A DNA stretch of 64,000 nt, taken from positions 1-64,000 of the forward strand of contig JASAND010030606.1 of NCBI GenBank assembly GCA_030248195.1, written 5' to 3'. The position numbers and the translations under genes are program-made. A model generated the notes under the pieces. It was not told the DNA's origin. It ran no database searches and saw nothing but the letters and a program-made list of their open reading frames with translations. This document shows positions 1 to 64,000 of this stretch, one piece after another; position 1 is the stretch's first letter; every line of letters begins with the position of its first letter. Origin of the DNA: Trissonchulus latispiculum. Lineage: Eukaryota > Nematoda > Enoplea > Enoplida > Ironidae.

Positions 1-726
1 ACCAGTCAAACAATACAGAGTAACCAACACATTAGTAACTTCTTCTACAACAAATTTAGTGTTAGGGCGCTGTTGAAATGCCCATTCCATAGGATCTTTA
101 CTGTCAATGTCTGCAATGAACTGATCAACGTCGGATCTGCGTGAAATCAGGCGGGGGAGGATAAACATGGCAGTATTGTTGCTGGCGTAGTAGTAAATTA
201 GTTCGTCCGTGAGGCGGTCTCTCAGGATAAAACCAAAGGAAACATTCCACTTGGCCTTCTCCTTGTGATCATTGTATACGGAAATGATGTCTTCTTCAAT
301 TTCGTTCATGCTCTTGTTCTTCAGGCGAAAGTTGTACTGGTGGACAAACTTCTTTATGGACTGGTGGGTTCTTATTCGATGCCAATTCTTCATGTAAAGG
401 ACCGTTGAGTCAGGTGGAGGGGTCGTTGGGTCTTCTTCCAGGATTTTGGCAGGCTGATGTTGTTCTTCATGATGTTGTTTGAGTAGGGATTCCTGTGGAA
501 ACTGAGCTCCACAGTGATCACACGTGAAGATTCTGTTGATGTATTCCTTCATTTGTTCCATAAATTGGGAGTGGACTGTCTTCATGTGGTGTCGCTGTTC
601 TTTCAGTCCAGGAAAATTTTTGCCACATTTGTCGCATGATAGTGGCTGATGTTGACGGCGCATGTGTTTAAGAAGGTTGTCATTCCTTCCGAACTTCGCT
701 CCACATTCAGTGCACTCATGCTTCAT
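1..726 (-). CDS. Polinton/Maverick DNA polymerase B, N-terminal part with three C2H2 zinc fingers (partial)
   Basis: Reading down from an ATG at 726, the frame stays open for 242 codons and leaves the window at position 1. Residues 5-28, 30-52 and about 69-90 form three C2H2 zinc fingers (CTEC..H, CDKC..H, CDHC..H). After a Pro-rich linker comes a region beginning near YNFRLKN and containing WNVSFGFILRD, typical of the N-terminus of the zinc-finger class of Maverick protein-primed PolB. The exonuclease and palm domains would lie left of the window. Unlike the two other PolB relics here, this piece has no stop or frameshift. The family replicates Polinton/adintovirus-type DNA; polymerase activity cannot be judged from this fragment. 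A host gene captured from a Polinton is the alternative. Confidence 0.8.
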   Translation of the reverse strand, partial: MKHECTECGAKFGRNDNLLKHMRRQHQPLSCDKCGKNFPGLKEQRHHMKTVHSQFMEQMKEYINRIFTCDHCGAQFPQESLLKQHHEEQHQPAKILEEDPTTPPPDSTVLYMKNWHRIRTHQSIKKFVHQYNFRLKNKSMNEIEEDIISVYNDHKEKAKWNVSFGFILRDRLTDELIYYYASNNTAMFILPRLISRRSDVDQFIADIDSKDPMEWAFQQRPNTKFVVEEVTNVLVTLYCLTG

Positions 727-734
727 TCTGGATT

Positions 735-746
735 CTGAAACACAAG
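735..746 (-). promoter_or_regulatory. Candidate 3' splice acceptor before zinc-finger PolB
   Basis: On the minus strand a CTTGTGTTTCAG string ends nine bases before the ATG of the zinc-finger PolB fragment. It fits a spliceosomal acceptor and suggests an upstream non-coding exon. No donor was assigned. Confidence 0.45.
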
Positions 747-1013
747 GGTTATGTAAGGTTATTGTTACATATGTTAAGGTATAAAGGACACTGGAAGGAT
801 ATTTACTATCAATCGCCTCTTGAATAAACAGGAAAATTATGTCACTTACCACTCACTGTTGCCATTGATAAAACGTTGTAGTGATCAAGGAATGAAGTTC
901 TGATAAGTTCTAAGCAAAAGTATAACTTCAGTGCCGAAAACATTTTATATGTGATAAGTTTGCAGCATTCTTGAATCAGGTTTCATCAGCTAACAAAGTA
1001 TCCAAGCAGATAA

Positions 1014-1158
<145 letters not shown>

Positions 1159-1159
1159 G

Positions 1160-1640
1160 GTAGAAAACAGCAATACCATGTTCATCTTCAGGCAATTTTC
1201 ACTCAAATTTTTACAGCCAACTTTAATTAATTAGCGCTGATTAATTAGTAAACCAATTAGTACCATTTTGTGCCGCAGTGAAATCTTACATGTGCTTTAT
1301 ACGTAACAATAAAAATATTTCAGTTAGCTCTTTCCAATCTTGCGTAATTCTTGTTCCAAAATTATCATTACACATGTATTGTCACCAAACTATTCACAAT
1401 TATAGCCAAATTTAATTAATTGCTAACTAACCACTTAGCCGATTTTTCCCATTCGTTGCCGCAGTGAAATTATACATCTTGTTTCCATGTAAGTACTAAA
1501 ATGTTTCAGCTGGCTTGTTCATATCTTACGTAATTCTTGTCCCAAAATATTCAGTGATTTATTACACAGCTGTCATTTGGCAAGGTTCCAGAAAATACTG
1601 GTTGCCTCTTTGCTAGTGACGTTAGCCTGTAATGTTATTC
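1160..1640. other. Unassigned AT-rich DNA
   Basis: No gene is visible. Two loosely similar stretches containing TGCCGCAGTGAAAT occur near 1,271 and 1,456, followed in each case by AATATTTCAG- or ATGTTTCAG-like text, suggesting an old local duplication of about 185 bp. Confidence 0.4.
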
Positions 1641-2680
1641 ATATGATTATTTCAGAGCCTCCCTGCTTTCGTCTAGGTTCTAGGTGGTTGTCATGGAAAC
1701 CTAGCTATGTCTCCTTGAAGAACCTCAGCAAGAAAGCTAGTAGTGTATTACATATGATTATTTGAGAGCCTCCCTGCTAGAAAAGCCTCAGCTACTAATG
1801 GTATGATTAACTGAGAGAATCAAATAGCCTTGAAAAAGTTCTATGAGATTATTTGAGAGCCTCCCAGCTAGAAGTACAGAGCCTCAGCGAATACTATTAT
1901 GATTATTTGAGAGCCTCTAAGAGATTATTTGAGACGGGTGAGGTGTGAAAAGTTGGGTGAAAGTTTGCAAAAAGTTTGGAAGCAGTTTTTGAAAGTTTAG
2001 AAAAGTTTGGAAAAGTTTGATAAAAGTTTAGCAAAGTTTGATAAAAGTTTACAAAAGTTTGGAAGCAGTTTATGAAAGTTTAGAAAAGTTTTGGAAAAGT
2101 TTTAAAAGGTTCTAGAAAAAAGTTTATAACAAGTTTGAAAAAAGTTTTAAAAGTTAACAAAAAGTTTAGAAGTAGTTTCAAAAAGTTTACAAATGTTTAG
2201 GAAAAAAGTTGAGAAAAGTTTGAAAAGTTTAGAAGAAGTTTAGAAAAGTCTGGAAGAAGTTTGACAAAAGTTGCCTCACATGTTAAATATATGATTATAT
2301 TAGAGCCTCCCACCAGGAGATTGCCTCTATGATTATAATTAGAGCCTCCTAAAATGAAGTGAAATTCAAAAAGCTTGTACGTACAAAATATATGATTATT
2401 TTAGAGCCTCCCAAAATTATTCAGGCAAAATTTAACCTTCAAAATCTTGTACGTGCAAAACATATGATTATTTAAGAGCCTCCCAGAAATTGTTGAGGTT
2501 CCAGGTGAGATCCTTTTAAGACCCTCTGAAATTATATGATTAAATTGGAGCCTCTCAAATAGTGAAATTCAACCTTGAGAAAAGCCTGTACGCACTAAAT
2601 ATATGATTATTTAAGAGCCTCCCAGAAATTATTTGAGAGAAAGCTTATGATCAAACAAGAGCCTGATTATGTGACAGCTT
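1640..2680 (+). repeat. Dispersed array of a degenerate TATGATTATTTGAGAGCCT motif
   Basis: About a dozen copies of a motif close to TATGATTATTTGAGAGCCTC are spread over 1 kb, for example near 1,642, 1,750, 1,844, 1,900, 2,287, 2,329, 2,388, 2,460, 2,533 and 2,600. Spacing is irregular (about 40 to 390 bp) and all copies share orientation. It is neither a simple tandem repeat nor a CRISPR-like array, because the intervals vary widely in length. Function unknown. Confidence 0.75.
1945..2275 (+). repeat. AAAGTTTG-rich low-complexity tract
   Basis: Dozens of variants of AAAAGTTTG follow one another with irregular spacers, lying inside the dispersed-motif array. A second block lies at about 2,690-2,875. 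Confidence 0.85.
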
Positions 2681-2689
2681 CTGGAAACC

Positions 2690-2875
2690 TCCCTTTGAAA
2701 AAGTTTGAAAAAGTTTATAAAAGTTTGAGAAAGGTTTTGAGAAAGTTTAAAGAAGTTTGAAAAGTTTGGTAGAAGACAGTTGACAAACATAGGAAAGTTT
2801 GCAAAAAGTTTGGTTGCCTCCCTGTGTTAAATATATGATGGTAAAAAGTTGGAAAAAGTTTGCAAAAAGTTTGGC
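2690..2875 (+). repeat. Second AAAGTTTG-rich tract
   Basis: Same short motif as the tract at 1,945-2,275. Short frames across it are composition artefacts. Confidence 0.8.
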
Positions 2876-2959
2876 AGCCTGGAAGTTTGTTGCTTCGTAT
2901 AGTTGGCAGTCTCCCTATAGTACATAAGTTAGCGTTATAACAGGAGGCTATCATTTCCT

Positions 2960-5620
2960 ATGCATTTCATATGATTAGCAAAAGTCTCCAACTGACCGTT
3001 ACCATGGCAACCATGGGATCCAAAAGAGCCTCCAAAAGCCCTCCCAAAATAGGCTCAAAACAGGTCCCAACTGTGCTGACATATACTACTTGCACAAGTT
3101 CCAAAGCTAAAGTTTATCACCTAGATTTTGGAGTAAACAAAAAGTGGAAAAGTCAAACTAGCAGACAAAACAAAATCATAAGAAATCGCATTTATGCTGG
3201 ATAAGAAAACGTTTGAAAAATTCACATTATGCGATTTTAATTTTGAGATTGTTCCTTAAACAACGGAATACACCAGCACGAAGTCCCTATCTGCGATTCG
3301 TCCGCCCCTTTAATACAGGACTGCTTAGGCGGACGAGTCGAGGACGACCTGGTAGTAGTAGCTTAAATACTGGGGTCCCCGTGACCCTAGACTCAACTAA
3401 CTACCTAATTTGCATATTATGACCATTAGTGTGCTAGCAAACTTCTTGTTAAGAAATAACCCTTATATTTAGGCCTGAAAAGCTAGCGCAGTAAAAATGG
3501 GGTCAAAACATTTTTTGTCTCCAATTTTGCCGAAAAGGTGCATATAGGGGTTATTTCATTTGCTGAATCCGAATATAAAATCTGCTTTTCGATATGACGC
3601 TTACAACTGTCTTTGAGCTTTTTGGAGCGACCGCCATCCATACTTCGAGATATCAATCTAGCATTTCTAAAAATTTGGTGGAGGTTTAGTGACCTAGCAC
3701 CTCTTGGTACACTCACTGGCCTGTAACGCGCAAAGTTTCAGCCGATTCTGCCACAGTACATCTTCGATATGGCCACAAATAACAGCGACAATATCGATAA
3801 TGTAAGCTTGGGTTCATTTGGTAAACCACAGCTGATTAGACGTTAGTTAACCACCACCACCCGTATAGACCTACAACACCCAATTTTTCGAACTTTTATT
3901 GTATCGCACAGAAAATAACACAATGGTCTAGAGATTATTTTACACGATATCAAAGCACTATATGTCAGAACTATTCATGGAAAATTTGGGTACCGTACCT
4001 TGCGCATAGCGATCAGGGCGAGGCGAAGTTTGTGTACTTGTCATGTCGAGCTTTGGACCGACAACACCAACTTCTGCTGGATCCACAGGACGTTACGCTG
4101 CATGGAATTCTTGCAAACTTTAAGCTACCTTACACTAAACCTTATGTGGCAGAAGACTAGCTAGCTTTTCCAACATCGAACTATTAGTGAAATTCGTAGC
4201 CTCCCTTAAGGGCATTCGCATTCGCGAAGGCACTATGGCCGGGACTGTACAGCGCAGTTGTAAAATGGATGCGCTAGTATTCAAAAGCACAAAATTAGTA
4301 AAACTTAACTGCTTCCTGCCTACCGGAAAACATAGTAACTACTCCCAAACATTACAATAATCATTAGAAATGAAGGAAACTGAAATTTTTGCGGGTATGC
4401 TGGTGTCTTCTGTACTGCGGACCGCGGGTAGCGGACCGAAATTGGTACCCGCTTACAACTCTGGGCTAACGTATATATGTAATTTAAAGCTAGAAGGGGG
4501 GTCGTTTTTTCTGCTTTCTTCAAAGTTATTCGCTGATCCCGCTAAATCACCGTCCTGCTCTGGTTCCCTTTAAATCTTTCGAACTCCTATTCACTCAAAC
4601 ACAAGCACATGAGTCATAGTTATTCAATATGCTAATAAACTCTACTGAGACAGATCAGGCCTCTATTCTAACGAGGTTAAATTCTCAATAGTTCGTATCT
4701 GAATTCTACCTCTCGCTCAGACGCAGGACAAGCCTTCAGATCAAGATGATTAGATTAAATTATGATTTAATGTACTGAAAACACTTATTGTCATACAATT
4801 ATTAATACAGAATCCGATAACACGTAGCTATTAGTGCAACAAGAACAACGATCACAACAATAAACAATTTTCTGTCAATTAGTGTCAGTTATTTCTTTCA
4901 GTTCTATCATATATACAAGCAGTCAAGAACACTTTTGGGAGATTCTCAAGCTTTAACTAAACTCCTTTTGAAAACTCAACTTTCTTAAGCTGTTCAATAC
5001 CCACTTCAGATTGCACTCGCCAAACTCACAATTCAAGCTACCTTGTTGATCCGGAAGTCCAAGTGTGGTGAGCTAATTGAAAAGGCCTCTGGCAAGAGAA
5101 AAGAAGACACAGAATAGAGAATAGAAATAGCGGTAAATGTCCAACTGATAAGAAACGGCCTAGTTGTGATGTGACTAGTTCCCGAAAGTAAGATTCGGCC
5201 AAGCAGATCAATATAAAGACCGTAAACGCAATCCAAAGTTACTGACTTGCAAATAAACCCATAAATTTCTAAATGGACTTTCTTTTCAAAACTACTCTCC
5301 AGAAAGCATAAATTGCATCAAATACAGACCAGCACATAACTTCAAAACAGAGACCGAAGACGGAAGACGACATTCAAGCGGTCAAAACACACAAAAAGAT
5401 TCAACATTTCAACATTCAAATTTAGTTGTACATAATCGAGGAAAAATGGAATGTAGTTGCCACCAAAATAGTCACAAGAAAAATATTATTAAACCACCAC
5501 AAAAATCACAAATAAACAAAGTAATCAAAGTAATCAAAGTAAACTAACTCTTGCTCTCATGTTCGCCTTACTTTGATTACAACCTAATAAATCAAAAAAT
5601 TTACCTTCATATATACCTAC
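2960..5620. other. Non-coding DNA without recognised gene
   Basis: Only short frames below 80 codons on both strands and no recognisable protein domain. It contains a hairpin at 3,294-3,340 and, near 3,232-3,260, what looks like the right end of the MITE family seen complete at 31,611-32,006 (ATTTTGAGAYWGTTCCTTA). I see nothing else to support. Confidence 0.5.
3294..3340. repeat. Hairpin with CGATTCGTCCGCC arms
   Basis: A 13-bp inverted repeat (CGATTCGTCCGCC / GGCGGACGAGTCG) flanks a 21-base loop. The same arms recur in the 5' LTR at 9,162-9,207, so this is a dispersed family feature and not chance. Confidence 0.7.
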
Positions 5621-5754
5621 GCTACAGCCGCAACATCAAGGAATCAAGTTTCAACTGACAAAGTAAGACTGGTTCAGATATTTGGAATTTGGGAAACGGC
5701 ACCTCAGGAAGTTACTATCACCGCTGTCATTGTATTTTTATTTTTAAGAACACA
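5621..5754 (+). repeat. Flank repeat related to 54,075-54,230
   Basis: The left flank of the giant retroelement (ATATATACCTACG, then GAATCAAGTTTC, AAGTAAGACTGGTTCAG, then CACCGCTGTCATTGT) matches 54,075-54,230 in order and spacing. A shorter relative lies near 973-1,008. The repeat seems to continue to the right of the retroelement at 31,537, so the element inserted into it. Promoter-like TATATA text precedes the conserved part in both long copies. Confidence 0.6.
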
Positions 5755-7011
5755 TGTAATGAAAAGACTTTCATTAATGGTCAAAGTTGGTTGAAATTGC
5801 TTATCAAGCTAATTATATGAAGGAATGTGCTGAGGTCTAGTCAATTGGAGATTATTATGTTTCACATGTTTCATCATATTTGCCAGAATCAAATGTCCAA
5901 GTTATATTTGTATAGATATCTTGTATTTGAAAGAAAATATCAGAGTTGTCAGACTAAAACCAGTAATTAATATTCCGGTCTCTACCCCAAAGGTTGCATT
6001 AATAACAGAAGTAGACTCTTTTAATCATTTAGTAGGAGTATCCCACCACCTAAAATATTAACAATAACAGAACGCATACATAAAACTAATATCTAAATCA
6101 AAGAATCTATTGATCAGAGCGAATTGGCAGGAGATCTACTTGAAGAGTGGGTACTCTTCTTTGATCTGGAATTGGTCCGGGATGGGACCTTTTCAGTCAT
6201 ATTGTCATCTGTGGCAGTTAAGAAATCCATGTCGCAGCAATTTTAGTTTTAATGACATAATAGATTCATGCAAATTTGTGTTTATGATTGTAGAAATTCC
6301 CTAAAGTGCAGTTTCAAGGCCATAAAGTGCCCAAATATTGGAAGATGGTCACTTAGCTAGGCTTAAAATAATCATATAGGCAGTTATTTAATATAAAATA
6401 AGTTTATAATTAGGTAGCTAGTGTTTATATGAGTTAATTGGTAGTAATTAGACCTTAATTAGTTAGTATGTTTAATTTTTACCTAGAACACAACTTAGGC
6501 TCATTGGAAAGGCAATTTTCTCCTGATTCCAAAAATGCAATCCCCACCTTTTAACTCCCAAAAATGAGTGAGTTATTAATGAAAATGTTTTAATAAGATT
6601 ACTTTCTATTTCGTAATCTTACCTCTTTAAAAGGTTTGCCTTAAAGTTTATTCCCTTCCACCTTTGTCTTAACTTTTTGAAAACTCTCTTTTCATTGTCT
6701 GGAAAGCCGTCTGCTTCCCAGACTTCGTAGCAGTGGGAGTACTACTACGTCCGTTCATTCTTTCTACGTGAGGCTTGTCCTCACTTGAACTTTAGTTTGG
6801 GCCAAGAGGCCAGGAGGGAATTGCCTCTCCAGAATAAAAGTAAGTACACACCTTTGTGTACATAGGTATGTTCGGAGGGGGCTTAGCCTCCTCCTTAATA
6901 AATTAAAATTAATGAAAATTAGTAGAAATAGGTAAGAACGTTCGTAGAATACAAATATGTTATTAGTTTTAGGTAAGAAAATATGTACGAATTTTTATGC
7001 ACATTTTCACG

Positions 7012-8159
7012 CAATTGCTCCCTCAGTCCTTGGTCTTTTGAGGACACTGAGTTTCTGGCAATAGGGAGCAATTGTTGTTAAGGTTGCTGTGTTGGCTTCT
7101 CTTGTTTGTGGCCAAATGTTTACCTGAAATTTCAAAGTCGGGGCCCAGGACAAGAGAAGTCAAAGAACATTAAGAAATTGAAATAGACATATAAATTGTG
7201 CCCAAAGATGGCACTTAAAATTAGTTTTCCCATAATCGGCCGGGATTGGCCTGATTTTTAAGCCTCATTTCAGTCGAATTCGTGAAAGCTGAAAATTAGA
7301 TCCGAAACTTCCCCCTTTGGTTGCATTTACATGTTAACCAAAATTTTATAGAATTCTAGAAAGTTTCGGACCCCGAAATTAATCAGAAAAGTGGTCAGCT
7401 GGGGGCAATATTTCGCCATTATCGTTAATCTTCCCCTGGCTGACCACCAGGCTCAAAAAGAGCCTGGATCCTGCAATGTTAAAGGTGGCAAGTTTCTAGA
7501 AAGTTCTAGAACTTTCTAGAAGCTTTGCCTTAAAGTCAAAGCCTCGACGACGGAATCGTGCTGTCACTGGGCTGTCAGAGAGCTGTCAGCCCAGTCCCAA
7601 AATCTTAGATTCACTCAGTGTTCGCTGAGGGCCGACCGAGAGCGGTCGGCCAAATTTTCCTCTCTGAGTGCGCGTCCTAATAGTGGGCTGTGGTTTGCAG
7701 CACCTAGGACTGCGCACTCACTATAAATTTTTATTGAAAAGATAGGGAAGGCCAGAAAAGGATGTGAGTTGGTACCCGCGAAAACCTGCAATTTAAGGAG
7801 CCCTTGGGTCTTCTATACCCGGCTCAAAACAAATTAGCCTAGGCAAAACAAATTAGGAATTTTACATTGTTGGCCTTCGGGCCTATTTTTTTATATATTA
7901 TGTGATTTTTGGCCTTCGGGCCCCTTTTTTTATGCGGCCAATTGGTCAACTTTTTTATTATTCCAAGCCACGGCCCTAGAGGCCAGTTTTGCATTGTGAA
8001 GAGGGCCCTCGTGGCCATGGGGATTTGTGAAATAACGGGATTTTGAGTGGGGACCCCACCCAACTTGAGATAGAGGGTCCCTTAATTACGACCCTGAATT
8101 TTATTAAGCTAGTTATAGGGATTTTTGCACCCCACAGCCGGCAACTAGGTGTTGCCGGC
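7012..8159 (+). other. Array of RNA hairpins in the LTR
   Basis: At least eight strong inverted repeats follow one another: 7,012-7,074 (CAATTGCTCCC arms), 7,447-7,467 (CCAGGCTC arms, A5 loop), 7,496-7,519 (24-bp perfect palindrome), 7,566-7,595 and 7,630-7,651 (both with AGAG loops), 7,872-7,883 and 7,911-7,922 (GGCC-TTCG-GGCC, each followed by a T tract), and 8,137-8,159 (GCCGGCAAC arms). All recur in the 3' LTR between about 25,737 and 26,895, where one extra 11-bp stem with a TTCG loop stands at 26,471-26,496. C(UUCG)G is a known very stable tetraloop. Role is inferred only: structured leader, packaging or transcription-ending signal. Confidence 0.75.
7721..7730 (+). promoter_or_regulatory. 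TATA box candidate of the 5' LTR
   Basis: CTATAAATTT sits between hairpins and is preserved in the 3' LTR at about 26,442. If used, U3 would be about 1.97 kb and the hairpins from 7,872 onward would be in the transcript. Confidence 0.45.
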
Positions 8160-8599
8160 CATACTCCGCTACGAAGGCGCTCCAGATTTAAAAGTCACTG
8201 TTCATGTAATTGTTTTATTTTAGCGTTAGGTCGGCTTTGAAATTATTAGGTGTCTAAAATGTAGGTTATTTTAAATCGAGTCTAAAACTCTGAGACTTTA
8301 CAGTATCTTGTTATTTTATAATTTGGAATTTTGGGGAGGAATGGCGATTCCGATCAGTAAATTAAAATATGTTTTTCGTAGTTTTGTTAATAATAATTGC
8401 TTAGCAATTATTATTCACTCAGGCTTTCACAAAGTTCTAATCAAGTTTCTTTTAAACGAGGAAAACATTAGATTTTCCTAAAATTCGAGTTACCAAATTT
8501 CAAAAAGTTCCCCAAAGTTTACTTTAGTTAAAACAGCAACATTAGTGAGAAAATTACGGAAATGTGTAAGGGTGGACCTGATTAGCAGTCACCCAAATA

Positions 8600-8790
8600 G
8601 CAACAATACAGTACGTAAGTGTGAATGTTATATAAATGTTGCGTAAGTGTGCCAGCAGTGGCACAGTGTGAGTGTTGTGTAAATGTTGCGTAAGTGTGTC
8701 AGCAGTGGCGCAGTTTGAATGTTGTACAATTGTTGTTTAACTGCGCCAGGAGTGGCACGGTATGAATGTTACGTAAAAGTGATGTATAAT
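8600..8790 (+). repeat. Short tandem repeat inside the 5' LTR
   Basis: Three to four imperfect units of about 55-60 bp built around GTGYCAGCAGTGGCRCAGT and AATGTTGCGTAAGTGTG. They belong to a segment missing from the 3' LTR, so this part is either an insertion here or a deletion there. Confidence 0.65.
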
Positions 8791-9161
8791 TGATGAATGT
8801 GCGTTTTTAGCTAAGTTTGTAATGAATTGATGGTTGTATGTTGAATGAAGCAATCGGAGGTAAAAAGTATAGGTGTTTGTATATGTATGTGTGTTTTCTG
8901 TTCCAGTACCCGTGGTGTTACGGGCATTACAAAATAATTACCTAAGAGTCAGGTTATAAGCAGGAAATTATATGGATGGGAGTTAGAGTTAGTTTAGCAG
9001 TGCATGTGAGTCCAATCAGATGGAATGTACGTTGAAATGAGGTCATAAACTGCATAATTGAAGTATGAGTGAAAATATGCAAATGAGGTAGTGAATCTAG
9101 GCCTAGGGTCAAGTGGATCCCGGATTAGGTCATAACCCTCAGATAATGCTCAGGAAGTCCT

Positions 9162-9207
9162 CGATTCGTCCGCATAGGTAGCTTTACGTGATAGGGCGGA
9201 CGAATCG
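9162..9207. repeat. Hairpin with CGATTCGTCCGC arms (second copy)
   Basis: Perfect 12-bp arms (CGATTCGTCCGC / GCGGACGAATCG) around a 22-base loop, the same family as 3,294-3,340. It lies in LTR sequence not shared with the 3' LTR. Confidence 0.7.
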
Positions 9208-10203
9208 CAACAAAAGGACGCTGTGCTTAATTCGAATTGCACAATGTTGACATCATTTTGACTGAAATTCAAATCTCCTGCATTCTTTATTAAATTTACC
9301 TAGGTATACGTAAGAAGTCAGTTTTAGGTAAAAATGCTATATTGATTACTTTAATTATCATGATTTCCGCCTAAAATCTGTGGTTACTGCTGTTCCTGTC
9401 TGGAATGAGCAATATTGTGATCTTTATGCTTGCCAGTGCTATGTTTCTTAACATCGTTCAATGGGACGGAATTGCGTTTGACATTTTAATATCCGTCGGG
9501 TTTAGGCCACAAAAATGGGCTATAAACCAATAAAAATGGAAATAAATCAATTACTGCACGCATGGCGTTTGACAGATGGTTTAAAGCATAAAGGATGAGC
9601 AAGCATTTTGAACAGCAATACACAGAAAGCAATAGTAACCTAGAAATAAGATATACGATTATTAGTTACGTACGATTAATAATTAATATGTGCCAGGATA
9701 TCTTCCAATAGCAGTAAAATAGACGTTTATGCACGAATTTTCAATCTAATGTCGATATCAAAGTTATGAATCGGTTATACAGGAACTGAGTAATTTCCTG
9801 CAGCTGGGACCAGAAATCGTCCTAAACTATTTGGATCTGCAATTACAACATCTTTTCTGTTCAATAGGCATATTACAGCTGCAACCGTCAATTGGTCTAA
9901 GAAACGAGCTCCTGCTCGCAGTCAGAGACCCAAAATTAATTGAATTTGGTACTACGGTCCAAGACAGTGCAAAAGCAGAATGTACATGACAGAAGTATGC
10001 TTTAATCACAATTTCCTGCACAACAATGCAGGAAACCGGCTGAAATATCACATTCTGCATATTAGTCTCAAAAATTTAGAAAATAACGCCAAAACATTCA
10101 AATCTCGCATTATATGTGATCAATTCTAAACGTTTTTGCCAATTTCGATATGACAAGTTCATGCTTAAAATCCGAAAGCCGAAAGAGTGAATAATGGTTG
10201 CTG

Positions 10204-10214
10204 GGTTCGATTCC
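10204..10214 (+). promoter_or_regulatory. Pol III B-box / tRNA-like remnant in the LTR
   Basis: GGTTCGATTCC is an exact Pol III B-box, set in a T-arm-like context (CTGGG, loop, CCCGC) and preceded about 50 bases upstream by CTTAAAATCCG, reminiscent of an anticodon arm. An identical copy stands at 27,479-27,489. I could not fold a full cloverleaf, so this is at best a tRNA-derived relic. Confidence 0.45.
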
Positions 10215-10235
10215 CGCATCATAATTGTGTAACTA

Positions 10236-10439
10236 ATGGGTTTTAACCCATTTGATTCAGGTGCGGAGTTCACGGAGATCTCGCCTGAAGAAGTCAGTCT
10301 GCCTCTGATCGATATTAGTGGTCAATTCAGTTCGGATTCAGATTATTGGGATATTTTGGAGCCGGAAGAGCTCAGTCAATTCAGGACATTTGGGAACCAG
10401 TATACAGCTGTAGGTGCTCTAGTTGATTTTGGAGTGTAA
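10236..10439 (+). CDS. Conserved 67-residue frame in the 5' LTR
   Basis: A 67-codon frame beginning MGFNPFDSGAEF. The 3' LTR copy (27,511-27,714) keeps the same length and differs at four residues only. The product would be acidic, with no signal peptide, membrane segment or known domain. The four differences all change the amino acid, which argues against strong protein-level constraint, so coding status is doubtful. It may be an exon of a longer spliced product. Confidence 0.3.
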   Translation: MGFNPFDSGAEFTEISPEEVSLPLIDISGQFSSDSDYWDILEPEELSQFRTFGNQYTAVGALVDFGV

Positions 10440-10768
10440 CGGAATCTTTAAGGCAGAGACTAGTCGTACCAGCACCGGAATCATTGGTGGTGTTTAAAAC
10501 CAACAGTAAAACTGTGAAAATCGTCAGTGAACTGAAAGTTATTCCTGATCATTATTATATCTAGTAATCAGTTTGTCGGTAATTGTCGTAAGTATATTAA
10601 ACAGAGTGCAGTGTTTACACGAGACTGTGGACCAGTGACTTACAGATCCGGTTGCGGTCTTCCGTATAAACAGTAAGTTTTCTGTCAGATCTCGGCAAAG
10701 AGATCTGACTAGAACCTCTCATAGAAGAGAAGACCTAAGTTTGTGCCTTTGATCTGCGTGTCAAGGCC

Positions 10769-10800
10769 CTCTATTTGATTTCGGCAGTGAACAAATAGAG
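10769..10800 (+). other. Leader hairpin near the LTR end
   Basis: Arms CTCTATTTG / CAAATAGAG enclose a 14-base loop just before the LTR end; the copy in the 3' LTR is intact. GTAAGT strings near 10,672 and 10,990 are candidate splice donors for the downstream acceptors. Confidence 0.45.
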
Positions 10801-11083
10801 CGAGAATCGACCCCTCTCGCCGTTCTCTGTTGACTACAGACTAAACGAACTCACAGCAGTACCCCTAATCAGGTTGGCTGTAGAGATCCCCGATTTTGGC
10901 AAACTACTTTTCGGGAATCTGGTACATAACTTTGTCTAACCAGGCAAACGTGCTGACCTTCTGTGTAACCAGAACTCGTCTGACCTAAGTAAGTGAAGTA
11001 AGCCAACACGGTTTAATAACAAATTATATCAAATCAATTATCTTGGAAGCGAAAGAAATTTCTTGGCCAGTCAGTTCATTAAA

Positions 11084-11308
11084 CGGTAAACTACAGTTTT
11101 TGGAGCCCCCAGTGAGGACCATCCTGCGAAAACAATCCCATTGGAAATCCTGCCAGTGAGGATCATTCTGCGAAAACAATACCATTGGAAATCCTGCCAG
11201 TGAGGAGATTTCACGACCTAACGATTAATCATTAAGATCAAACGAGGATCACTCCTAACTCTGTCAAGAAGTCAGCTAAGACCCTACCGACCAGCTCTAG
11301 AAGAAAAC
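11084..11308 (+). other. Untranslated leader with candidate primer-binding site and 44-bp repeats
   Basis: TGGAGCCCCCAGTGAGGA at 11,101-11,118 has the TGG start expected of a primer-binding site; the tRNA is not identified, and it lies 17 bases after the LTR end, farther than usual. From 11,109 to about 11,207 a 44-bp unit (CCAGTGAGGA...TTGGAAATCCTG) occurs twice plus a partial third copy, so part of the candidate site is itself repeated. Confidence 0.5.
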
Positions 11309-12442
11309 ATGGATCAATTTGACCCTGCTGATGATAATGGAAACGGACCCCCAAATGTGGGCCCTCAACATGGACCACCTGGACCCCCAGGTGGAGTACC
11401 TCCTCCCCTCAACCCACAAATGTCACAATTGGTGTTCCCTCAAGTACCTTTGCTGCCAAATGGGAATATTGAAGATCTATTAGGCCAACTCCGTGATAGC
11501 ATTCAGAACCAGGCCATTGCCGCCTCCTACCGAGATATGCCTACCTATTCCGGAAAAGATCACGAAAACTTTGATGATCACCTCGTCAATTACGAGAGAT
11601 TCAGTCAGCGACTCAATCTGGACGATTATCAGAAGGTCATGAACATCTCGTCAACTCTCAGAGGCAGAGCTGCGGAAATCTTCAAATGCATGCCCAGAGG
11701 CGCCATGCAACAAAACTACTGGGAAGCCTCTGTCCGAGCCCTCAGAGAATATATGATTCTTCCCATGACTGATATGCATGCCAAGCTGTTCAGTATCAGA
11801 CAGATGCCACACGAGTCTGTCGCGGATTTCTCTCTCCGACTACAGAAATATGCCCGAATCGCCTGGGAAGACAGAGGAGATCCTGACATGTTGGAAGACA
11901 TCAAATTGAAAGCCTTTCTCATTGGGTTGCGGAATGAATTCAAGCCGCATGTCCCCATGGATACGGATGATTATTCCCTTGCCTTCAAAAAGGCACGAAA
12001 AGCGGAAGGTGTTTATCCAGGAGAAGGAACTCCTGCCTTCTTGGAAGTGGATCCTGAGGCAGCTATTCCGAGCGCAAATCTCGCCGGTCCCGCCCGTCTG
12101 AATACCATCAGATCCCTGGTCCAGAGCACAGCCGTGCTCGCTAATGAAATAAAAGGAATCAAAATTTCCTCCCCTGAACAGTCAAAATCTGTCTCTCCCC
12201 CAGAAGAGGAAACGATAAGATCCCATTCCCTAATGCCTTCCGATGCTTCAACTGTGGAAGAGCTGGACATTCAAAGCGCGAATGCCGATCACCTGGAGGT
12301 GGAGCCTGCCGACCCAGAAATGATTATTCAGGCCCTCCGCGTAACAATTACAACAACAACAGCAACGGCAATAATGGGAATCCCAATAACTACAGATCTA
12401 ACAATGGACAGCCCAGGTACCCTCAGAACGGAAATGGAATGA
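11309..12442 (+). CDS. gag: Gag: matrix-like region and Ty3-type capsid
   Basis: The ATG at 11,309 follows the leader directly. Residues 1-40 are Pro/Gly rich. Residues about 80-235 resemble a Ty3/Gypsy capsid, with TLRGRA at 116-121, an N-domain-like WEASVRALREY, then a C-domain with ESVADFSLRLQKYARIA and LKAFLIGLRNEFK at about 169-212. The zinc knuckle expected after the capsid is missing from this frame but appears in the -1 frame at 12,244-12,285, so the last part of this frame (from about 12,180) is probably out of phase. Gag assembles the particle shell. This is the best preserved coding region of the element. A programmed -1 shift is possible, but I see no convincing slippery heptamer; a small indel is simpler. 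Confidence 0.85.
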   Translation: MDQFDPADDNGNGPPNVGPQHGPPGPPGGVPPPLNPQMSQLVFPQVPLLPNGNIEDLLGQLRDSIQNQAIAASYRDMPTYSGKDHENFDDHLVNYERFSQRLNLDDYQKVMNISSTLRGRAAEIFKCMPRGAMQQNYWEASVRALREYMILPMTDMHAKLFSIRQMPHESVADFSLRLQKYARIAWEDRGDPDMLEDIKLKAFLIGLRNEFKPHVPMDTDDYSLAFKKARKAEGVYPGEGTPAFLEVDPEAAIPSANLAGPARLNTIRSLVQSTAVLANEIKGIKISSPEQSKSVSPPEEETIRSHSLMPSDASTVEELDIQSANADHLEVEPADPEMIIQALRVTITTTTATAIMGIPITTDLTMDSPGTLRTEME

Positions 12443-13410
12443 ATCGAAGCTATAATGACCGATATCCACCCCGAAACAGACCTTCGGGACAGCATCAACA
12501 ATACCCTCAGCCCAGACCTCAGTGGAGCAGGAATGACGGACGAAATGCTGCCGAAGCTGTTCACGCTCCCTATGGATCCAGATTTGCTGATGTGGGTCAA
12601 CAGAGAAATGCTCCCTCCATGAATCAAGTTATTGGAGCTGAACCGGAGAGGAAAACTGCTTATTTCCCGCCTGAAAAGTCCAGCTTGCCCACTCAGATTC
12701 TACAATTGGAACAAGAAATCAAGGATCTGGGAGGCCAGTACTTCTGTATCCCTCCCTATGTTAAGGTTGAACAACCGAAGGAGAAATCCACCTATACGCT
12801 GAATGCAGGAAAGGATTCCGCGGATCCAGAAACTGAGCGACTGGACCGTGAACTGTATTCCCTGCCTATGTATCAGAAGCCGATGTCGGTCACCCATCCT
12901 CGCACCCATAGACTGGAAGAACCTCAGACCATAGAGTATGGCTACCCTTCCCATGTGAAACAAAGACTTTCACAAGATTCATCCTCCACCTCCTCTCCCT
13001 CCGAGTGGAATCCAGAAAAGGAAAATTCCCCTGAACAACCAACCGATGAGGCAATCCAAACGACTCGATTACCGACGAAGAGATTCCCCGGACCTTATGA
13101 TAAAGAACAGTCAAGGAACCAAACACGAGGACGGTCATTGGGACGCGGACGAGGATTGCGAAGAAGCCCACGATGTCATGATTTTACTCAAGCCTATCCT
13201 GCCCCCAGAATTCAATCAGTCCCACCTTCTGACGCCTTGGCCATCGGATTGGGAGAGGCAGTGCGGGAATTCAGGATACAACTAGGCCTGTCTCCAACTC
13301 CCCAGATTGGACCTATTCTCAGTCACCAGGATAATGGAATTATTTCTCTGTATCCCAGTCCAGCTCCTCAGGTCCAAAGCTCAACCCCCAAATTGACATG
13401 CCTACAGTGA
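12178..13410 (+). CDS. Nucleocapsid zinc knuckle and proline/glutamine-rich Gag extension
   Basis: In the -1 frame relative to the capsid, open from just after a TGA at 12,175. Positions 12,244-12,285 encode one CCHC zinc knuckle, CFNCGRAGHSKREC (C-X2-C-X4-H-X4-C), followed by an Asn/Arg/Pro-rich stretch typical of nucleocapsid. The rest, to 13,410, is polar and low in recognisable structure, with an Arg-Gly block (RGRSLGRGRGLRR). This is where protease and polymerase would start in an ordinary Ty3-like element; I see no DTG/DSG, no YxDD and no zinc-binding integrase motif. It ends inside the next frame with a 13-base overlap. Confidence 0.7.
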   Translation, partial: TVKICLSPRRGNDKIPFPNAFRCFNCGRAGHSKRECRSPGGGACRPRNDYSGPPRNNYNNNSNGNNGNPNNYRSNNGQPRYPQNGNGMNRSYNDRYPPRNRPSGQHQQYPQPRPQWSRNDGRNAAEAVHAPYGSRFADVGQQRNAPSMNQVIGAEPERKTAYFPPEKSSLPTQILQLEQEIKDLGGQYFCIPPYVKVEQPKEKSTYTLNAGKDSADPETERLDRELYSLPMYQKPMSVTHPRTHRLEEPQTIEYGYPSHVKQRLSQDSSSTSSPSEWNPEKENSPEQPTDEAIQTTRLPTKRFPGPYDKEQSRNQTRGRSLGRGRGLRRSPRCHDFTQAYPAPRIQSVPPSDALAIGLGEAVREFRIQLGLSPTPQIGPILSHQDNGIISLYPSPAPQVQSSTPKLTCLQ

Positions 13411-14393
13411 TGCAAAGTGCGCGAAAAGTGCTTGCACATGGTAGTATGGCGATGGACCTGCTGCATGCGCCGCTTGTCCCAGTAACTAAAACAATGGATC
13501 AAGGAGAAACAAAGGAAAAGGATCAGAAACAACAAGACCATGATCCCGTGCCTATCCGATCAAAGCAGGAATATCAAATCAAGTATGTTTCCGTTGATAT
13601 GGGCCCGGTAATGAAATTTGCCAGAAGGGTCTTGGATCGATTTGGAGAAATGCTCACAGAAGAAGAAATGCTTCGAGCCCTAGATTCCAGTATTTTCATG
13701 ACCCAAGATGGAACCTCTTCTCCTCTCCAACAGGAATACCAAATCACCGATCTCATCAAACACCCAGGGAAAAGTAAGTTCAAGCCCATTGATCAGGACG
13801 ACATCTACGAAGTTAGCAGGCGGATACTGAAGAGATTGGGAAGATCCGTTTCTGATGAGGAATTCTACTGTTGCCTAGACAGTGATATATTGGAAGCTCC
13901 TGAAGAATCTCCCCATGCTGGACGATTAGATTTATGGGTTGAAAATCTATTGGATCCCCCTATTCCCCTGACATTGGGTCTAAGGGATGACAACAAGGAA
14001 AACATTGATCCCTTACTTCAGGGTAATTCAATTGACCTATTCCAGGGAAAGCTGATCCAGAACGATCTAATGGACGGCCCAACAGATACATCCAGTTCAG
14101 ATATGTCAGAAGGTTCAGGCGAGGAATTGGACAATGCCACAAAGAAACTTCGAACTCGAGAAGTCCGAGTGAACCTAAATGCTGTTGAACCCACCGTCAT
14201 AAAGAGCAGAAAGAATCGGAAGAGTAAAAAGAAAAGGAAGAAAGTTATCAAAAGGATAAAGAAGACAATTGGAGAAATTCACATTTCTGAATCTGACCTC
14301 TGTCCCCAAGACATCAAGTTTCTCCGTAGACTCTTGAAAGATGTCCGGAGTAAGGAAAGAAAGCGTGCCCAAAAGGAGGAACATCGTATTTGA
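13398..14393 (+). CDS. Triple-repeat basic protein of unknown function
   Basis: The frame is open and contains a repeat of about 35 residues three times: near its start (PTVMQSARKVL), near residue 65 (VDMGPVMKFARRVLDRFG, ending LDSSIF) and near residue 130 (IDQDDIYEVSRRILKRLG, ending LDSDIL). Copies two and three share the pattern xDxxxxxxxxRRxLxRxG...EEEx...LDSxI. A Lys/Arg-rich block near residue 275 could be a nuclear signal or bind nucleic acid. No known family was recognised. The end of the frame lies in a 20-bp tandem duplication (14,373-14,412) that shifts the phase, so this protein and the envelope leader downstream may once have been one product. Confidence 0.6.
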   Translation: MPTVMQSARKVLAHGSMAMDLLHAPLVPVTKTMDQGETKEKDQKQQDHDPVPIRSKQEYQIKYVSVDMGPVMKFARRVLDRFGEMLTEEEMLRALDSSIFMTQDGTSSPLQQEYQITDLIKHPGKSKFKPIDQDDIYEVSRRILKRLGRSVSDEEFYCCLDSDILEAPEESPHAGRLDLWVENLLDPPIPLTLGLRDDNKENIDPLLQGNSIDLFQGKLIQNDLMDGPTDTSSSDMSEGSGEELDNATKKLRTREVRVNLNAVEPTVIKSRKNRKSKKKRKKVIKRIKKTIGEIHISESDLCPQDIKFLRRLLKDVRSKERKRAQKEEHRI

Positions 14394-14412
14394 AGGAGGA
14401 ACGTCGTATTTG
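14373..14412 (+). repeat. 20-bp tandem duplication that shifts the frame
   Basis: Two adjacent copies of a 20-bp unit (AAGGAGGAACATCGTATTTG, then the same with one G for A). Twenty is not a multiple of three, so the duplication moves the reading frame between the triple-repeat protein and the envelope leader. Confidence 0.85.
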
Positions 14413-14980
14413 GCAAATGAAAAGAGAAAGGGAACGATGCTGGGAATCATATCAGCAATTCTTGCTCGCCCGAGCCCTAATGGAAGCCCTTCATCCCGTC
14501 AGAAGAACGACTGATCCCCCTGTAGTACCTAAAAGAAGAACTCCCACACCGACACTCAAGAATAATCTCATATCAAGCTCTGTTACTACAACCGTACGAC
14601 TACCAAGAGAAGAGAAGGATCTATCTCCCCCCAAGGATGAACACAATAAACCTCCTATGCCTAAATCACCTAACAAGGTGAAAGGTTCAATTTCACTACC
14701 TTTTCCCATTTTAATAAGGTGGATCGTCGTTGGCTTAATGATAGCCATATTGATCCCCTGCATTCAAGCACAGGAAAGTGAGGACTATTTTACTCAAAAG
14801 GCTAAAGCGATGAACACCATGGTATCCACTAAGTGGGGATTAGCCCTATCCCCTAAAGGACTAATGGCAACTTACACCAGAACTGAATATGTCCCAATTC
14901 TGATCCACATGAAGATGCCCGAGCCTCCCAGAGGCAAGAAAATGAAGGCCTGGCTCTTATGCGTCTGTCAAATTAACTAA
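14390..14980 (+). CDS. env: Envelope leader and N-terminal surface part (interrupted by a MITE)
   Basis: A basic N-terminal region (KRERERCWESYQQ) is followed by a Pro-rich stretch and, at about residues 102-125, a hydrophobic segment ending CIQA-QESED that fits an internal signal peptide. The next 70 residues would be ectodomain. The frame runs into a terminal-inverted-repeat element at 14,960 and ends within it; its natural continuation is in the frame that restarts at 15,547. The first codon at 14,390 is not ATG; the first Met is at 14,417. Env proteins of this type mediate cell entry in errantivirus-like retroelements; this copy is broken. Confidence 0.65.
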   Translation: MKEERRIWQMKRERERCWESYQQFLLARALMEALHPVRRTTDPPVVPKRRTPTPTLKNNLISSSVTTTVRLPREEKDLSPPKDEHNKPPMPKSPNKVKGSISLPFPILIRWIVVGLMIAILIPCIQAQESEDYFTQKAKAMNTMVSTKWGLALSPKGLMATYTRTEYVPILIHMKMPEPPRGKKMKAWLLCVCQIN

Positions 14981-15545
14981 GGTACACTGCGTGCAGCAAT
15001 TGTATAGAAATTATTTTATTTCTATACAGATTGCAATAAAACTGCATAGAAATTGTTTTAATATTGATTAAATCTGTGTAGATTTGCTACTTTTATAAAA
15101 GAAGTCTGCATAGAAATGGATATAAATCTATGCAGAATTGCTTTGTTTATAAAGGGAGTCTATGCATAATCTACCCAGAAATTAGTAAAACGAAAACGTA
15201 AGTTGTGCACATTCTGTACAGATTTATAGCCCTAAATTACGTCATGTGCCATGAAATGTGTAGTGAAGATATGCAGTCACAACTATGTTTTAGACAGAAT
15301 TCTTATAGACAATAATTACCAGGTGCAACAATTCTGCACAGCTTTTGAGGAAGCAATATTTAAATCTTCACAGAAACTCCTTTTCGAAATTATAATTCTA
15401 TGCAGAAATCGAAATAAATCTGTGTAGAATTCTCATCTTCCATAACATATCTGTACAGAATTCTTTATATTAGTTTGCTTATTGATAAAATGCATTTCTA
15501 TACAATTGCTGCACATGGTGTACCTTAGTTAGTTTGACAGACGCA
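14960..15545. mobile_element. MITE of 586 bp inserted in env
   Basis: Ends are inverted repeats of about 52 bp with three mismatches, beginning TGCGTCTGTCAAAYTAACTA. Flanking trinucleotides are TTA on the left and CTA on the right, near the TWA duplication of PIF/Harbinger elements. The inside is AT-rich, non-coding, with repeated TCTRTGTAGAATT-like text. It splits the envelope frame, whose two sides remain compatible in phase, so the insertion came after env was assembled in this element. Confidence 0.88.
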
Positions 15546-15546
15546 C

Positions 15547-15840
15547 TACTTCTGTACCCTTTGTGAGGAACAACCGCATGAAGTGCCTGAACACTTGTTA
15601 TCTAGATGTGATCAATGTGGGCAAAACCCTGAACGAGACAACGGCGTATCCTGTATTGCGTGTAAAATACCCTTCGCCAACTCCACCAAACAGACGAGGA
15701 AACATTGTCAGGCCTATACTACGTATGGACAGAGGGTAAATGATTGGCTCAACGACTGCCCACAAGAGCTCCACCTAAACGAACTGATCAACAACGTCAC
15801 TGAAGAATATCATGAGATGTACGGTATTATTCGTCTGTGA
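15547..15840 (+). CDS. env: Envelope surface subunit, middle fragment
   Basis: Right of the MITE the frame starts with FCTLCEEQ and contains cysteine pairs (CTLC, CDQC, CIAC) and two N-glycosylation sequons (NST, NVT), as expected of a folded ectodomain. It ends at a TGA at 15,838, where the following envelope frame overlaps by four bases, a probable single indel. Confidence 0.6.
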   Translation, partial: YFCTLCEEQPHEVPEHLLSRCDQCGQNPERDNGVSCIACKIPFANSTKQTRKHCQAYTTYGQRVNDWLNDCPQELHLNELINNVTEEYHEMYGIIRL

Positions 15841-16700
15841 TGAAAATCATATGCGATAAAAGCCCCATCCTGTGTAACACCTCGAAACCCAAATATCAGG
15901 AATATAATGAATCCCTGTATGCGGATCATGGGTACCAGCATGTAAAATCCAAATTCCCTCTCCAGAGATCTAAGCGAGCCGTTGGGACCATTATTGGCAT
16001 AATTGGACTTGGCATGTCCATATCCAATACTGTTAATCTGGGATCCGTAAAAGATAAAGTCAATGCCATTATTGAAGCAACTCGGAAATTAGATGAACAA
16101 GTGATCGCTCATACTGAAACATTGGAGAAGTTAGTTGAAGCGAATGAACAAGTTTATTCATTCATGCATTATTCACTACAGGAATTGGTTGGACTGATCA
16201 ATTCTGCACGATGCGAAGCACTGACCATGAGTACTCAGGTGCACTATTCATTAATTGTGTTTAACTTTGAACATTCCCTCAAGCACAGTATTGATAGCGT
16301 CATGGCCGCAGGATTGGATGGACGAATTTATCCTAGCCTTATCAACTACAAGATCATCCGTGACATAGTGAATAAACACGCCCAACTTAATCAGACAATT
16401 TTAAGGGACGAACCTAGATTGATTTATAGATTTGGGAAGATTTATCCTGTACGAATGGACATCAGAAAGCTACTTTTTGGGTTTATCATGGAAATACCCA
16501 CTCCCACACGAGAGGATGTGGCACCCATTTATGAGATCAGTAATGTTGGATACAATGATCCATCAAATCATGCTCAAATGAAGGCCCCACTTCCGCGTTT
16601 CGTTAGGCACGAAGTCACCCATCACAGTTCCGAATTTTCCGAAGTCAAGCTCGAAGAATGCCAATCATCACCCGGACTATGGATCTGTGGACATCATTGA
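15837..16700 (+). CDS. env: Envelope: furin site, fusion peptide and heptad region
   Basis: Residues 44-47 are RSKR, a furin-type cleavage site, followed at once by the Gly/Ala/Ile-rich AVGTIIGIIGLGMSISNT, a fusion-peptide candidate. Next comes a long region with heptad-like spacing (about residues 60-110) that could form a coiled coil. This order is that of errantivirus and baculovirus F-type fusion proteins; the family assignment is by layout only. The frame ends at 16,700 after a Cys-rich ECQSSPGLWICG stretch while the ectodomain clearly continues in another frame, so a frameshift lies near 16,690. Confidence 0.75.
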   Translation: MMKIICDKSPILCNTSKPKYQEYNESLYADHGYQHVKSKFPLQRSKRAVGTIIGIIGLGMSISNTVNLGSVKDKVNAIIEATRKLDEQVIAHTETLEKLVEANEQVYSFMHYSLQELVGLINSARCEALTMSTQVHYSLIVFNFEHSLKHSIDSVMAAGLDGRIYPSLINYKIIRDIVNKHAQLNQTILRDEPRLIYRFGKIYPVRMDIRKLLFGFIMEIPTPTREDVAPIYEISNVGYNDPSNHAQMKAPLPRFVRHEVTHHSSEFSEVKLEECQSSPGLWICGHH

Positions 16701-17944
16701 TTTCTACGCCCCAGTCAGCTTGTCTCAAAGCCATTGTTTCAGCTACACCTATTGATTCCGCAAATTGTAGACAACAGATGATGGTGAAAGTTCTGACTCC
16801 CGATACGGATTTTGCCTCCACGCCAGCAGGTGTATTGATTAGAACCAGCCATTCTGAAATCATGCTTACACAAACCCCACAACTGCAACATGTGTCGCGG
16901 GGAGAAACAATCGCAGTACCCAATAACGGTGTGATATGGCTAGAACACGGATCCTATAACCACATCATAGTTAGTGATCTGGTGCTAACCAGCGCAATAG
17001 AGGTGATACAATACTCAGCACCCCTCATTACTTACAGAGTTCCTTTTGAAGCCCCTGATTTGGGCGTAGTCCCTATTCAATTCACTGATTTGGAACGAGC
17101 AGAATATGAGAACAAAGCTGTAAAGAAATTACTGGAAAAACATCATCGCACCGCTCCACTCGTCATCCACCCGCTCAACATGAATGTCTGGACTGCCTTC
17201 ATAATCATTCTTATCCTGATTGCAGTGGGAGTAATCGTTACAATTTGGTTTTCCCCGTGTATGGGTGAATTCAGGGATAATCTCCGTAAACGAATACGTG
17301 GATCATGTTTTGGTCTAGGACAAAGACTGAGTAGATCGGGAACAGGAACACAAAGAATTCCGACCTCCCCTCCAGCCTCACCTCCCATCAGTTCAAGTCC
17401 GTCTGAACTACGTAGCCAGTCACCCCTGCTTGAAAGACCTTTGCATCCAATGCACACCGCCACGGAAAGCAGAGCTAAAAAAGCTAGACCCCGCTCCTAT
17501 GCTTATACACCTGGGAGAGGACAGCTGAGATTCGAAGATATTCCCCTGGAACCACTACCACCCTATCCACCCTGCTCCCCGGAATCGGGATATCCTAACC
17601 CTATTAGACCTAGAAGACCTCTATTGTCTGGACCAGAAGAAGATCATCAAGGAGACGAACCATTTCATCAACTTCACCAATACAGAGCTGGATCATATGA
17701 ACGGGAAAGCCCGCCACTGCGCGCCGCAAGTCCTGATACCGGAAGAGCTGGAGCTCGAGATCTAACTCCACCACCATATCAAGGTAATCGATCTAGAGAT
17801 TCATCCGCCGGCAGGAGAGATAGGATCTGGTGTCTGATGGATGAACTCGAATATTCATCTGAAGACAGAAACCCAAGAAACGAGAGCACATTCTCCGCGG
17901 CCCTCAAAAATACATCCCTCAACGACATCCTCACCTCCAGTTAG
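16658..17944 (+). CDS. env: Envelope: membrane-proximal part, transmembrane helix and long proline-rich tail
   Basis: Real coding probably begins near 16,690, where this frame takes over. Cysteines in SACLKAIV and SANCRQQ fit the disulfide-rich stem. A single hydrophobic helix AFIIILILIAVGVIVTIWF lies at residues 180-198, followed by about 230 residues rich in Pro, Ser and Arg, an unusually long cytoplasmic tail. The last 100 bases overlap the next gene in a different frame. Confidence 0.72.
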   Translation: MPIITRTMDLWTSLISTPQSACLKAIVSATPIDSANCRQQMMVKVLTPDTDFASTPAGVLIRTSHSEIMLTQTPQLQHVSRGETIAVPNNGVIWLEHGSYNHIIVSDLVLTSAIEVIQYSAPLITYRVPFEAPDLGVVPIQFTDLERAEYENKAVKKLLEKHHRTAPLVIHPLNMNVWTAFIIILILIAVGVIVTIWFSPCMGEFRDNLRKRIRGSCFGLGQRLSRSGTGTQRIPTSPPASPPISSSPSELRSQSPLLERPLHPMHTATESRAKKARPRSYAYTPGRGQLRFEDIPLEPLPPYPPCSPESGYPNPIRPRRPLLSGPEEDHQGDEPFHQLHQYRAGSYERESPPLRAASPDTGRAGARDLTPPPYQGNRSRDSSAGRRDRIWCLMDELEYSSEDRNPRNESTFSAALKNTSLNDILTSS

Positions 17945-18920
17945 GCAAAGTGAGTCTGAAACTGTAAAACAATACTACCACAGAGTTCGAGACTATGCTG
18001 ATATTGTTTATGGTGACTACTCTAACTCAGAACCAACTATGGTCAGTCTGGGAAGGATTTTTATCCTTGGACTGCAGAGGGAAATACGCCTCCAAATGCC
18101 TACCTCTACTGGCCGATTGGATGAGTTATATCTATTGGCTCTCTCAGTCGAGGATGATCTCTACAAGGAAGGTCCAGGCACTTCATCTCGGATGAGAACC
18201 CCCACCCCTGAAGCACAGGCGACTTCTGTCACAATGGCAACACCAAAAGTCTCCAACAGCACATCCCTATCTCCCGCGGATTTTCGTGCTTGTAAAGAAA
18301 TGCTGAGTACCATTGAACAAAGGAAGGATGAGTCAGTAAACCATTTCTATGAACGGTTGCTCATGTTTGCGAGAGAGGTATATCCTGAACGACTAGCTGC
18401 AAGGTCCATTGATGCCTACCTCAACTTGCTCTTCATCGCTGGACTAAGAAATGAAATACGTGATAGGACAGAAATGTATCCTGATCAGGCCAAGAGTCTG
18501 TATGACCTGTACCAGCCTGCATTGGTGGGAGAACGGTATTTACCAAAGGAATGTCATGAAGTTCCACCCTCTAACTACCCCTCTCAACCTACGGTTGATA
18601 AACCCCGAGTCCAAAGGACAACCCCTCTTAAAGAACAAAGAGATCATAGACGTCGCACCACTGAAGGTAGGATAACTGTCCCCCCCCCCGGTTTCGATGG
18701 AGGATACTTTGATGAAGAAGATGCTCACATGCCCCTAAATTACCTACCTCCACGCGAAGACTCCAGACATCCTTCCAGGGATCCACCAACATCACGATAT
18801 CACTCGGACATGCGATCAGTTGACCCCCGATCAACCCCACAAGTTCGAGAACGAATTCGGAATCGGTCCGGAGCCCCTTGGATGCAGGAATCAGAAGAAC
18901 CTGCTTCCCCAGAATACTAG
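17841..18920 (+). CDS. Protein with two tandem Gag capsid C-domain-like repeats
   Basis: Two copies of a capsid C-domain-like pattern occur: residues about 37-108 (SESETVKQYYHRVRDYA...FILGLQREIRLQ) and about 160-232 (DESVNHFYERLLMFARE...FIAGLRNEIRDR). Both align by eye with Gag residues 168-235 of the same element (HESVADFSLRLQKYARIA...FLIGLRNEFK). The remainder is Arg/Pro-rich and disordered in appearance. A stand-alone Gag-derived gene downstream of env is unusual; it might bind or modulate particles, but this is inference. The start is uncertain: the first 30 residues overlap the env tail frame. Confidence 0.65.
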   Translation: MNSNIHLKTETQETRAHSPRPSKIHPSTTSSPPVRQSESETVKQYYHRVRDYADIVYGDYSNSEPTMVSLGRIFILGLQREIRLQMPTSTGRLDELYLLALSVEDDLYKEGPGTSSRMRTPTPEAQATSVTMATPKVSNSTSLSPADFRACKEMLSTIEQRKDESVNHFYERLLMFAREVYPERLAARSIDAYLNLLFIAGLRNEIRDRTEMYPDQAKSLYDLYQPALVGERYLPKECHEVPPSNYPSQPTVDKPRVQRTTPLKEQRDHRRRTTEGRITVPPPGFDGGYFDEEDAHMPLNYLPPREDSRHPSRDPPTSRYHSDMRSVDPRSTPQVRERIRNRSGAPWMQESEEPASPEY

Positions 18921-19293
18921 TGTTAATAATTATAATTACGTTTAGATGGGGGGGGGCGAACTCAATACAAGTCCTCGCCCCGGGAACGATTAGTTGAGGA
19001 GAAAAAGGAATGTTGTTAGGTTTTATCAGTGAGAGATTCAATTTTTAACATAAGTTTTTGGTCTAAAAGGTATAATATAACGTGCAATCAAAAACGAGCA
19101 TCTTCAAACTATTGCAAACAAACAAAAAATATTATCTAGGAGTTTTTATAAATGACCGTATCCTCAACTTCGTTCCCATCTGATAACAAGGAAAATTACA
19201 AAAAAGTATAAAACATGGTAAAAATACTATAAAAAGAAACATTTTGTCAGAAAAATAACTAGAAGTGTGTTAATTAATTAAAGATAAAGGTTT

Positions 19294-19833
19294 TAGCTTT
19301 ACAAAAAGTGAAAGGTTGTTTTAGAGAAGATTTGTAATATACGGATAATGAATTATTAGTTATAAGTTATTTGTGACAAATCTAGCTAAGTAAACATTAT
19401 AAACTATTATGTAACGTTAGTAACTGTAAACCAGAGTTGCCAGGGGAGAAATGCTCCCTCCGTCTCACCGACCCGTTGTATCATGTATGCATGTATTGTA
19501 GCTGACCACGCACCAGGTAATTGTATTAGTGAATATAAGTAATTGTAATGTAAAACATAAGTATAGCTTTACAAAAAGTGAAAGGTTGTTTTAGAGAAGA
19601 TTTGTAATATACGGATAATGAATTATTAGTTATAAGTTATTTGTGACAAATCTAGCTAAGTAAACATTATAAACTATTATGTAACGTTAGTAACTGTAAA
19701 CCAGAGTTGCCAGGGGAGAAATGCTCCCTCCGTCTCACCGACCCGTTGTATCATGTATGCATGTATTGTAGCTGACCACGCACCAGGTAATTGTATTAGT
19801 GAATATAAGTAATTGTAATGTAAAACATAAGTA
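19294..19833 (+). repeat. 270-bp tandem duplication
   Basis: The segment starting TAGCTTTACAAAAAGTG at 19,294 is repeated with no difference I can see, starting at 19,564. The identity implies a recent event or an assembly duplication. Confidence 0.93.
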
Positions 19834-20081
19834 ATTCTAATGTTGGATTAATAATTTTATGTCTCATGTCAAGTACACTGTGATCATTTTGTAAATTGTT
19901 TGTAATTGTTTTGCACGGGTGGATTACCCCTCTTGCACGCTTACTGGGAACACTTCCTAAGAATGAGCATTAGCTGGATTTGGCTTTAAGACAGACAAAA
20001 TAACAGAGTGGATATCTTTAGTTAAAGGCTAAACCTAATCTGTCATTGCTGGGTTGCAATAAAAACGCTCATGTCACTATC

Positions 20082-20091
20082 TTGGTTTTAG
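20082..20091 (+). promoter_or_regulatory. Candidate splice acceptor for the NADAR gene
   Basis: TTGGTTTTAG ends exactly where the ATG begins. With a similar site at 21,900-21,913, it suggests that downstream genes are expressed from spliced transcripts using donors in the LTR or leader. Confidence 0.45.
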
Positions 20092-20568
20092 ATGAACAAT
20101 CAGCAGCAGGCCCATTTGCACCAAGCTGCCCTCAGTCAATTGCGGAGGATTTCCGCCTTCCAATTACCCTATGTTCCACAGGATCCTGGAAATTTCTTGT
20201 ACTTTCGGAGTAATTCAGAGGAATATCCTTCCCTTTCTAATTTTGCCAAACATCCAGGAAAGGATGAAGATGGGAAGTTTATTCAGATTAAACATCTCCG
20301 ACGACCATGTTGGACGGCAGAAAATCATTACTACGGACCTTGGCGTATCTATCGGGATCATTCACTGTCGCTAAGAAGATCATCAAAAGTCCTTGTCATC
20401 GATTCGCTAAGGCGGAGGATCAGCAGGATATCGACCTCCGCCGGCACTTGCCTCTCGCCCACACGCACAAGCCTTTTAAGGCTCTTGTTATGGCAGGGGT
20501 ACTCCTGTCTAAGTATCAGATTCCCTATTTTAGGGATGAGCTGTTCAGCACAGGCAATCGCCGCCTGA
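20092..20568 (+). CDS. NADAR-domain protein, N-terminal half
   Basis: The ATG at 20,092 directly follows an acceptor-like site. Residues 36-51 (LYFRSNSEEYPSLSNFA) match the opening of NADAR/YbiA proteins (F-Y-S...Y..LSNF), and CWTAENHYY at 73-81 matches the conserved W-T-x-E-H-Y motif. About 14 extra residues stand between these blocks compared with the bacterial form. Beyond about residue 88 this frame loses similarity and the domain continues in the frame at 20,307-20,825, so a -1 shift lies near 20,340-20,375. NADAR proteins cleave N-glycosidic bonds in riboflavin intermediates or remove ADP-ribose from guanine in nucleic acid. This assignment is by motif and order only. Confidence 0.72.
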   Translation: MNNQQQAHLHQAALSQLRRISAFQLPYVPQDPGNFLYFRSNSEEYPSLSNFAKHPGKDEDGKFIQIKHLRRPCWTAENHYYGPWRIYRDHSLSLRRSSKVLVIDSLRRRISRISTSAGTCLSPTRTSLLRLLLWQGYSCLSIRFPILGMSCSAQAIAA

Positions 20569-20825
20569 TTGAAGCCACTGGCGACAGATTTTGGGGAGTT
20601 GGCGCTAACCTCATCGACATCAGGGTGCGCGAAGCCAACTCATCAAAGGAAGCTGTTGACCGATGGGTGTCAGCAAATTCGGAGACGGCCCAAGCCGGAA
20701 ACATCCTGGGACAATCTCTTGAGTTCTACAGACTCTATCTCAGAGATCCGGAGGGTCTTTATCCCTCCTCACCCCGAGTAGCTGTAGTGGGCGGATGTGC
20801 TCTACAGAATGATCAGGTTATTTGA
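20307..20825 (+). CDS. NADAR-domain protein, C-terminal half
   Basis: Useful coding starts near residue 20 (VAKKIIKSPCHRFAKAED, the helix after the EHYY motif in the family). Then come ALVMAGVLLSKYQIPYFRDE, LFSTGNRRLIEATGDRFWGVG at about 79-99 and GNILGQSLEFYRLYL at 131-145, which fit the family signature K-F-x-Q-N-x-x-L...L-L-x-T-G-x-x-x-L-x-E...D-x-x-W-G-x-G...G-x-N-x-L-G-x-x-L-M-x-x-R. About 30 residues are inserted between the WG and G-N-x-L-G blocks. A TGA at 20,823 is followed in the same frame by the next gene with no other stop, so both may belong to one product. Confidence 0.75.
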   Translation: MLDGRKSLLRTLAYLSGSFTVAKKIIKSPCHRFAKAEDQQDIDLRRHLPLAHTHKPFKALVMAGVLLSKYQIPYFRDELFSTGNRRLIEATGDRFWGVGANLIDIRVREANSSKEAVDRWVSANSETAQAGNILGQSLEFYRLYLRDPEGLYPSSPRVAVVGGCALQNDQVI

Positions 20826-20861
20826 CTGATCAAACAGATTAGTGGGTGCAACAACCCGCTG

Positions 20862-21557
20862 TTGCTGCCTATCTACCGAGCCACGCCTGCCTGGTGTCAG
20901 CGGGTGACCATGGCCATTCGGTCTCCGTTGCTCACTCGAATCTATGTGATCCCAGAAATCAATGTGGCGAATACAACGGAAGCCGATAAGGTCTATAAGG
21001 AAGAAGCCATCAAGTTGGAAGAGGCTCTAAAAGGGGCTCCACCGTACAAAGAGCCTTTTCCAGTGGTCTGGGCCATGCCCACCCTAGTGTATGTGCCTGC
21101 TTGTGGAAATGAGATCAAGCAGATGAAGAGCGACCCCGCATGGGCTGGGTTGATCTGGGGCTGCTACACCTATCAGGGTGATGGCACTTACTTCCGTCCC
21201 CAGGACCCAGTGCCCATCCTTACTGGCCAAGTCTATGCCTACCCGTCCGAGACGGAACATCGGCTGATCCAATCGTGGACAGCGAAGGATATAAAACGCT
21301 ATTCCTATTCGGACTACAAGGACAAGCGCCCGCACAAGGATAATCCAATTTACCGCCCACATAGAGAGCCGTCTCCCCCCGTCGCTGGTCCCTCCCACCG
21401 AAGTCATCAGCAAAACCGCCAACCGAACCGTCGGCCAAATCGTCGTCCGAAGCGCCCACAGCCCAGACGTGACTCTCCGCCCCTTCCCTTACTATCCCCT
21501 CCCCTTAGCGGACTATCCTTGGGTCCTCCGATGCCCAAGAGAAGCCGGCGTTATTGA
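20862..21557 (+). CDS. Unknown protein, in frame after the NADAR gene
   Basis: Open in the same frame as the NADAR C-half, separated from it by a single TGA and 12 codons; the first codon listed is not ATG (first Met at about 20,895). Residues about 20-135 look globular (VVWAMPTLVYVPACGNE, WAGLIWGCYTYQGDGTYF), and the last 60 residues are strongly basic and Pro-rich (repeated RRPNRRP). I do not recognise the globular part. It could be the C-terminal domain of the NADAR protein if the TGA is a mutation. Confidence 0.55.
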   Translation: MLPIYRATPAWCQRVTMAIRSPLLTRIYVIPEINVANTTEADKVYKEEAIKLEEALKGAPPYKEPFPVVWAMPTLVYVPACGNEIKQMKSDPAWAGLIWGCYTYQGDGTYFRPQDPVPILTGQVYAYPSETEHRLIQSWTAKDIKRYSYSDYKDKRPHKDNPIYRPHREPSPPVAGPSHRSHQQNRQPNRRPNRRPKRPQPRRDSPPLPLLSPPLSGLSLGPPMPKRSRRY

Positions 21558-21929
21558 GTGACAGGGCCTTTGGCTGTGCAAAGTGTATATGTTACTGTGT
21601 AAATTAATTTGTTGTATTAATATCATTTGTGTTGAATTGTATTGTACTCATAATGAAAGTGGGGAAATGTAACTAATGGATCTGAGAAGAGGAATTTCTT
21701 CAGCAGAACATGTTTCCTTTTTGTACAGGTAATTGAAATTGGAATTAATCAGCTAACTGTACCATAGCCAGCCTATCTTAGAAGATAGTGAGTTTCCAAA
21801 CCCTAATAGTTGCTCCCTTGATTGGATATGTCAAGACGCGAACGCAACGCAATATTCCAACATGAACAATAGAATTCATTAATCGGTTGAGTTAATGTAT
21901 TCTCTGTTTTCAGTTAATCAAACCTCACG
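21558..21929 (+). other. Interval with candidate splice acceptor
   Basis: No gene. TCTCTGTTTTCAG ends at 21,913, a strong-looking pyrimidine tract plus AG, 17 bases before the ATG of the next gene. Confidence 0.5.
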
Positions 21930-23252
21930 ATGCTACCCGGAAATGCTGCCAATTCTACTCCCCGTTCCTATTCCCCACTAATGTCCCAAGCCACCGGAGT
22001 GGCATTCCGAAACCCAATGGTCATCCAGGGCCTTCAGGCACCTGCCCCAGTCTATATTGGCCAACCGGCCATCCGGCACCGCGCTCCGGTGCCAGCCCCA
22101 ACGATCCCATTCGTGGGATTCCGGCCAATCACGATGGCCTCCCCTAAGTCCCAGCCAGACATCTGTCCTGAGTGTGGAGGACCCTTTGCCACATCAGGAG
22201 AAGCTCTCTCCCCCACGCGGTGTGTGGTCGGCGTTCCCCATTCAGCTGGGAAATGCACTGTGTTGGAGGATCTAAACGATCACCCATTCCATGTGCCGGA
22301 ATACTACCAGGCAGAACATCTCCTGAAAATAATGTCCAAGGGTAATCCATATCCCAGCACCATGTACCATCAGGGGCACAAGGCTAAATCGGATGAGTTG
22401 ACTTTAGGTCAACGTATCAATCTCATCCATTACGATAACCGGATCCTGCCCACTCCGGGCATGACCCCTCACGACGAAATCCAGTCGGCCTTCAGGAACT
22501 TCCTGCTGGTACTCAACCTAACGCGCCTGACTGAGGCGGACATGGCACAGTTTATCAGAAATTTAGAAGATCTAAGACAGGACGTGCTCATGCTGATCAA
22601 CAAACCTGGATTTAGGGTTGAGCAGCCGATCTACCCAGAGCCTCCGTTTGGTATGTTACCTCCCTACCCTACACTCAGATACCCGAATGGCCCACCATCA
22701 GCTCAGCGATTCCCTTCCTCAGATGCCTCCCCCAAGCCGGAAATCACCACCTTTTTAGCGGAGGAGGATCGGGAAGAGGGTGATGGTGCAGAGGAAGATT
22801 CTGTCCCTCCGACAGGAGCTACCGCCAGCCTTACCGTTACCACCGAGAAGCCGGATCCAGGTATAGGCATGGGGGAATTGGATACCCTTCCTCCCTTTGA
22901 GATATGTCCTCCCCTCATACCGGATGAGTGGAAGGATAAGGTCCCGGAATATGTCGAGAAGCAACTTGATGCTCTCAGAAGCTGCCTGGACGATAAAATT
23001 ATCCCTATCGTCGAATACTGGCGCCAGGTCAGTGAGCTAAAAGTGATCTGCCGCGAAAAGGCTGCGGCCCTCCGAGAAGCCTCTGGAGAGCCTTATCGTC
23101 CAGAGTCACTCCTGCCCGAAGAAGAGATGGATAACTATCTCTATGAGATCATGAACTACGATCTCTACAGGTATGAGGGCTACCGAAGTGAAAGCCCCGA
23201 TGACCATCCCGACACTGATTGCAGCCCCTTCGGTTATCCTGACACTGATTGA
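21930..23252 (+). CDS. Unknown 440-residue protein of the retroelement
   Basis: The longest uninterrupted frame in the window. The ATG lies 17 bases after a splice-acceptor-like site. The N-terminus is Pro-rich; CPECGG at about residue 80 with later Cys/His could bind a metal. Residues about 123-220 look folded (FHVPEYYQAEHLLKIM; HDEIQSAFRNFLLVLNLTRL), then follow an acidic, Pro-rich middle and a helical, acidic C-terminus. EYYQAEHLL recalls the E-H-Y-Y-Q-A motif of NADAR, but the other NADAR signatures are not evident. Function unknown. Its integrity beside broken gag and env is notable. Confidence 0.6.
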   Translation: MLPGNAANSTPRSYSPLMSQATGVAFRNPMVIQGLQAPAPVYIGQPAIRHRAPVPAPTIPFVGFRPITMASPKSQPDICPECGGPFATSGEALSPTRCVVGVPHSAGKCTVLEDLNDHPFHVPEYYQAEHLLKIMSKGNPYPSTMYHQGHKAKSDELTLGQRINLIHYDNRILPTPGMTPHDEIQSAFRNFLLVLNLTRLTEADMAQFIRNLEDLRQDVLMLINKPGFRVEQPIYPEPPFGMLPPYPTLRYPNGPPSAQRFPSSDASPKPEITTFLAEEDREEGDGAEEDSVPPTGATASLTVTTEKPDPGIGMGELDTLPPFEICPPLIPDEWKDKVPEYVEKQLDALRSCLDDKIIPIVEYWRQVSELKVICREKAAALREASGEPYRPESLLPEEEMDNYLYEIMNYDLYRYEGYRSESPDDHPDTDCSPFGYPDTD

Positions 23253-24005
23253 GTTTCCTTCGCCCCTGGTACAGTTAGACTGGAATTGTGTATAGAACTT
23301 GTAGAAAACTACGTATTAATCGAAAAAGGTAAAGAGTTATATTCCAGAAAACTCAAAAAAATAACATATTTAAAATATCAAAAAATATTAGCTAGGAGTG
23401 TATAGTTCATCAATATCCCTTATGTTTTGTAACTAATTGAGTTTATATAAGAAATACCAAAAATACTGTGTTTAGTTTTAATTGTAAAGAATACCTAATT
23501 GTACAAATTGATATTGTTTCGTAATTGTTAATATGGCCAATTGTATAGTTAGTTAAGTCCTGTGTTGAATTGTATTGTACTGGTGCGTTGGTTAAAATGG
23601 TCAGGGATTTGACCGAGATTGTTGGGTAGACGGAAAAGCTTGCGAAAAATCGTTAATGTGTATATAGTTAGGTTGGTAGCTGAGAGAGTAATAGTTTGAA
23701 GTGACTAAAAATTAGAATTTAGAGAAAAGCACAAAAATAATCAACCATATAGTTAATAATCTTATTATTGTATTAGTTAAGTACTAATTATTTTATAGCA
23801 TTGTAATTTGTCATTATGTAGTTTTGTTAATTCCTGTTCGTATAACTATGTCTAGCTAGTGGTTCAACTGTGTACAGGAAGGATGTAAATTTAATTTTGT
23901 TGTAAAGATAAATGTCGTACGTATTATTATTATTATTATTGTCGTTGTTAACTTAGTATTGTTGAACTTGTGACAGGATTGACGGTATCAAAAAGAAAAC
24001 GTGTA
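23253..24005 (+). other. AT-rich non-coding interval
   Basis: No frame of note. Includes a short TTA run near 23,925-23,940. AG-ending tracts near 23,955 and 23,975 could be acceptors for the small gene downstream. Confidence 0.4.
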
Positions 24006-24167
24006 ATGAGATCGTATTTGAAAAGGAATATTTGTCTCCAGATTAACATTGCACACATACTGATGTTATTGCTTTGTTTTGTTCTTATGTATTGTATATA
24101 TACTTTTATCGGTTATCCTTTCAAGACTGATTTCGAACGAGTAAGATATACTTTGCACGAAGAGTAA
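24006..24167 (+). CDS. Small single-pass membrane protein
   Basis: From the ATG at 24,006 the frame encodes 53 residues: a basic start (MRSYLKRN), a hydrophobic helix (INIAHILMLLLCFVLMYCIY) and a charged tail. The frame continues upstream with a basic stretch (KRKR) to a GTG at 23,970. Small membrane proteins of this plan are common accessory products of viruses, but nothing here shows what it does, and a chance frame is possible. Confidence 0.35.
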   Translation: MRSYLKRNICLQINIAHILMLLLCFVLMYCIYTFIGYPFKTDFERVRYTLHEE

Positions 24168-24891
24168 CCAAAAGATGGAGGATCCAAATTGTGACTTTAT
24201 TAGTAGTGCCTATTTGGTTGATAATATTTGTAATTGAATCACCGAGACGGAACTGTAATGGTCACTTGCAGATTTAAATTATTAAAGTGGTAACCGGTGT
24301 GTCATCAGTTTTTAATGTGGAATTAAGAGATAATAGTAAGAAGGAAGGGCGGAACGGGCCCATAGAAGGCCGACCCCTTGAGTGTTTATTGATCGCAGGG
24401 ATTGGAGGATCAGCGATGCACCCGATAGTGGTGTGGTCGCAGTAGAACAGCCGAGTTAATAGTGAAGAATTAGAAGAAGTTAAGTCAGAGATATGGTGGT
24501 TGCGGAACGGACCCGTAGAAGGTCGACCCCACCAGGAACGTAATATGCAAATTAGGTTATTGAAGAGATATGGTGGCAGCGGAACAGACCCGTAGAAGGT
24601 CAACCCCACCAGGAATCTATTAGAATTCATAATCAGTGCGGATAATAATAATATAAATAAGTTAGATAGATAGTTAGGATAACGAACGCATCTCACAACC
24701 GAACGCAATATCAATCTTTATCTGTCCTAATATGTAATACTTGTCTGAGAAACGTACGGTTTGTTTGTTAATGATTATTGAGAATGAATGGGTTAAAAAT
24801 TTGAAAGGCGTTCTTAGTATGTATTATGCAAGGCTATGGTTTTATGGTTCTTCCCCCTAGTCGAAAATTTGATCATTTTATTTGTGGAGGT
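24168..24891 (+). other. Pre-LTR region with three related stem-loop repeats
   Basis: Three related blocks occur at about 24,337-24,375, 24,487-24,538 and 24,563-24,615, each containing GCGGAACRGRCCCRTAGAAGG followed by TCRACCCC. The last two are framed by GGTGG and CCACC arms. They sit upstream of the 3' LTR, a usual place for cis-acting RNA signals such as transport elements. No clear polypurine tract was found before 24,892 apart from GTGGAGG. Confidence 0.55.
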
Positions 24892-26470
24892 TGTAATGAA
24901 AAGACTTTCATTAATGGTCAAAGTTGGTTGAAATAGCTTATCAAGCTAATTATGTGAAGGAATGTGCTGAGGTCTAGTCAATTGGAGATTATTATGTTTC
25001 ACATGTTCCATCATATTTGCCAGAATCAAATGTCCAAGTTATATTTGTATAGATATCTTGTATTTGAAAGAAAATATCAGAGTTGCCAGACTACAACCAG
25101 TATTTAATATTCCGGTCTCTACCCCAAAGGTTGAATTAATAACAGGAGTAGACTCTTTTAATCATTTAGTAGGAGTATCCCACCACCTAAAATATTAACA
25201 ATAACAGAACGCATACATAAAACTAATATCTAAATCAAAGAATCTATTGATCAGAGCGAATTGGCAGGAGATCTACTTGAAGAGTTTGGTCCGGGATGGG
25301 ACCTTTTCAGTCATATTGTCATCTGTGGCAGTTAAGAAATCCATGTCGCAGCAATTTTAGTTTTAATGGCATAAAAGATTCATGCAAATTTGTGTTTATG
25401 ATTGTAGAAATTCCCTAAAGTGCAGTTTCAAGGCCATAAAGTGCCCAAATATTGGAAGATGGTCACTTAGCTAGGCTTAAAATAATCATATAGGCAGTTA
25501 TTTAATACAAAATAAGTTTATAATTAGGTAGCTAGTGTTTATATGAGTTAATTGGTAGTAATTAGACCTTAATTAGTTAGTATGTTTAATTTTTACCTAG
25601 AAAACAACTTAGGCTCATTGGAAAGGCAATTTTCTCCTGATTCCAAAAATGCAATCCCCACCTTTTAACGTAGAATACAAATATGTTATTAGTTTTAGGT
25701 AAGAAATTACGTACGAATTTTTATGCACATTTTCACGCAATTGCTCCCTCAGTCCTTGGTCTTTTGAGGACACTGAGTTTCTGGCAATAGGGAGCAGTTG
25801 TTGTTAAGGTTGCTGTGTTGGCTTCTCTTGTTTGTGGCCATATGTTTACCTGAAATTTCAAAGTAGGGGCCCAGGACAAGAGAAGCCAAAGAAAATTAAG
25901 AAATTGAAAATAGACATATAAATTGTGCCCAAAGATGGCACTTAAAATTATTTTTCCCGTAATCGGCCGGGATTGGCCTGATTTTTAAGCCTCATTTCAG
26001 TCGAATTCGTGACAGTTGAAAATTAGATCCGAAACTTCCCCCTTTGGTTGCATTTACATGTCAACCAAAATTTTATAGAATTCTAGAAAGTTTCGGACCC
26101 CGAAATTAATCAGAAAAGTCGTCAGCTGGGGGCAATATTTCGCCATTATCGTTAATCTTCCCCTGGCTGACCACCAGGCTCAAAAAGAGCCTGGATCCTG
26201 CAATGTTAAAGGTGGCAAGCTTCTAGAAAGTTCTAGAACTTTCTAGAAGCTTTGCCTTAAAGTCAAAGCCTCGTCGACGGAATCGTGCTGTCACTGGGCT
26301 GTCAGAGAGCTGTCAGCCCAGTCCCAAAATTTTAGACTCACTCAGAGTTCGCTGAGGGCCGACCGAGAGCGGTCGGTCAAATTTTCTTCTCTGAGTCCTT
26401 ATAGTGGGCTGTGGTTTGCAGCACCTAGGACTGCGCACTCACTATAAATTTTTAGAAAAAAGATAGGGAA

Positions 26471-26496
26471 CTTTTCTGGCCTTCGGGCCAGAAAAG
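26471..26496 (+). other. 11-bp hairpin with TTCG loop, intact only in the 3' LTR
   Basis: CTTTTCTGGCC and GGCCAGAAAAG are exact complements around TTCG. The 5' LTR has lost the left arm (about 7,748-7,760), so the two LTRs differ in hairpin number. Confidence 0.75.
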
Positions 26497-27510
26497 ATGT
26501 GAGTTGGTACCCGCGAACACCTGCAATTTAAGGAGCCCTTGGGTCTTCTATACCCGGCTCAAAACAAATTAGCCTAGGCAAAACAGATTAGGAATTTTAC
26601 ATTGTTGGCCTTCGGGCCTATTTTTTTATATATTATGTGATTTTTGGCCTTCGGGCCCTTTTTTATGCGGCCAATTGGCCAACTTTTTTATTATTCCAAG
26701 CCACGGCCCTAGAGGCCAGTTTTGCATTGTGAAGAGGGCCCTCGTGGCCATGGGGATTTGTGAAATAACGGGATTTTGAGTGGGGACCCACCCCTAAGGT
26801 TGAGATAGAGGGTCCCTTAATTACGACCCTGAATTTTATTAAGCTAGTTATAGGGATTTTTGCACCCCACAGCCGGCAACTAGATGTTGCCGGCCATACT
26901 CCGCTATGAAGGCGCTCCAGATTTAAAAGTCACTGTTCATGTAATTGTTTATTTTAGCGTTAGGTCGGCTTTGAAATTATTAGGTGTCTAAAATGTAGGT
27001 TATTTTAAATCGAGTCTAAAACTCTGACACTTTACAGTATCTTGTTATTTTATAATTTGGAATTTTGGGGAGGAATGGCCGGCTTCCTCCGATCAGTAAA
27101 TTAAAATATGTTTTTCGTAGTTTTGTTAAGCTTTTGCTTAGCAATTATTATTCACTCAGGCTTTCACAAAGTTCTAATCAAGTTTCTTTTAAACGAGGAA
27201 AACATTAGATTTTCCTAAAATTCGAGTTACCAAATTTCAAAAAGTTCCCCAAAGTTCACGTTAGTTAAAACAGCAACATTAGTGAGAAAATTACGGAAAT
27301 GTGCATAAACTAGTAGTTTAGGGAAGTACCAGTATTAGTACCAGTACAAGTATTAGTAAATAGACGTTTATGCACGAATTTTCAGTTTATGTGATCAATT
27401 CTAAACGTTTTTGGCAATTTCGATATGACAAGTTCATGCTTAAAATCCGAAAGCGGAAAGAGTGAATAATGGTTGCTGGGTTCGATTCCCGCATCATAAT
27501 TGTGTAACTA

Positions 27511-27714
27511 ATGGGTTTTAACCCATTTGATTCAAGTGCGGAGTTCACGGAGATCTCGCCTGAAGAAGTCAGTCTGCCTCTGATCGATATTAGTGGTCAA
27601 TTCATTTCGGATTCAGATTATTGGGATCTTTTGGAGCCGGAAGAGCTCAGTCAATTCAGGACATTTGGGAACCAGTATACAGCTGTAGGTGCTCTAGTTA
27701 ATTTTGGAGTGTAA
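27511..27714 (+). CDS. Conserved 67-residue frame in the 3' LTR
   Basis: Copy of the frame at 10,236-10,439, same length, four amino-acid differences. See that entry; coding status is uncertain. Confidence 0.3.
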   Translation: MGFNPFDSSAEFTEISPEEVSLPLIDISGQFISDSDYWDLLEPEELSQFRTFGNQYTAVGALVNFGV

Positions 27715-28671
27715 CGGAATCTTTAAGGCAGAGACTAGTCGTACCAGCACCGGAATCATTTGTGGTGTTTAAAACCAACAGTAAAACTGTGAAAATCGTC
27801 AGTGAACTGAAAGTTATTCCTGATCCTTGAATTCTGTAACCTCTAATCTTAAAACCTTATTTCACACTCAAATTAGCTGAAAATGTGGCTCTCAGCTCTC
27901 CTCACTCTACTGGGGGTGGAGATCCCCATTGCTCTGCTTTAAACGTCCAGTTACTAGCTGAACCTAAGAAGTTATTAGTGGAGAAGATACAACAGAAGGC
28001 CTATCTAAATTAATCAGAACTTTAATTTGACTGTTTAACTTTTAAACGGCTATCTCCCGGTACCACCCCAACCTCTCCTAACCTTGTATTGTCTGATCCT
28101 CATGAACTGGAGTTGATCTGCAGGAACCTTTCCGATAGCAATCTCTAAAGTGGGCTGTGGAGTCCTTGTGACTACTTTACAGCAACTGGGAGCTCACCCA
28201 AAGTCCGAGCCTATCCTCAATTGTATTATTATTATTATTAAATATTGTTATTATTATTAATTAGTATTGGTTTTTGGTCCTTTGGTACTGTAAAGGACAG
28301 ATAAAGAGAGTGCACCGACATAACACGCACGTAAAGCACATAGGACACCAGTAGTTGAAGTGAGTTAGGTTATAGCATCGGATCACAGTCGGAATAGAGA
28401 AATAACAATAACCTGAGGAAGCGCTTAGTCCTTGGCTGAACTTGCGTAATCTGATATACCATTTGGGGTAAAGCTAATCTAGGTTTAATCAAATCCGTCC
28501 CTACAGAGAGTCTGGCCACTCTGGTATATTGACCACACATGCGCAATGCCTATACTGGGCCTATACATGTATAGGCCAGAATCCGAAACCCCCGCAAAGT
28601 GCGCAGCAAAATTTTTGACCCCCGCGCAGCGCGAAGCGCTGCGCAGAACATCTTCAGCATTTTTGGAGTCC

Positions 28672-29135
28672 TCGCGCAGAGTAACGCGTGCCTGCACGGG
28701 GTCAACACTGTCGGAACCCTCGCGCAGAGCAACTCGTCCCTGCGCGGGGTCAATACTGTGGGAACCCTCGCGCAGAGCAACGCGTGCCTGCGCGGGGGTC
28801 AGAACTGTTGGAACCCTAGCTCAGAGCAACAAGTCCCTGCGCGGGGGTCAACACTGTCGGAACCCTCGCGCACAGCAACGCGTCCCTGCGCGGGGTTCAG
28901 CAGTTCAGCACTGTTGGAACCCTCGCGCAGAGCAACGCGTCCCTGCGCGGGGGTCAATACTGTGGGAACCCTCGCGCAGAGCAACGCGTCCCTGCGCGGG
29001 GGTCAATACTGTGGGAACCCTCGCGCAGAGCAACGCGTCCCTGCGCGGGGGTCAATATTGTGGGAACCCTCGCGCAGAGCAACGCGTCCCTGCGCGGGGT
29101 CAATACTGTGGGGAACGCTCGCGCAGAGCAACGCG
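28672..29135 (+). repeat. 49-bp GC-rich minisatellite
   Basis: About nine to ten tandem units of roughly 49 bp, each with GGAACCCTCGCGCAGAGCAA, CGCGTCCCTGCGCGG and GTCAATACTGTG. The unit is much richer in GC than its surroundings. Long frames on both strands are by-products of the repeat. Confidence 0.93.
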
Positions 29136-29710
29136 TTCATTTAATGTTAGGAGTTTGTGGTTGGCTTTTATGCCCTTTTAAATATTTTTCGAATTCTTTC
29201 AACAAAATTTCTAAACTCTCTCAAAAACCAAAAAAAGTTCAGTTTCTGATACTCAGAAGCCAACATTAATAGATTGCTTTCTAAAAGTGTTGAGCTACAA
29301 CACTTTCGAGAAAAATTTTGCGTCTTTGGCGCACCGACTTTTGCTTCGATCTGTCAACAAATTTTCAAATCAACGGCCCATGTCCAGATAAAGGTCACTT
29401 TATGCCAGAGTTGGAAGGTGGACGCGGGTACCCGCGGGTATCCTGCGGGTCCAGTGGACATGGACAGAGGTTTTGGGAGGGTTTTTCCTGGGAGTGTATG
29501 GGTTCCGGAATCTCTGGGTTCCGAAGGTTCTGGGGTTTCTAATGTCTCTATAAACTTACATATACTACTTACGGTGGTGTTTTGCACAAAAATACCCCGA
29601 CAGCGTTTCTACATAGTTGTCCCGATTTCTGCTTTCCAGCTAAAGTAATCTCTTGACAAAGCTGAGAAAAGCAGGCAAAATCCAGGTATGCAAAATTATA
29701 ATAAACAGGT

Positions 29711-30845
29711 TTAAGGGGGGTCCATTTTTGGCCGATTTTTGGACCATCTCCTATTTTGCTCATTCTCACAGATTTTGTTGTCCGATTGGTATATTTTAGC
29801 GAGTTTTTGAAATTAAAGTAGGGTCTCTTACTGTTAGCGAGTAATTCCACCTCAAAGTGGATGTCAGCATGTGTTAAACAGAGGAAACGGAAAAAGTGGT
29901 GATTTTTTCCGTGCGCCAGAGAAATCTCGCCAACGACAAAACTGAACACTTCAACGTCCGGATTATATTATAAATACTATCTAGAAGGGTGATTTGTAGG
30001 AGCAGAATTTTTATTTAGGACTTCAAAATTTTTTAATTAATTTTTGAAGTTTGACAATAGCCAAATTTGACTGTTTTGCAATATTAAAATTGGTGGTCTT
30101 CCTAAATTGGTGGACTTTGATGAAATATTCTGAAAGCTGTAAGGCGTATTTAAAAATTCTGCTTCCTACTAATCACAGCTTATGACAAGACATTTCGAAC
30201 GATACCAATTAATCTTGGTTAGCTCTGCCCGATTTCGAGATTTCTCTGGCGCAGAAATCTGAATTTTTAGCAAAATTTTGGAAATTCCCGTTTTTTGGCA
30301 AATAACATAGAGCTATGGCAACACAGACCAATAAAATGTTAGTCTATCTATTTGCGCACCATTATTAATAACTTTAGGTCAAGTTTGGGTACAGGGCAAT
30401 GGTGTAGGTTAGTACACCCAATTGGATGCTGGCGTAAAATATGAGGGTCTGACAACCATAATCTCAAAAATAGCGATTTTTCAAATCTTTTGCAATATGT
30501 TAAATTTTATATCAATCGAAAGCTCTCAAACATTTTTTCTTCTTGCCCGCAAATTCGCCAAATTCAGGTTAAATGATTTTTGAGGTCACGGCTTTCCAGC
30601 GTCGGTGCTACTCCCTAAAATCACTAAATAAAGCAGACGTTCAAGTGGAAAGTGCCTTTATTTATTGCGGCACCTCGTTTTCACCCATTTTCAAATTGCA
30701 TGCAATTAATAGACGGTTACTCGTTATGTACAGAACAAAACTACTTAAAATTTAAACTCGATGTGCAGGACATACAAACAAAATTTTGTGTGAAAATGAA
30801 CAGAATCCCTGACCATAAAATTTGTCACGGTGGACCTCCCCTTAA
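29711..30845. mobile_element. TTAA-flanked non-autonomous element (1.1 kb)
   Basis: Left end TTAAGGGGGGTCCA, right end the inverse of TTAAGGGGAGGTCCA. TTAA at both ends fits piggyBac-type target use. No coding capacity. Its left end is similar, in inverted orientation, to 34,850-34,916. Confidence 0.6.
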
Positions 30846-31610
30846 TTGAAAATATTCTGACCCCCGCGCAAAATTTTCGTTGGCTGTATAGGCCACGGTC
30901 GAATCCATTGCCCATGGATTGACTGTTAATCGTAATTGTCAATATACTTGTATTTAGTATTTCATTATAGTATACAGTGTATCTAATATTATTATAATCA
31001 TTATTATATCTAGTAATCAGTTTGTCGGTAATTGTCGTAAGTATATTAAACAGAGTGCAGTGTTTACACGAGACTGTGGACCAGTGACTTACAGATCCGG
31101 TTGCGATCTTCCGTATAAACAGTAAGTTTTCTGTCAGATCTCGGCAAAGAGATCTGACTAGAACCTCTCATAGAAGAGAAGACCTAAGTTTGTGCCTTTG
31201 ATCTGCGTGTCAAGGCCCTCTATTTGATTTCGGCAGTGAACAAATAGAGCGAGAATCGACCCCTCTCGCCGTTCTCTGTAGACTACAGACTAAACGAACT
31301 CACAGCAGTACCTCTAATCAGGTTGGCTGTAGAGATCCCCGATTTTGGCAAACTACTTTTCGGGAATCTGGTACATAAGTTTGTCTAACCAGGCAAACGT
31401 GCTGACCTTCTGTGTAACCAGAACTCGTCTGACCTAAGTAAGTGAAGTAAGCCAACACGGTTTAATAACAAATTATATCAAATCAATTATCTTGGAAGCG
31501 AAAGAAATTTCTTGGCCAGTCAGTTCATTACACACAGCAATTTCGTCAAACAGTACTTACATTGCTAAGCTAATTAGTACCCAATATAGATACAGATTTA
31601 CATACAGATT

Positions 31611-32006
31611 TAGGAACTGTCTCAAAATTGCAGTGCTAAGAATTCGCATTTTTAGCTCGTATATGCGATCTTCAAATCGCATATACGATTTATTAATGCG
31701 CATCTTACTTTTTCCAGTAATACATCAGTTTCAAAACATTTTACTAGATGTGACCTTAAAAACAAGTTGTGAGCAGGGCATCTAAAAAACTTCAATACTT
31801 CCAACAAAGCTGTAAGCTAGGAAAGTTTAGCTTAAAGCAGCAGTTTTTACAAAGCACAGACACTTGCAAGCTCTTTCAATTTGAAATCAAGAAATTTCAG
31901 TTATAAAAAATCGCATTATACGATTTGCCAAATCGCATCAAACTTCAAGAAAAATACGCTTCATAACATTCGTATTATACGAAATTTATTTTGAGACAGT
32001 TCCTTA
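31611..32006. mobile_element. MITE of about 395 bp
   Basis: Ends carry the inverted repeat GGAACTGTCTCAAAAT. Inside, short palindromic motifs such as ATCGCATATACGAT recur. A right-end remnant of the same family is at about 3,232-3,260. Confidence 0.65.
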
Positions 32007-32065
32007 TACAACTCTTTTGCACTTTTAATGTGTAAAGACTGTGCACATAAATCAGATAATGCACA

Positions 32066-32104
32066 GTGTAGCGTGCGTATAACTACGTTACACGCACGCT
32101 ACAC
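32066..32104. repeat. 13-bp perfect hairpin
   Basis: GTGTAGCGTGCGT and ACGCACGCTACAC are exact complements around a 13-base loop, just right of the MITE at 31,611. Confidence 0.7.
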
Positions 32105-32932
32105 GCTAGAAGGCCTGCCCCTAATCTAACTTGCTGAAACTGACTTGAAACTATTGGTCTCGTTATTGCAAAAACTACATTTTCAGATTTCTAAACCAAG
32201 CTTAGCGCTGGTATTAAGATCTCGCTGAAAATAAACTTAAATTTCTGCAATAACGTCCGATCCTGTCCCTAGTAATATACCTTTTTGACTTTAGCTGAGA
32301 AACAATGGCCGCGGGTGAGGGGCTATAACTATCATTCTCTCACTATTCCGTCAAAAACTAACCAATATGTTGATCGTTAATTAGCAGGTTGTTTCAGTAA
32401 TATGCAAAATACGAATTCACCTAGAGTAGACATTGAAGCCCAATCTTGGAAGAGCAATTGGCCATTTTTGCTGTTCCGTTTCCAAAGTAAGGGCCTCCTC
32501 CTTCCAGTACGAGACAAACACGTCAACTGTCGAATAAATTCCAAAAAATGAGCACACAGAAACTGATATGATCCAAAATATCCTCACTCTGAAGGAATTC
32601 ATCCCAATCTCCTTAATACCATGAATAGTTCCATGCACTTTAACTGTCTCGTAAAGTATAAGAGCATAATTCAACTGTAACTGCGAAAAATTTCTTCAGC
32701 TTCTGGGGAATCCCGTCCCAGACTACCCGTCGTGTATATTGGACGCTTAGAAGTCTTCTAATTGTGCATTACTGCTAAGCAGGATCAACGCATTGAATAC
32801 GACATTTCATTTTCGTTTCATACGACTAAATTATGTTACGCTAACGAAATTATCGAATCTTCATAAATAAAACAATTTTTACACAACAAACACGCTAAAA
32901 CAATATGTAATTTTACCTGGACGCAAGATTCC

Positions 32933-33683
32933 TTAAGGTGGTGGTTTCCTTTTGTGTAAATTTGACCTTACAGGCTTCAGTTCGTTATGAAAGTGGATAA
33001 AACTTTCCAAATACATTGTTTTCGTGATCTTTAACATTCTGAGACCAGTCCCGGATTTTTAGGTGTAAAGATAAGAAAGTTTTGGTTTTTGCCATTATAC
33101 TCTCAGTAGGTAGTCGATACATCAGATTGGTTGTTATGGATGGAAAGAGGGTACAAAAACGAACATTTTTGCTTTTACAACCTTTGAGCTATCTCTAGTG
33201 GTTAAGTCAGTATAAGCCAAAAACGATTTTTGGGGTCAAAAAACGGCTGTTTTCGAAAAAAATCAGTTTTTTAAAATTACTGCTAAATCGTACGAACAAA
33301 TTTTTGCGAAATTTCGTGTCACCGCACATTTGCCGGATTTTCTGGAGTATTGAGGCTTGTTGAGCCAAATCCAAAAAAAAGTCCCTCGGCGCATATGTCC
33401 TTCATATCATGACACAAGAAAAAATTTTGGCCGATTCTACAGTTTTGAGAAATCCATGTTCAAAAATTTTTGGTCTATATGTTGGCTGTCAGAAGTCAGT
33501 ATGTCAGAAAAGTTTTGCTAGTTTTGTGCTAATTTTGCTGGTTTCGTAAGCGCATCTGAATGTACAGTTTATAAGCTTTAAAACGATGTATAAAGCTCTT
33601 TCCAACTCCCAAAATTGCCAAAGTTATAGCGTTTCAAAAAAATAACGACAAAAGCACTGCACAAAAGGATACCACCACCTTAA
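32933..33683. mobile_element. TTAA-flanked non-autonomous element (0.75 kb)
   Basis: Ends TTAAGGTGGTGGTTTCCTTT and its inverse with one mismatch. TTAA duplication at 32,933 and 33,680. Non-coding. Same family as 37,297-39,593. Confidence 0.8.
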
Positions 33684-35228
33684 AAGGAAGCAACTTAATC
33701 TTTTTGATCTTTTTGAGTCAAAATCGATAGTCACGGATTTCGCTCATTTTCACACACAATATAGGTACATATGTTCTCAAAAACAAGACAAAACATTAGA
33801 GTTCGAAATCAAACGGTGGCAGAGATATTCAGCTATAAAGTTGGAAAACTTGAAAATCACTGTGATTTGCCCTCCAAGGTCATGCTGAGACAGAACGGCA
33901 GCGAAATTTGGATCAACTAATATGGCAAATTAATTCCGTGGGTTGGCTAATATTTTAATACTAAAACGACTCCGGGATATCCAGCCAGTCGTTCACAGTA
34001 CATATTTCAATTGTGAACTGAGCCTTTTTCAGCTAACTGTGCCTCAAACTTTAACTTGCTCTAACTTTCAGATACTACATTTCACACACATAGTTCTATT
34101 AGAAAAGTTGTTCAGCTCATCAGTAGCTATCGAATGATACCCAATTCGTCTATATTTTTGAAATTTCAAAAATTGACTTTTGTGACCTATAAGAGATCAA
34201 AGGAGCCACCACGACAGAAAAGTTCTACCTTGAAGCATTTGCCTTTAGCATAATGTCCGGCAGGCATTGAGAGTTTTATGGGCCAATTTTGGTGACTTTC
34301 GAGTGGGTAACGAGTGAGAAATTATTAAAAGAACGTGAAAATTCTGCAAAATGATGATTTTTGGCAAAATTAGCATATTTTGTGGCAAGTTTTTTGAGAG
34401 CACTACAAATGGTAGAATTTTGCAACTACTGTCATAAGAAATCTGTATATGCGTAGAGTGCAACTATCTATAAGCGATTTCCGTAGCTTTTGCTAATCGT
34501 GCAGGAGAGGCGAGAACGTTTCGCTGGTGCTGTTTTTCGTGGTACAAAAAGCACCATTTTTACAAAATTTTGACTTTGAAAAATCGCCAAAAATCCGACA
34601 CTCAACAGAATTGTACCAGAAGGGTTATTTGCACTCTCTGATATGTCCTTAACATGTACAACAAGGTTGTAGCGCTGTATCTTGCATACAGCGAAAAAAT
34701 TTTCTGTCACAAACTTTTTAACCTAACTTTTTCATTTTCCTATGTTTATAACACATGTCGAGGTCACCTTTGAAGGGCTCTACAGCACGATAGAAGCAAT
34801 ATTACTCAAAACGCTCTTGTCTTGTTTTGAGGACCCATTGGGACTACAAAATATGTGAAAATGAGCAAAATCGGAGATGGTCGAAAAATCGGCCAAAAAG
34901 TGACCCCCCCCCTTAAATTTGGCGGGACGCAATGTCGACGCAAATTTCAAAACCAAAAACCCTGTTTCAACAACGTATTCGTTAAGTAAAGTAATTACAG
35001 AACTATATGAGTTTTCTGAGTTTGTATTCAAGTTTCAGCCGATGTGGGATAATATGGGATGATGTTTTATTTCCAATAAACAAGTGGGATGAGTTGGGAT
35101 GGAAACAATTTTCGAGTGGGATGGGATGATCCTTCGAAAAATCCCATTCGTCAACTCTGCTTCCGAGTGCGCCATCGGCCCAACAGCCGAGCAGTTACGT
35201 ACCTAGAAGACTCCCGCAAATCAGGATT

Positions 35229-36921
35229 GTGTCTCACCCAGGCACAAAGCAGTCTCGCTGAGGCACAAAGTGGTCTCACGGAGGCACAAGATTTAAAACA
35301 AAACTTGAAGTCTCGTTGAGGCACACTCAGTCTCACTGAGGTACAATCAGTCTCACTGAGGCACAAACGGTATGTACAACCAATTAGAAACTTAGGTAAT
35401 ACTCTTAATGTTATTCTTAAAAATATTTTACAATAACAATACTTTTGGAAATAACTTAGTAACCAGTTTTGTAGCTATTATAATATATGCAGTTTCTGTA
35501 AGATTTCAAAGCGCTGTATACAAGAAGACTACGGTTTTCTGTTGTATGGATATATTGGAATCCGAATTTTAATTGGATGTAGAATAGAAATTTGAATTAA
35601 AGGATACATTTAAAATTGGAATCCATTTTCGTATATATTTCATAACACGGCGGTTTTTGAGAGGTAGTCGTGCTTTCAAAGAACTCTCTGAAATATAATG
35701 CTACTTTTTCTGAATACTGAATTTTGACGCCCCCTCATTCCAACTCACAGCATTCATCTGACATTTTCAAAGGATAACAATCGTTGATATCTGCCCTCCC
35801 AACAGAAAATATCATCAATTGTGGTAATGGAATCAGTAACAACTATTCACTCAACAGTCCGATACCAGCGACAAATTTGGAGAAATGGCTGGAAACACAC
35901 ACTAGTCATAACGACTGTCATGATAAAAGAATACAGCCGAACCTTCCAGACTAAACAGGATAGATGCTTAACGTGCAAAGGCGACTGCCAGGATCGTGCT
36001 AAGTTTCATATTCAGTGCTTTGCTAAGTTTGTTTAATGCTTTCATATTTTTTTAATATAAGCACTGGGTTTCTAAAACGAAACTGATTTTTGGTTTAGAT
36101 CATGTTTTGACAATTAGAAAACTAGACTTTACAAAGATTCAACATTGATTGTTCAAATTTTTACTTGAATTTTTTGCTTCTCAGACCGCAATTTTCCTTC
36201 TATCCTTTCTCAGAGCTCGGCCATCCTTACGACTCCGCTTCTGCAGCCTATTTTTAATCCCTTTTGCCTTCCGAGCAGGCTATCAGCTTTCCGCCATCAT
36301 AGTTGCTATTACCAAGCGGGGGGCAACAGTAGTCGGTTAACGACTACTGCTGCCCTGGGCGTGACTGCGGTGCCTCGGCGCCAATAACCGTATGGTAGTC
36401 TTGCTTGGGGGTCATGTTTCTGTCCATGATCTTCGTCTCTCCGCCTCTTGACTGCGGTCTGCGGGGAGCACCACTGACGGGTCACGTCGTGACCCTAAAA
36501 GTGGGTGAGCCCTGGCCAAAAAAGAAAATAACACGGCGGTTTGGAAGGTTTTCCAATTTGTTTTTTTGTCAAAAATTGAAAACGTCGGCTTTAAAATGTA
36601 AATGTAATAATCAATGTTCTGACACTTTCGCATTAGCTTATGCGTAGAGCCTACAAACATCGAAAACCTACATACAAATTCTTAGCGAAACTTGATTGCT
36701 TATTTTTAAATTGTTACTTCTCACTACTTTACTCAATTACTTTTTCACACTACTACATGTAATATGTACTCAGTTTGTTTACTATTACATTAAAGTCCGA
36801 ATCTACACTTAGGTTTTTGAAATTGTGCCTCAGTGTCCTCCAGTGTGTGCCTCAGTAATACCGTTTTTGCCTGAGTCAAACCTTTGCGCCTCAGCGAGTC
36901 TTGTGCCTGGATGAGACTACA
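35229..36921. mobile_element. Element with repeat-bearing inverted ends (1.7 kb)
   Basis: The left end (GTGTCTCACCCAGGCACAAA, then AGTCTCGCTGAGGCACAAAG) is the inverse of the right end (36,881-36,921) over about 41 bp. The left end is extended by five or six copies of AGTCTCACTGAGGCACAA up to about 35,370; degenerate copies also precede the right end (36,826-36,880). The interior has no gene; it includes a 15-bp hairpin at 36,321-36,355. Confidence 0.6.
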
Positions 36922-37296
36922 CCCAAATGAGTACATACACACTGTACTTAATTGTTTGTTCCAACAGGAAGGTTCCCCTTCCTCGGAAAATGTGACCTAT
37001 CATTTGACATTAATAAGTGGTCACATTTGCGGGGGGAGGGCCTCCATACAAGTGTAGCGGGGCTAGTACCTAATTCTACGTACAAGCACCGTTACCATAC
37101 CCGAATACCAGCGGATGCGGAGACCGTAGCACAAATAGACAACGAACCGACAGGAGACGGTCGGGACAGCCTCGCCAGACAATAAACACGGTAATGACCT
37201 GCCCTAAGTGGAGAGATGCCTCCTCACTCTCACTATATTTGGATTCGAACAGGAATTACCTACCTAGCAGGAGCTCAGTAGAGTAGATTAGCCTAA
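36922..37296. other. Unassigned interval
   Basis: No gene. Contains GTGACCTATCATTTG and CACATTTGCGGGG text shared with the repeat family at 40.6-41.7 kb and 52.7 kb. Confidence 0.4.
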
Positions 37297-39593
37297 TTAA
37301 GGTGGTGATTCCTTTTGGGCACATATTATTGGTTGACGGTCCAAATCAGGATGAAATTTGATGAAACTTTCCAAAATAAGTTATTTTAGCATTCTAACAC
37401 CCTCCGCGCAATCCCGTTTCAAAACTTCAACGTTTCCGTTCAGGGCGGTTTTTGCCGCTTTTTGACAATTAGACAGTAGTTGCATAGCTATGATTATATT
37501 CATTCGAAAGATCTTGTTGAGCTCTACATTTTTGCTTTTTGAAGCACCTTTCTAGCGTTTCTCTATAGTGAGATATAACTGATTTTCTTATTTTGGCATT
37601 GTAAACTTGTCATTTTTGCAGAAATCAAATAATCCGCCATTTCTTGAGCTACGCAAGCCGTAAAATTAAACGAATGGCGTCAATTTGAAGGTCTCATCGA
37701 GGCCGATTATTCGTGGCGTTATAATCTTCTAAATGCTATCCTGTACGCTGCTATTATAAACAAGAAGACCCCAAAAGGGGTATCGTTCTGCAACTGAGCA
37801 ATACTAGTTAGTATGCTGATTTATATAATAGATGAATGTCAAATTCGGTCCAGCAGCAGCTTCACTTTAATTAATGTCCTGTAATAGAGCTCACCCGCTA
37901 TTTCGACGTACTAGAAATTTGTATCTAATCATACCTTGAATCATTGTTATGATTATTTTCACACCAACCACCCATTTCCAAGGAAGCCCCGTTTTGATAG
38001 CGGTGAGGTGACTTGACTGGGGGCCTTTTCAAGAAAGGGTAGGGTAGGGGTAGAGTAGAGTAGTGTAGAGCTAAATTATTTTAACTTAACTTAGCTAAAT
38101 TAAATTATTTAACTCTCTCTAACTCGAAGGGTTAAAATTAACTCTTTTAACTCTTTCTTGAAACGGATCGAGTTAATTTTAACTCTACTCTACCCTTTCT
38201 TGAAAAGGCCCTAGGTTTGAAATAAGGATCGGCTTCAAAATAGGGATCGGCTTCAAAATAGGGATCGGCTTCAAAATAATGATGAGATTGTAAGTACTAA
38301 GTGGTTTAGGAGCTGATCCTGAGTTCAAGATTGGTGTTTAGAAAGACATTTTTGTCTTATTCATTTTGAGGAAATCAGACTTTCTGTGACCAGATAACGC
38401 TTCTCATTTTCCAGTTTCCGACTGCTGTACTAATATTTGCTGCTATTTTCTTGTTTGAAGATAAGATTTGATTTCTGCCAGCAGACGTTTTGCAATTTTG
38501 GCACATCACACATAAGTTGTGGATAAAAGTAATTTAGAACATTTTTACGATCTAAGCGACACATCTATGTGACCTGCGCTTTAAAGCTTTAGAAAGTATC
38601 ATATTGACTTTGACAATTTTATATCCAAACGACCAAGTGCAACTGAGAATATATATATGGCTTAAGAAGTTGCGACCAATCAGCCAATTCTATAATTATG
38701 AACTGTTCTTAGATGTTGGTAACCTAATTTGCATAAATATCACATTTTCGAAAACTATTTAGTGGAATCAAAAGTTTGCGGGGGGGTTGCAATCGTAAGC
38801 TAAGCACAATTAAAAATCTGATTTGAGGGGTCAGGAAGAAAAATTGCAACCTGTCCAAGGTCACGCCAGTTGGTGGCAACAAACTATAAATTAAAACAAG
38901 TTAAATATCTGAAGTCGGAAGTATTTGGCCCCCTTCGGCTAAAAAAACGAGCAGATTAACATACTAAGCCAATGCAGAAGATAGGGTCAGTGAGAGTAGA
39001 AAAGGGCGCGCATAGTGCTAAACATAGCTATTTTCCGTGACAATAGTTCTGCCTCCAGGCAGAACAAAAATGTAGTTCTTGCAGAAACATGACCAAATTT
39101 TTTCCAGCGATTGTGGAGCATTTACTATGCATGGTAGAGAGTTGTCACTTACTACACATGTTTTAAACAAAAATACCCAGGGACCCTTTTTTAGTTGCCC
39201 CGATTGCTGCTTTCTAGCTAAAGTGGTCGCTTGCTAAAGTTGGGAAAAGTAGGCAAAAACCAGGTTGCGCATACATTTTAGCTAATATCTCCATTACGAA
39301 GAGCGGTTTCATAATAACTAAAAAAGGGTCCCCAGGTATTTGATAGAAGTATCGAATGGTATAATCGATGCCTCACGAAAAAATTTACTTCAGTCTGCAA
39401 AAAATCTGGAAAATTAAAGTATTTCGAAAATGCAGTAAAATAGTTTCCGAAAACTGAAGCTAGTTTTCTTGCATTTATTAGAAAGAAAAAATGTTAAGCT
39501 CCATTTTGATATAAAAATGGCTTCTTAACTCCAGGTAATGAATGCGTAATAAGGGTTCAAAGTTGATGTCTCCAAAAGGAATCACCACCTTAA
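37297..39593. mobile_element. TTAA-flanked element (2.3 kb)
   Basis: Ends TTAAGGTGGTGATTCCTTTT and its exact inverse at 39,571-39,593. No coding region. Carries the nested foldback at 38,021-38,211. The right part (39,060-39,300) resembles 29,560-29,690, linking the TTAA families. Confidence 0.8.
38021..38211. mobile_element. 191-bp foldback element
   Basis: GGGCCTTTTCAAGAAAGGGT is followed by TAG; the right end is the exact inverse over 22 bp, with further inner pairing (AGTAGAGT, GAGTTAAT). Non-coding, inside the 2.3-kb TTAA element. Confidence 0.85.
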
Positions 39594-40174
39594 AATAGTA
39601 ACAATACTTTAATATAGAAAGAACAACAATATTATATAAGGATAATATAAGAAATTAAGGGCAGAGCCCTCAGTTATACAAAACAGACACACAAAAATAG
39701 GACTTACAGTAAAGTGGAACACCCAACGTACCAGCAAAGCGCTGGGGAGAGCTTTGGGGGAGAAATATGAAGAGGGGTAAATATCAGCAATATGGGAGAG
39801 AATAGAGAGCGTAAATAGAGCAAGCGCACACGGCGATAGAAAGTACAAGACTGAAGGGGGAAGCGAGTGTTGGGTTGAACCTTCCCACGAGCGCCCCCTA
39901 GTGGATAGTTTTCCCCAATCACGTAGCTCCCCGTATAGCAAGGGGGGAACCCACCCAATCCCAAACATACACGTTGGGGGAGCTATGTGACTTGCAAAGT
40001 AAACCCAGTCCCTTTTTGATGATGTTATACAAAGCCAAGCGGGTAGCTAACTTAGCTATAGCCGCCAGCAACGGAAAGGTTGACCATGTCCAACTTTGAC
40101 CCGTTACACAAGGCTCACTGAATAAATGAGTGAACATATGCAACTGCTTACTGTGTACTGACTTGCGGTGGGTC
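39594..40174. other. Unassigned interval
   Basis: A minus-strand frame of 119 codons at 39,609-39,968 has no recognisable domain and biased hydrophobic composition. I do not support a gene here. Confidence 0.4.
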
Positions 40175-40589
40175 CATACATTAACATAAGGTCGGGTCCT
40201 GGGGGGGGCTTGTCCCCAAAACATTTTGAGGAGGCCTGTACCTTGAACAAAAATTTTCAGGGGGGCTTGTATCTGAAGAAAAAATTAGTGAAATTTTTAG
40301 AAAAATTTTACGTTAATTTTATTAAAATTGGCAATTTTTTGTCAAAATTTGCAAAAAATTTTCAATTTTTGGAAAAAACTTTAAAATTTTGCCTATTTTT
40401 TTCGAAAAATTAAACATTTTAGGTAAAAAATTCCGGCGACGCCGGAAATTTTTTGAAATTTTACTGTAAAAACTAATTTTTTCTGGCTATTTTTGGTTAC
40501 CCCTTGTCCCCGACGGCGATAGGGCTTGTACCTTGTCCGGGTTGGGGGTGGCTTGGGCCCCCCAGACCCCCCCCCCGCGTTAACCTATG
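40175..40589. mobile_element. hAT-like MITE, copy 1 (415 bp)
   Basis: Starts CATACATTAACATAAGGTCG and ends GCGTTAACCTATG (short inverted ends around TTAAC). An exact 8-bp duplication GGTGGGTC flanks it at 40,167-40,174 and 40,590-40,597. A second copy is at 44,130-44,537. Interior rich in AAAATTT with G and C runs near both ends. Confidence 0.9.
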
Positions 40590-40981
40590 GGTGGGTCCAC
40601 CAGGTACGCAATTGCGGGGGGTGCAAAGCTTGGCTAGCGAACTGATAACAGAAAGTGTATTAATTATGTCCTTTTGATAGTACGATGCTTTCCACAGGAT
40701 TTTGCAGCACCTAACCAGGTATCCACTCATGGGAAACCTGTTGACTGCGCAGCAGACTTCTAATTTAAGTAAATTAACCCACTGGAGGAAACTCAACCTT
40801 TCGCAGAACATATTGCTTGTTTTTAAACATATGAGGAAGCGCGTACGCATGTCTGCTGCTGTGATCGCTATAAGCCAATCAAACTGTTACTTCACTGCAG
40901 TGGTTCGTAATTAATGGTCCAAGATAAGAGTAGAAACTCACTCCTTTCGGATCTACGCTCGGTTCGTTCAACCAAGAGTAC
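40590..40981. other. Unassigned interval
   Basis: Its first part (CCACCAGGTACGCAATTGCG) is a direct-orientation relative of the inverted-repeat family at 41.0 and 52.8 kb. No gene. Confidence 0.4.
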
Positions 40982-41690
40982 CTAATACATAAGAGTGTGA
41001 CAGCTGGCATTATTTATGTTATCAGCTTGCGAGCCATGCTCTGCGCTCTAACGGCCCACCCCCGCATTTGCGTACCTAGTGGACCCCCCGCAAATCTGCA
41101 CCTAGTACGCAATAAAAGAAGCCTGCATTGCGGCTCGCGGTCCGGGCCGACTGTCAAACTTCACGGGCTGGGCAGAAGCACACGGGCCGAGTTTCCAGCC
41201 TGCTCCCATTATTTTTGCGAATTTTTACTTAATAATAATAACTCAAATGTTTAGCTTGAAAGATTTTAGCATTTCTTGACTAAGTTTCGTACACGTTAAC
41301 ACTGCTTTTTAGGAGTTTCTGCATTTTCATTTCATAAATGCTACTGTTTCTTTTACTCAAATTAAATAGTCGATTAAATTGTTAAATAAATTCTGGATAT
41401 CCTTAAGATTTTAACGTTATATCTTTATAATCAGGATGCTTATGCTGATTCTTGATTCGTGAAAAGGTGCTTAAAAATATGGCCTTAAAATATAAAAATA
41501 TCGGCCGAGCGGGCCGAAACCTTTGATGGGCCGGGCCTGGCGGGCCGAGAAAAATTTTTCACGGGCCGGGCCGCAACATTTCGGTCCGTGCAGGTCTCTA
41601 GTACGCAATTGCGTATGTTCACTCGTTTCTACCATAAGAATTCTATCGGGATCCTCCCAGCAAATGTGAGCTATCATTCGAGATTGCTAA
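40982..41690 (+). repeat. Left arm of a larger inverted repeat around Polinton 1
   Basis: About 205 bp (40,982-41,112 plus 41,601-41,690) match 52,690-52,895 in inverse orientation, for example TACATAAGAGTGTG, CAGCTTGCGAGCCATGC and CTAGTACGCAATTGCGTATG. The arm is split by the 488-bp MITE at 41,113. The pair encloses Polinton 1 with several hundred bases to spare on each side, so Polinton 1 may have entered an older element. Confidence 0.65.
41113..41600. mobile_element. hAT-like MITE (488 bp)
   Basis: Flanked by the exact 8-bp duplication GTACGCAA (41,105-41,112 and 41,601-41,608). Ends are imperfect inverted repeats (TAAAAGAAGCCTGCATTGCG versus TAGAGACCTGCACGGACCG). Non-coding; includes repeated CGGGCCG text. 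Confidence 0.88.
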
Positions 41691-42312
41691 ATGTAATATG
41701 TGAGGTCAGGGAGTTGAACCACAGCACCACCACAAATTATGTGAGGGCTGGCGCAATATAACACAAGCCCTGACTGCCCTTGAAATATTGTCCAGGCGGC
41801 TCTCTTTTAAACTCGGGCCTTCGCCAGGTTTGTGGGAGCATGAATTTTAAGGGGGCGCCGAACCGACTGGCGCCTGAGTGAAAGCGGTGAGTATGGACTA
41901 AAAACACACTCAGAAGTACTCCGGGCTAACCCCAGAGCGCTATCTAAATATTGGACTTTAGTTCAATGATAAAACGAATTAAAGAAAAATTAAGTTAGAC
42001 AACAAGCGATTCAATGAAGAGGTCAATTATTGGGCAGACAAAAAGATATTAAAGTAATAAAATTAACAAAGGTTAGACTTACTGCTACCAATGAGAAATT
42101 GGGAAGGGGAGACAAAAATGCAAAAAGGGGAAAGGACGGGAAAAAGTGTGGGAATGGAGACTGAGTTGAGTTACAAGGAAATAAGTAGGAATAGATGAAA
42201 AGGCGTTAGAATTCCTCAACGATTATAAAGAAATCGGGCAGACCCCAGAAATAAGGACAGTTTTGGATCCCCAAAGTAAAAGGTCAACCGCACGAGTCAA
42301 TGGAAAGCTCTC
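41691..42312. other. Unassigned interval left of Polinton 1
   Basis: No gene seen. Contains GC-rich CGGGCCTTCGCCAGG and GGCGCCGAACCGACTGGCGCC text that could form small hairpins. Confidence 0.35.
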
Positions 42313-42425
42313 AGTAGTATAAAAATACCGATTCTGGTGCAGAGGAGCCTGAGGAGCTTGAGGCATTTCCTACCCATCATTATCATACTAATTTGTGGTA
42401 CTCGAGACAGTTCCTACCCTTTATT
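42313..42425 (+). repeat. Left terminal inverted repeat of Polinton 1
   Basis: Matches the inverse of 52,196-52,309 with scattered differences. Begins AGTAGTATAAAAATAC against AGTAGTGGTATAAAAATAC on the right. Confidence 0.85.
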
Positions 42426-42527
42426 ATTTTACCAGTTTGTGGCAGTTGAGGTACGAGACACTACTAATAGACATTAACAAAATAGCCGATTATAACCGAT
42501 TTCTATGACTCATCTTAGCCTACTTTT

Positions 42528-42540
42528 CTACCTATAAATA
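42528..42540 (+). promoter_or_regulatory. TATA box candidate of the left-end gene
   Basis: ACCTATAAATACA lies about 30 bases before the ATG at 42,570, a plausible core promoter with a short leader. Confidence 0.45.
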
Positions 42541-42569
42541 CAACACTCAACATAGGCAGGTGTTCAATC

Positions 42570-43100
42570 ATGCCTACTGCCTTCATTGCTGTTGCTTGCA
42601 TAGGTGTTCAGAAACTTGGAGACATTCCCTTGGAAGTTACTGTTTTGACTCAACAACCCAAGTGTCATAAACCAGATATTCACCATTTGTTTATTGGAGC
42701 TCCCTATGCTCTGGAGAAACTAACATCAAATCAACAGGAGACTATCTACTATGTCACCAGGCGATCATGTTTCAACTGAGATTGCAGTACTCATCTCAGA
42801 ACTTGGTACCAAGCAATGGACCTCATCTCCAACATCTTGAAGGATGTTAATAACAAGGTTTTAACCAAGGGCATTTCTCAGTGGAACCTAATTCGATCTG
42901 GGTTGATGGAAAGTGGAAACTTTGTGAGGGAAATCGAGGCTGGTACTTTGGGGGTTCCCAGCTACATGCTGATATCTGATGACGAAGGGAATGGCTTCTG
43001 TCCGGACCACATGCTTAGAGATTGGGCTAAAAACTGTTCAGCTCACCGAGCTCATCTACTACTACTCTCATTCTTGAATGAAAAGCAGGACAGTGAATGA
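42570..43100 (+). CDS. Left-end gene of Polinton 1, unknown, one in-frame TGA
   Basis: The ATG at 42,570 opens 69 codons up to a TGA at 42,777; the same frame then stays open to 43,100, giving 176 codons with that single interruption. Amino-acid composition is balanced and globular on both sides (EVTVLTQQPKCHKPDIHHLF; NFVREIEAGTLGVPSYML). No family recognised. It points into the element and overlaps the 3' end of the PolB relic by about 50 bases. Confidence 0.5.
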
Positions 43101-44112
43101 CACTTATGTATACTGACAATGCTTGCTATTGTATATACTATGCTTAATATTTTTATCCTATTCAATAAAAAAGATAAAGTCGTTAGTGCTTCCTTTAATG
43201 GTAGAATATAACAACTAAACAATATCAAATGACCATATGATAAACTACTAATCCCATCCTCTAAAATGTTACGCTTATCATCAAAAGCAGACAAGCTAAT
43301 TTTGTTTGAAGTCAGAGTGAATAATTGATGCTTATCGCTTCTGATCATATTCATTACATTTCGTCGAAGTGCTTTATCAAACCAAGTTTCTACATAATTA
43401 CTATGACTAAGACACCTCTTCACAACATACTTTTGAACCCCATTTGCCCGTTTTTTTGCCTCACCCCCACACAAAATACTATACATTTTAGCCCGCAAAC
43501 CACAAAGCTCAGAAATAGGACTACAATTCGTCTCGTCTTTCATTTTCCCCATTACTTTTTTATTGGTTGTGGAAAATAAAAAATGATCGGAAGGGTAGTC
43601 ACTAAAGTCAAACAAAAGAGAATCGGTATACATATCGTTATATACATCATTACACTCAATAAAATAGCATAAACTACCAGTATCAGTGAATAATAATTTA
43701 CCTTTATCTTTATATTTTGGAACAATATAATTGTAGTGGAAATCGTACATGAGCAGTTTTGACAAGTCAAGCACACTAAACTCAACTTATATGGGTTTAT
43801 TCAGCTCGACCGTCGCTCGACTCATACAGACTGCTACCGAGTCCTCATTAAAAGCAGTTGCCGGCTCAAAACGAAGATTTGATAGCAATTTGCTGAATCG
43901 AACCTGATTACTTACAAGCTCTACATTATATATTGGCGCAAATTTTCCATAGTCTTTCCAAACACAGAGTTATTTAACAATTTAAACCAATTCTTTCCAA
44001 AATCATTCTTAGCAGCCTTGCGCATCTCAGTATTAAAGCTGATGTATTTATGCATCCATGCAGATTGTCGAAACGCAAGGACACGATGCACTCGCTTTAA
44101 TTTCAGGCCCAA
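43052..44112 (-). pseudogene. Polinton 1 PolB, palm motifs B and C to C-terminus
   Basis: 43,921-44,112 encodes [20 protein letters not shown] followed by KTMENLR, the motif-B region of this PolB class. After a frame change, 43,052-43,774 encodes motif C as LLFTDTGSLCY; the usual DTDS is DTGS, so the second catalytic aspartate is lost. Further on, KKRANGVQKYVVKRCL fits the family's C-terminal part. The hAT-like MITE at 44,130-44,537 separates this block from motif A. Confidence 0.82.
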
Positions 44113-44129
44113 TAATAAATAATTTTAGA

Positions 44130-44537
44130 CATACATTAACATAGGGTCGGGTCCTGGGGGGGCTTGTCCCCAAAAAATTTTGAGGGGGGCTTGTACCTTG
44201 AACAAAAATTTTCAGGGGGGCTTGTACTTCAAGAAAAAATTTGTAAAATTTTTGCAAAAATTAACGCTAATTTTATTAAAATTAGCAATTTTTTGTCAAA
44301 ATTTGCAAAAAATCTTCGATTTTTGGAAAAAATTTCAAAATTTTGCCCAATATTCCCGAAAAATTAAGCATTTTAGCTATAAAATTCCGGCGAAGCCGGA
44401 AATTTTTTGAAATTTTACTGTAAAAACTAATTTTTTCCGGCTGTTTTTGGTTACCCCTTGGCCATGTTTTCGTTACCCCTTGTCCCCGACAGCGATAGGG
44501 CTTGGACCCCCCCCAGACCCCCCCGCGTTAACCTATG
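44130..44537. mobile_element. hAT-like MITE, copy 2 (408 bp), inserted in PolB
   Basis: Flanked by the exact 8-bp duplication ATTTTAGA (44,122-44,129 and 44,538-44,545). Starts CATACATTAACATAGGGTCG and ends GCGTTAACCTATG, like copy 1. It interrupts the PolB palm between motifs A and B. Confidence 0.92.
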
Positions 44538-44633
44538 ATTTTAGATTATGAAAATGAATAAAATACTTTTGTTTATTGCAAAGATTAGGTACGACCTTGT
44601 GCACCTTTGAATCAGCCATATTAAGATCTGCTT

Positions 44634-45008
44634 TCAGCTGTTTACAATATGGTGATAACTATCATCAGAATTTATCCATTTCTCAGGAGCAAGCGAGTAA
44701 CCGTTGTGCAGTGGGTGGAGTTCTTTTGGATACCCCAGATCAACTTCTAAGACATACCCCTCCTCCCTGTCCACATCAACTGTAGACCAATCAATTTTAT
44801 TAATTTCAGATTGTGAAAGCCAATGAAACTTTGCACAAGGTTGCTTTTGACTCATAGCCCACCCATACAAGTTATCTGCATCTACACACATAATATACGT
44901 GATTGGTAATGAATTATCATATACATCCAGATAGGGATTGTTCGCTTTAGCATAACGACGAGAAATCATCGCAACGCCTCCACGAATACCTTGCTCGAAA
45001 AAAAACAT
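44634..45008 (-). pseudogene. Polinton 1 PolB, palm motif A region
   Basis: GIRGGVAMISRRYAKANNPY is followed by IMCVDADNLYGWAMSQ, the motif-A block (D-x-x-N-L-Y-G) of protein-primed PolB. The frame opens right of the MITE and is separated from the exonuclease part by about 130 bases with frame changes. Confidence 0.82.
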
Positions 45009-45137
45009 GTACTGAATGTACTGTAATGTACGAAAAACATGTACTGTGTTGTCTTTGAGAAGTTCCAGCTTAATGTCAGTTAGCTTAAGACAAGCAGCCC
45101 ATCCAAAACTAGGTAGGGTAATGTAATAGATAGGATC

Positions 45138-46004
45138 CTAGTCGTAATGCTTTAGACAAAAAGCTCTGAAATTCTTAAACACATCGGCCAGTAATAGTAC
45201 ATCAAACAAGTGATTATCATGAAAATCACCGAGCGTCTGCAAATTAAAGTTTTGCCATACTGCTTGGGCATGGCAATAATCACTGTCCTTAATATCCTCA
45301 TCAGTCAGGTTGCTGTGGAGAGCTTCTTTAAGAGGAAGGCAACGTTCTTCAAATCGAGTCCAAGAGTCCATGCAGTCATAGGGATACATCCCATTCCGAG
45401 AAAGCATTTCCACTTCGGTTTCTGTGGAAAATTTAGATATAAGTATTTGCAGCTGATCCGAGTTCAGATTTCCAACGAGGATGTGGAGAGACACCCTAAG
45501 AAATTGTTGGAAACTATCAGTAAAACAAATGCGCCAAGAAGCAGACTCTCGTGCATAACCGCCAATCAATTTATCTTCTTCTGTCTCGTCATCACTACCA
45601 TCTCCTTCTTTCTGGTACGGTTTTTCCAGTGAAAAGCTCAAGTAGTCTTCCATTCCTCTAGCCACAGCATTCATTTTCAATTTTCTGTCTTTTGAGACCT
45701 TGCCGATTTCTTGCATGATAAGATGGGCATCATATCGTCCAAGGTTATGGAAAACAACATTGATATTTCTGTTTAGACGATGCTGTTGGTTACATCTGTT
45801 ATGAGCAGCTCCTCCGTAGGAACCACACAAATGGCAATGATCTCGTACTCTATCAACAAGTAGCTGTTTTCCACAAAGATGACAGCAGAGAGCTTCTTGG
45901 AAGCCAGCTTCTTTGGTATCAGTCAGATAAAGAGGTTCGGGGTTGTTGAGATTTCTATTACGGTCTTCTGCAATGGCTATGACTTTGTCAAGAAATCTGG
46001 ACAC
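45138..46004 (-). pseudogene. Polinton 1 PolB, exonuclease domain with Cys/His insertion
   Basis: CCHLCGKQLLVDRVRDHCHL with GAAHNRCNQQ is the Cys/His module resembling recombination endonuclease VII that marks this PolB subtype. Exonuclease motif II follows as VVFHNLGRYDAHLIM and motif III as FDVLLLADVFKNFRAF. The frame is open for 288 codons, the best kept part of this gene. Neither of the other two PolB relics in the window shows this module. Confidence 0.85.
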
Positions 46005-46016
46005 ACAATCCTTTCC

Positions 46017-46713
46017 TCAATAGACAGAGGATTCGCCAATGCTCCTTGTTCCTTTATCAAAACACTGTTTAATAGAAACCAGAAAATAGCCACAAGGCGT
46101 GTGCCGCTGATAGGCCGTTGTGGATGACTCAGACGGAGTCTGTTGACATGTATCTAATTTCTCTGTCAGACACTCAAAATCAGCGTATACCGGACTCCGA
46201 AGACGTCGATGAAAATTTTTGAACAGTTGTGTGTCATCAGTTGGCATTGACACCTTATTGACAAGGCACCGCTCCACGTGATCCTTCAGCTTCTGCAAAC
46301 TGTACTGAGGTAGAAGACATCGACGACAAAAATGCTTTCTGTGTTGATCACCTCTTTAATCACTCAGTAAACGATCGAGATCTTTATTCCAGGAGTAATG
46401 ACCATCGTGTAGAAGCAAATCGATGTGCTTGTCGCATGTATTCTTAGAAAGATGCAGAGGAAGAAATGACTTTTCTTCTACTCCAAATACATTGTTGCTA
46501 ATGTTATTAAGACCTTCAAATTTATGAACATCTTTCAGTTTCATCGGCATCTCCAGTGCAGTATTGAGTGACGAGGTTATGTCGGAACTCGTCATATTTA
46601 GAAACCCTTTCAGGATTTTGAACAGCGGAATGCTTAGCTGCCAAGCACAGGTTGGCACAGCCTACAATATGCCTACAATGTTGTAAGCAGGACCTACGTA
46701 ATACGCAAAGCAA
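46017..46713 (-). pseudogene. Polinton 1 PolB, N-terminal part and exonuclease motif I
   Basis: Two frames. 46,356-46,658 contains KFEGLNNISNNVFGVEEKSF and HYSWNKDLDRLLSD, typical of the region before the exonuclease. 46,017-46,298 contains RSPVYADFECL, exonuclease motif I (DFE). At least one frame change separates them. Confidence 0.8.
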
Positions 46714-46744
46714 AATGAAGGACTACGCAAGAAGCCGTTGATCG

Positions 46745-47000
46745 ATTTGCTACATCGATTTGCTTCTACACGATGGTCATTACTCCTGGAGAACTACGCA
46801 CACGAGAGGCCGCAGCACGGCGTCTCCGAGCACTGCGCATGCAGGTTCGGGGAGCATCCTGTCCCGGAACCCTATGCACGCGAGAGGGCACAGCAAGCCG
46901 TTTCGGAAGACTACGCACGCCGTCTCGCGGAGCGCGCCTTCCCGGAGAACTACGCACGTGGGAGGCCACAGTGCGCGATATTTTAGGACTACGCGCGCAG
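46745..47000 (+). repeat. Inverted PolB fragment joined to a 39-bp tandem repeat
   Basis: 46,757-46,792 is an inverted copy of PolB text at about 46,386-46,425 (IDLLLHDGHYSW, minus strand there). From 46,791 five units of 39 bp follow, each coding 13 residues in one open frame (ENYAHERPQHGVS, EPYARERAQQAVS, EDYARRLAERAFP and variants). The block is GC-rich. Possibly the relic of a repeat protein; no family recognised. Confidence 0.7.
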
Positions 47001-47177
47001 GTTTAGGTTTGGGGGTTCCCACCCCTACGGTCGACGCCACTAGAGAGCCTTATTCTTGTTTGCTACTAGACTTTAAACCGGAGTCACATGATCAAGCTCG
47101 GGTTATAAGTGGCATTCTACCTGGACAAGAGCCCGTAGCCTATATAAGCAAGTAAAAATTTAATGTAATCATTCAGT

Positions 47178-47517
47178 ATGGGTATGTATCGCCTGCGTAA
47201 ACACGATAAAAAGCTACACTCTGTAGCTGAAACGTCTCCTGCTCAACGCAAGTCCCTACTTCATAGCGCAGCGATGACTTTCACCGCTGTATTAGCGTAT
47301 TAGCGAATGTGCACTGAATGTGCTTAAGGGAAATATTCCTATATCTACAGATCAAAAGAAACGTCTGAGTCGTCATTAGGAAGTTCTCAGGAAGATTACT
47401 AATCCTAGGAGTGGTCTAAAGCATAAGCGAAAGCTTATTGTACAAAGTGGTGGTAACTTTTTGCTTGCTCTCATAACAGCAATTTCAGGAGCAATTGGCT
47501 CACTACTAGGAAGATGA
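47178..47517 (+). pseudogene. Polinton 1 small basic protein with hydrophobic C-terminus
   Basis: The ATG at 47,178 starts MGMYRLRKHDKK. After stops and a frame change the text VLKGNIPISTDQKKRLSRH and KLIVQSGGNFLLALITAI appears, ending in a membrane-type segment. It is homologous to 59,636-59,881 (VLSGNVLL; KRLIVQQGGFLP). Its stop overlaps the next start as ATGA. Function unknown in Polintons. Confidence 0.65.
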
Positions 47518-47936
47518 CAAGCTTCAGAAAATTGAAACTTGTACCATACGATAGCAACTGGAAGCAACCTGTGGCTAACAAGTTAACACAGCTAAGAAAT
47601 GATATGGTCAATATTTTATCTCATGAAGGAAATGATGAAACAGTGGAGAAGTTTCAACAGCTGTTGTCTCAATATAGTCATTTCCTTGGTAAGGCACCAA
47701 AGGTAAATCCTAAACCTGAAGCACTTGTGTCAAAGACATTTGATCATGTTGACTTTGCTAGTTTCTCTACGATGAACCGATGATTGATGAACCAACAATT
47801 AAAGAACTGGAATTGACTGCAGTAACAGATCAACTCGCCCGAAATCCAGACATGCTGACGTGGACTGACACTGGAGAAATACAGTACCACAATGTGCGAG
47901 TGCCAAGCACTAACATCGTTAACAGAACCGGTTAAA
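47514..47936 (+). pseudogene. Polinton 1 conserved late protein of unknown function
   Basis: Starts MTSFRKLKLVPYD and runs in one frame to 47,783, then shifts. Downstream text (NPDMLTWTDTGEIQYHNV) matches the family pattern N-P-x-x-I-x-W-x-x-x-G-E seen also in 59,001-59,636 (KINDKGEMAYKDAVEHGSRI). Always placed between the small hydrophobic protein and integrase in the two elements here. Confidence 0.6.
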
Positions 47937-47952
47937 CAGAACCTTAAAGAAT

Positions 47953-48478
47953 TTGCTGTATAGATATTTTACAGCAAAGAGCACTTATCGATGGTTGGAT
48001 GTTTCGCCAGATGTGCTGCCAACTTACAATTCGCGTCAACATAGAAGTATAAAGATGGCTCCAAAGGACGTGAACGCCTCAAACGAAGCAATAGTATACA
48101 ACAACTTGTACAAGAAGAAGGTGAAAAGAGAAGAGAGGCTGTATGAAAGACAGCTGGTTAGAATGAGCAAAGTTAAGGCACTCTTTGAGAAGGGCTATCT
48201 ACCAAACTATACCGAAGATTTGTTTCCGAAAAGTGAGGTTATTCCAGGACATCCAAATCGCTATGTGCTGAAGGATCTCATGGATGAAACTATAAAAGGA
48301 AAATTTGTTGCCCAAGAACTTCAACCAGACGACAAAGACTGACGATATTTGGAAGATTGAAAAGATTTTGCGAACAAGGAAGGGTCCTCAAGGTATTGAA
48401 TACTTGGTCAAGTTGCAAGGATATCCAGCAAAGTTTATTTCATACGTTAAGGAAGGCGACGTTGTCAATCTAGCGTGA
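47953..48478 (+). pseudogene. Polinton 1 integrase C-terminal part with chromodomain; catalytic core deleted
   Basis: The frame at 47,953-48,342 starts inside the integrase after the catalytic glutamate region (YRYFTAKSTYRWLDV, then YNSRQHRSIKM) and continues through the GYLPNYTEDLF and KGKFVAQELQ blocks. A shift near 48,340 leads to a chromodomain (IWKIEKILRTR; EYLVKLQGYPAKF). The N-terminal zinc domain and the D,D part of the DDE core are missing because the preceding gene runs straight into this point. Confidence 0.8.
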
Positions 48479-48479
48479 T

Positions 48480-49215
48480 GTATCTATTTCTACCATCCAA
48501 CAGTTTAATGAATCATTTTCTTGATAACACGTTGGCGTTCGAGTGAAATTGGTTAAACCTCTAATCTTACATGGACAGCATGAGGTGGCTCTAGTGGAGT
48601 TGATTTATCCAAACTCATTCCTAACCTTCCAATCATCAGATGCCACAATATATTTTCATGGTAACAAAGAGGCAGACTATAAGGCTATATTCAAGATTAT
48701 CTTGCGATCTGGTCAATATTCATCAGCTGAAAAGCTCGTTGAACAATTGAGTCAATTTGTTGAAATGGGTGTACACATTGACTGGGTACCAGAGAAGAAA
48801 CGTTACCGCGTCAAATATAATAATCTTAAGAATTTACATCACATATCCCTCAGTACAGTACTATCCTACATTCTTGGCTAAATTCTGGGTCGAATTATTT
48901 CCATTTCTACTCTGAATCAACCTACGCTGACTTTCCTCCTAGCTTTGGGAGTGTGCAAAATATTATGTTTGTTTACTCTGATTTGGTTGACCATCAGAGT
49001 GTTGGAGATGCCATGGCACCGCTGCTTCGAGTGGTAAATACCTCAACTGATACTCCTGGAATAACTATTTCTGAAAAACTATATAAAGCCCTACTATCTG
49101 CACATGGCCAAATCATCGGTTGATGTTGTCCATATCCAAATCAGAACATCAAGTTCCACCGTTTCCACAAGAACGTTCCGTTTACCTACAAGGCGTACTG
49201 TTTCCATTTCTAAGC
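48480..49215 (+). pseudogene. Polinton 1 penton (minor capsid) protein
   Basis: Begins near 48,479 with LFLPSNSLMNHFLDNTL, then in another frame VKLVKPLILHGQHEVALVEL, equal to the start of 57,668-58,009 (FYLQLPSNTGDFDSNTLAHY). Later text (VGDAMAPLLRVVNTS; NIKFHRFHKNVPF) matches the C-terminal half of that gene. Single jelly-roll penton protein by position and pattern; several frameshifts. Confidence 0.7.
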
Positions 49216-49254
49216 AGCAGTCCTTTAATTTTGAAACTCCATATTAGACCAAAG

Positions 49255-49445
49255 CTGCTAGCATCATAATGTATCCTCACGATCAACAGATGATGAATGA
49301 CATGCAAACCAGGCATCTGGTAATCTTGCACACTTTTCGGGACCATCAATTCAACAAGGACATGGGTTGGGTGGTCCGTTTGGAAGCTTATTCAGAGGCT
49401 TAAAAGACCAACACCTCGAAAAGGAATAAAAGGGGCAAAAAGACA
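49255..49445 (+). pseudogene. Polinton 1 remnant of the FRG/amphipathic late protein
   Basis: One frame reads QQGHGLGGPFGSLFRGLK followed by a Lys/Arg-rich stretch, matching the RGYGIGSFFRGMFRA block of 56,751-57,173. Only about 60 codons are recognisable. Confidence 0.5.
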
Positions 49446-49468
49446 ACGATATCAAGACATATCCACTA

Positions 49469-50752
49469 ATGGCACAGATTCATGAGCGGTCCTGTCCTTG
49501 CGTCTCCACACTGTTGGATCTCTTCAAGCTGCCAGACACTCAGACAAATCAGGAGAAGAGCAACCATGTGCCCTACTATCCTTTGGCAAATACAACTGAT
49601 GGTAGTCCTATAGAGTTTGATATAAAGCCACCTCCTCATTATACAGATCTGTCTGATACGAGGCTCTGTATTGCAGCCAACATTGTACTAGCAAGTTGAA
49701 ATGAAATAACGATGTAAATAATAATAGTTAATATGCTACTACACGCACTTTTTTTCCAAAGTTGATGTCCATGTTTGTAATCGAATGATCGGTACTCAAA
49801 GTACCGGAACGTATCCATGGAAGGCAGCATTTGAGACTTTGCTAAACTTTGGCAGTGATGCTAAAGGAAGCCAGCTAAGCCCAATTTTATTCAATAAACA
49901 TACAGAAATGGAAGATGTCAATGCAGTAGCATCTGCGAGTAATACTGGACCGGCGAAACGTTGGGTACGGACGGCAGATAGTAGGCTGTTTGAACTCTAT
50001 GGGGCTCTTCATGTTCTTTCAAGACAAGTATCTATTGAGTAATGTATCTATTCGAATCAAGCTGATAAGGAGTTCTCCAGAGCTTTGGTTAATGTCTGGA
50101 GAAGATGTGACTCAGAAGTTTAAGATTCAAATCAGTGAAGCTATATTTTGGATACGTCGTGTGCAGATTGCTCCAAGTGTATAAATGGCTCATGAAAAGG
50201 CACTATCTCTAGGGAATGCACTATATCCTGTTAACAGAACCGAGATTGAAGTGATTGAAGTGCTTACAGTTCTATTCAACACTCGATCTGCTTCACGTGA
50301 CAATTTGTTGCTGGGCACAACAAGAAGTTGGTATTTGCAATGATTACAAATAATGCGATGAATGGACGCTACAGCAACAATCCGTTTAACTTTCAAACAT
50401 TTGATTTGGACAATCAGCAGCCAACTATTGATGGAGAACCAGTGGCGGGATGTCCTATGAAACTTAGTGACAAACGGATAATCAGAGCGTATGCAAACCT
50501 ATTTGACGTGAAGAACAAGTCCTTCTCTGACTCTGGAAACGAATAAGCTATCCAAATTTTCAAAGTGGATATGCCATGTTCTGCTTTGATCAATCTCCTG
50601 ACGGTTGTGGAAATACTTCTCACCACTTGGAATTGAGTAGACAACGAAACCTACGACTGAGTCTGCAGTTTGCTGTTATAGTCTATGGAGAGTTTGAGAG
50701 TATCATTGAAATGACAAGGTATCTTGATCTGTTGATGGACTACAAGGCCTGA
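49469..50752 (+). pseudogene. Polinton 1 major capsid protein (double jelly-roll)
   Basis: Recognisable blocks in order, in shifting frames: LLDLFKLPDTQTNQEKSN and GSPIEFDIKPPPHYTDLSDT (49,469-49,699); TYPWKAAFETLLNFGSDAKG (49,785-50,042); FFQDKYLLSNVSIRIKLIRS (49,990-50,184); NGRYSNNPFNFQTFDL and KRIIRAYANLF (50,328-50,546); SRQRNLRLSLQFAVIVYGEF (about 50,640-50,700). These are the signature stretches of the family annotated in animals as F54H12.2-like, the Polinton major capsid protein. At least four frame changes make it inactive. Confidence 0.85.
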
Positions 50753-50753
50753 T

Positions 50754-51128
50754 GAGCGAGATTACTGACAAGGGTTTCCTAAATTCAAAGGGGTATTTGC
50801 GAAGGATGAATTGGTGGTTGTTGGTACTGGTTGTTTGGTGGTTAATACGGCTCCGTCCTCCCATCCTGGACAACACTGGGTAGCAATCTACATCCCTAAC
50901 GATGGACAAAAAGAATTCTTTTGCTCTCATGGAATGAATCCTAAGCGATATGGACTTAATCTAACTCATTGTGTATATAATTGTATGTCTTTGCAGTGTA
51001 CTGATAGTAGTGCTTGTGGTTTATATGTTGTAGGTTCTTTGTTGTGGCGGTGCAAGGGTTGTGGGACTTTTAAGCAATTTTTAAAGCTTTTTAATGTGGG
51101 CTGTACAAAAAACGATGAAAAATGTTAA
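50754..51128 (+). pseudogene. Polinton 1 adenain-like cysteine protease
   Basis: VVNTAPSSHPGQHWVAIYIP carries the catalytic His context (GQHW). KEFFCSHG stands where EFFDSYG is usual, so the acidic residue is replaced by Cys. SLQCTDSSACGLYV supplies the Gln and nucleophile Cys (CGxY). The family matures adenovirus-like capsids. Coding begins before the ATG at 50,811, from about 50,754, in a frame not fully open. Confidence 0.78.
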
Positions 51129-52195
51129 AAAATTGGTGGGATATTGTCTCATATTTAATTTGTAATGCTTGTGATCTTATTGTATGTTTCATGCGATTGT
51201 ATATAATAAAGAACAAATATTCCTAGTAGTTGGGTAGGGCTTCAACCTAAGATCTAGGGACCTAATTTGGAGAATATTTACTGGGATATGTACTCTTGGT
51301 ACTGGTAAATTTATGCGCCACTTACCAAAATTGGCGGCTCTGTGGAATTGAAACCTTTTCCTCTGCTTCTGTCTTTCCGGCAGACTTCGACGTCTGATTG
51401 GAACAGGTCTGAATTAGAGCATAGTGTAGAGTCAGATATTGGTTATTAGTTCAACAATGTAAAATATTGTTAATCAGTTGGATGGAACTATTGCACTTCG
51501 TTAATAAAGTTAATACAAAATTTGACAGCTCGAAGCCAGACGCAGCATCGCAAGGCAAGTCCTAAGTGCAGCTGTACACTTTAATTGAAATTATATTTGA
51601 AGCAAATGATACAGACATATCAAACTTACTGTATGATGGTAATGATGATTCTGATAGTGAAGATGATAATGATGAGATGATGATGATGTTGCTGTTGTGG
51701 AGCTTGGAAAAGTTTTGGTTAGGCTCAAAAATCTAGAAATATTGTTTTTGCTTGTTTTTATACTAGAAATTGGGGGTAATTATTTAGGATTTGGTGTTGC
51801 TGATTTAGAGTAAAGTTTGAAGGTGGGTTGAATTTTGTATAGTTGTGTGTATAAAAACTAAATTGATGAGTGTGTAAATTGTAAATAGGAGGGGGTTGGG
51901 ATTTGCTTTTGCATAAAGTCCCCTTCTAAAAAGTAATTAAAATTTTAAACTGTGTAATTAGGCAAGGCCATGCCCTATTTTTCAATTTATTTAGTTTAAA
52001 GTATTTCACATGATGAAAGTTTTCTTTTCTCTTTGTTGTTATTTACCACATTTGTTTCAGCCCTATAGAATTGTATGTATGTTTATTTTATAATTTATTT
52101 AATAATTATGAATTTAAATCTTTTTTATAAATTTGCACTGATGATAATATGAGGTGACTCAGGCGTCGCTTCATTTATCAGGAAATAGCAGCAGA
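51129..52195 (+). other. Right-end region of Polinton 1 without recognised gene
   Basis: AT-rich. One open stretch at 51,566-51,736 encodes an acidic peptide (LIEIIFEANDTDISNLLYDG, then DDSDSEDDNDE) without an ATG; it could be the start of a lost gene. No Walker A motif, so no ATPase here. Confidence 0.4.
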
Positions 52196-52309
52196 TAATG
52201 GATAGGAACTGTCTCGAGCACCGCAAATTAATTTGATAATGATGGGTAGTAACTGCCTCAAGTTCCTCAGGCTCCTCTGCACCAGAATCTGTATTTTTAT
52301 ACCACTACT
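52196..52309 (-). repeat. Right terminal inverted repeat of Polinton 1
   Basis: Inverse of 42,313-42,425, ending ACTACT on the plus strand. Confidence 0.85.
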
Positions 52310-52689
52310 CTCAACTGAAGGTAGTGTGACTAATGATTACCAGTGGCAATGTGCGTTGCGAAGTAGGGATTGCTATAAGTAAATTTTGGCGTTCATTCTC
52401 CGACAAGCCAATTATAAGGACAGTTCCATGTAGTGTTATCTTTGCGGTTATTTAACGAAATGGATAATTTTGACATTTTCAAGAAAGTTAACCATGAAGA
52501 TAGCACTACGTTATAAAATATATGTTTTCGCATCCAAAAACATCACAAATACCAGACACTCCAGTAAGTGAATAAATAACCATATTAAGAGGTTTTAAAA
52601 CGAAATTTAGGAATATTGGAAGTTTGAATCACAAAATGCTTCATGAAAGTAAATTGGAAGAAAGGTAGTAGCGTCTTCCGTCCACTACA

Positions 52690-52895
52690 TAAATGATAGG
52701 TCACATTTGTGGGGAGTCCCGACAGAATTGTAAAATTTGTAAAAACGAGGGAACATACGCAATTGCGTACTAGCTACTGATTTGAGGGGGGTCCACTAGG
52801 TAAGTAATTGCGGGGGGTGGGCTGTTAACGCGCAGGGCATGGCTCGCAAGCTGATCACATAGAAATACCAGCTGGCACACTCTTATGTATTATGT
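52690..52895 (-). repeat. Right arm of the larger inverted repeat around Polinton 1
   Basis: Inverse match to 40,982-41,112 plus 41,601-41,690. It lacks the MITE found in the left arm. Confidence 0.65.
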
Positions 52896-53958
52896 AGGAC
52901 TGATTTGTTCATGCAAATCTGACAATAAAACAAAACCTATTTTAAATAAAATAGTGTGAAATTTTGTGATTTTTCCAACGTATCTTTGTAGATGATCACA
53001 ACGACTTAAAAGAAAAGAATGGACCATACAAAAATTCTGCTTATCGTCCAAATTGACTCCTCAATCCTTTTTCTCTATGGCAATATGGCAAAATGAAAGT
53101 TTCGTGTAATTCAGTTTATGTGAAGATTGAAGATGTGTTGAAAGCACGTGCTTCATGGTTGTGCTTTGTTTAAATTATAATAGGCTGCCACTACTCTTTA
53201 CAGGAGAATTACTGCGTCATAAATTTCTGCAAATGGGAGGCCTTACATCATCTGAACGACCAAGACTACCTCAATTATCAGAGATTGCAAGGCAACCGTC
53301 ATAAAAATACTAATCAGCAGTATGAAATACAGTTCTTAACTGTCATTACAACTAATTCTGATTGAGCGAATAAAAGGGCTCGTTTGCTCTGGGTGACTGT
53401 CAGACCACAAGCAAGAGTTAGAAATTAGCTGAAAGTAGTACAGACGATCCGTACCCCTCCACCCGTATCTTTAACACATGATGTGTTAATCATATAGCGT
53501 CATCTTGTTGGACGGCTATTTTTTATAAAAATTAACACTGCTCTCGTCAGCAGTTATATGACAGCTAATTAATTTAACATCTACATACCACAAAACAGCT
53601 GTGGTTTGCTATAAAAACATGTATAATTATATCACGTGATGCTTACATACGTCAAAGCCAACTATTAGCTATCTCTAGACTAGGTAACAATGACCTCATA
53701 ATTCCAGGAAATTCAGCAAAATATATCTAAAATAACATCACTATTTACTCACATATCACGCCGCTCGCAGGCGCAAACAGCTGATGGCGCAAGCGAGCTG
53801 CGGTCATGCAATCATCATCCCCGGCCCGCCCCCGCCCCGATGGTCATTATTTAGTTCCATATTAATGTCTTATTCTCTAGCACATTCGTTGTTTACATAT
53901 ATTAAACACCAATATGTCAGAATATTTCACCAAAATAGATTCATTATTGAAAGTGCAT
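52896..53958. other. Unassigned AT-rich interval
   Basis: No gene or repeat that I can support. AT-rich throughout, with a CCCCGGCCCGCCCCC patch at about 53,819-53,835. Confidence 0.35.
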
Positions 53959-54050
53959 CAGAAATGCCATTGAGTTATTCATCACCCCACCCTAGTGATG
54001 GAGCAGTTCAGCATCTAGTACGCTGCATGAATAACTCAATGGTATTTCTG
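53959..54050. repeat. Foldback of 92 bp with 24-bp arms
   Basis: Arms 53,959-53,982 and 54,027-54,050 pair with one mismatch (CAGAAATGCCATTGAGTTAT...). The loop is 44 bases. Size is compatible with a small-RNA hairpin or a tiny foldback element. Confidence 0.75.
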
Positions 54051-54074
54051 TATCCTTAGCTTACTGTTGGCTAG

Positions 54075-54230
54075 CGTATATATAACTACACTGCAGCCGC
54101 TGCATTACTGAATCAGGTTTCTTAACAGACAGTAAGATTGGTTCAGCACTGTGCATGCATTAACGACAGCACCACGGGAAGGTTCTCTGTCACCTCTGTC
54201 ATTGTTTTTTTGTTTCTCGTATTTCTTTTT
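54075..54230 (+). repeat. Copy of the 5,621-5,754 flank repeat
   Basis: TATATAACTACACTGCAGCC, GAATCAGGTTTC, AGTAAGATTGGTTCAG and CACCTCTGTCATTGT occur in the same order and spacing as at 5,621-5,754. Confidence 0.6.
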
Positions 54231-54432
54231 TTCATGAAAGCACAACAAACACAGCACACATCATCTGCAAGACTAACAGCATCAGATACACTGCGTAAAC
54301 CAACAATAAAAAATTTGCCATTATGAAACATTCTTATAGTACCTTCTATTCATTTTCCATACTAGACCACTATCATACCTGAACGGGAGGTCAAATTTCA
54401 CTGACCCTTGTGGAAGCAAATTTGGGTACCCC

Positions 54433-54648
54433 TTGCGAGAGCGTTTTTTTTTAGGGTTTTTTAAAAGGGTTTTTTGTGGGTGTTGTTTTTTTTTAGGAAA
54501 AAAACATTTTTTGTTAAAAAAAACTTTTTTGGGTGTTGTGAAAAAAAATTTTTTTGGAAAAAGGGGGGATATTTTTTTTTTTAATTATTTTTTTTTTTTT
54601 TTTTTGGTTTTGGGGGGGGGGGGGGGGGGGGGGGGCCCCCCCCCCCCG
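54433..54648. repeat. Homopolymer-rich block, possible assembly artefact
   Basis: Consecutive T, A and G runs end in about 25 G followed directly by about 14 C. Nothing else in the window looks like this. It abuts the truncated end of the TBP-like gene, so the true sequence here may differ. Confidence 0.8.
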
Positions 54649-55070
54649 ACCACTATACAGGTCCAACTCTAAGCAAATATCTGAACATTTACTTTTGATA
54701 TGGTTGTGAAGATCCTTCAAATAAATTTCAAAACCAACCTGATGAGAAACTAGAACATTGCAAGTTGTCTGCAACAGTACAGCAGATTTAAAAGCTTTGC
54801 TAATTTCTGACCACTTCCCAGTCCATCATCTTCGTTTTTGGCTCCGAGACACAGGAAGCTTCCAGTAGAAAATAATAAAATTGTGCAAGGCCCTACAGTT
54901 AGAATGGCTCCACTAAACCGTCCTGGATTGTAGACTGCTCCTGGGACTTTAGTTAAATCTACTCTGGAATTTAGCTTTCCTTTCTGTACAATGTTAACAA
55001 TCTTCATAGCTTCTGCACGCGCAACACTGAGCTGAAGGACAGTACTTGTGAACGCGCAACTTATCGACAA
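54649..55070 (-). pseudogene. TATA-binding-protein-like gene (repeat 1 and part of repeat 2)
   Basis: The frame at 54,750-55,070 contains, from about residue 23, IVNIVQKGKLNSRVDLTKVP, then GAVYNPGRFSGAILTV and ILLFSTGSFLCLGAKNEDD. This follows the TBP repeat: strand, helix, Y-N-P-x-R-F, then the second Phe before S-T/S-G and G-A-K. Both DNA-intercalating Phe positions are present. In another frame (54,649-54,774) NVLVSHQVGFEIYLKDLHNH with ICLELDLYSG resembles the start of TBP repeat 2 (N-I-V...L-x-x-L...E-L-F-P-G), broken off at the homopolymer block. Too divergent to be a processed copy of ordinary TBP. It lies just downstream of the protease on the same strand as Polinton 2. Confidence 0.72.
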
Positions 55071-55139
55071 ACGTTTTCACGACTGAGTCATTCTTATCTC
55101 CACGCTTTCTTAAATAGTTTATGATGCCCTCAAACGACC

Positions 55140-55430
55140 ATCCTCTCAGCCTTTTATGTTAAAAGTAAATACAGTACTCCCCACAAACATTAGTATCAAA
55201 ATCTTGCAAACAAAACTGGTTAGGTCAAAATACATGGCAATCCAATGTTGGCCGGGAGCCACTGCAGCATCAGTATTGAGAACCAGACATGCTGACGTTT
55301 GATGGATATTTGGCAATTGATCGCACGGAAATACTCCCAGGAAAAATCGATCAACGCAAAAAGTCTCTTTTAAATGTTTCTGCAATATCCAAACTGTTCA
55401 TATTGCCTCCTATGACGAGCTCCACTGCTC
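55140..55430 (-). pseudogene. Polinton 2 adenain-like cysteine protease, internally deleted
   Basis: The frame at 55,146-55,385 has NTDAAVAPGQHWIAMYF (catalytic His). In a second frame, about 55,150-55,200, LQDFDTNVCGEYCIYF supplies the Gln and Cys. The stretch with the acidic residue is missing between them. Confidence 0.72.
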
Positions 55431-55637
55431 GTCATTTATTAATTTTACAGTGAGTAGTCGAAGAATGGCGTACTGTTTTGATCGACAGAAATTAAGTTAT
55501 CAAATTCACCATAAATAATAAGATAATAATTTCTACTCCTTGTGCGTTTGCGCTTAGGGGTTCCTTCAATTGCATGCACAAAGATAGAACCCCTTCTCTT
55601 ATTAGTACCATTGCACCTCCATCGATACTGTCTGCTG

Positions 55638-56745
55638 TTAGACTAAAGGCAAAATTGTGTACCCTTTACGATAATCTCCGTATGATAAATCTATTCCTTT
55701 ATCACTGTTGACTGCGCTAATGCCCTCAAATAGGTACATATATGGGACACAGTACTGGAGGTCATCCCAATCCATTTTCATCGGATGTTTAGGAATATAC
55801 TCATCTCCGCTTTTGAGCGACAGCTCACTGATTTTGCTGGTTTCAAACTGCAAAGGGTTCTTGGTAAAAGAACCATTGAAGGCTTCAGAGTCTACCAGCA
55901 CCATAATCACTCGCCTGGGTAGTTGACCAGAAAAGATTGAATTCTCCACAACTGACTGAGACTTAGGCGCCACGTGCCTAGTCACCATTTTAACCCTCCT
56001 TATAGGATAGTTTGCTGCCTTGTTGCTGCGTAGAACATTTTCAATTGCCAAGCTAAGGGATTCCTGCGGCTTCACCTTCCATGCATACCATCTAAGATCT
56101 TCCACCTTTATTTTGTAGGCTGTTCCTTCACTCATCAAGGCAAATTTATCTGAATTTCTGTGTAACTCTATTGAGAATTCGGTATCACTTAGCAGATATC
56201 TGTCTTGTTTGAACAGGTCACAATGCAAGGGAGCAAGCAATTCTACCCCCTTATTCGTCATGAATGGCTTTCCCCGCCATTTCATAGCGCCTGTTGACAG
56301 ATCACTAAAATTTCCTACAGAAGAAGAATTTCCTACACTCTTGGTAGAACATAGCCAGTTGCTGATGAGTTGTCTTGGCGTCCTAACCATAGCTTAAGAA
56401 TACTTCCAAGTACGCCTTATAGGCGTATAAGGGCCCACTGTTTTCAATCTCTTTGTCACTAAGGTTGACAATGACTCTTTCGAACAGAGTGGAGCCAACC
56501 AGATTGATGGGAGCTATTATAGCCTTGCTCTGGTCCGCTGCGCCACTTGCCAATGTCGGGTATTCCAGGTCCTTTCCGTCTTCCGTGACAATTTTGATTT
56601 TCAAATACAGATAATTTTTGTTCAAGTCCAGCATAAAGGAATCCTTTGGCACATGTATTCTGTAGGGGCCATTGTCTGTTACTGGATTCTGAGGATAATA
56701 TTCTGCCCAGTAGCCTTTTTCTATAGAAACTTGATTGCGCGTCAA
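55638..56745 (-). pseudogene. Polinton 2 major capsid protein (double jelly-roll), one frameshift
   Basis: 56,383-56,745 encodes the N-terminal part (EKGYWAEYYPQNPVTDNGPY; PINLVGSTLFERVIVNLSD; YKAYLEVFLSYG). 55,638-56,390 continues in another frame (LHCDLFKQDRYLLSDTEFSI; ANYPIRRVKMVTRHVAP; FSGQLPRRVIMVLVDSEAFN; LQYCVPYMYLFEG). Together they cover the F54H12.2-like Polinton capsid family to near its C-terminus; the two frames overlap by eight bases, so a single indel separates them. Better preserved than the copy in Polinton 1. Confidence 0.88.
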
Positions 56746-56750
56746 GCTGC

Positions 56751-57173
56751 TTAGCCATTTCCAAATACGTCAGATCGAAGTGTTACTCTACGTCTCTTTC
56801 TTAGCCTTCTTATGTCTTTCGCCGGTGGCCTATAACCAATGGCTTCGCCCTCTTGCTGCAATTCGTCACCAACCTTGCTCAGTGTACGTCCCAGCGCCCG
56901 ACGGCTACGCTTCTTCAATGAGCTTTTTATGTCTTTTGGTTCATTAAAATAATCTCTTGCAACTTCGCTTCCTGTTATAAGCGCTTCCTTGCCGACATGA
57001 ACACCAACCTTTCTTACAATAGGCCAGACTGCTCGAAACATGCCCCTAAAGAAGCTTCCAATTCCATAACCCCTTTGATAAGGCTGGCCGGAAAAAGTGG
57101 GGAGTGCACTTCCTGTTTGCAGCAGCGCATCTTTCCAAGTCTTTATACTTTCTGGATAGTAGGGGGTTCTCAT
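56751..57173 (-). CDS. Polinton 2 late protein with FRG block and basic C-terminus
   Basis: Open for 140 codons. It starts MRTPYYPESIKTWKDALLQT and has RGYGIGSFFRGMFRAVWPIV, an amphipathic stretch, then a basic part ending in a Lys/Arg run near residue 128. Homologues occur next to the capsid gene in other Polintons and resemble small adenovirus core or pVI-like proteins in plan; function unproven. The ATG overlaps the end of the penton gene by four bases (57,170-57,173). Confidence 0.68.
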   Translation of the reverse strand: MRTPYYPESIKTWKDALLQTGSALPTFSGQPYQRGYGIGSFFRGMFRAVWPIVRKVGVHVGKEALITGSEVARDYFNEPKDIKSSLKKRSRRALGRTLSKVGDELQQEGEAIGYRPPAKDIRRLRKRRRVTLRSDVFGNG

Positions 57174-58009
57174 TGTCTTAGCCTTCTAAAGCGTAGCTTG
57201 ACAAACACCTTTCCAAATGAAAATTTAACAGGCTTGCCACTGTCAACGTTTATATTAATTTCAATAGTACTAAGCTCCTTCTTCAATACAGGCACATAGT
57301 GAGGATTATGGTATTTGTTGCTTACACTATCGCCATGTTCACCTTCAACATTAATAACTCTGATCAATGGAGCCAATGCATTGCCCACAATTTGAGGGGC
57401 TACCACGTCGCAGTAAATGTATAAGGAATAAAAACCCCCTTTCATATCAGGTTCAATTTCTGCTGCAGACTCCAACAAGTTGTAAGCTGTAGCGCTGTTT
57501 GGTGCTATTTGTTTGCCTTCCAAAGACACTATTTTGTTAACCGGCCGTGCAGTTCTCTGATTTTCCCAATGGAATCCAAGCATTTTATACAAATCATCGT
57601 TCAGTCGCAGATAGTAGACAAGCCTAACCTTTTTTGCTGGTACAGTGTATACAACTCTGTGTCTGTATCAATCAAATCTAAACTGTATTGGGACCGCTTC
57701 CTGGGTGCTAGGATGGCGCATATTTAGACTAGTAAAATTGATGGCTTGACACAAGTCGTTAACTGTGTCGTAGTGTCTGTTTGGTAGTTGTTTAACTACC
57801 GGACGGTGATTAGGGAAAGTTATTGAAATTGTGGCGTCCTTTTCTAGAAAGTTTCCCCATGTTTCAGGATACATCATTTCAACCAGGGCCACTTCCCATT
57901 CGCCTTCTAGATCTACTCGATGAGGTAACCTCACTTTATAATGAGCCAGAGTATTACTATCAAAGTCTCCGGTATTGCTAGGCAGTTGTAGGTAGAAATC
58001 CGTCGCCAT
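57170..58009 (-). pseudogene. Polinton 2 penton (minor capsid) protein, frameshifted
   Basis: 57,668-58,009 encodes the N-half (FYLQLPSNTGDFDSNTLAHY; EWEVALVEMMYPETWGNF; RHYDTVNDLCQAINF) and 57,170-57,592 the C-half (LGFHWENQRTARPVNKIVSL; IVGNALAPLIRVINVEGEHG; HYVPVLKKELSTIEININVD). The pattern is that of the Polinton penton protein. The halves are in different frames with about 75 bases between. The start overlaps the end of the chromodomain frame. Confidence 0.8.
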
Positions 58010-58930
58010 CGCTTATCCAGCTGTTAAACTTTTCGGGGTATCCAGACCACTTTACCAGATACTCATGTTTACCCATGCGCCGACGCCTTTTTATGATTTT
58101 TTCAATCCAATAACTATCCGGTTCGATTACAGCCTGTAGCTCTGGCTCATAGAAACCTCCTTGCACCGGTTTGTTCTGCAAATCTACACGCTGATACATT
58201 GGAGGATAACTGTTGGTTACTACTCTTACAATTTTGAACAGCTCTTCGGACCAGTTAGGAGGATAACCTTTATCAAAAGTTCCCTTTGCTTTACTGATCC
58301 GAACAATATCTCCAGCCTGTAAGTTTGCTCTCACAATTGGATGCCGCTGACCCCATACAGCTTTTAGTAAACCCGGCAATGATTAGTGCGGTCAGAAACT
58401 TCTGGAGTCATTCCAATACTTGTATGTTTTGTGTTGTTGTACGCATCAACAAACTGCTGTAAATCATCAATGTATCGATAGCATCTAGTTCTAGTGAAAT
58501 ACTTCCACAGCTTGGTCTTCACTGTTCTGTTGAATCGTTCTACAATGCTACACTTGATCTCAGGATTGTCGCATCTATAAAAATGTATGCCATGGTTGAT
58601 AAGAAGCCGTTGAAATTGTTGATTTAAAGATTCCTTCCCTCTATCTCATTGTAGCTTGACAGGTACCCGTGACGACTGTAGTAGTATAGACTCGAATGCA
58701 GCAGCACCCTCACTGGCAGACTTAGACTTTACAGGAACTGCCCAAGAGTAGTTTGAAAACACATCTATGCATGTTAGCAAAAACGTGTATCGATCATTCA
58801 CATTTGCAACTTTAGACATGTCTGCTAAATCAATTTGCCATAGCATGTCTACGCCGGTGACAAAATATCTCCTTCTGGCATGCTTACGACGAATAGGCTT
58901 ATGCAGTGTCTAAGTATATTGTTTCTTGAG
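57978..58930 (-). pseudogene. Polinton 2 retroviral-type integrase with chromodomain
   Basis: 58,646-58,846 holds the first two catalytic Asp contexts (MLWQIDLADMSK; LLTCIDVFSNYSW). Between 58,400 and 58,640 one frame reads CDNPEIKCSIVERFNRTVK, with the catalytic Glu in VERFNRT, so the DDE triad is still recognisable. 57,978-58,379 has NLQAGDIVRISKAKGTFDKG, YPPNWSEELF and a chromodomain (YWIEKIIKRRRRMGKHEYLV). Stops at about 58,645 and 58,380 break the gene into three. It is close to the family annotated as F54H12.3-like. Confidence 0.87.
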
Positions 58931-59000
58931 CCAATCTTTATCTGCTGACAAAGTTAATCCTGGAGCAGAACCTAACACCTTGATATAGTTGTACAGTTTC

Positions 59001-59636
59001 TCAGGACCAGAGTATGCCAGAGGACTGGACGGAGTATAGTAATAGTACGCTAAGTGTCTTCCATTTCAGTTTCCGCAGAGCCAAACCAGTTTCACCTTGA
59101 ATTTGTTGTTGTGTATGATTATTGATATAGTTCCATCTACTTGGGTTTGTGATAAAATCTCGAGGAACGTTACTATCTCGCAAAACTGTGGCCATTAGCT
59201 CCCATCCTCTAGCTGGACTTTTCTTCGGTCTATGCCTGACAAAGTCGTGAACCAAGTCAAGTATTCGCGATCCATGTTCCACGGCATCTTTATATGCCAT
59301 TTCCCCTTTGTCATTGATTTTAAAATCTGGAATGATTTTCAAATGATCAATTAATTTATCTCCTACCTTTTGCAGATTCTTTGGCAAAGTAGCAACAATA
59401 GGATCAATTTTTGGAGGAGGGTCTTGCTTCACCGGCTCACCGGCTTGACTTTGTTTAACAAGAATCTCTTGTCCCTTGTCTCTAAGCAGTCGCCGCCTGT
59501 AATCATTCTGTCTGTATGGTGCCAGCTTAACGTCAGATGGGTATTTCCGCTTTCTTGTCACACGCTCCATATCAGTTTCACTTTCTTTTAGATGGCGCTC
59601 AAAGTATTCTGGTCGCACAGGGATTGAATACTCCAT
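59001..59636 (-). CDS. Polinton 2 conserved late protein of unknown function
   Basis: Open for 211 codons from an ATG at 59,636. It starts MEYSIPVRPEYFERHLKESE; residues about 95-175 hold the conserved core (NLQKVGDKLIDHLKIIPDF; EHGSRILDLVHDFVR; GWELMATVLRDSNVPRDFI). The last 30 residues lose similarity, so the true end may be shifted. Homologue of 47,514-47,936. The ATG overlaps the preceding stop as TAATG, a coupling arrangement also seen (ATGA) in Polinton 1. Confidence 0.68.
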   Translation of the reverse strand: MEYSIPVRPEYFERHLKESETDMERVTRKRKYPSDVKLAPYRQNDYRRRLLRDKGQEILVKQSQAGEPVKQDPPPKIDPIVATLPKNLQKVGDKLIDHLKIIPDFKINDKGEMAYKDAVEHGSRILDLVHDFVRHRPKKSPARGWELMATVLRDSNVPRDFITNPSRWNYINNHTQQQIQGETGLALRKLKWKTLSVLLLYSVQSSGILWS

Positions 59637-60160
59637 TATCGTTTCCTAACTAGATCGGTAACCAGCCCACCAACAATTCCTAGCAAAGGAGCAAGCAGCG
59701 TAGGAAGGAATCCTCCTTGTTGTACAATTAATCGCTTCTTTGACTGTACGGTTTTCAGCTTATTACGAAGGTGACGCAAAAGGCTCCTGCGCCACTTCAG
59801 CCTCAGTAAATCCTTTTCAGGAAGTAGAACGTTACCAGACAACACATTTTCTACGCAATCACAAATAGTTTTTACTGTAGGTCAACAAGGCTCTTCATCA
59901 TCTGCTGTACTATGGCAGAAATATTTGCCAACAACATCTTCAACCACAAAGAAGTCGTCGACCATATGGGTAACAACAGCACGTTCGTTTTCGTCTTTAA
60001 GTGCAACAACAGATGCAACACAAAGTGCAAACGGGACTTTTTCATCGTCTACGAGTCAGCAAGGCTCTTCATCATCTGCAGTACTATGGCAGACATTCTT
60101 GTCGACACCTTCAACCACAAAACAAAGCGAGACAATGCAATACAAGTGCTTTGTCTCCAT
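59636..60160 (-). pseudogene. Polinton 2 small basic/hydrophobic protein with two upstream TGA codons in frame
   Basis: The last part, 59,636-59,881, reads VENVLSGNVLLPEKDLLRLK and KKRLIVQQGGFLP with a C-terminal membrane-type segment (LLAPLLGIVGGLVTDLV). The same frame is open upstream to an ATG at 60,160 except for TGA at 60,056-60,058 and 59,882-59,884. Each TGA follows an identical 11-residue block, CHSTADDEEPC, part of a roughly 60-bp direct repeat. The stretch after the first ATG is hydrophobic (HLYCIVSLCFVV). Whether the three segments were ever one protein is unclear. Confidence 0.55.
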
Positions 60161-60379
60161 TTTAAGTCTGAGTGTTTATTAAGCCTGCGCTGTTCCTGTT
60201 GGCCTAATGAAATGCACTTTAAGCACTTGATGTTCACGCCGAATGTAGTTTATACATGTAAGACAATTACAAATTGTTTCTGTTTATATTAACACTAAAT
60301 TAAGAATACGTACTACAGAAGCACTTATTGTAGTCTCCGCATTACATCACAATGCACACATGAATTGTCATGTCATAGT
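60161..60379. other. Short spacer between PolB and late genes
   Basis: AT-rich, no gene; presumably holds the 3' end of PolB and the promoter of the small late gene. Confidence 0.4.
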
Positions 60380-60780
60380 TCAGTCCTTGCAATATTCAAA
60401 GGGAACAGTAGTAAAGTCATCATTCAAAATTCTTTTGCCATATACACGTTGGTATTGTTTTGTCATTAGTTTGCTGCGAGTTCTCAAATCTCGACGATTT
60501 TTGTCGATCTGGGCATAGTTTACGTCAACAGTTTCGTTCGAGTAAAGCAATCTGAGCATCATTTCTTTGTTGACTCTTTCCATGACTGAAACATTTAGTG
60601 GTACTCCTTTAATTTTCAGTTCCGATTGCTGACTTCCGACCTCTTTGACTACAGTTTTTTGGACCCAATGACCAAAACTGGACATCTTTAGCAGATGGGC
60701 CATAACGGTCAGCTATTTCATCCTTTAGTTCACCCAATCCATTTCCTGTTACAGGTTCAGAGTCAATCTCGTCCATTCGG
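60380..60780 (-). pseudogene. Polinton 2 PolB, C-terminal part
   Basis: Near 60,700-60,775 one frame reads GNGLGELKDEIADRYG and FWSLGPKN, equal to the G-x-x-L-G-x-x-x-D-E-L and S-x-G-P-K-N blocks after motif C. 60,380-60,703 has ELKIKGVPLNVSVMERVNKE and VYGKRILNDDFTTVPFEYCKD, the family's C-terminus. A frame change near 60,700 separates them. Confidence 0.8.
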
Positions 60781-60789
60781 CTGATAAAG

Positions 60790-61114
60790 AATATACTATC
60801 TAAAATACAAGTGTACTTTATGTTATATGCGAGATCAACTTCTTTTCTATGATCTATTTTTAGGCTTTATAGTCCCTTTCCTTCTAAGTAAAGTAACTAA
60901 CACAGTTGATCAGCAAACAATATTTCTCTAGAAACTTCTAGAAATTGAATACTGCCACACTACATTTATTTGATGCACAAATCCATGAAGACAAAAGTAT
61001 GCTTGGTTATCGGTTCTTCCAGAGCTCAACTGTAGTTGTATCGGCGAATTATTATCTCACAGTTGCTAGGAAGAAGCTTCAGAAGTTAGGTAGACCATTG
61101 TTGCATGCATTAAG
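60790..61114. other. Non-PolB stretch interrupting the PolB gene
   Basis: About 325 bp of AT-rich sequence between motif C and the G-x-x-L-G block, where the family is normally continuous. Either an insertion or decayed coding sequence. No element ends recognised. Confidence 0.5.
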
Positions 61115-61402
61115 CTACTCAATAGCCAAATTAGTAGGTGGACAATAAATTATTGGCAGATATTTATTAAGGGATGGATAGATACTTGTGTCAAAGTATA
61201 ATATTTTCTGACCCAGCATTTCCAAATATGAGTATAACTTCAGTCTGGCATAAGAAGTTGTAAAGGCAGCGATTACAACATTGCTCGTGGAATCAGGAGG
61301 CATTAAGTCAATTTTTCGTTTGTATGAAACTTGCGCCATTGAATTATCTTCAGTGAAATACAAATCACTGACCTCCAGAGAATCGTCCAATAGATAGTCC
61401 AT
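61115..61402 (-). pseudogene. Polinton 2 PolB, motif C region
   Basis: NVVIAAFTTSYARLKLYSYL is followed by GQKILYFDTSIYPSL. The family has YFDTDS here; the second Asp codon appears deleted in frame, removing a metal ligand of the polymerase site. Confidence 0.82.
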
Positions 61403-61799
61403 TAGGAATGATGGCTAATAAAGGATACAAACCCGTATTGGTGAAATTAGTCCGTTTACCAAAATAGCCCCAGAAACTGAAAAGTATGACAGTGTTAAAT
61501 TACGCGTGATTCAAGAATACAGCGTTATCGAATGGATAATAAAAATTTAATCAGTTTAATGTTGTCTAACTTTTCAATGTTAATGAAAATAATGACTGGA
61601 AGTAATGAATGAAATAATGAATGAAATAATTCAAAAATAATGAATAAACTTAAAAAGTCAAAAGTTGCAATCATCATTTGAAATTACTTGTATCAACAGC
61701 CAGTCTGCTATAACGACTGATCGCAAACTCAGTAATTAGAAGAAGTATTTAGTTGTTTGAATGCACTAAAAATCAAAGGGTAAAAAACAAACCTATTAA
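61403..61799. other. Interval between PolB blocks
   Basis: AT-rich, with several AATGAATGAAAT-like repeats near 61,600-61,645. The motif-B segment of PolB would be expected here but only its edge is recognisable at 61,800. Probably inserted or decayed sequence. Confidence 0.4.
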
Positions 61800-62376
61800 C
61801 CATGGTTTTGGCTACAGCTCTTCGACCCGCATTTTTTGCCACCCTTGTTAAAATCCAAAAGTGTTCCTTCTTCCTTTTGATATCAAACGAGGTAAGTACT
61901 GCTTTGTCTTCTTGATCTACGGCACCGCTGCAGCCCAGCCCATTAGTCCCCTGCCATTTAGTTTCAGAAATGTTTTCACATACTCTTGAAACAGCATAGA
62001 TGACTTATGATTCCAGTGCCAGACTTCATAACGATGTGGAACCTGGTAACTCAACTCCATATGCTTTAGCTACTTCAGGTAGACACCAAGTTCCAGTGAT
62101 GGCTCTTTCTTCTGAAAAATTCGTATACTTGTTAACCTCCTGAACGTCCGGGGTTGAATAAATGGTGTACAACAAAGGTTCTGTGAAAAGCAATCTGTCA
62201 GTTCTGTCAAATTTGCATTCCCAAATGGACACAATTCGCAGTCCTTCCCGTTCTAGCAGTCGTTTCTTATCTAGGGTTTTTTCATAGCGGCGCCGTAACT
62301 TCGAAAAATCTGAATAGGTGCTAGTATTAATGCATTGATGGCCGTTCATACGCTGTGGACATCCCGTGATATTCAT
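61800..62376 (-). pseudogene. Polinton 2 PolB, region before and around palm motif B
   Basis: 62,026-62,376 encodes MNITGCPQRMNGHQCIN, GLRIVSIWECKFD and GTWCLPEVAKAYG. Further left, frames with FQEYVKTFLKLNGRGLMG and VAKNAGRRAVAKTMVN match the E-Y-V-x-x-F-L-K-x-K and N-P-G-L-R-x-x-A-K-L-x-L-N blocks. Several frame changes. Confidence 0.75.
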
Positions 62377-62896
62377 CCAGGTAGAAATTTTTTGATTTTC
62401 ACCTCTGCACCATTTAAAGCGTGTCGAATATAAATAGTCTTAGCAACACTGACCCATTTCAACCAAGCAATTCCCTTCTTGCTGAAATTTTTCTGTGCTT
62501 TGTAACCCATTGGCGGGATGATTGCTTATGCTGTCAACTGGCATAAAGTTTCTCCGATAGACACGATTGCAAGCTGAAGCAATAGTTATCGAATTGAGGA
62601 AAGAGTCTACGCCACGTGTAGCTTCTTCAAATTATTTTTCGATTTTAAGCATGCTTCTCGTAAAATTGTAACATTGCTTTTGCAGTAGTCAAACATTTCT
62701 CCTTGCAGATTGAACTGTACTGACGGGTTGGTTTTGTACCTAGTGGTTTCTTTCGCATACCACATGACCAAATCCTTGTGGGCAGCAAGTTTGCGACCGA
62801 AAGTTCATAATACTTCAAATCTGGAAGAGTTATTCTGATTATTAGTTCTGATTTTCAGGTGTGTTGAAGAGGTAAGGAAAATGGCCTCTCTTCAGT
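62377..62896 (-). pseudogene. Polinton 2 PolB, between exonuclease motifs II and III and the palm
   Basis: Around 62,640-62,700 the minus strand reads QGEMFDYCKSNVTILREACL. This is exonuclease motif III, normally Y-C-x-x-D-V, with Asp changed to Asn. The surrounding frame is broken. Confidence 0.72.
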
Positions 62897-63360
62897 TCAG
62901 TTAAACCGAGGTTTTGGGTGAGCGGCAAGAGGCATCCCGAAAAAGTTTAATGAATCAATAAAGCGGATCTTCGGTCCAGGAATAGCGAGCATTAAAATTC
63001 GCCCACCTCTGCCTATTAAATTGGGCTTAATGGCATTATGCAGGTACTGAAGTATGAAATAGGCATCGTATGCACCAAGGTTATGTGCAAAGAATGTAGC
63101 ATTTTTATGTTTGGGAAAATCCAATGACAGAAGTCGTTAGCACAAGCTTCTCCTTTGAAAGAGAAAGTTTTTCCATCGGCAGATTGACATATGCACAAAT
63201 GTGGTTGATGGCTCATTTCTGGATAGACAATCATACATTCAAAGTCGAAGAACCAGTAACTGGTATGTTTTGTTGACCGTTCAAACGGCGGCAACAGCTG
63301 AAAGTGTGGTGGTAGCACCATGACGTTTACGTGTCTGGTGATCCACCATTGCAGAAGCAA
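62897..63360 (-). pseudogene. Polinton 2 PolB, exonuclease motifs I and II
   Basis: 63,016-63,360 contains SYWFFDFECMIVY (motif I, DFE). 62,897-63,124 contains FFAHNLGAYDAYFILQYL (motif II, N-x-G-x-Y-D), then RGGRILMLAIPGPKIRFIDS and LNFFGMPLAAHPK. The two frames overlap in different phases. Strong match to animal Maverick PolB. Confidence 0.87.
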
Positions 63361-63860
63361 TGACTAGTGCGTGACTCAAACAATCCTCTTTTTCTTTGAT
63401 CTGAAGAATACATCTTTTCCTCTTCGAAAATTCAGGTAGCTCAATTATGGTTCGGGTGCGCAAGTTTCCAGTAGGCTTCCCATTCCCTGGTGTAGGCAAG
63501 GAAATACTGGTAAAAGTTATTTTAACAGTATCGTCAAAAACGAAATTCTGGTAGGATTGAAGAACCCTATCTATCTCATTGGGAATTAAATCAGCGTTAG
63601 CATCAGTCTGAATAATTACAGGGACCACTATAGGAAAGTCAATGGAGGGAGACTCAGGAACAAATCGAACCTGTAAATGGCATCAAACGATTTGTCCTCA
63701 AGATTAAGTAATCTAAGGTTGTAGTCAACTTTCGTGGTTTTAAACTTGTCAACATGGCGCAGACGTGTTTGCTCCAAATGGAATAGCTTTGGCGCCGTGG
63801 AATCTTGTGTTCAAACCTGAAATAAACGACATCTTCGAGGTCTATTGTCTTATAAAAGTA
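63281..63860 (-). pseudogene. Polinton 2 PolB, N-terminal region
   Basis: 63,281-63,628 encodes LIPNEIDRVLQSYQNFVFDD, ISLPTPGNGKP and KRCILQIKEKEDCLSHALVI, a pattern typical of the segment before the exonuclease. Upstream text near 63,660-63,760 (HVDKFKTTKVDYNLRLLNLE) extends it in broken frames. No zinc fingers are seen before the window ends, unlike the PolB at 1-726. Confidence 0.78.
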
Positions 63861-64000
63861 TCACAAAATTTGTGTTAGATATAGAAAGTAGAAGTCCAAA
63901 TCAGAAGTATCACCGTTGTATAACTTCATCAACAGACACGCAGAAAAAATCATTATACATGCGATGTAAGACTTCTTGGAGTAGTCACGGAAGACGTAAA

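What the first reader, a model, noticed from the sequence alone, without database searches (positions are those of the whole stretch)
20092..20825. A NADAR (YbiA-like) domain encoded inside a giant LTR retroelement
The paired blocks SLSNFA, CWTAENHYY, LLSKYQIPYFRDELF, LIEATGDRFWGVG and GNILGQSLEFYRLYL follow the NADAR family order. The family cleaves N-glycosidic bonds, and some members remove ADP-ribose from guanine. I know of no LTR retroelement described with it. It could counter host ADP-ribosylation of viral nucleic acid; that role is inference. The gene sits after a splice-acceptor-like site as an accessory gene would. The domain is split by one frameshift in this copy.
Basis: partly seen in the sequence, partly recalled or inferred. 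Interest (0 to 1): 0.9.

Follow-up and report, generated by a model that had tools for sequence, protein, structure and literature searches.

The report
NADAR gene carried by retrovirus-like elements
A repeated family of retrovirus-like jumping elements, in what is probably an invertebrate genome, carries an extra gene for a NADAR domain, a relative of enzymes that remove ADP-ribose from DNA bases; the copy in this window is broken, but unbroken copies exist and the gene shows strong selection to stay the same.

Summary
Window 20092-21557 is a NADAR-domain gene, broken by a frameshift and a stop, inside a 25.8-kb LTR element (LTRs 5755-11083 and 24892-31532). The same genome holds many related places (150 scored of 531 candidates); 98 of the 150 have a frame of 450 aa or more without a stop. 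Pfam NADAR covers the domain in intact copies (31-48 bits, 4 of 5 over the cut-off). Relatives show the parent: gag, F-like fusion glycoprotein, protease, RT, RNase H, integrase and OTU-like protease, then NADAR as a separate gene at a conserved splice-acceptor-like TTTTAG. dN/dS is 0.01-0.06 in 11 measurable pairs. Four active-site residues persist, but the phosphate-binding Lys, essential in an E. coli NADAR, is absent in 23 of 23 aligned, so hydrolase activity is uncertain. A second retroelement family and Polinton-like elements of this genome carry NADARs that keep that Lys (10 of 10). It is not the first NADAR in a retroelement: a 2025 paper reports Ectocarpus Gypsy Pol and oyster Tx1 LINEs. 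New, as far as my searches go, are the envelope-bearing element, the OTU neighbour and the separate gene. A role against host ADP-ribosylation is inference.

The parts
5755..11083 (+). 5' LTR, begins TGTAATGA; 5.3 kb, with ~0.4 and ~1.5 kb segments absent from the 3' LTR
   Evidence: end placed by eye
24892..31532 (+). 3' LTR, ends TCATTACA; holds a ~3.1-kb insertion (about 27829-30974); shared pieces 95-97.5% identical to the 5' LTR
   Evidence: end placed by eye
5751..5754 (.). target-site duplication CACA (other copy 31533-31536)
   Evidence: by eye
11222..12442 (+). gag (Retrotrans_gag E 5e-6); one frame with what follows in relative L039, broken here
12178..14980 (+). gag zinc knuckle (CCHC) and spacer, in three overlapping broken frames
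14956..15549 (.). ~595-bp insertion absent from relatives L039, L041 and L046, with 52-nt inverted repeats near its ends
15538..17877 (+). F-like (class I type) fusion glycoprotein region, broken frames; Pfam Fusion_gly E 1.5e-5, 23.9 bits on 15816-16700, below the cut-off of 29.8
17838..18920 (+). module X (ends SPEY), stands where long elements have RT-integrase-OTU; only a sub-threshold gag hint (E 0.08); the protease just upstream in L039 is missing here
19294..19833 (.). 270-bp perfect tandem duplication; relatives align as if they had one copy
20082..20091 (+). splice-acceptor-like T-rich TTTTAG directly before ATG
20092..20568 (+). NADAR gene, first piece (N-terminal part of the domain; homology ends after 82 aa)
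20292..20825 (+). NADAR gene, second piece in another frame (rest of the domain and start of the C-terminal region)
20826..21557 (+). same frame after a stop: C-terminal region with Arg/Pro-rich tail ending KRSRRY; one protein with NADAR in intact relatives
21918..23252 (+). further accessory ORF (444 aa, acidic-looking); matched downstream of NADAR in 24 of 30 loci, the window's own included

Best explanation
SHOWN: a NADAR-superfamily accessory gene that belongs to a clade of retrovirus-like LTR elements with the order gag, F-like envelope, protease, RT, RNase H, integrase, OTU-like protease, then NADAR (frames of about 470-590 aa with a conserved C-terminal region and mostly a basic tail), then another accessory ORF. 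The window holds a decayed short element of this clade without protease, RT, integrase and OTU. INFERRED: gag to OTU is one frame in long elements; the gene is expressed from a spliced RNA; the protein is nuclear; it binds or trims ribosyl or ADP-ribosyl groups on the element's nucleic acid or on host factors and so aids survival against host ADP-ribosylation. Because the phosphate-binding lysine is gone, I give about 35% to a working ADP-ribosyl hydrolase, about 35% to a binder or an enzyme with changed substrate, and the rest to other roles. The confidence below is for the anatomy plus a NAD/ADP-ribose-directed role of either kind.
For: Full-domain Pfam hits over the cut-off in 4 of 5 intact relatives scanned, 31.0 bits in the fifth. 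Profile of 10 relatives finds NADAR 8bau as top PDB hit, E 0.0059, and YbiA 2b3w third, E 0.37; profile-profile match to canonical NADARs 95%, E 3.9e-8. RT, RNase H, integrase and OTU upstream in L043, L044, L045. 80 of 142 OTU places have NADAR downstream on the same strand, no pair otherwise. 98 of 150 places without a stop in a frame of 450 aa or more. dN/dS 0.01-0.06 in the 11 of 17 chosen pairs with finite dS. Conserved TTTTAG|ATG. E43-, K75-, E125- and W133-equivalents 23 of 23, D130-equivalent 21 of 23; residue roles from PMC11543638, section 12 read.
Against: K50-equivalent is L, I or Q in 23 of 23, a residue essential in an E. coli NADAR. No structure support: single-sequence model pLDDT 31. 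No relative in public proteins or viral contigs. No DarT-type writer found in the genome; other writers not searched. No NADAR found beside 62 of 142 OTU places, among them all of the last 17 rows, the most distant. 7 of 30 nearest NADAR loci show neither flank signature within 1.5 kb. Fusion_gly is below its Pfam cut-off wherever it was hit. Nuclear location and splicing are not measured.
Confidence: 0.62

Rival explanations
1. NADAR fold kept as a non-enzymatic nuclear RNA-binding or export factor (Rev-like in job): the basic C-terminal tail does the work and the domain only binds RNA or ADP-ribose.
For: Essential lysine absent from the 23 clade members aligned; basic Arg/Pro or SR-rich tail in 16 of 18 copies aligned, the other two ending early; gene starts at a splice-acceptor-like site. 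A giant element with a spliced gene would need RNA export (inference).
Against: Both ribose-contacting glutamates and the Trp are kept in 23 of 23, the Asp in 21 of 23, under strong selection, which a mere scaffold would not need.
Confidence: 0.25
2. Chance capture: a host NADAR gene landed in this copy of the element and has no role.
For: The genome has very many NADARs (2478 candidates, 150 scored).
Against: Same side and strand in 80 of 142 OTU places, over NADARs down to about 30% identity to each other; dN/dS 0.01-0.06; this clade is separate from the other NADARs on the tree, 100/100 (where the program warns of long branches).
Confidence: 0.02
3. Metabolic or RNA-repair enzyme: acts on small N-ribosyl compounds or on processed RNA ends (for example the tRNA primer) rather than on ADP-ribosylated nucleic acid.
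For: PMC12477816 suggests processing of RNA intermediates for the Ectocarpus and oyster elements; bacterial and plant NADARs act on riboflavin intermediates (stated in PMC11543638).
Against: No sequence feature here points to this; the same lysine loss applies.
Confidence: 0.15

Closest known systems
Ectocarpus Gypsy-12_Ec32 lineage with YbiA-family NADAR (PMC12477816, passages read)
   Same: NADAR domain conserved across an LTR retroelement lineage
   Different: [quoted passage not shown] here a separate gene after integrase-OTU in an envelope-bearing element, host probably an invertebrate
Tx1 LINE ORF1 NADAR of Crassostrea gigas (PMC12477816)
   Same: NADAR in an animal retroelement
   Different: Non-LTR element, ORF1 position
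Bdelloid rotifer LTR elements (PMC5408684: abstract, outline and passages)
   Same: Paramyxovirus F-like envelope (TelKA); enzyme ORF3 (DEDDy exonuclease, GDSL esterase) in LTR elements
   Different: OTU does not occur in that text and the abstract names no NADAR (NADAR was not searched there); envelope is an ORF3, here it lies between gag and protease
Viral NADARs of phages, NCLDVs, nidoviruses, hepe-like and picornaviruses (PMC9503650, passages)
   Same: NADAR in viruses, proposed to counter host ADP-ribose systems
   Different: In that text retroviruses are named only for 2H domains, and retroelement, retrotransposon, Polinton, Maverick and transposon do not occur
DarT1-associated NADAR antitoxins and the P. 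nicotianae NADAR (PMC11543638, passages and section 12)
   Same: Two catalytic-site Glu, Asp, Trp and K75-equivalent
   Different: K50-equivalent lost; no DarT found in this genome

Membership tests
NADAR superfamily (PF08719), as homology | Profile match over the whole domain | tested here: met
   Intact relatives 41.5, 48.0, 37.5, 47.0 bits (cut-off 35.1) and 31.0 bits in L038; window piece 30.3 bits, partial
NADAR superfamily (PF08719), as homology | YbiA fold in a structure or confident model | tested here: inconclusive
   Single-sequence AlphaFold model of the window's piece 2, pLDDT 30.7, no use
Catalytically competent guanine de-ADP-ribosylating NADAR | Distal-ribose Glu pair (E43 and E125 in P. 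nicotianae) | tested here: met
   23 of 23 and 23 of 23
Catalytically competent guanine de-ADP-ribosylating NADAR | Phosphate-binding Lys K50 (K95 in E. coli C7) | tested here: not met
   L 20, I 2, Q 1 of 23; K in 10 of 10 other NADARs of the genome aligned
Catalytically competent guanine de-ADP-ribosylating NADAR | Hydrolysis of guanine-ADP-ribose | not testable with these tools
   Needs protein
LTR retroelement of Ty3/gypsy type | LTRs with inverted ends and target-site duplication | tested here: met
LTR retroelement of Ty3/gypsy type | Order protease, RT, RNase H, integrase (order recalled as Ty3/gypsy) | tested here: met
   In relatives L043, L044, L045 (in L045 my cut splits the protease, which scores below cut-off there); absent from the window copy. 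No RT tree was built
[quoted passage not shown]
   Separate frame with its own ATG; the NADAR match begins about 1.1 kb (median) after the OTU match

The most novel reading that the evidence does not exclude
The OTU-like protease and the NADAR work as a pair: infectious retroelements of an animal lineage carry a two-enzyme kit that strips ubiquitin and ADP-ribose marks (perhaps the hybrid ADP-ribose-ubiquitin mark made by Deltex-type ligases) from their own particles or nucleic acid. The same host pressure drove three mobile-element classes in this genome (F-envelope LTR elements, gB-envelope LTR elements with exonuclease-NADAR fusions, Polinton-like elements) to carry NADARs, which would reveal an unknown invertebrate immunity based on ADP-ribosylating invader DNA or RNA.
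Probability: 0.1. Interest if true: 0.92.

Novelty: new variant of a known kind. Interest (0 to 1): 0.63.

Why it matters
What NADARs do in animals is called unclear in PMC11125620 (discussion passage). Here two retroelement families and Polinton-like elements of one genome carry NADAR genes, and one large retroelement clade keeps its NADAR under strong selection. That points to an ADP-ribose-based conflict between the host and its invaders and gives concrete proteins to test. The natural contrast in the same genome, NADAR groups with the essential lysine and one without it, makes the question of catalysis against binding testable.

Tried and rejected
Host-gene or chance-insertion origin: rejected. 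Two separate genes at 20092-20825 and 20826-21557: rejected, one frame in relatives. A complete retroelement in the window: rejected, no RT, integrase or protease of the element. L012's 812-aa frame as a spliced fusion: it joins NADAR to the next ORF across a ~700-bp gap relative to the window with a ~10-bp overlap, so a deletion is likelier. DarT as writer in this genome: none found.

Led nowhere: AlphaFold on piece 2 alone (pLDDT 31); three public protein searches and one viral-contig scan (70) without a relative; PDB by single sequence (8, 9). Host naming: a COX1-like stretch reads best with AGA/AGG as serine and has an ND2-like stretch before it (judged by eye against conserved residues from recall), which fits a protostome, perhaps an arthropod; not settled, so 'invertebrate' in this report means probable.

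Literature, ten searches: (NADAR, ADP-ribosylation: 78 papers, 25 listed; NADAR, retrotransposon: 104, 15 listed; OTU, LTR retrotransposon, integrase, deubiquitinase: 1; giant LTR terms: 913, 15 listed; gypsy, env, between gag and pol, retrotransposon: 22, 12 listed; NADAR domain, transpos-: 4; 1,627, 20 listed; 106, 8 listed; OTU-like cysteine protease, retrotransposon: 8), 105 (12, 10 listed). I opened five papers, in passages or single sections: PMC11543638, PMC11125620, PMC9503650, PMC12477816, PMC5408684. I saw no report of OTU with NADAR, or of an envelope between gag and protease, but the listed papers were mostly not opened, and subscription papers and preprints are not held.

Full report
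WHAT IS THERE. The window holds an LTR element from 5755 to 31532. Its LTRs start TGTAATGA and end TCATTACA (one base differs at the end of the 5' copy), are flanked by CACA, and share pieces that are 95-97.5% identical. Between them lie broken frames for gag with zinc knuckle, an F-like fusion glycoprotein, a module that I call X, the NADAR gene and a further ORF. The NADAR gene is in three pieces: 20092-20568, 20292-20825 in another frame, and 20826-21557 after a stop. Piece 2 matches Pfam NADAR at E 5.8e-7; piece 1 matches nothing alone. The three align to one 488-aa protein of a relative at 88, 96 and 91% identity.

THE FAMILY IN THE SAME GENOME. The genome (734 Mb in 21,732 contigs, unnamed) was searched with piece 2: 150 of 531 candidates were scored, the window's own among them, and all 150 matched at E 1.8e-30 or better. 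135 of 150 matches have no stop inside, and 98 of 150 have none and lie in a frame of at least 450 aa. A 300-bp LTR piece has 40 scored matches of 261 candidates at 90% identity or more, the window's two included; in contig C13163 two of them bracket a NADAR copy. Five intact proteins match NADAR over nearly the whole profile: 41.5, 48.0, 37.5, 47.0 and 31.0 bits, four of them over the cut-off. A profile of ten ranks NADAR 8bau first in the PDB (E 0.0059); an unrelated deacylase comes second through the C-terminal part (E 0.039) and YbiA third (E 0.37). The profile-profile match to canonical NADARs of the genome is 95%.

THE PARENT ELEMENT. Stretches of 9 kb upstream of NADAR were read in seven copies, and one stretch further upstream in an eighth. 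L043, L044 and L045 have protease, RT, RNase H, integrase and an OTU-like domain (E 9e-5, 1.1e-7 and 5.1e-5; 23.4, 32.8 and 24.2 bits against a cut-off of 23.3). In L044 and L045 the F-like glycoprotein precedes them; L043 begins in its tail. Fusion_gly scores 23-27 bits in the window and relatives, below its cut-off of 29.8, so the F assignment rests on E-values of 2e-5 to 2e-6. L039, L041 and L042 have gag, glycoprotein, protease and X and no match to RT or integrase. L039 has gag, glycoprotein and protease in one 2,549-codon frame. L040 showed X only, about 7 kb upstream. L046 shows gag in one frame up to just before the fusion domain. Open frames around OTU reach 3,841 aa, so I infer that long elements run gag to OTU in one frame. 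Short elements have X in place of RT to OTU. The window is a short form that has also lost the protease region. Among the 30 loci nearest to the window's NADAR, the window included, OTU lies upstream in 7, X in 16 and neither within 1.5 kb in 7.

LINKAGE. Of 142 OTU places scored (477 candidates), 48 have one of the 150 NADAR places within 6 kb downstream on the same strand. A second NADAR query from a distant member (132 rows) added 37 places after I dropped rows at places already listed and second fragments of one place. The count then is 80 of 142, with a median of 1.1 kb between the matches and no pair in another arrangement. All 80 are among the first 125 rows; the last 17 rows, the most distant, have none. 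The two OTU relatives that I opened because one search had left them unpaired both have the gene (L068, L069).

SELECTION AND EXCHANGE. I chose 17 pairs for dN/dS. In the 11 with finite dS, dN/dS of the NADAR domain is 0.01-0.06 and of the C-terminal region 0.03-0.07; six pairs are saturated in dS. The window's own piece still shows 0.03-0.04 against three relatives, so it decayed late. L039 and L045 share the glycoprotein (dS 0.07) and NADAR (dS 0.05, loci L011 and L014 of the same copies) but only 53% of the protease region: the middle was swapped. L039 and L041 have glycoprotein dS 0.36, gag 0.89 and X 0.74, while their NADARs (L011, L036) are 58% identical with saturated dS: I read this as exchange of the NADAR cassette. 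Between L044 and L045 RT is 95% and integrase 91% identical, OTU 55%; the NADAR beside L044 is 43% identical to the window's piece. The accessory genes diverge faster than the core.

START SITE. Twenty copies (window included) were compared before the ATG: 19 end in T-rich TTTTAG, TTTTAGA, TTTTTAG or TTTTCAG(A) and one (L038) in TTTAGAAG, although the 60 bases before differ between families.

ACTIVE SITE. Residue roles are from PMC11543638 (section 12 read). Across 23 aligned members of this clade (some nearly identical to each other) the equivalents of E43, K75, E125 and W133 are present in 23 of 23 and D130 in 21 of 23, while K50 is L, I or Q in 23 of 23. In 10 other NADARs of the genome K50 is kept in 10 of 10. 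K50 binds the phosphates and its E. coli counterpart is essential. The clade is a true but diverged NADAR whose catalysis must be tested. The tree separates it from the others with 100/100 support, but the program warns that long branches meet there.

OTHER NADAR CARRIERS. L007, L049 and L050 have a long N-terminal part fused to NADAR; it matches a 3'-5' exonuclease at E 8.5e-5 in L049, just under the cut-off, matches nothing in L007, and was not scanned in L050. A kinase ORF follows in L008 (Pkinase E 4.2e-18), and a similar-looking one in L049, not scanned. Upstream of L008 lie a gag-position ORF with a sub-threshold zinc knuckle (E 0.027), a gB/class III-like fusion glycoprotein (E 2.3e-9), RT, RNase H and integrase: a second retroelement family with the envelope before pol and 95 match rows in the genome. 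Its LTRs were not sought. L001-L006 and L051-L054 have NADAR among genes that I call Polinton-like by eye: TBP (E 5.7e-37) and A32-like ATPase (E 5.2e-9) in L001, a YqaJ nuclease (E 1.1e-9) in L052, shared proteins. Polymerase and integrase were not sought there.

WHAT IS KNOWN. NADAR in LTR elements is in print: Ectocarpus Gypsy Pol, and oyster Tx1 LINE ORF1 for non-LTR elements (PMC12477816, passages). F-like envelopes and exonuclease ORFs in LTR elements are in print for rotifers (PMC5408684). I saw no report of NADAR in an envelope-bearing animal retroelement, nor of OTU beside it, in the ten searches told under Tried and rejected, most of whose papers I did not open.

HOW IT LIKELY WORKS. 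Shown: gene, place, selection, start site. Inferred: spliced expression, nuclear location from the basic tail, and action on ribosyl or ADP-ribosyl groups to blunt host defence. The lysine loss leaves cleavage and binding about equally likely. Linking OTU and NADAR as one counter-defence kit is the boldest reading the data allow.

Noticed in passing
L048 with L008 (C4104); L049, L050, L055: A second LTR-type retroelement family with gB/class III-like fusion glycoprotein before pol, an exonuclease-like NADAR fusion and a kinase ORF; 95 glycoprotein match rows in the genome, frames up to 2,640 aa.
   Followed up: partly
L001-L006, L051-L054: Polinton-like elements (label by eye) with NADAR next to a TATA-binding protein and A32-like ATPase (L001) or a YqaJ nuclease (L052).
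   Followed up: partly
window 43000-63700, minus strand mostly: Polinton-like region; ORF 54750-55076 is TBP-like (E 9.5e-12) and 58604-58939 matches a retroelement integrase (30% identity, E 2.5e-5).
   Followed up: partly
window 17838-18920; L039, L041, L042: Module X stands in place of RT-integrase-OTU in short elements that share envelope and NADAR with long ones: a non-autonomous partner form with its own diverged protease.
   Followed up: partly
window 15538-17877: Paramyxovirus F-like envelope placed between gag and protease rather than after integrase.
   Followed up: partly
L045, L043, L044: OTU-like cysteine protease domain after integrase in a retroelement polyprotein.
   Followed up: partly
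L011 and L014 against L036; L039, L041, L045: NADAR cassettes seem to be exchanged between elements whose gag and envelope proteins are nearly the same.
   Followed up: partly
window 28618-29136: 49-bp tandem array inside the 3.1-kb insertion of the 3' LTR.
   Followed up: no
window 11109-11206: 44-bp unit repeated just after the 5' LTR, near the likely primer-binding region.
   Followed up: no
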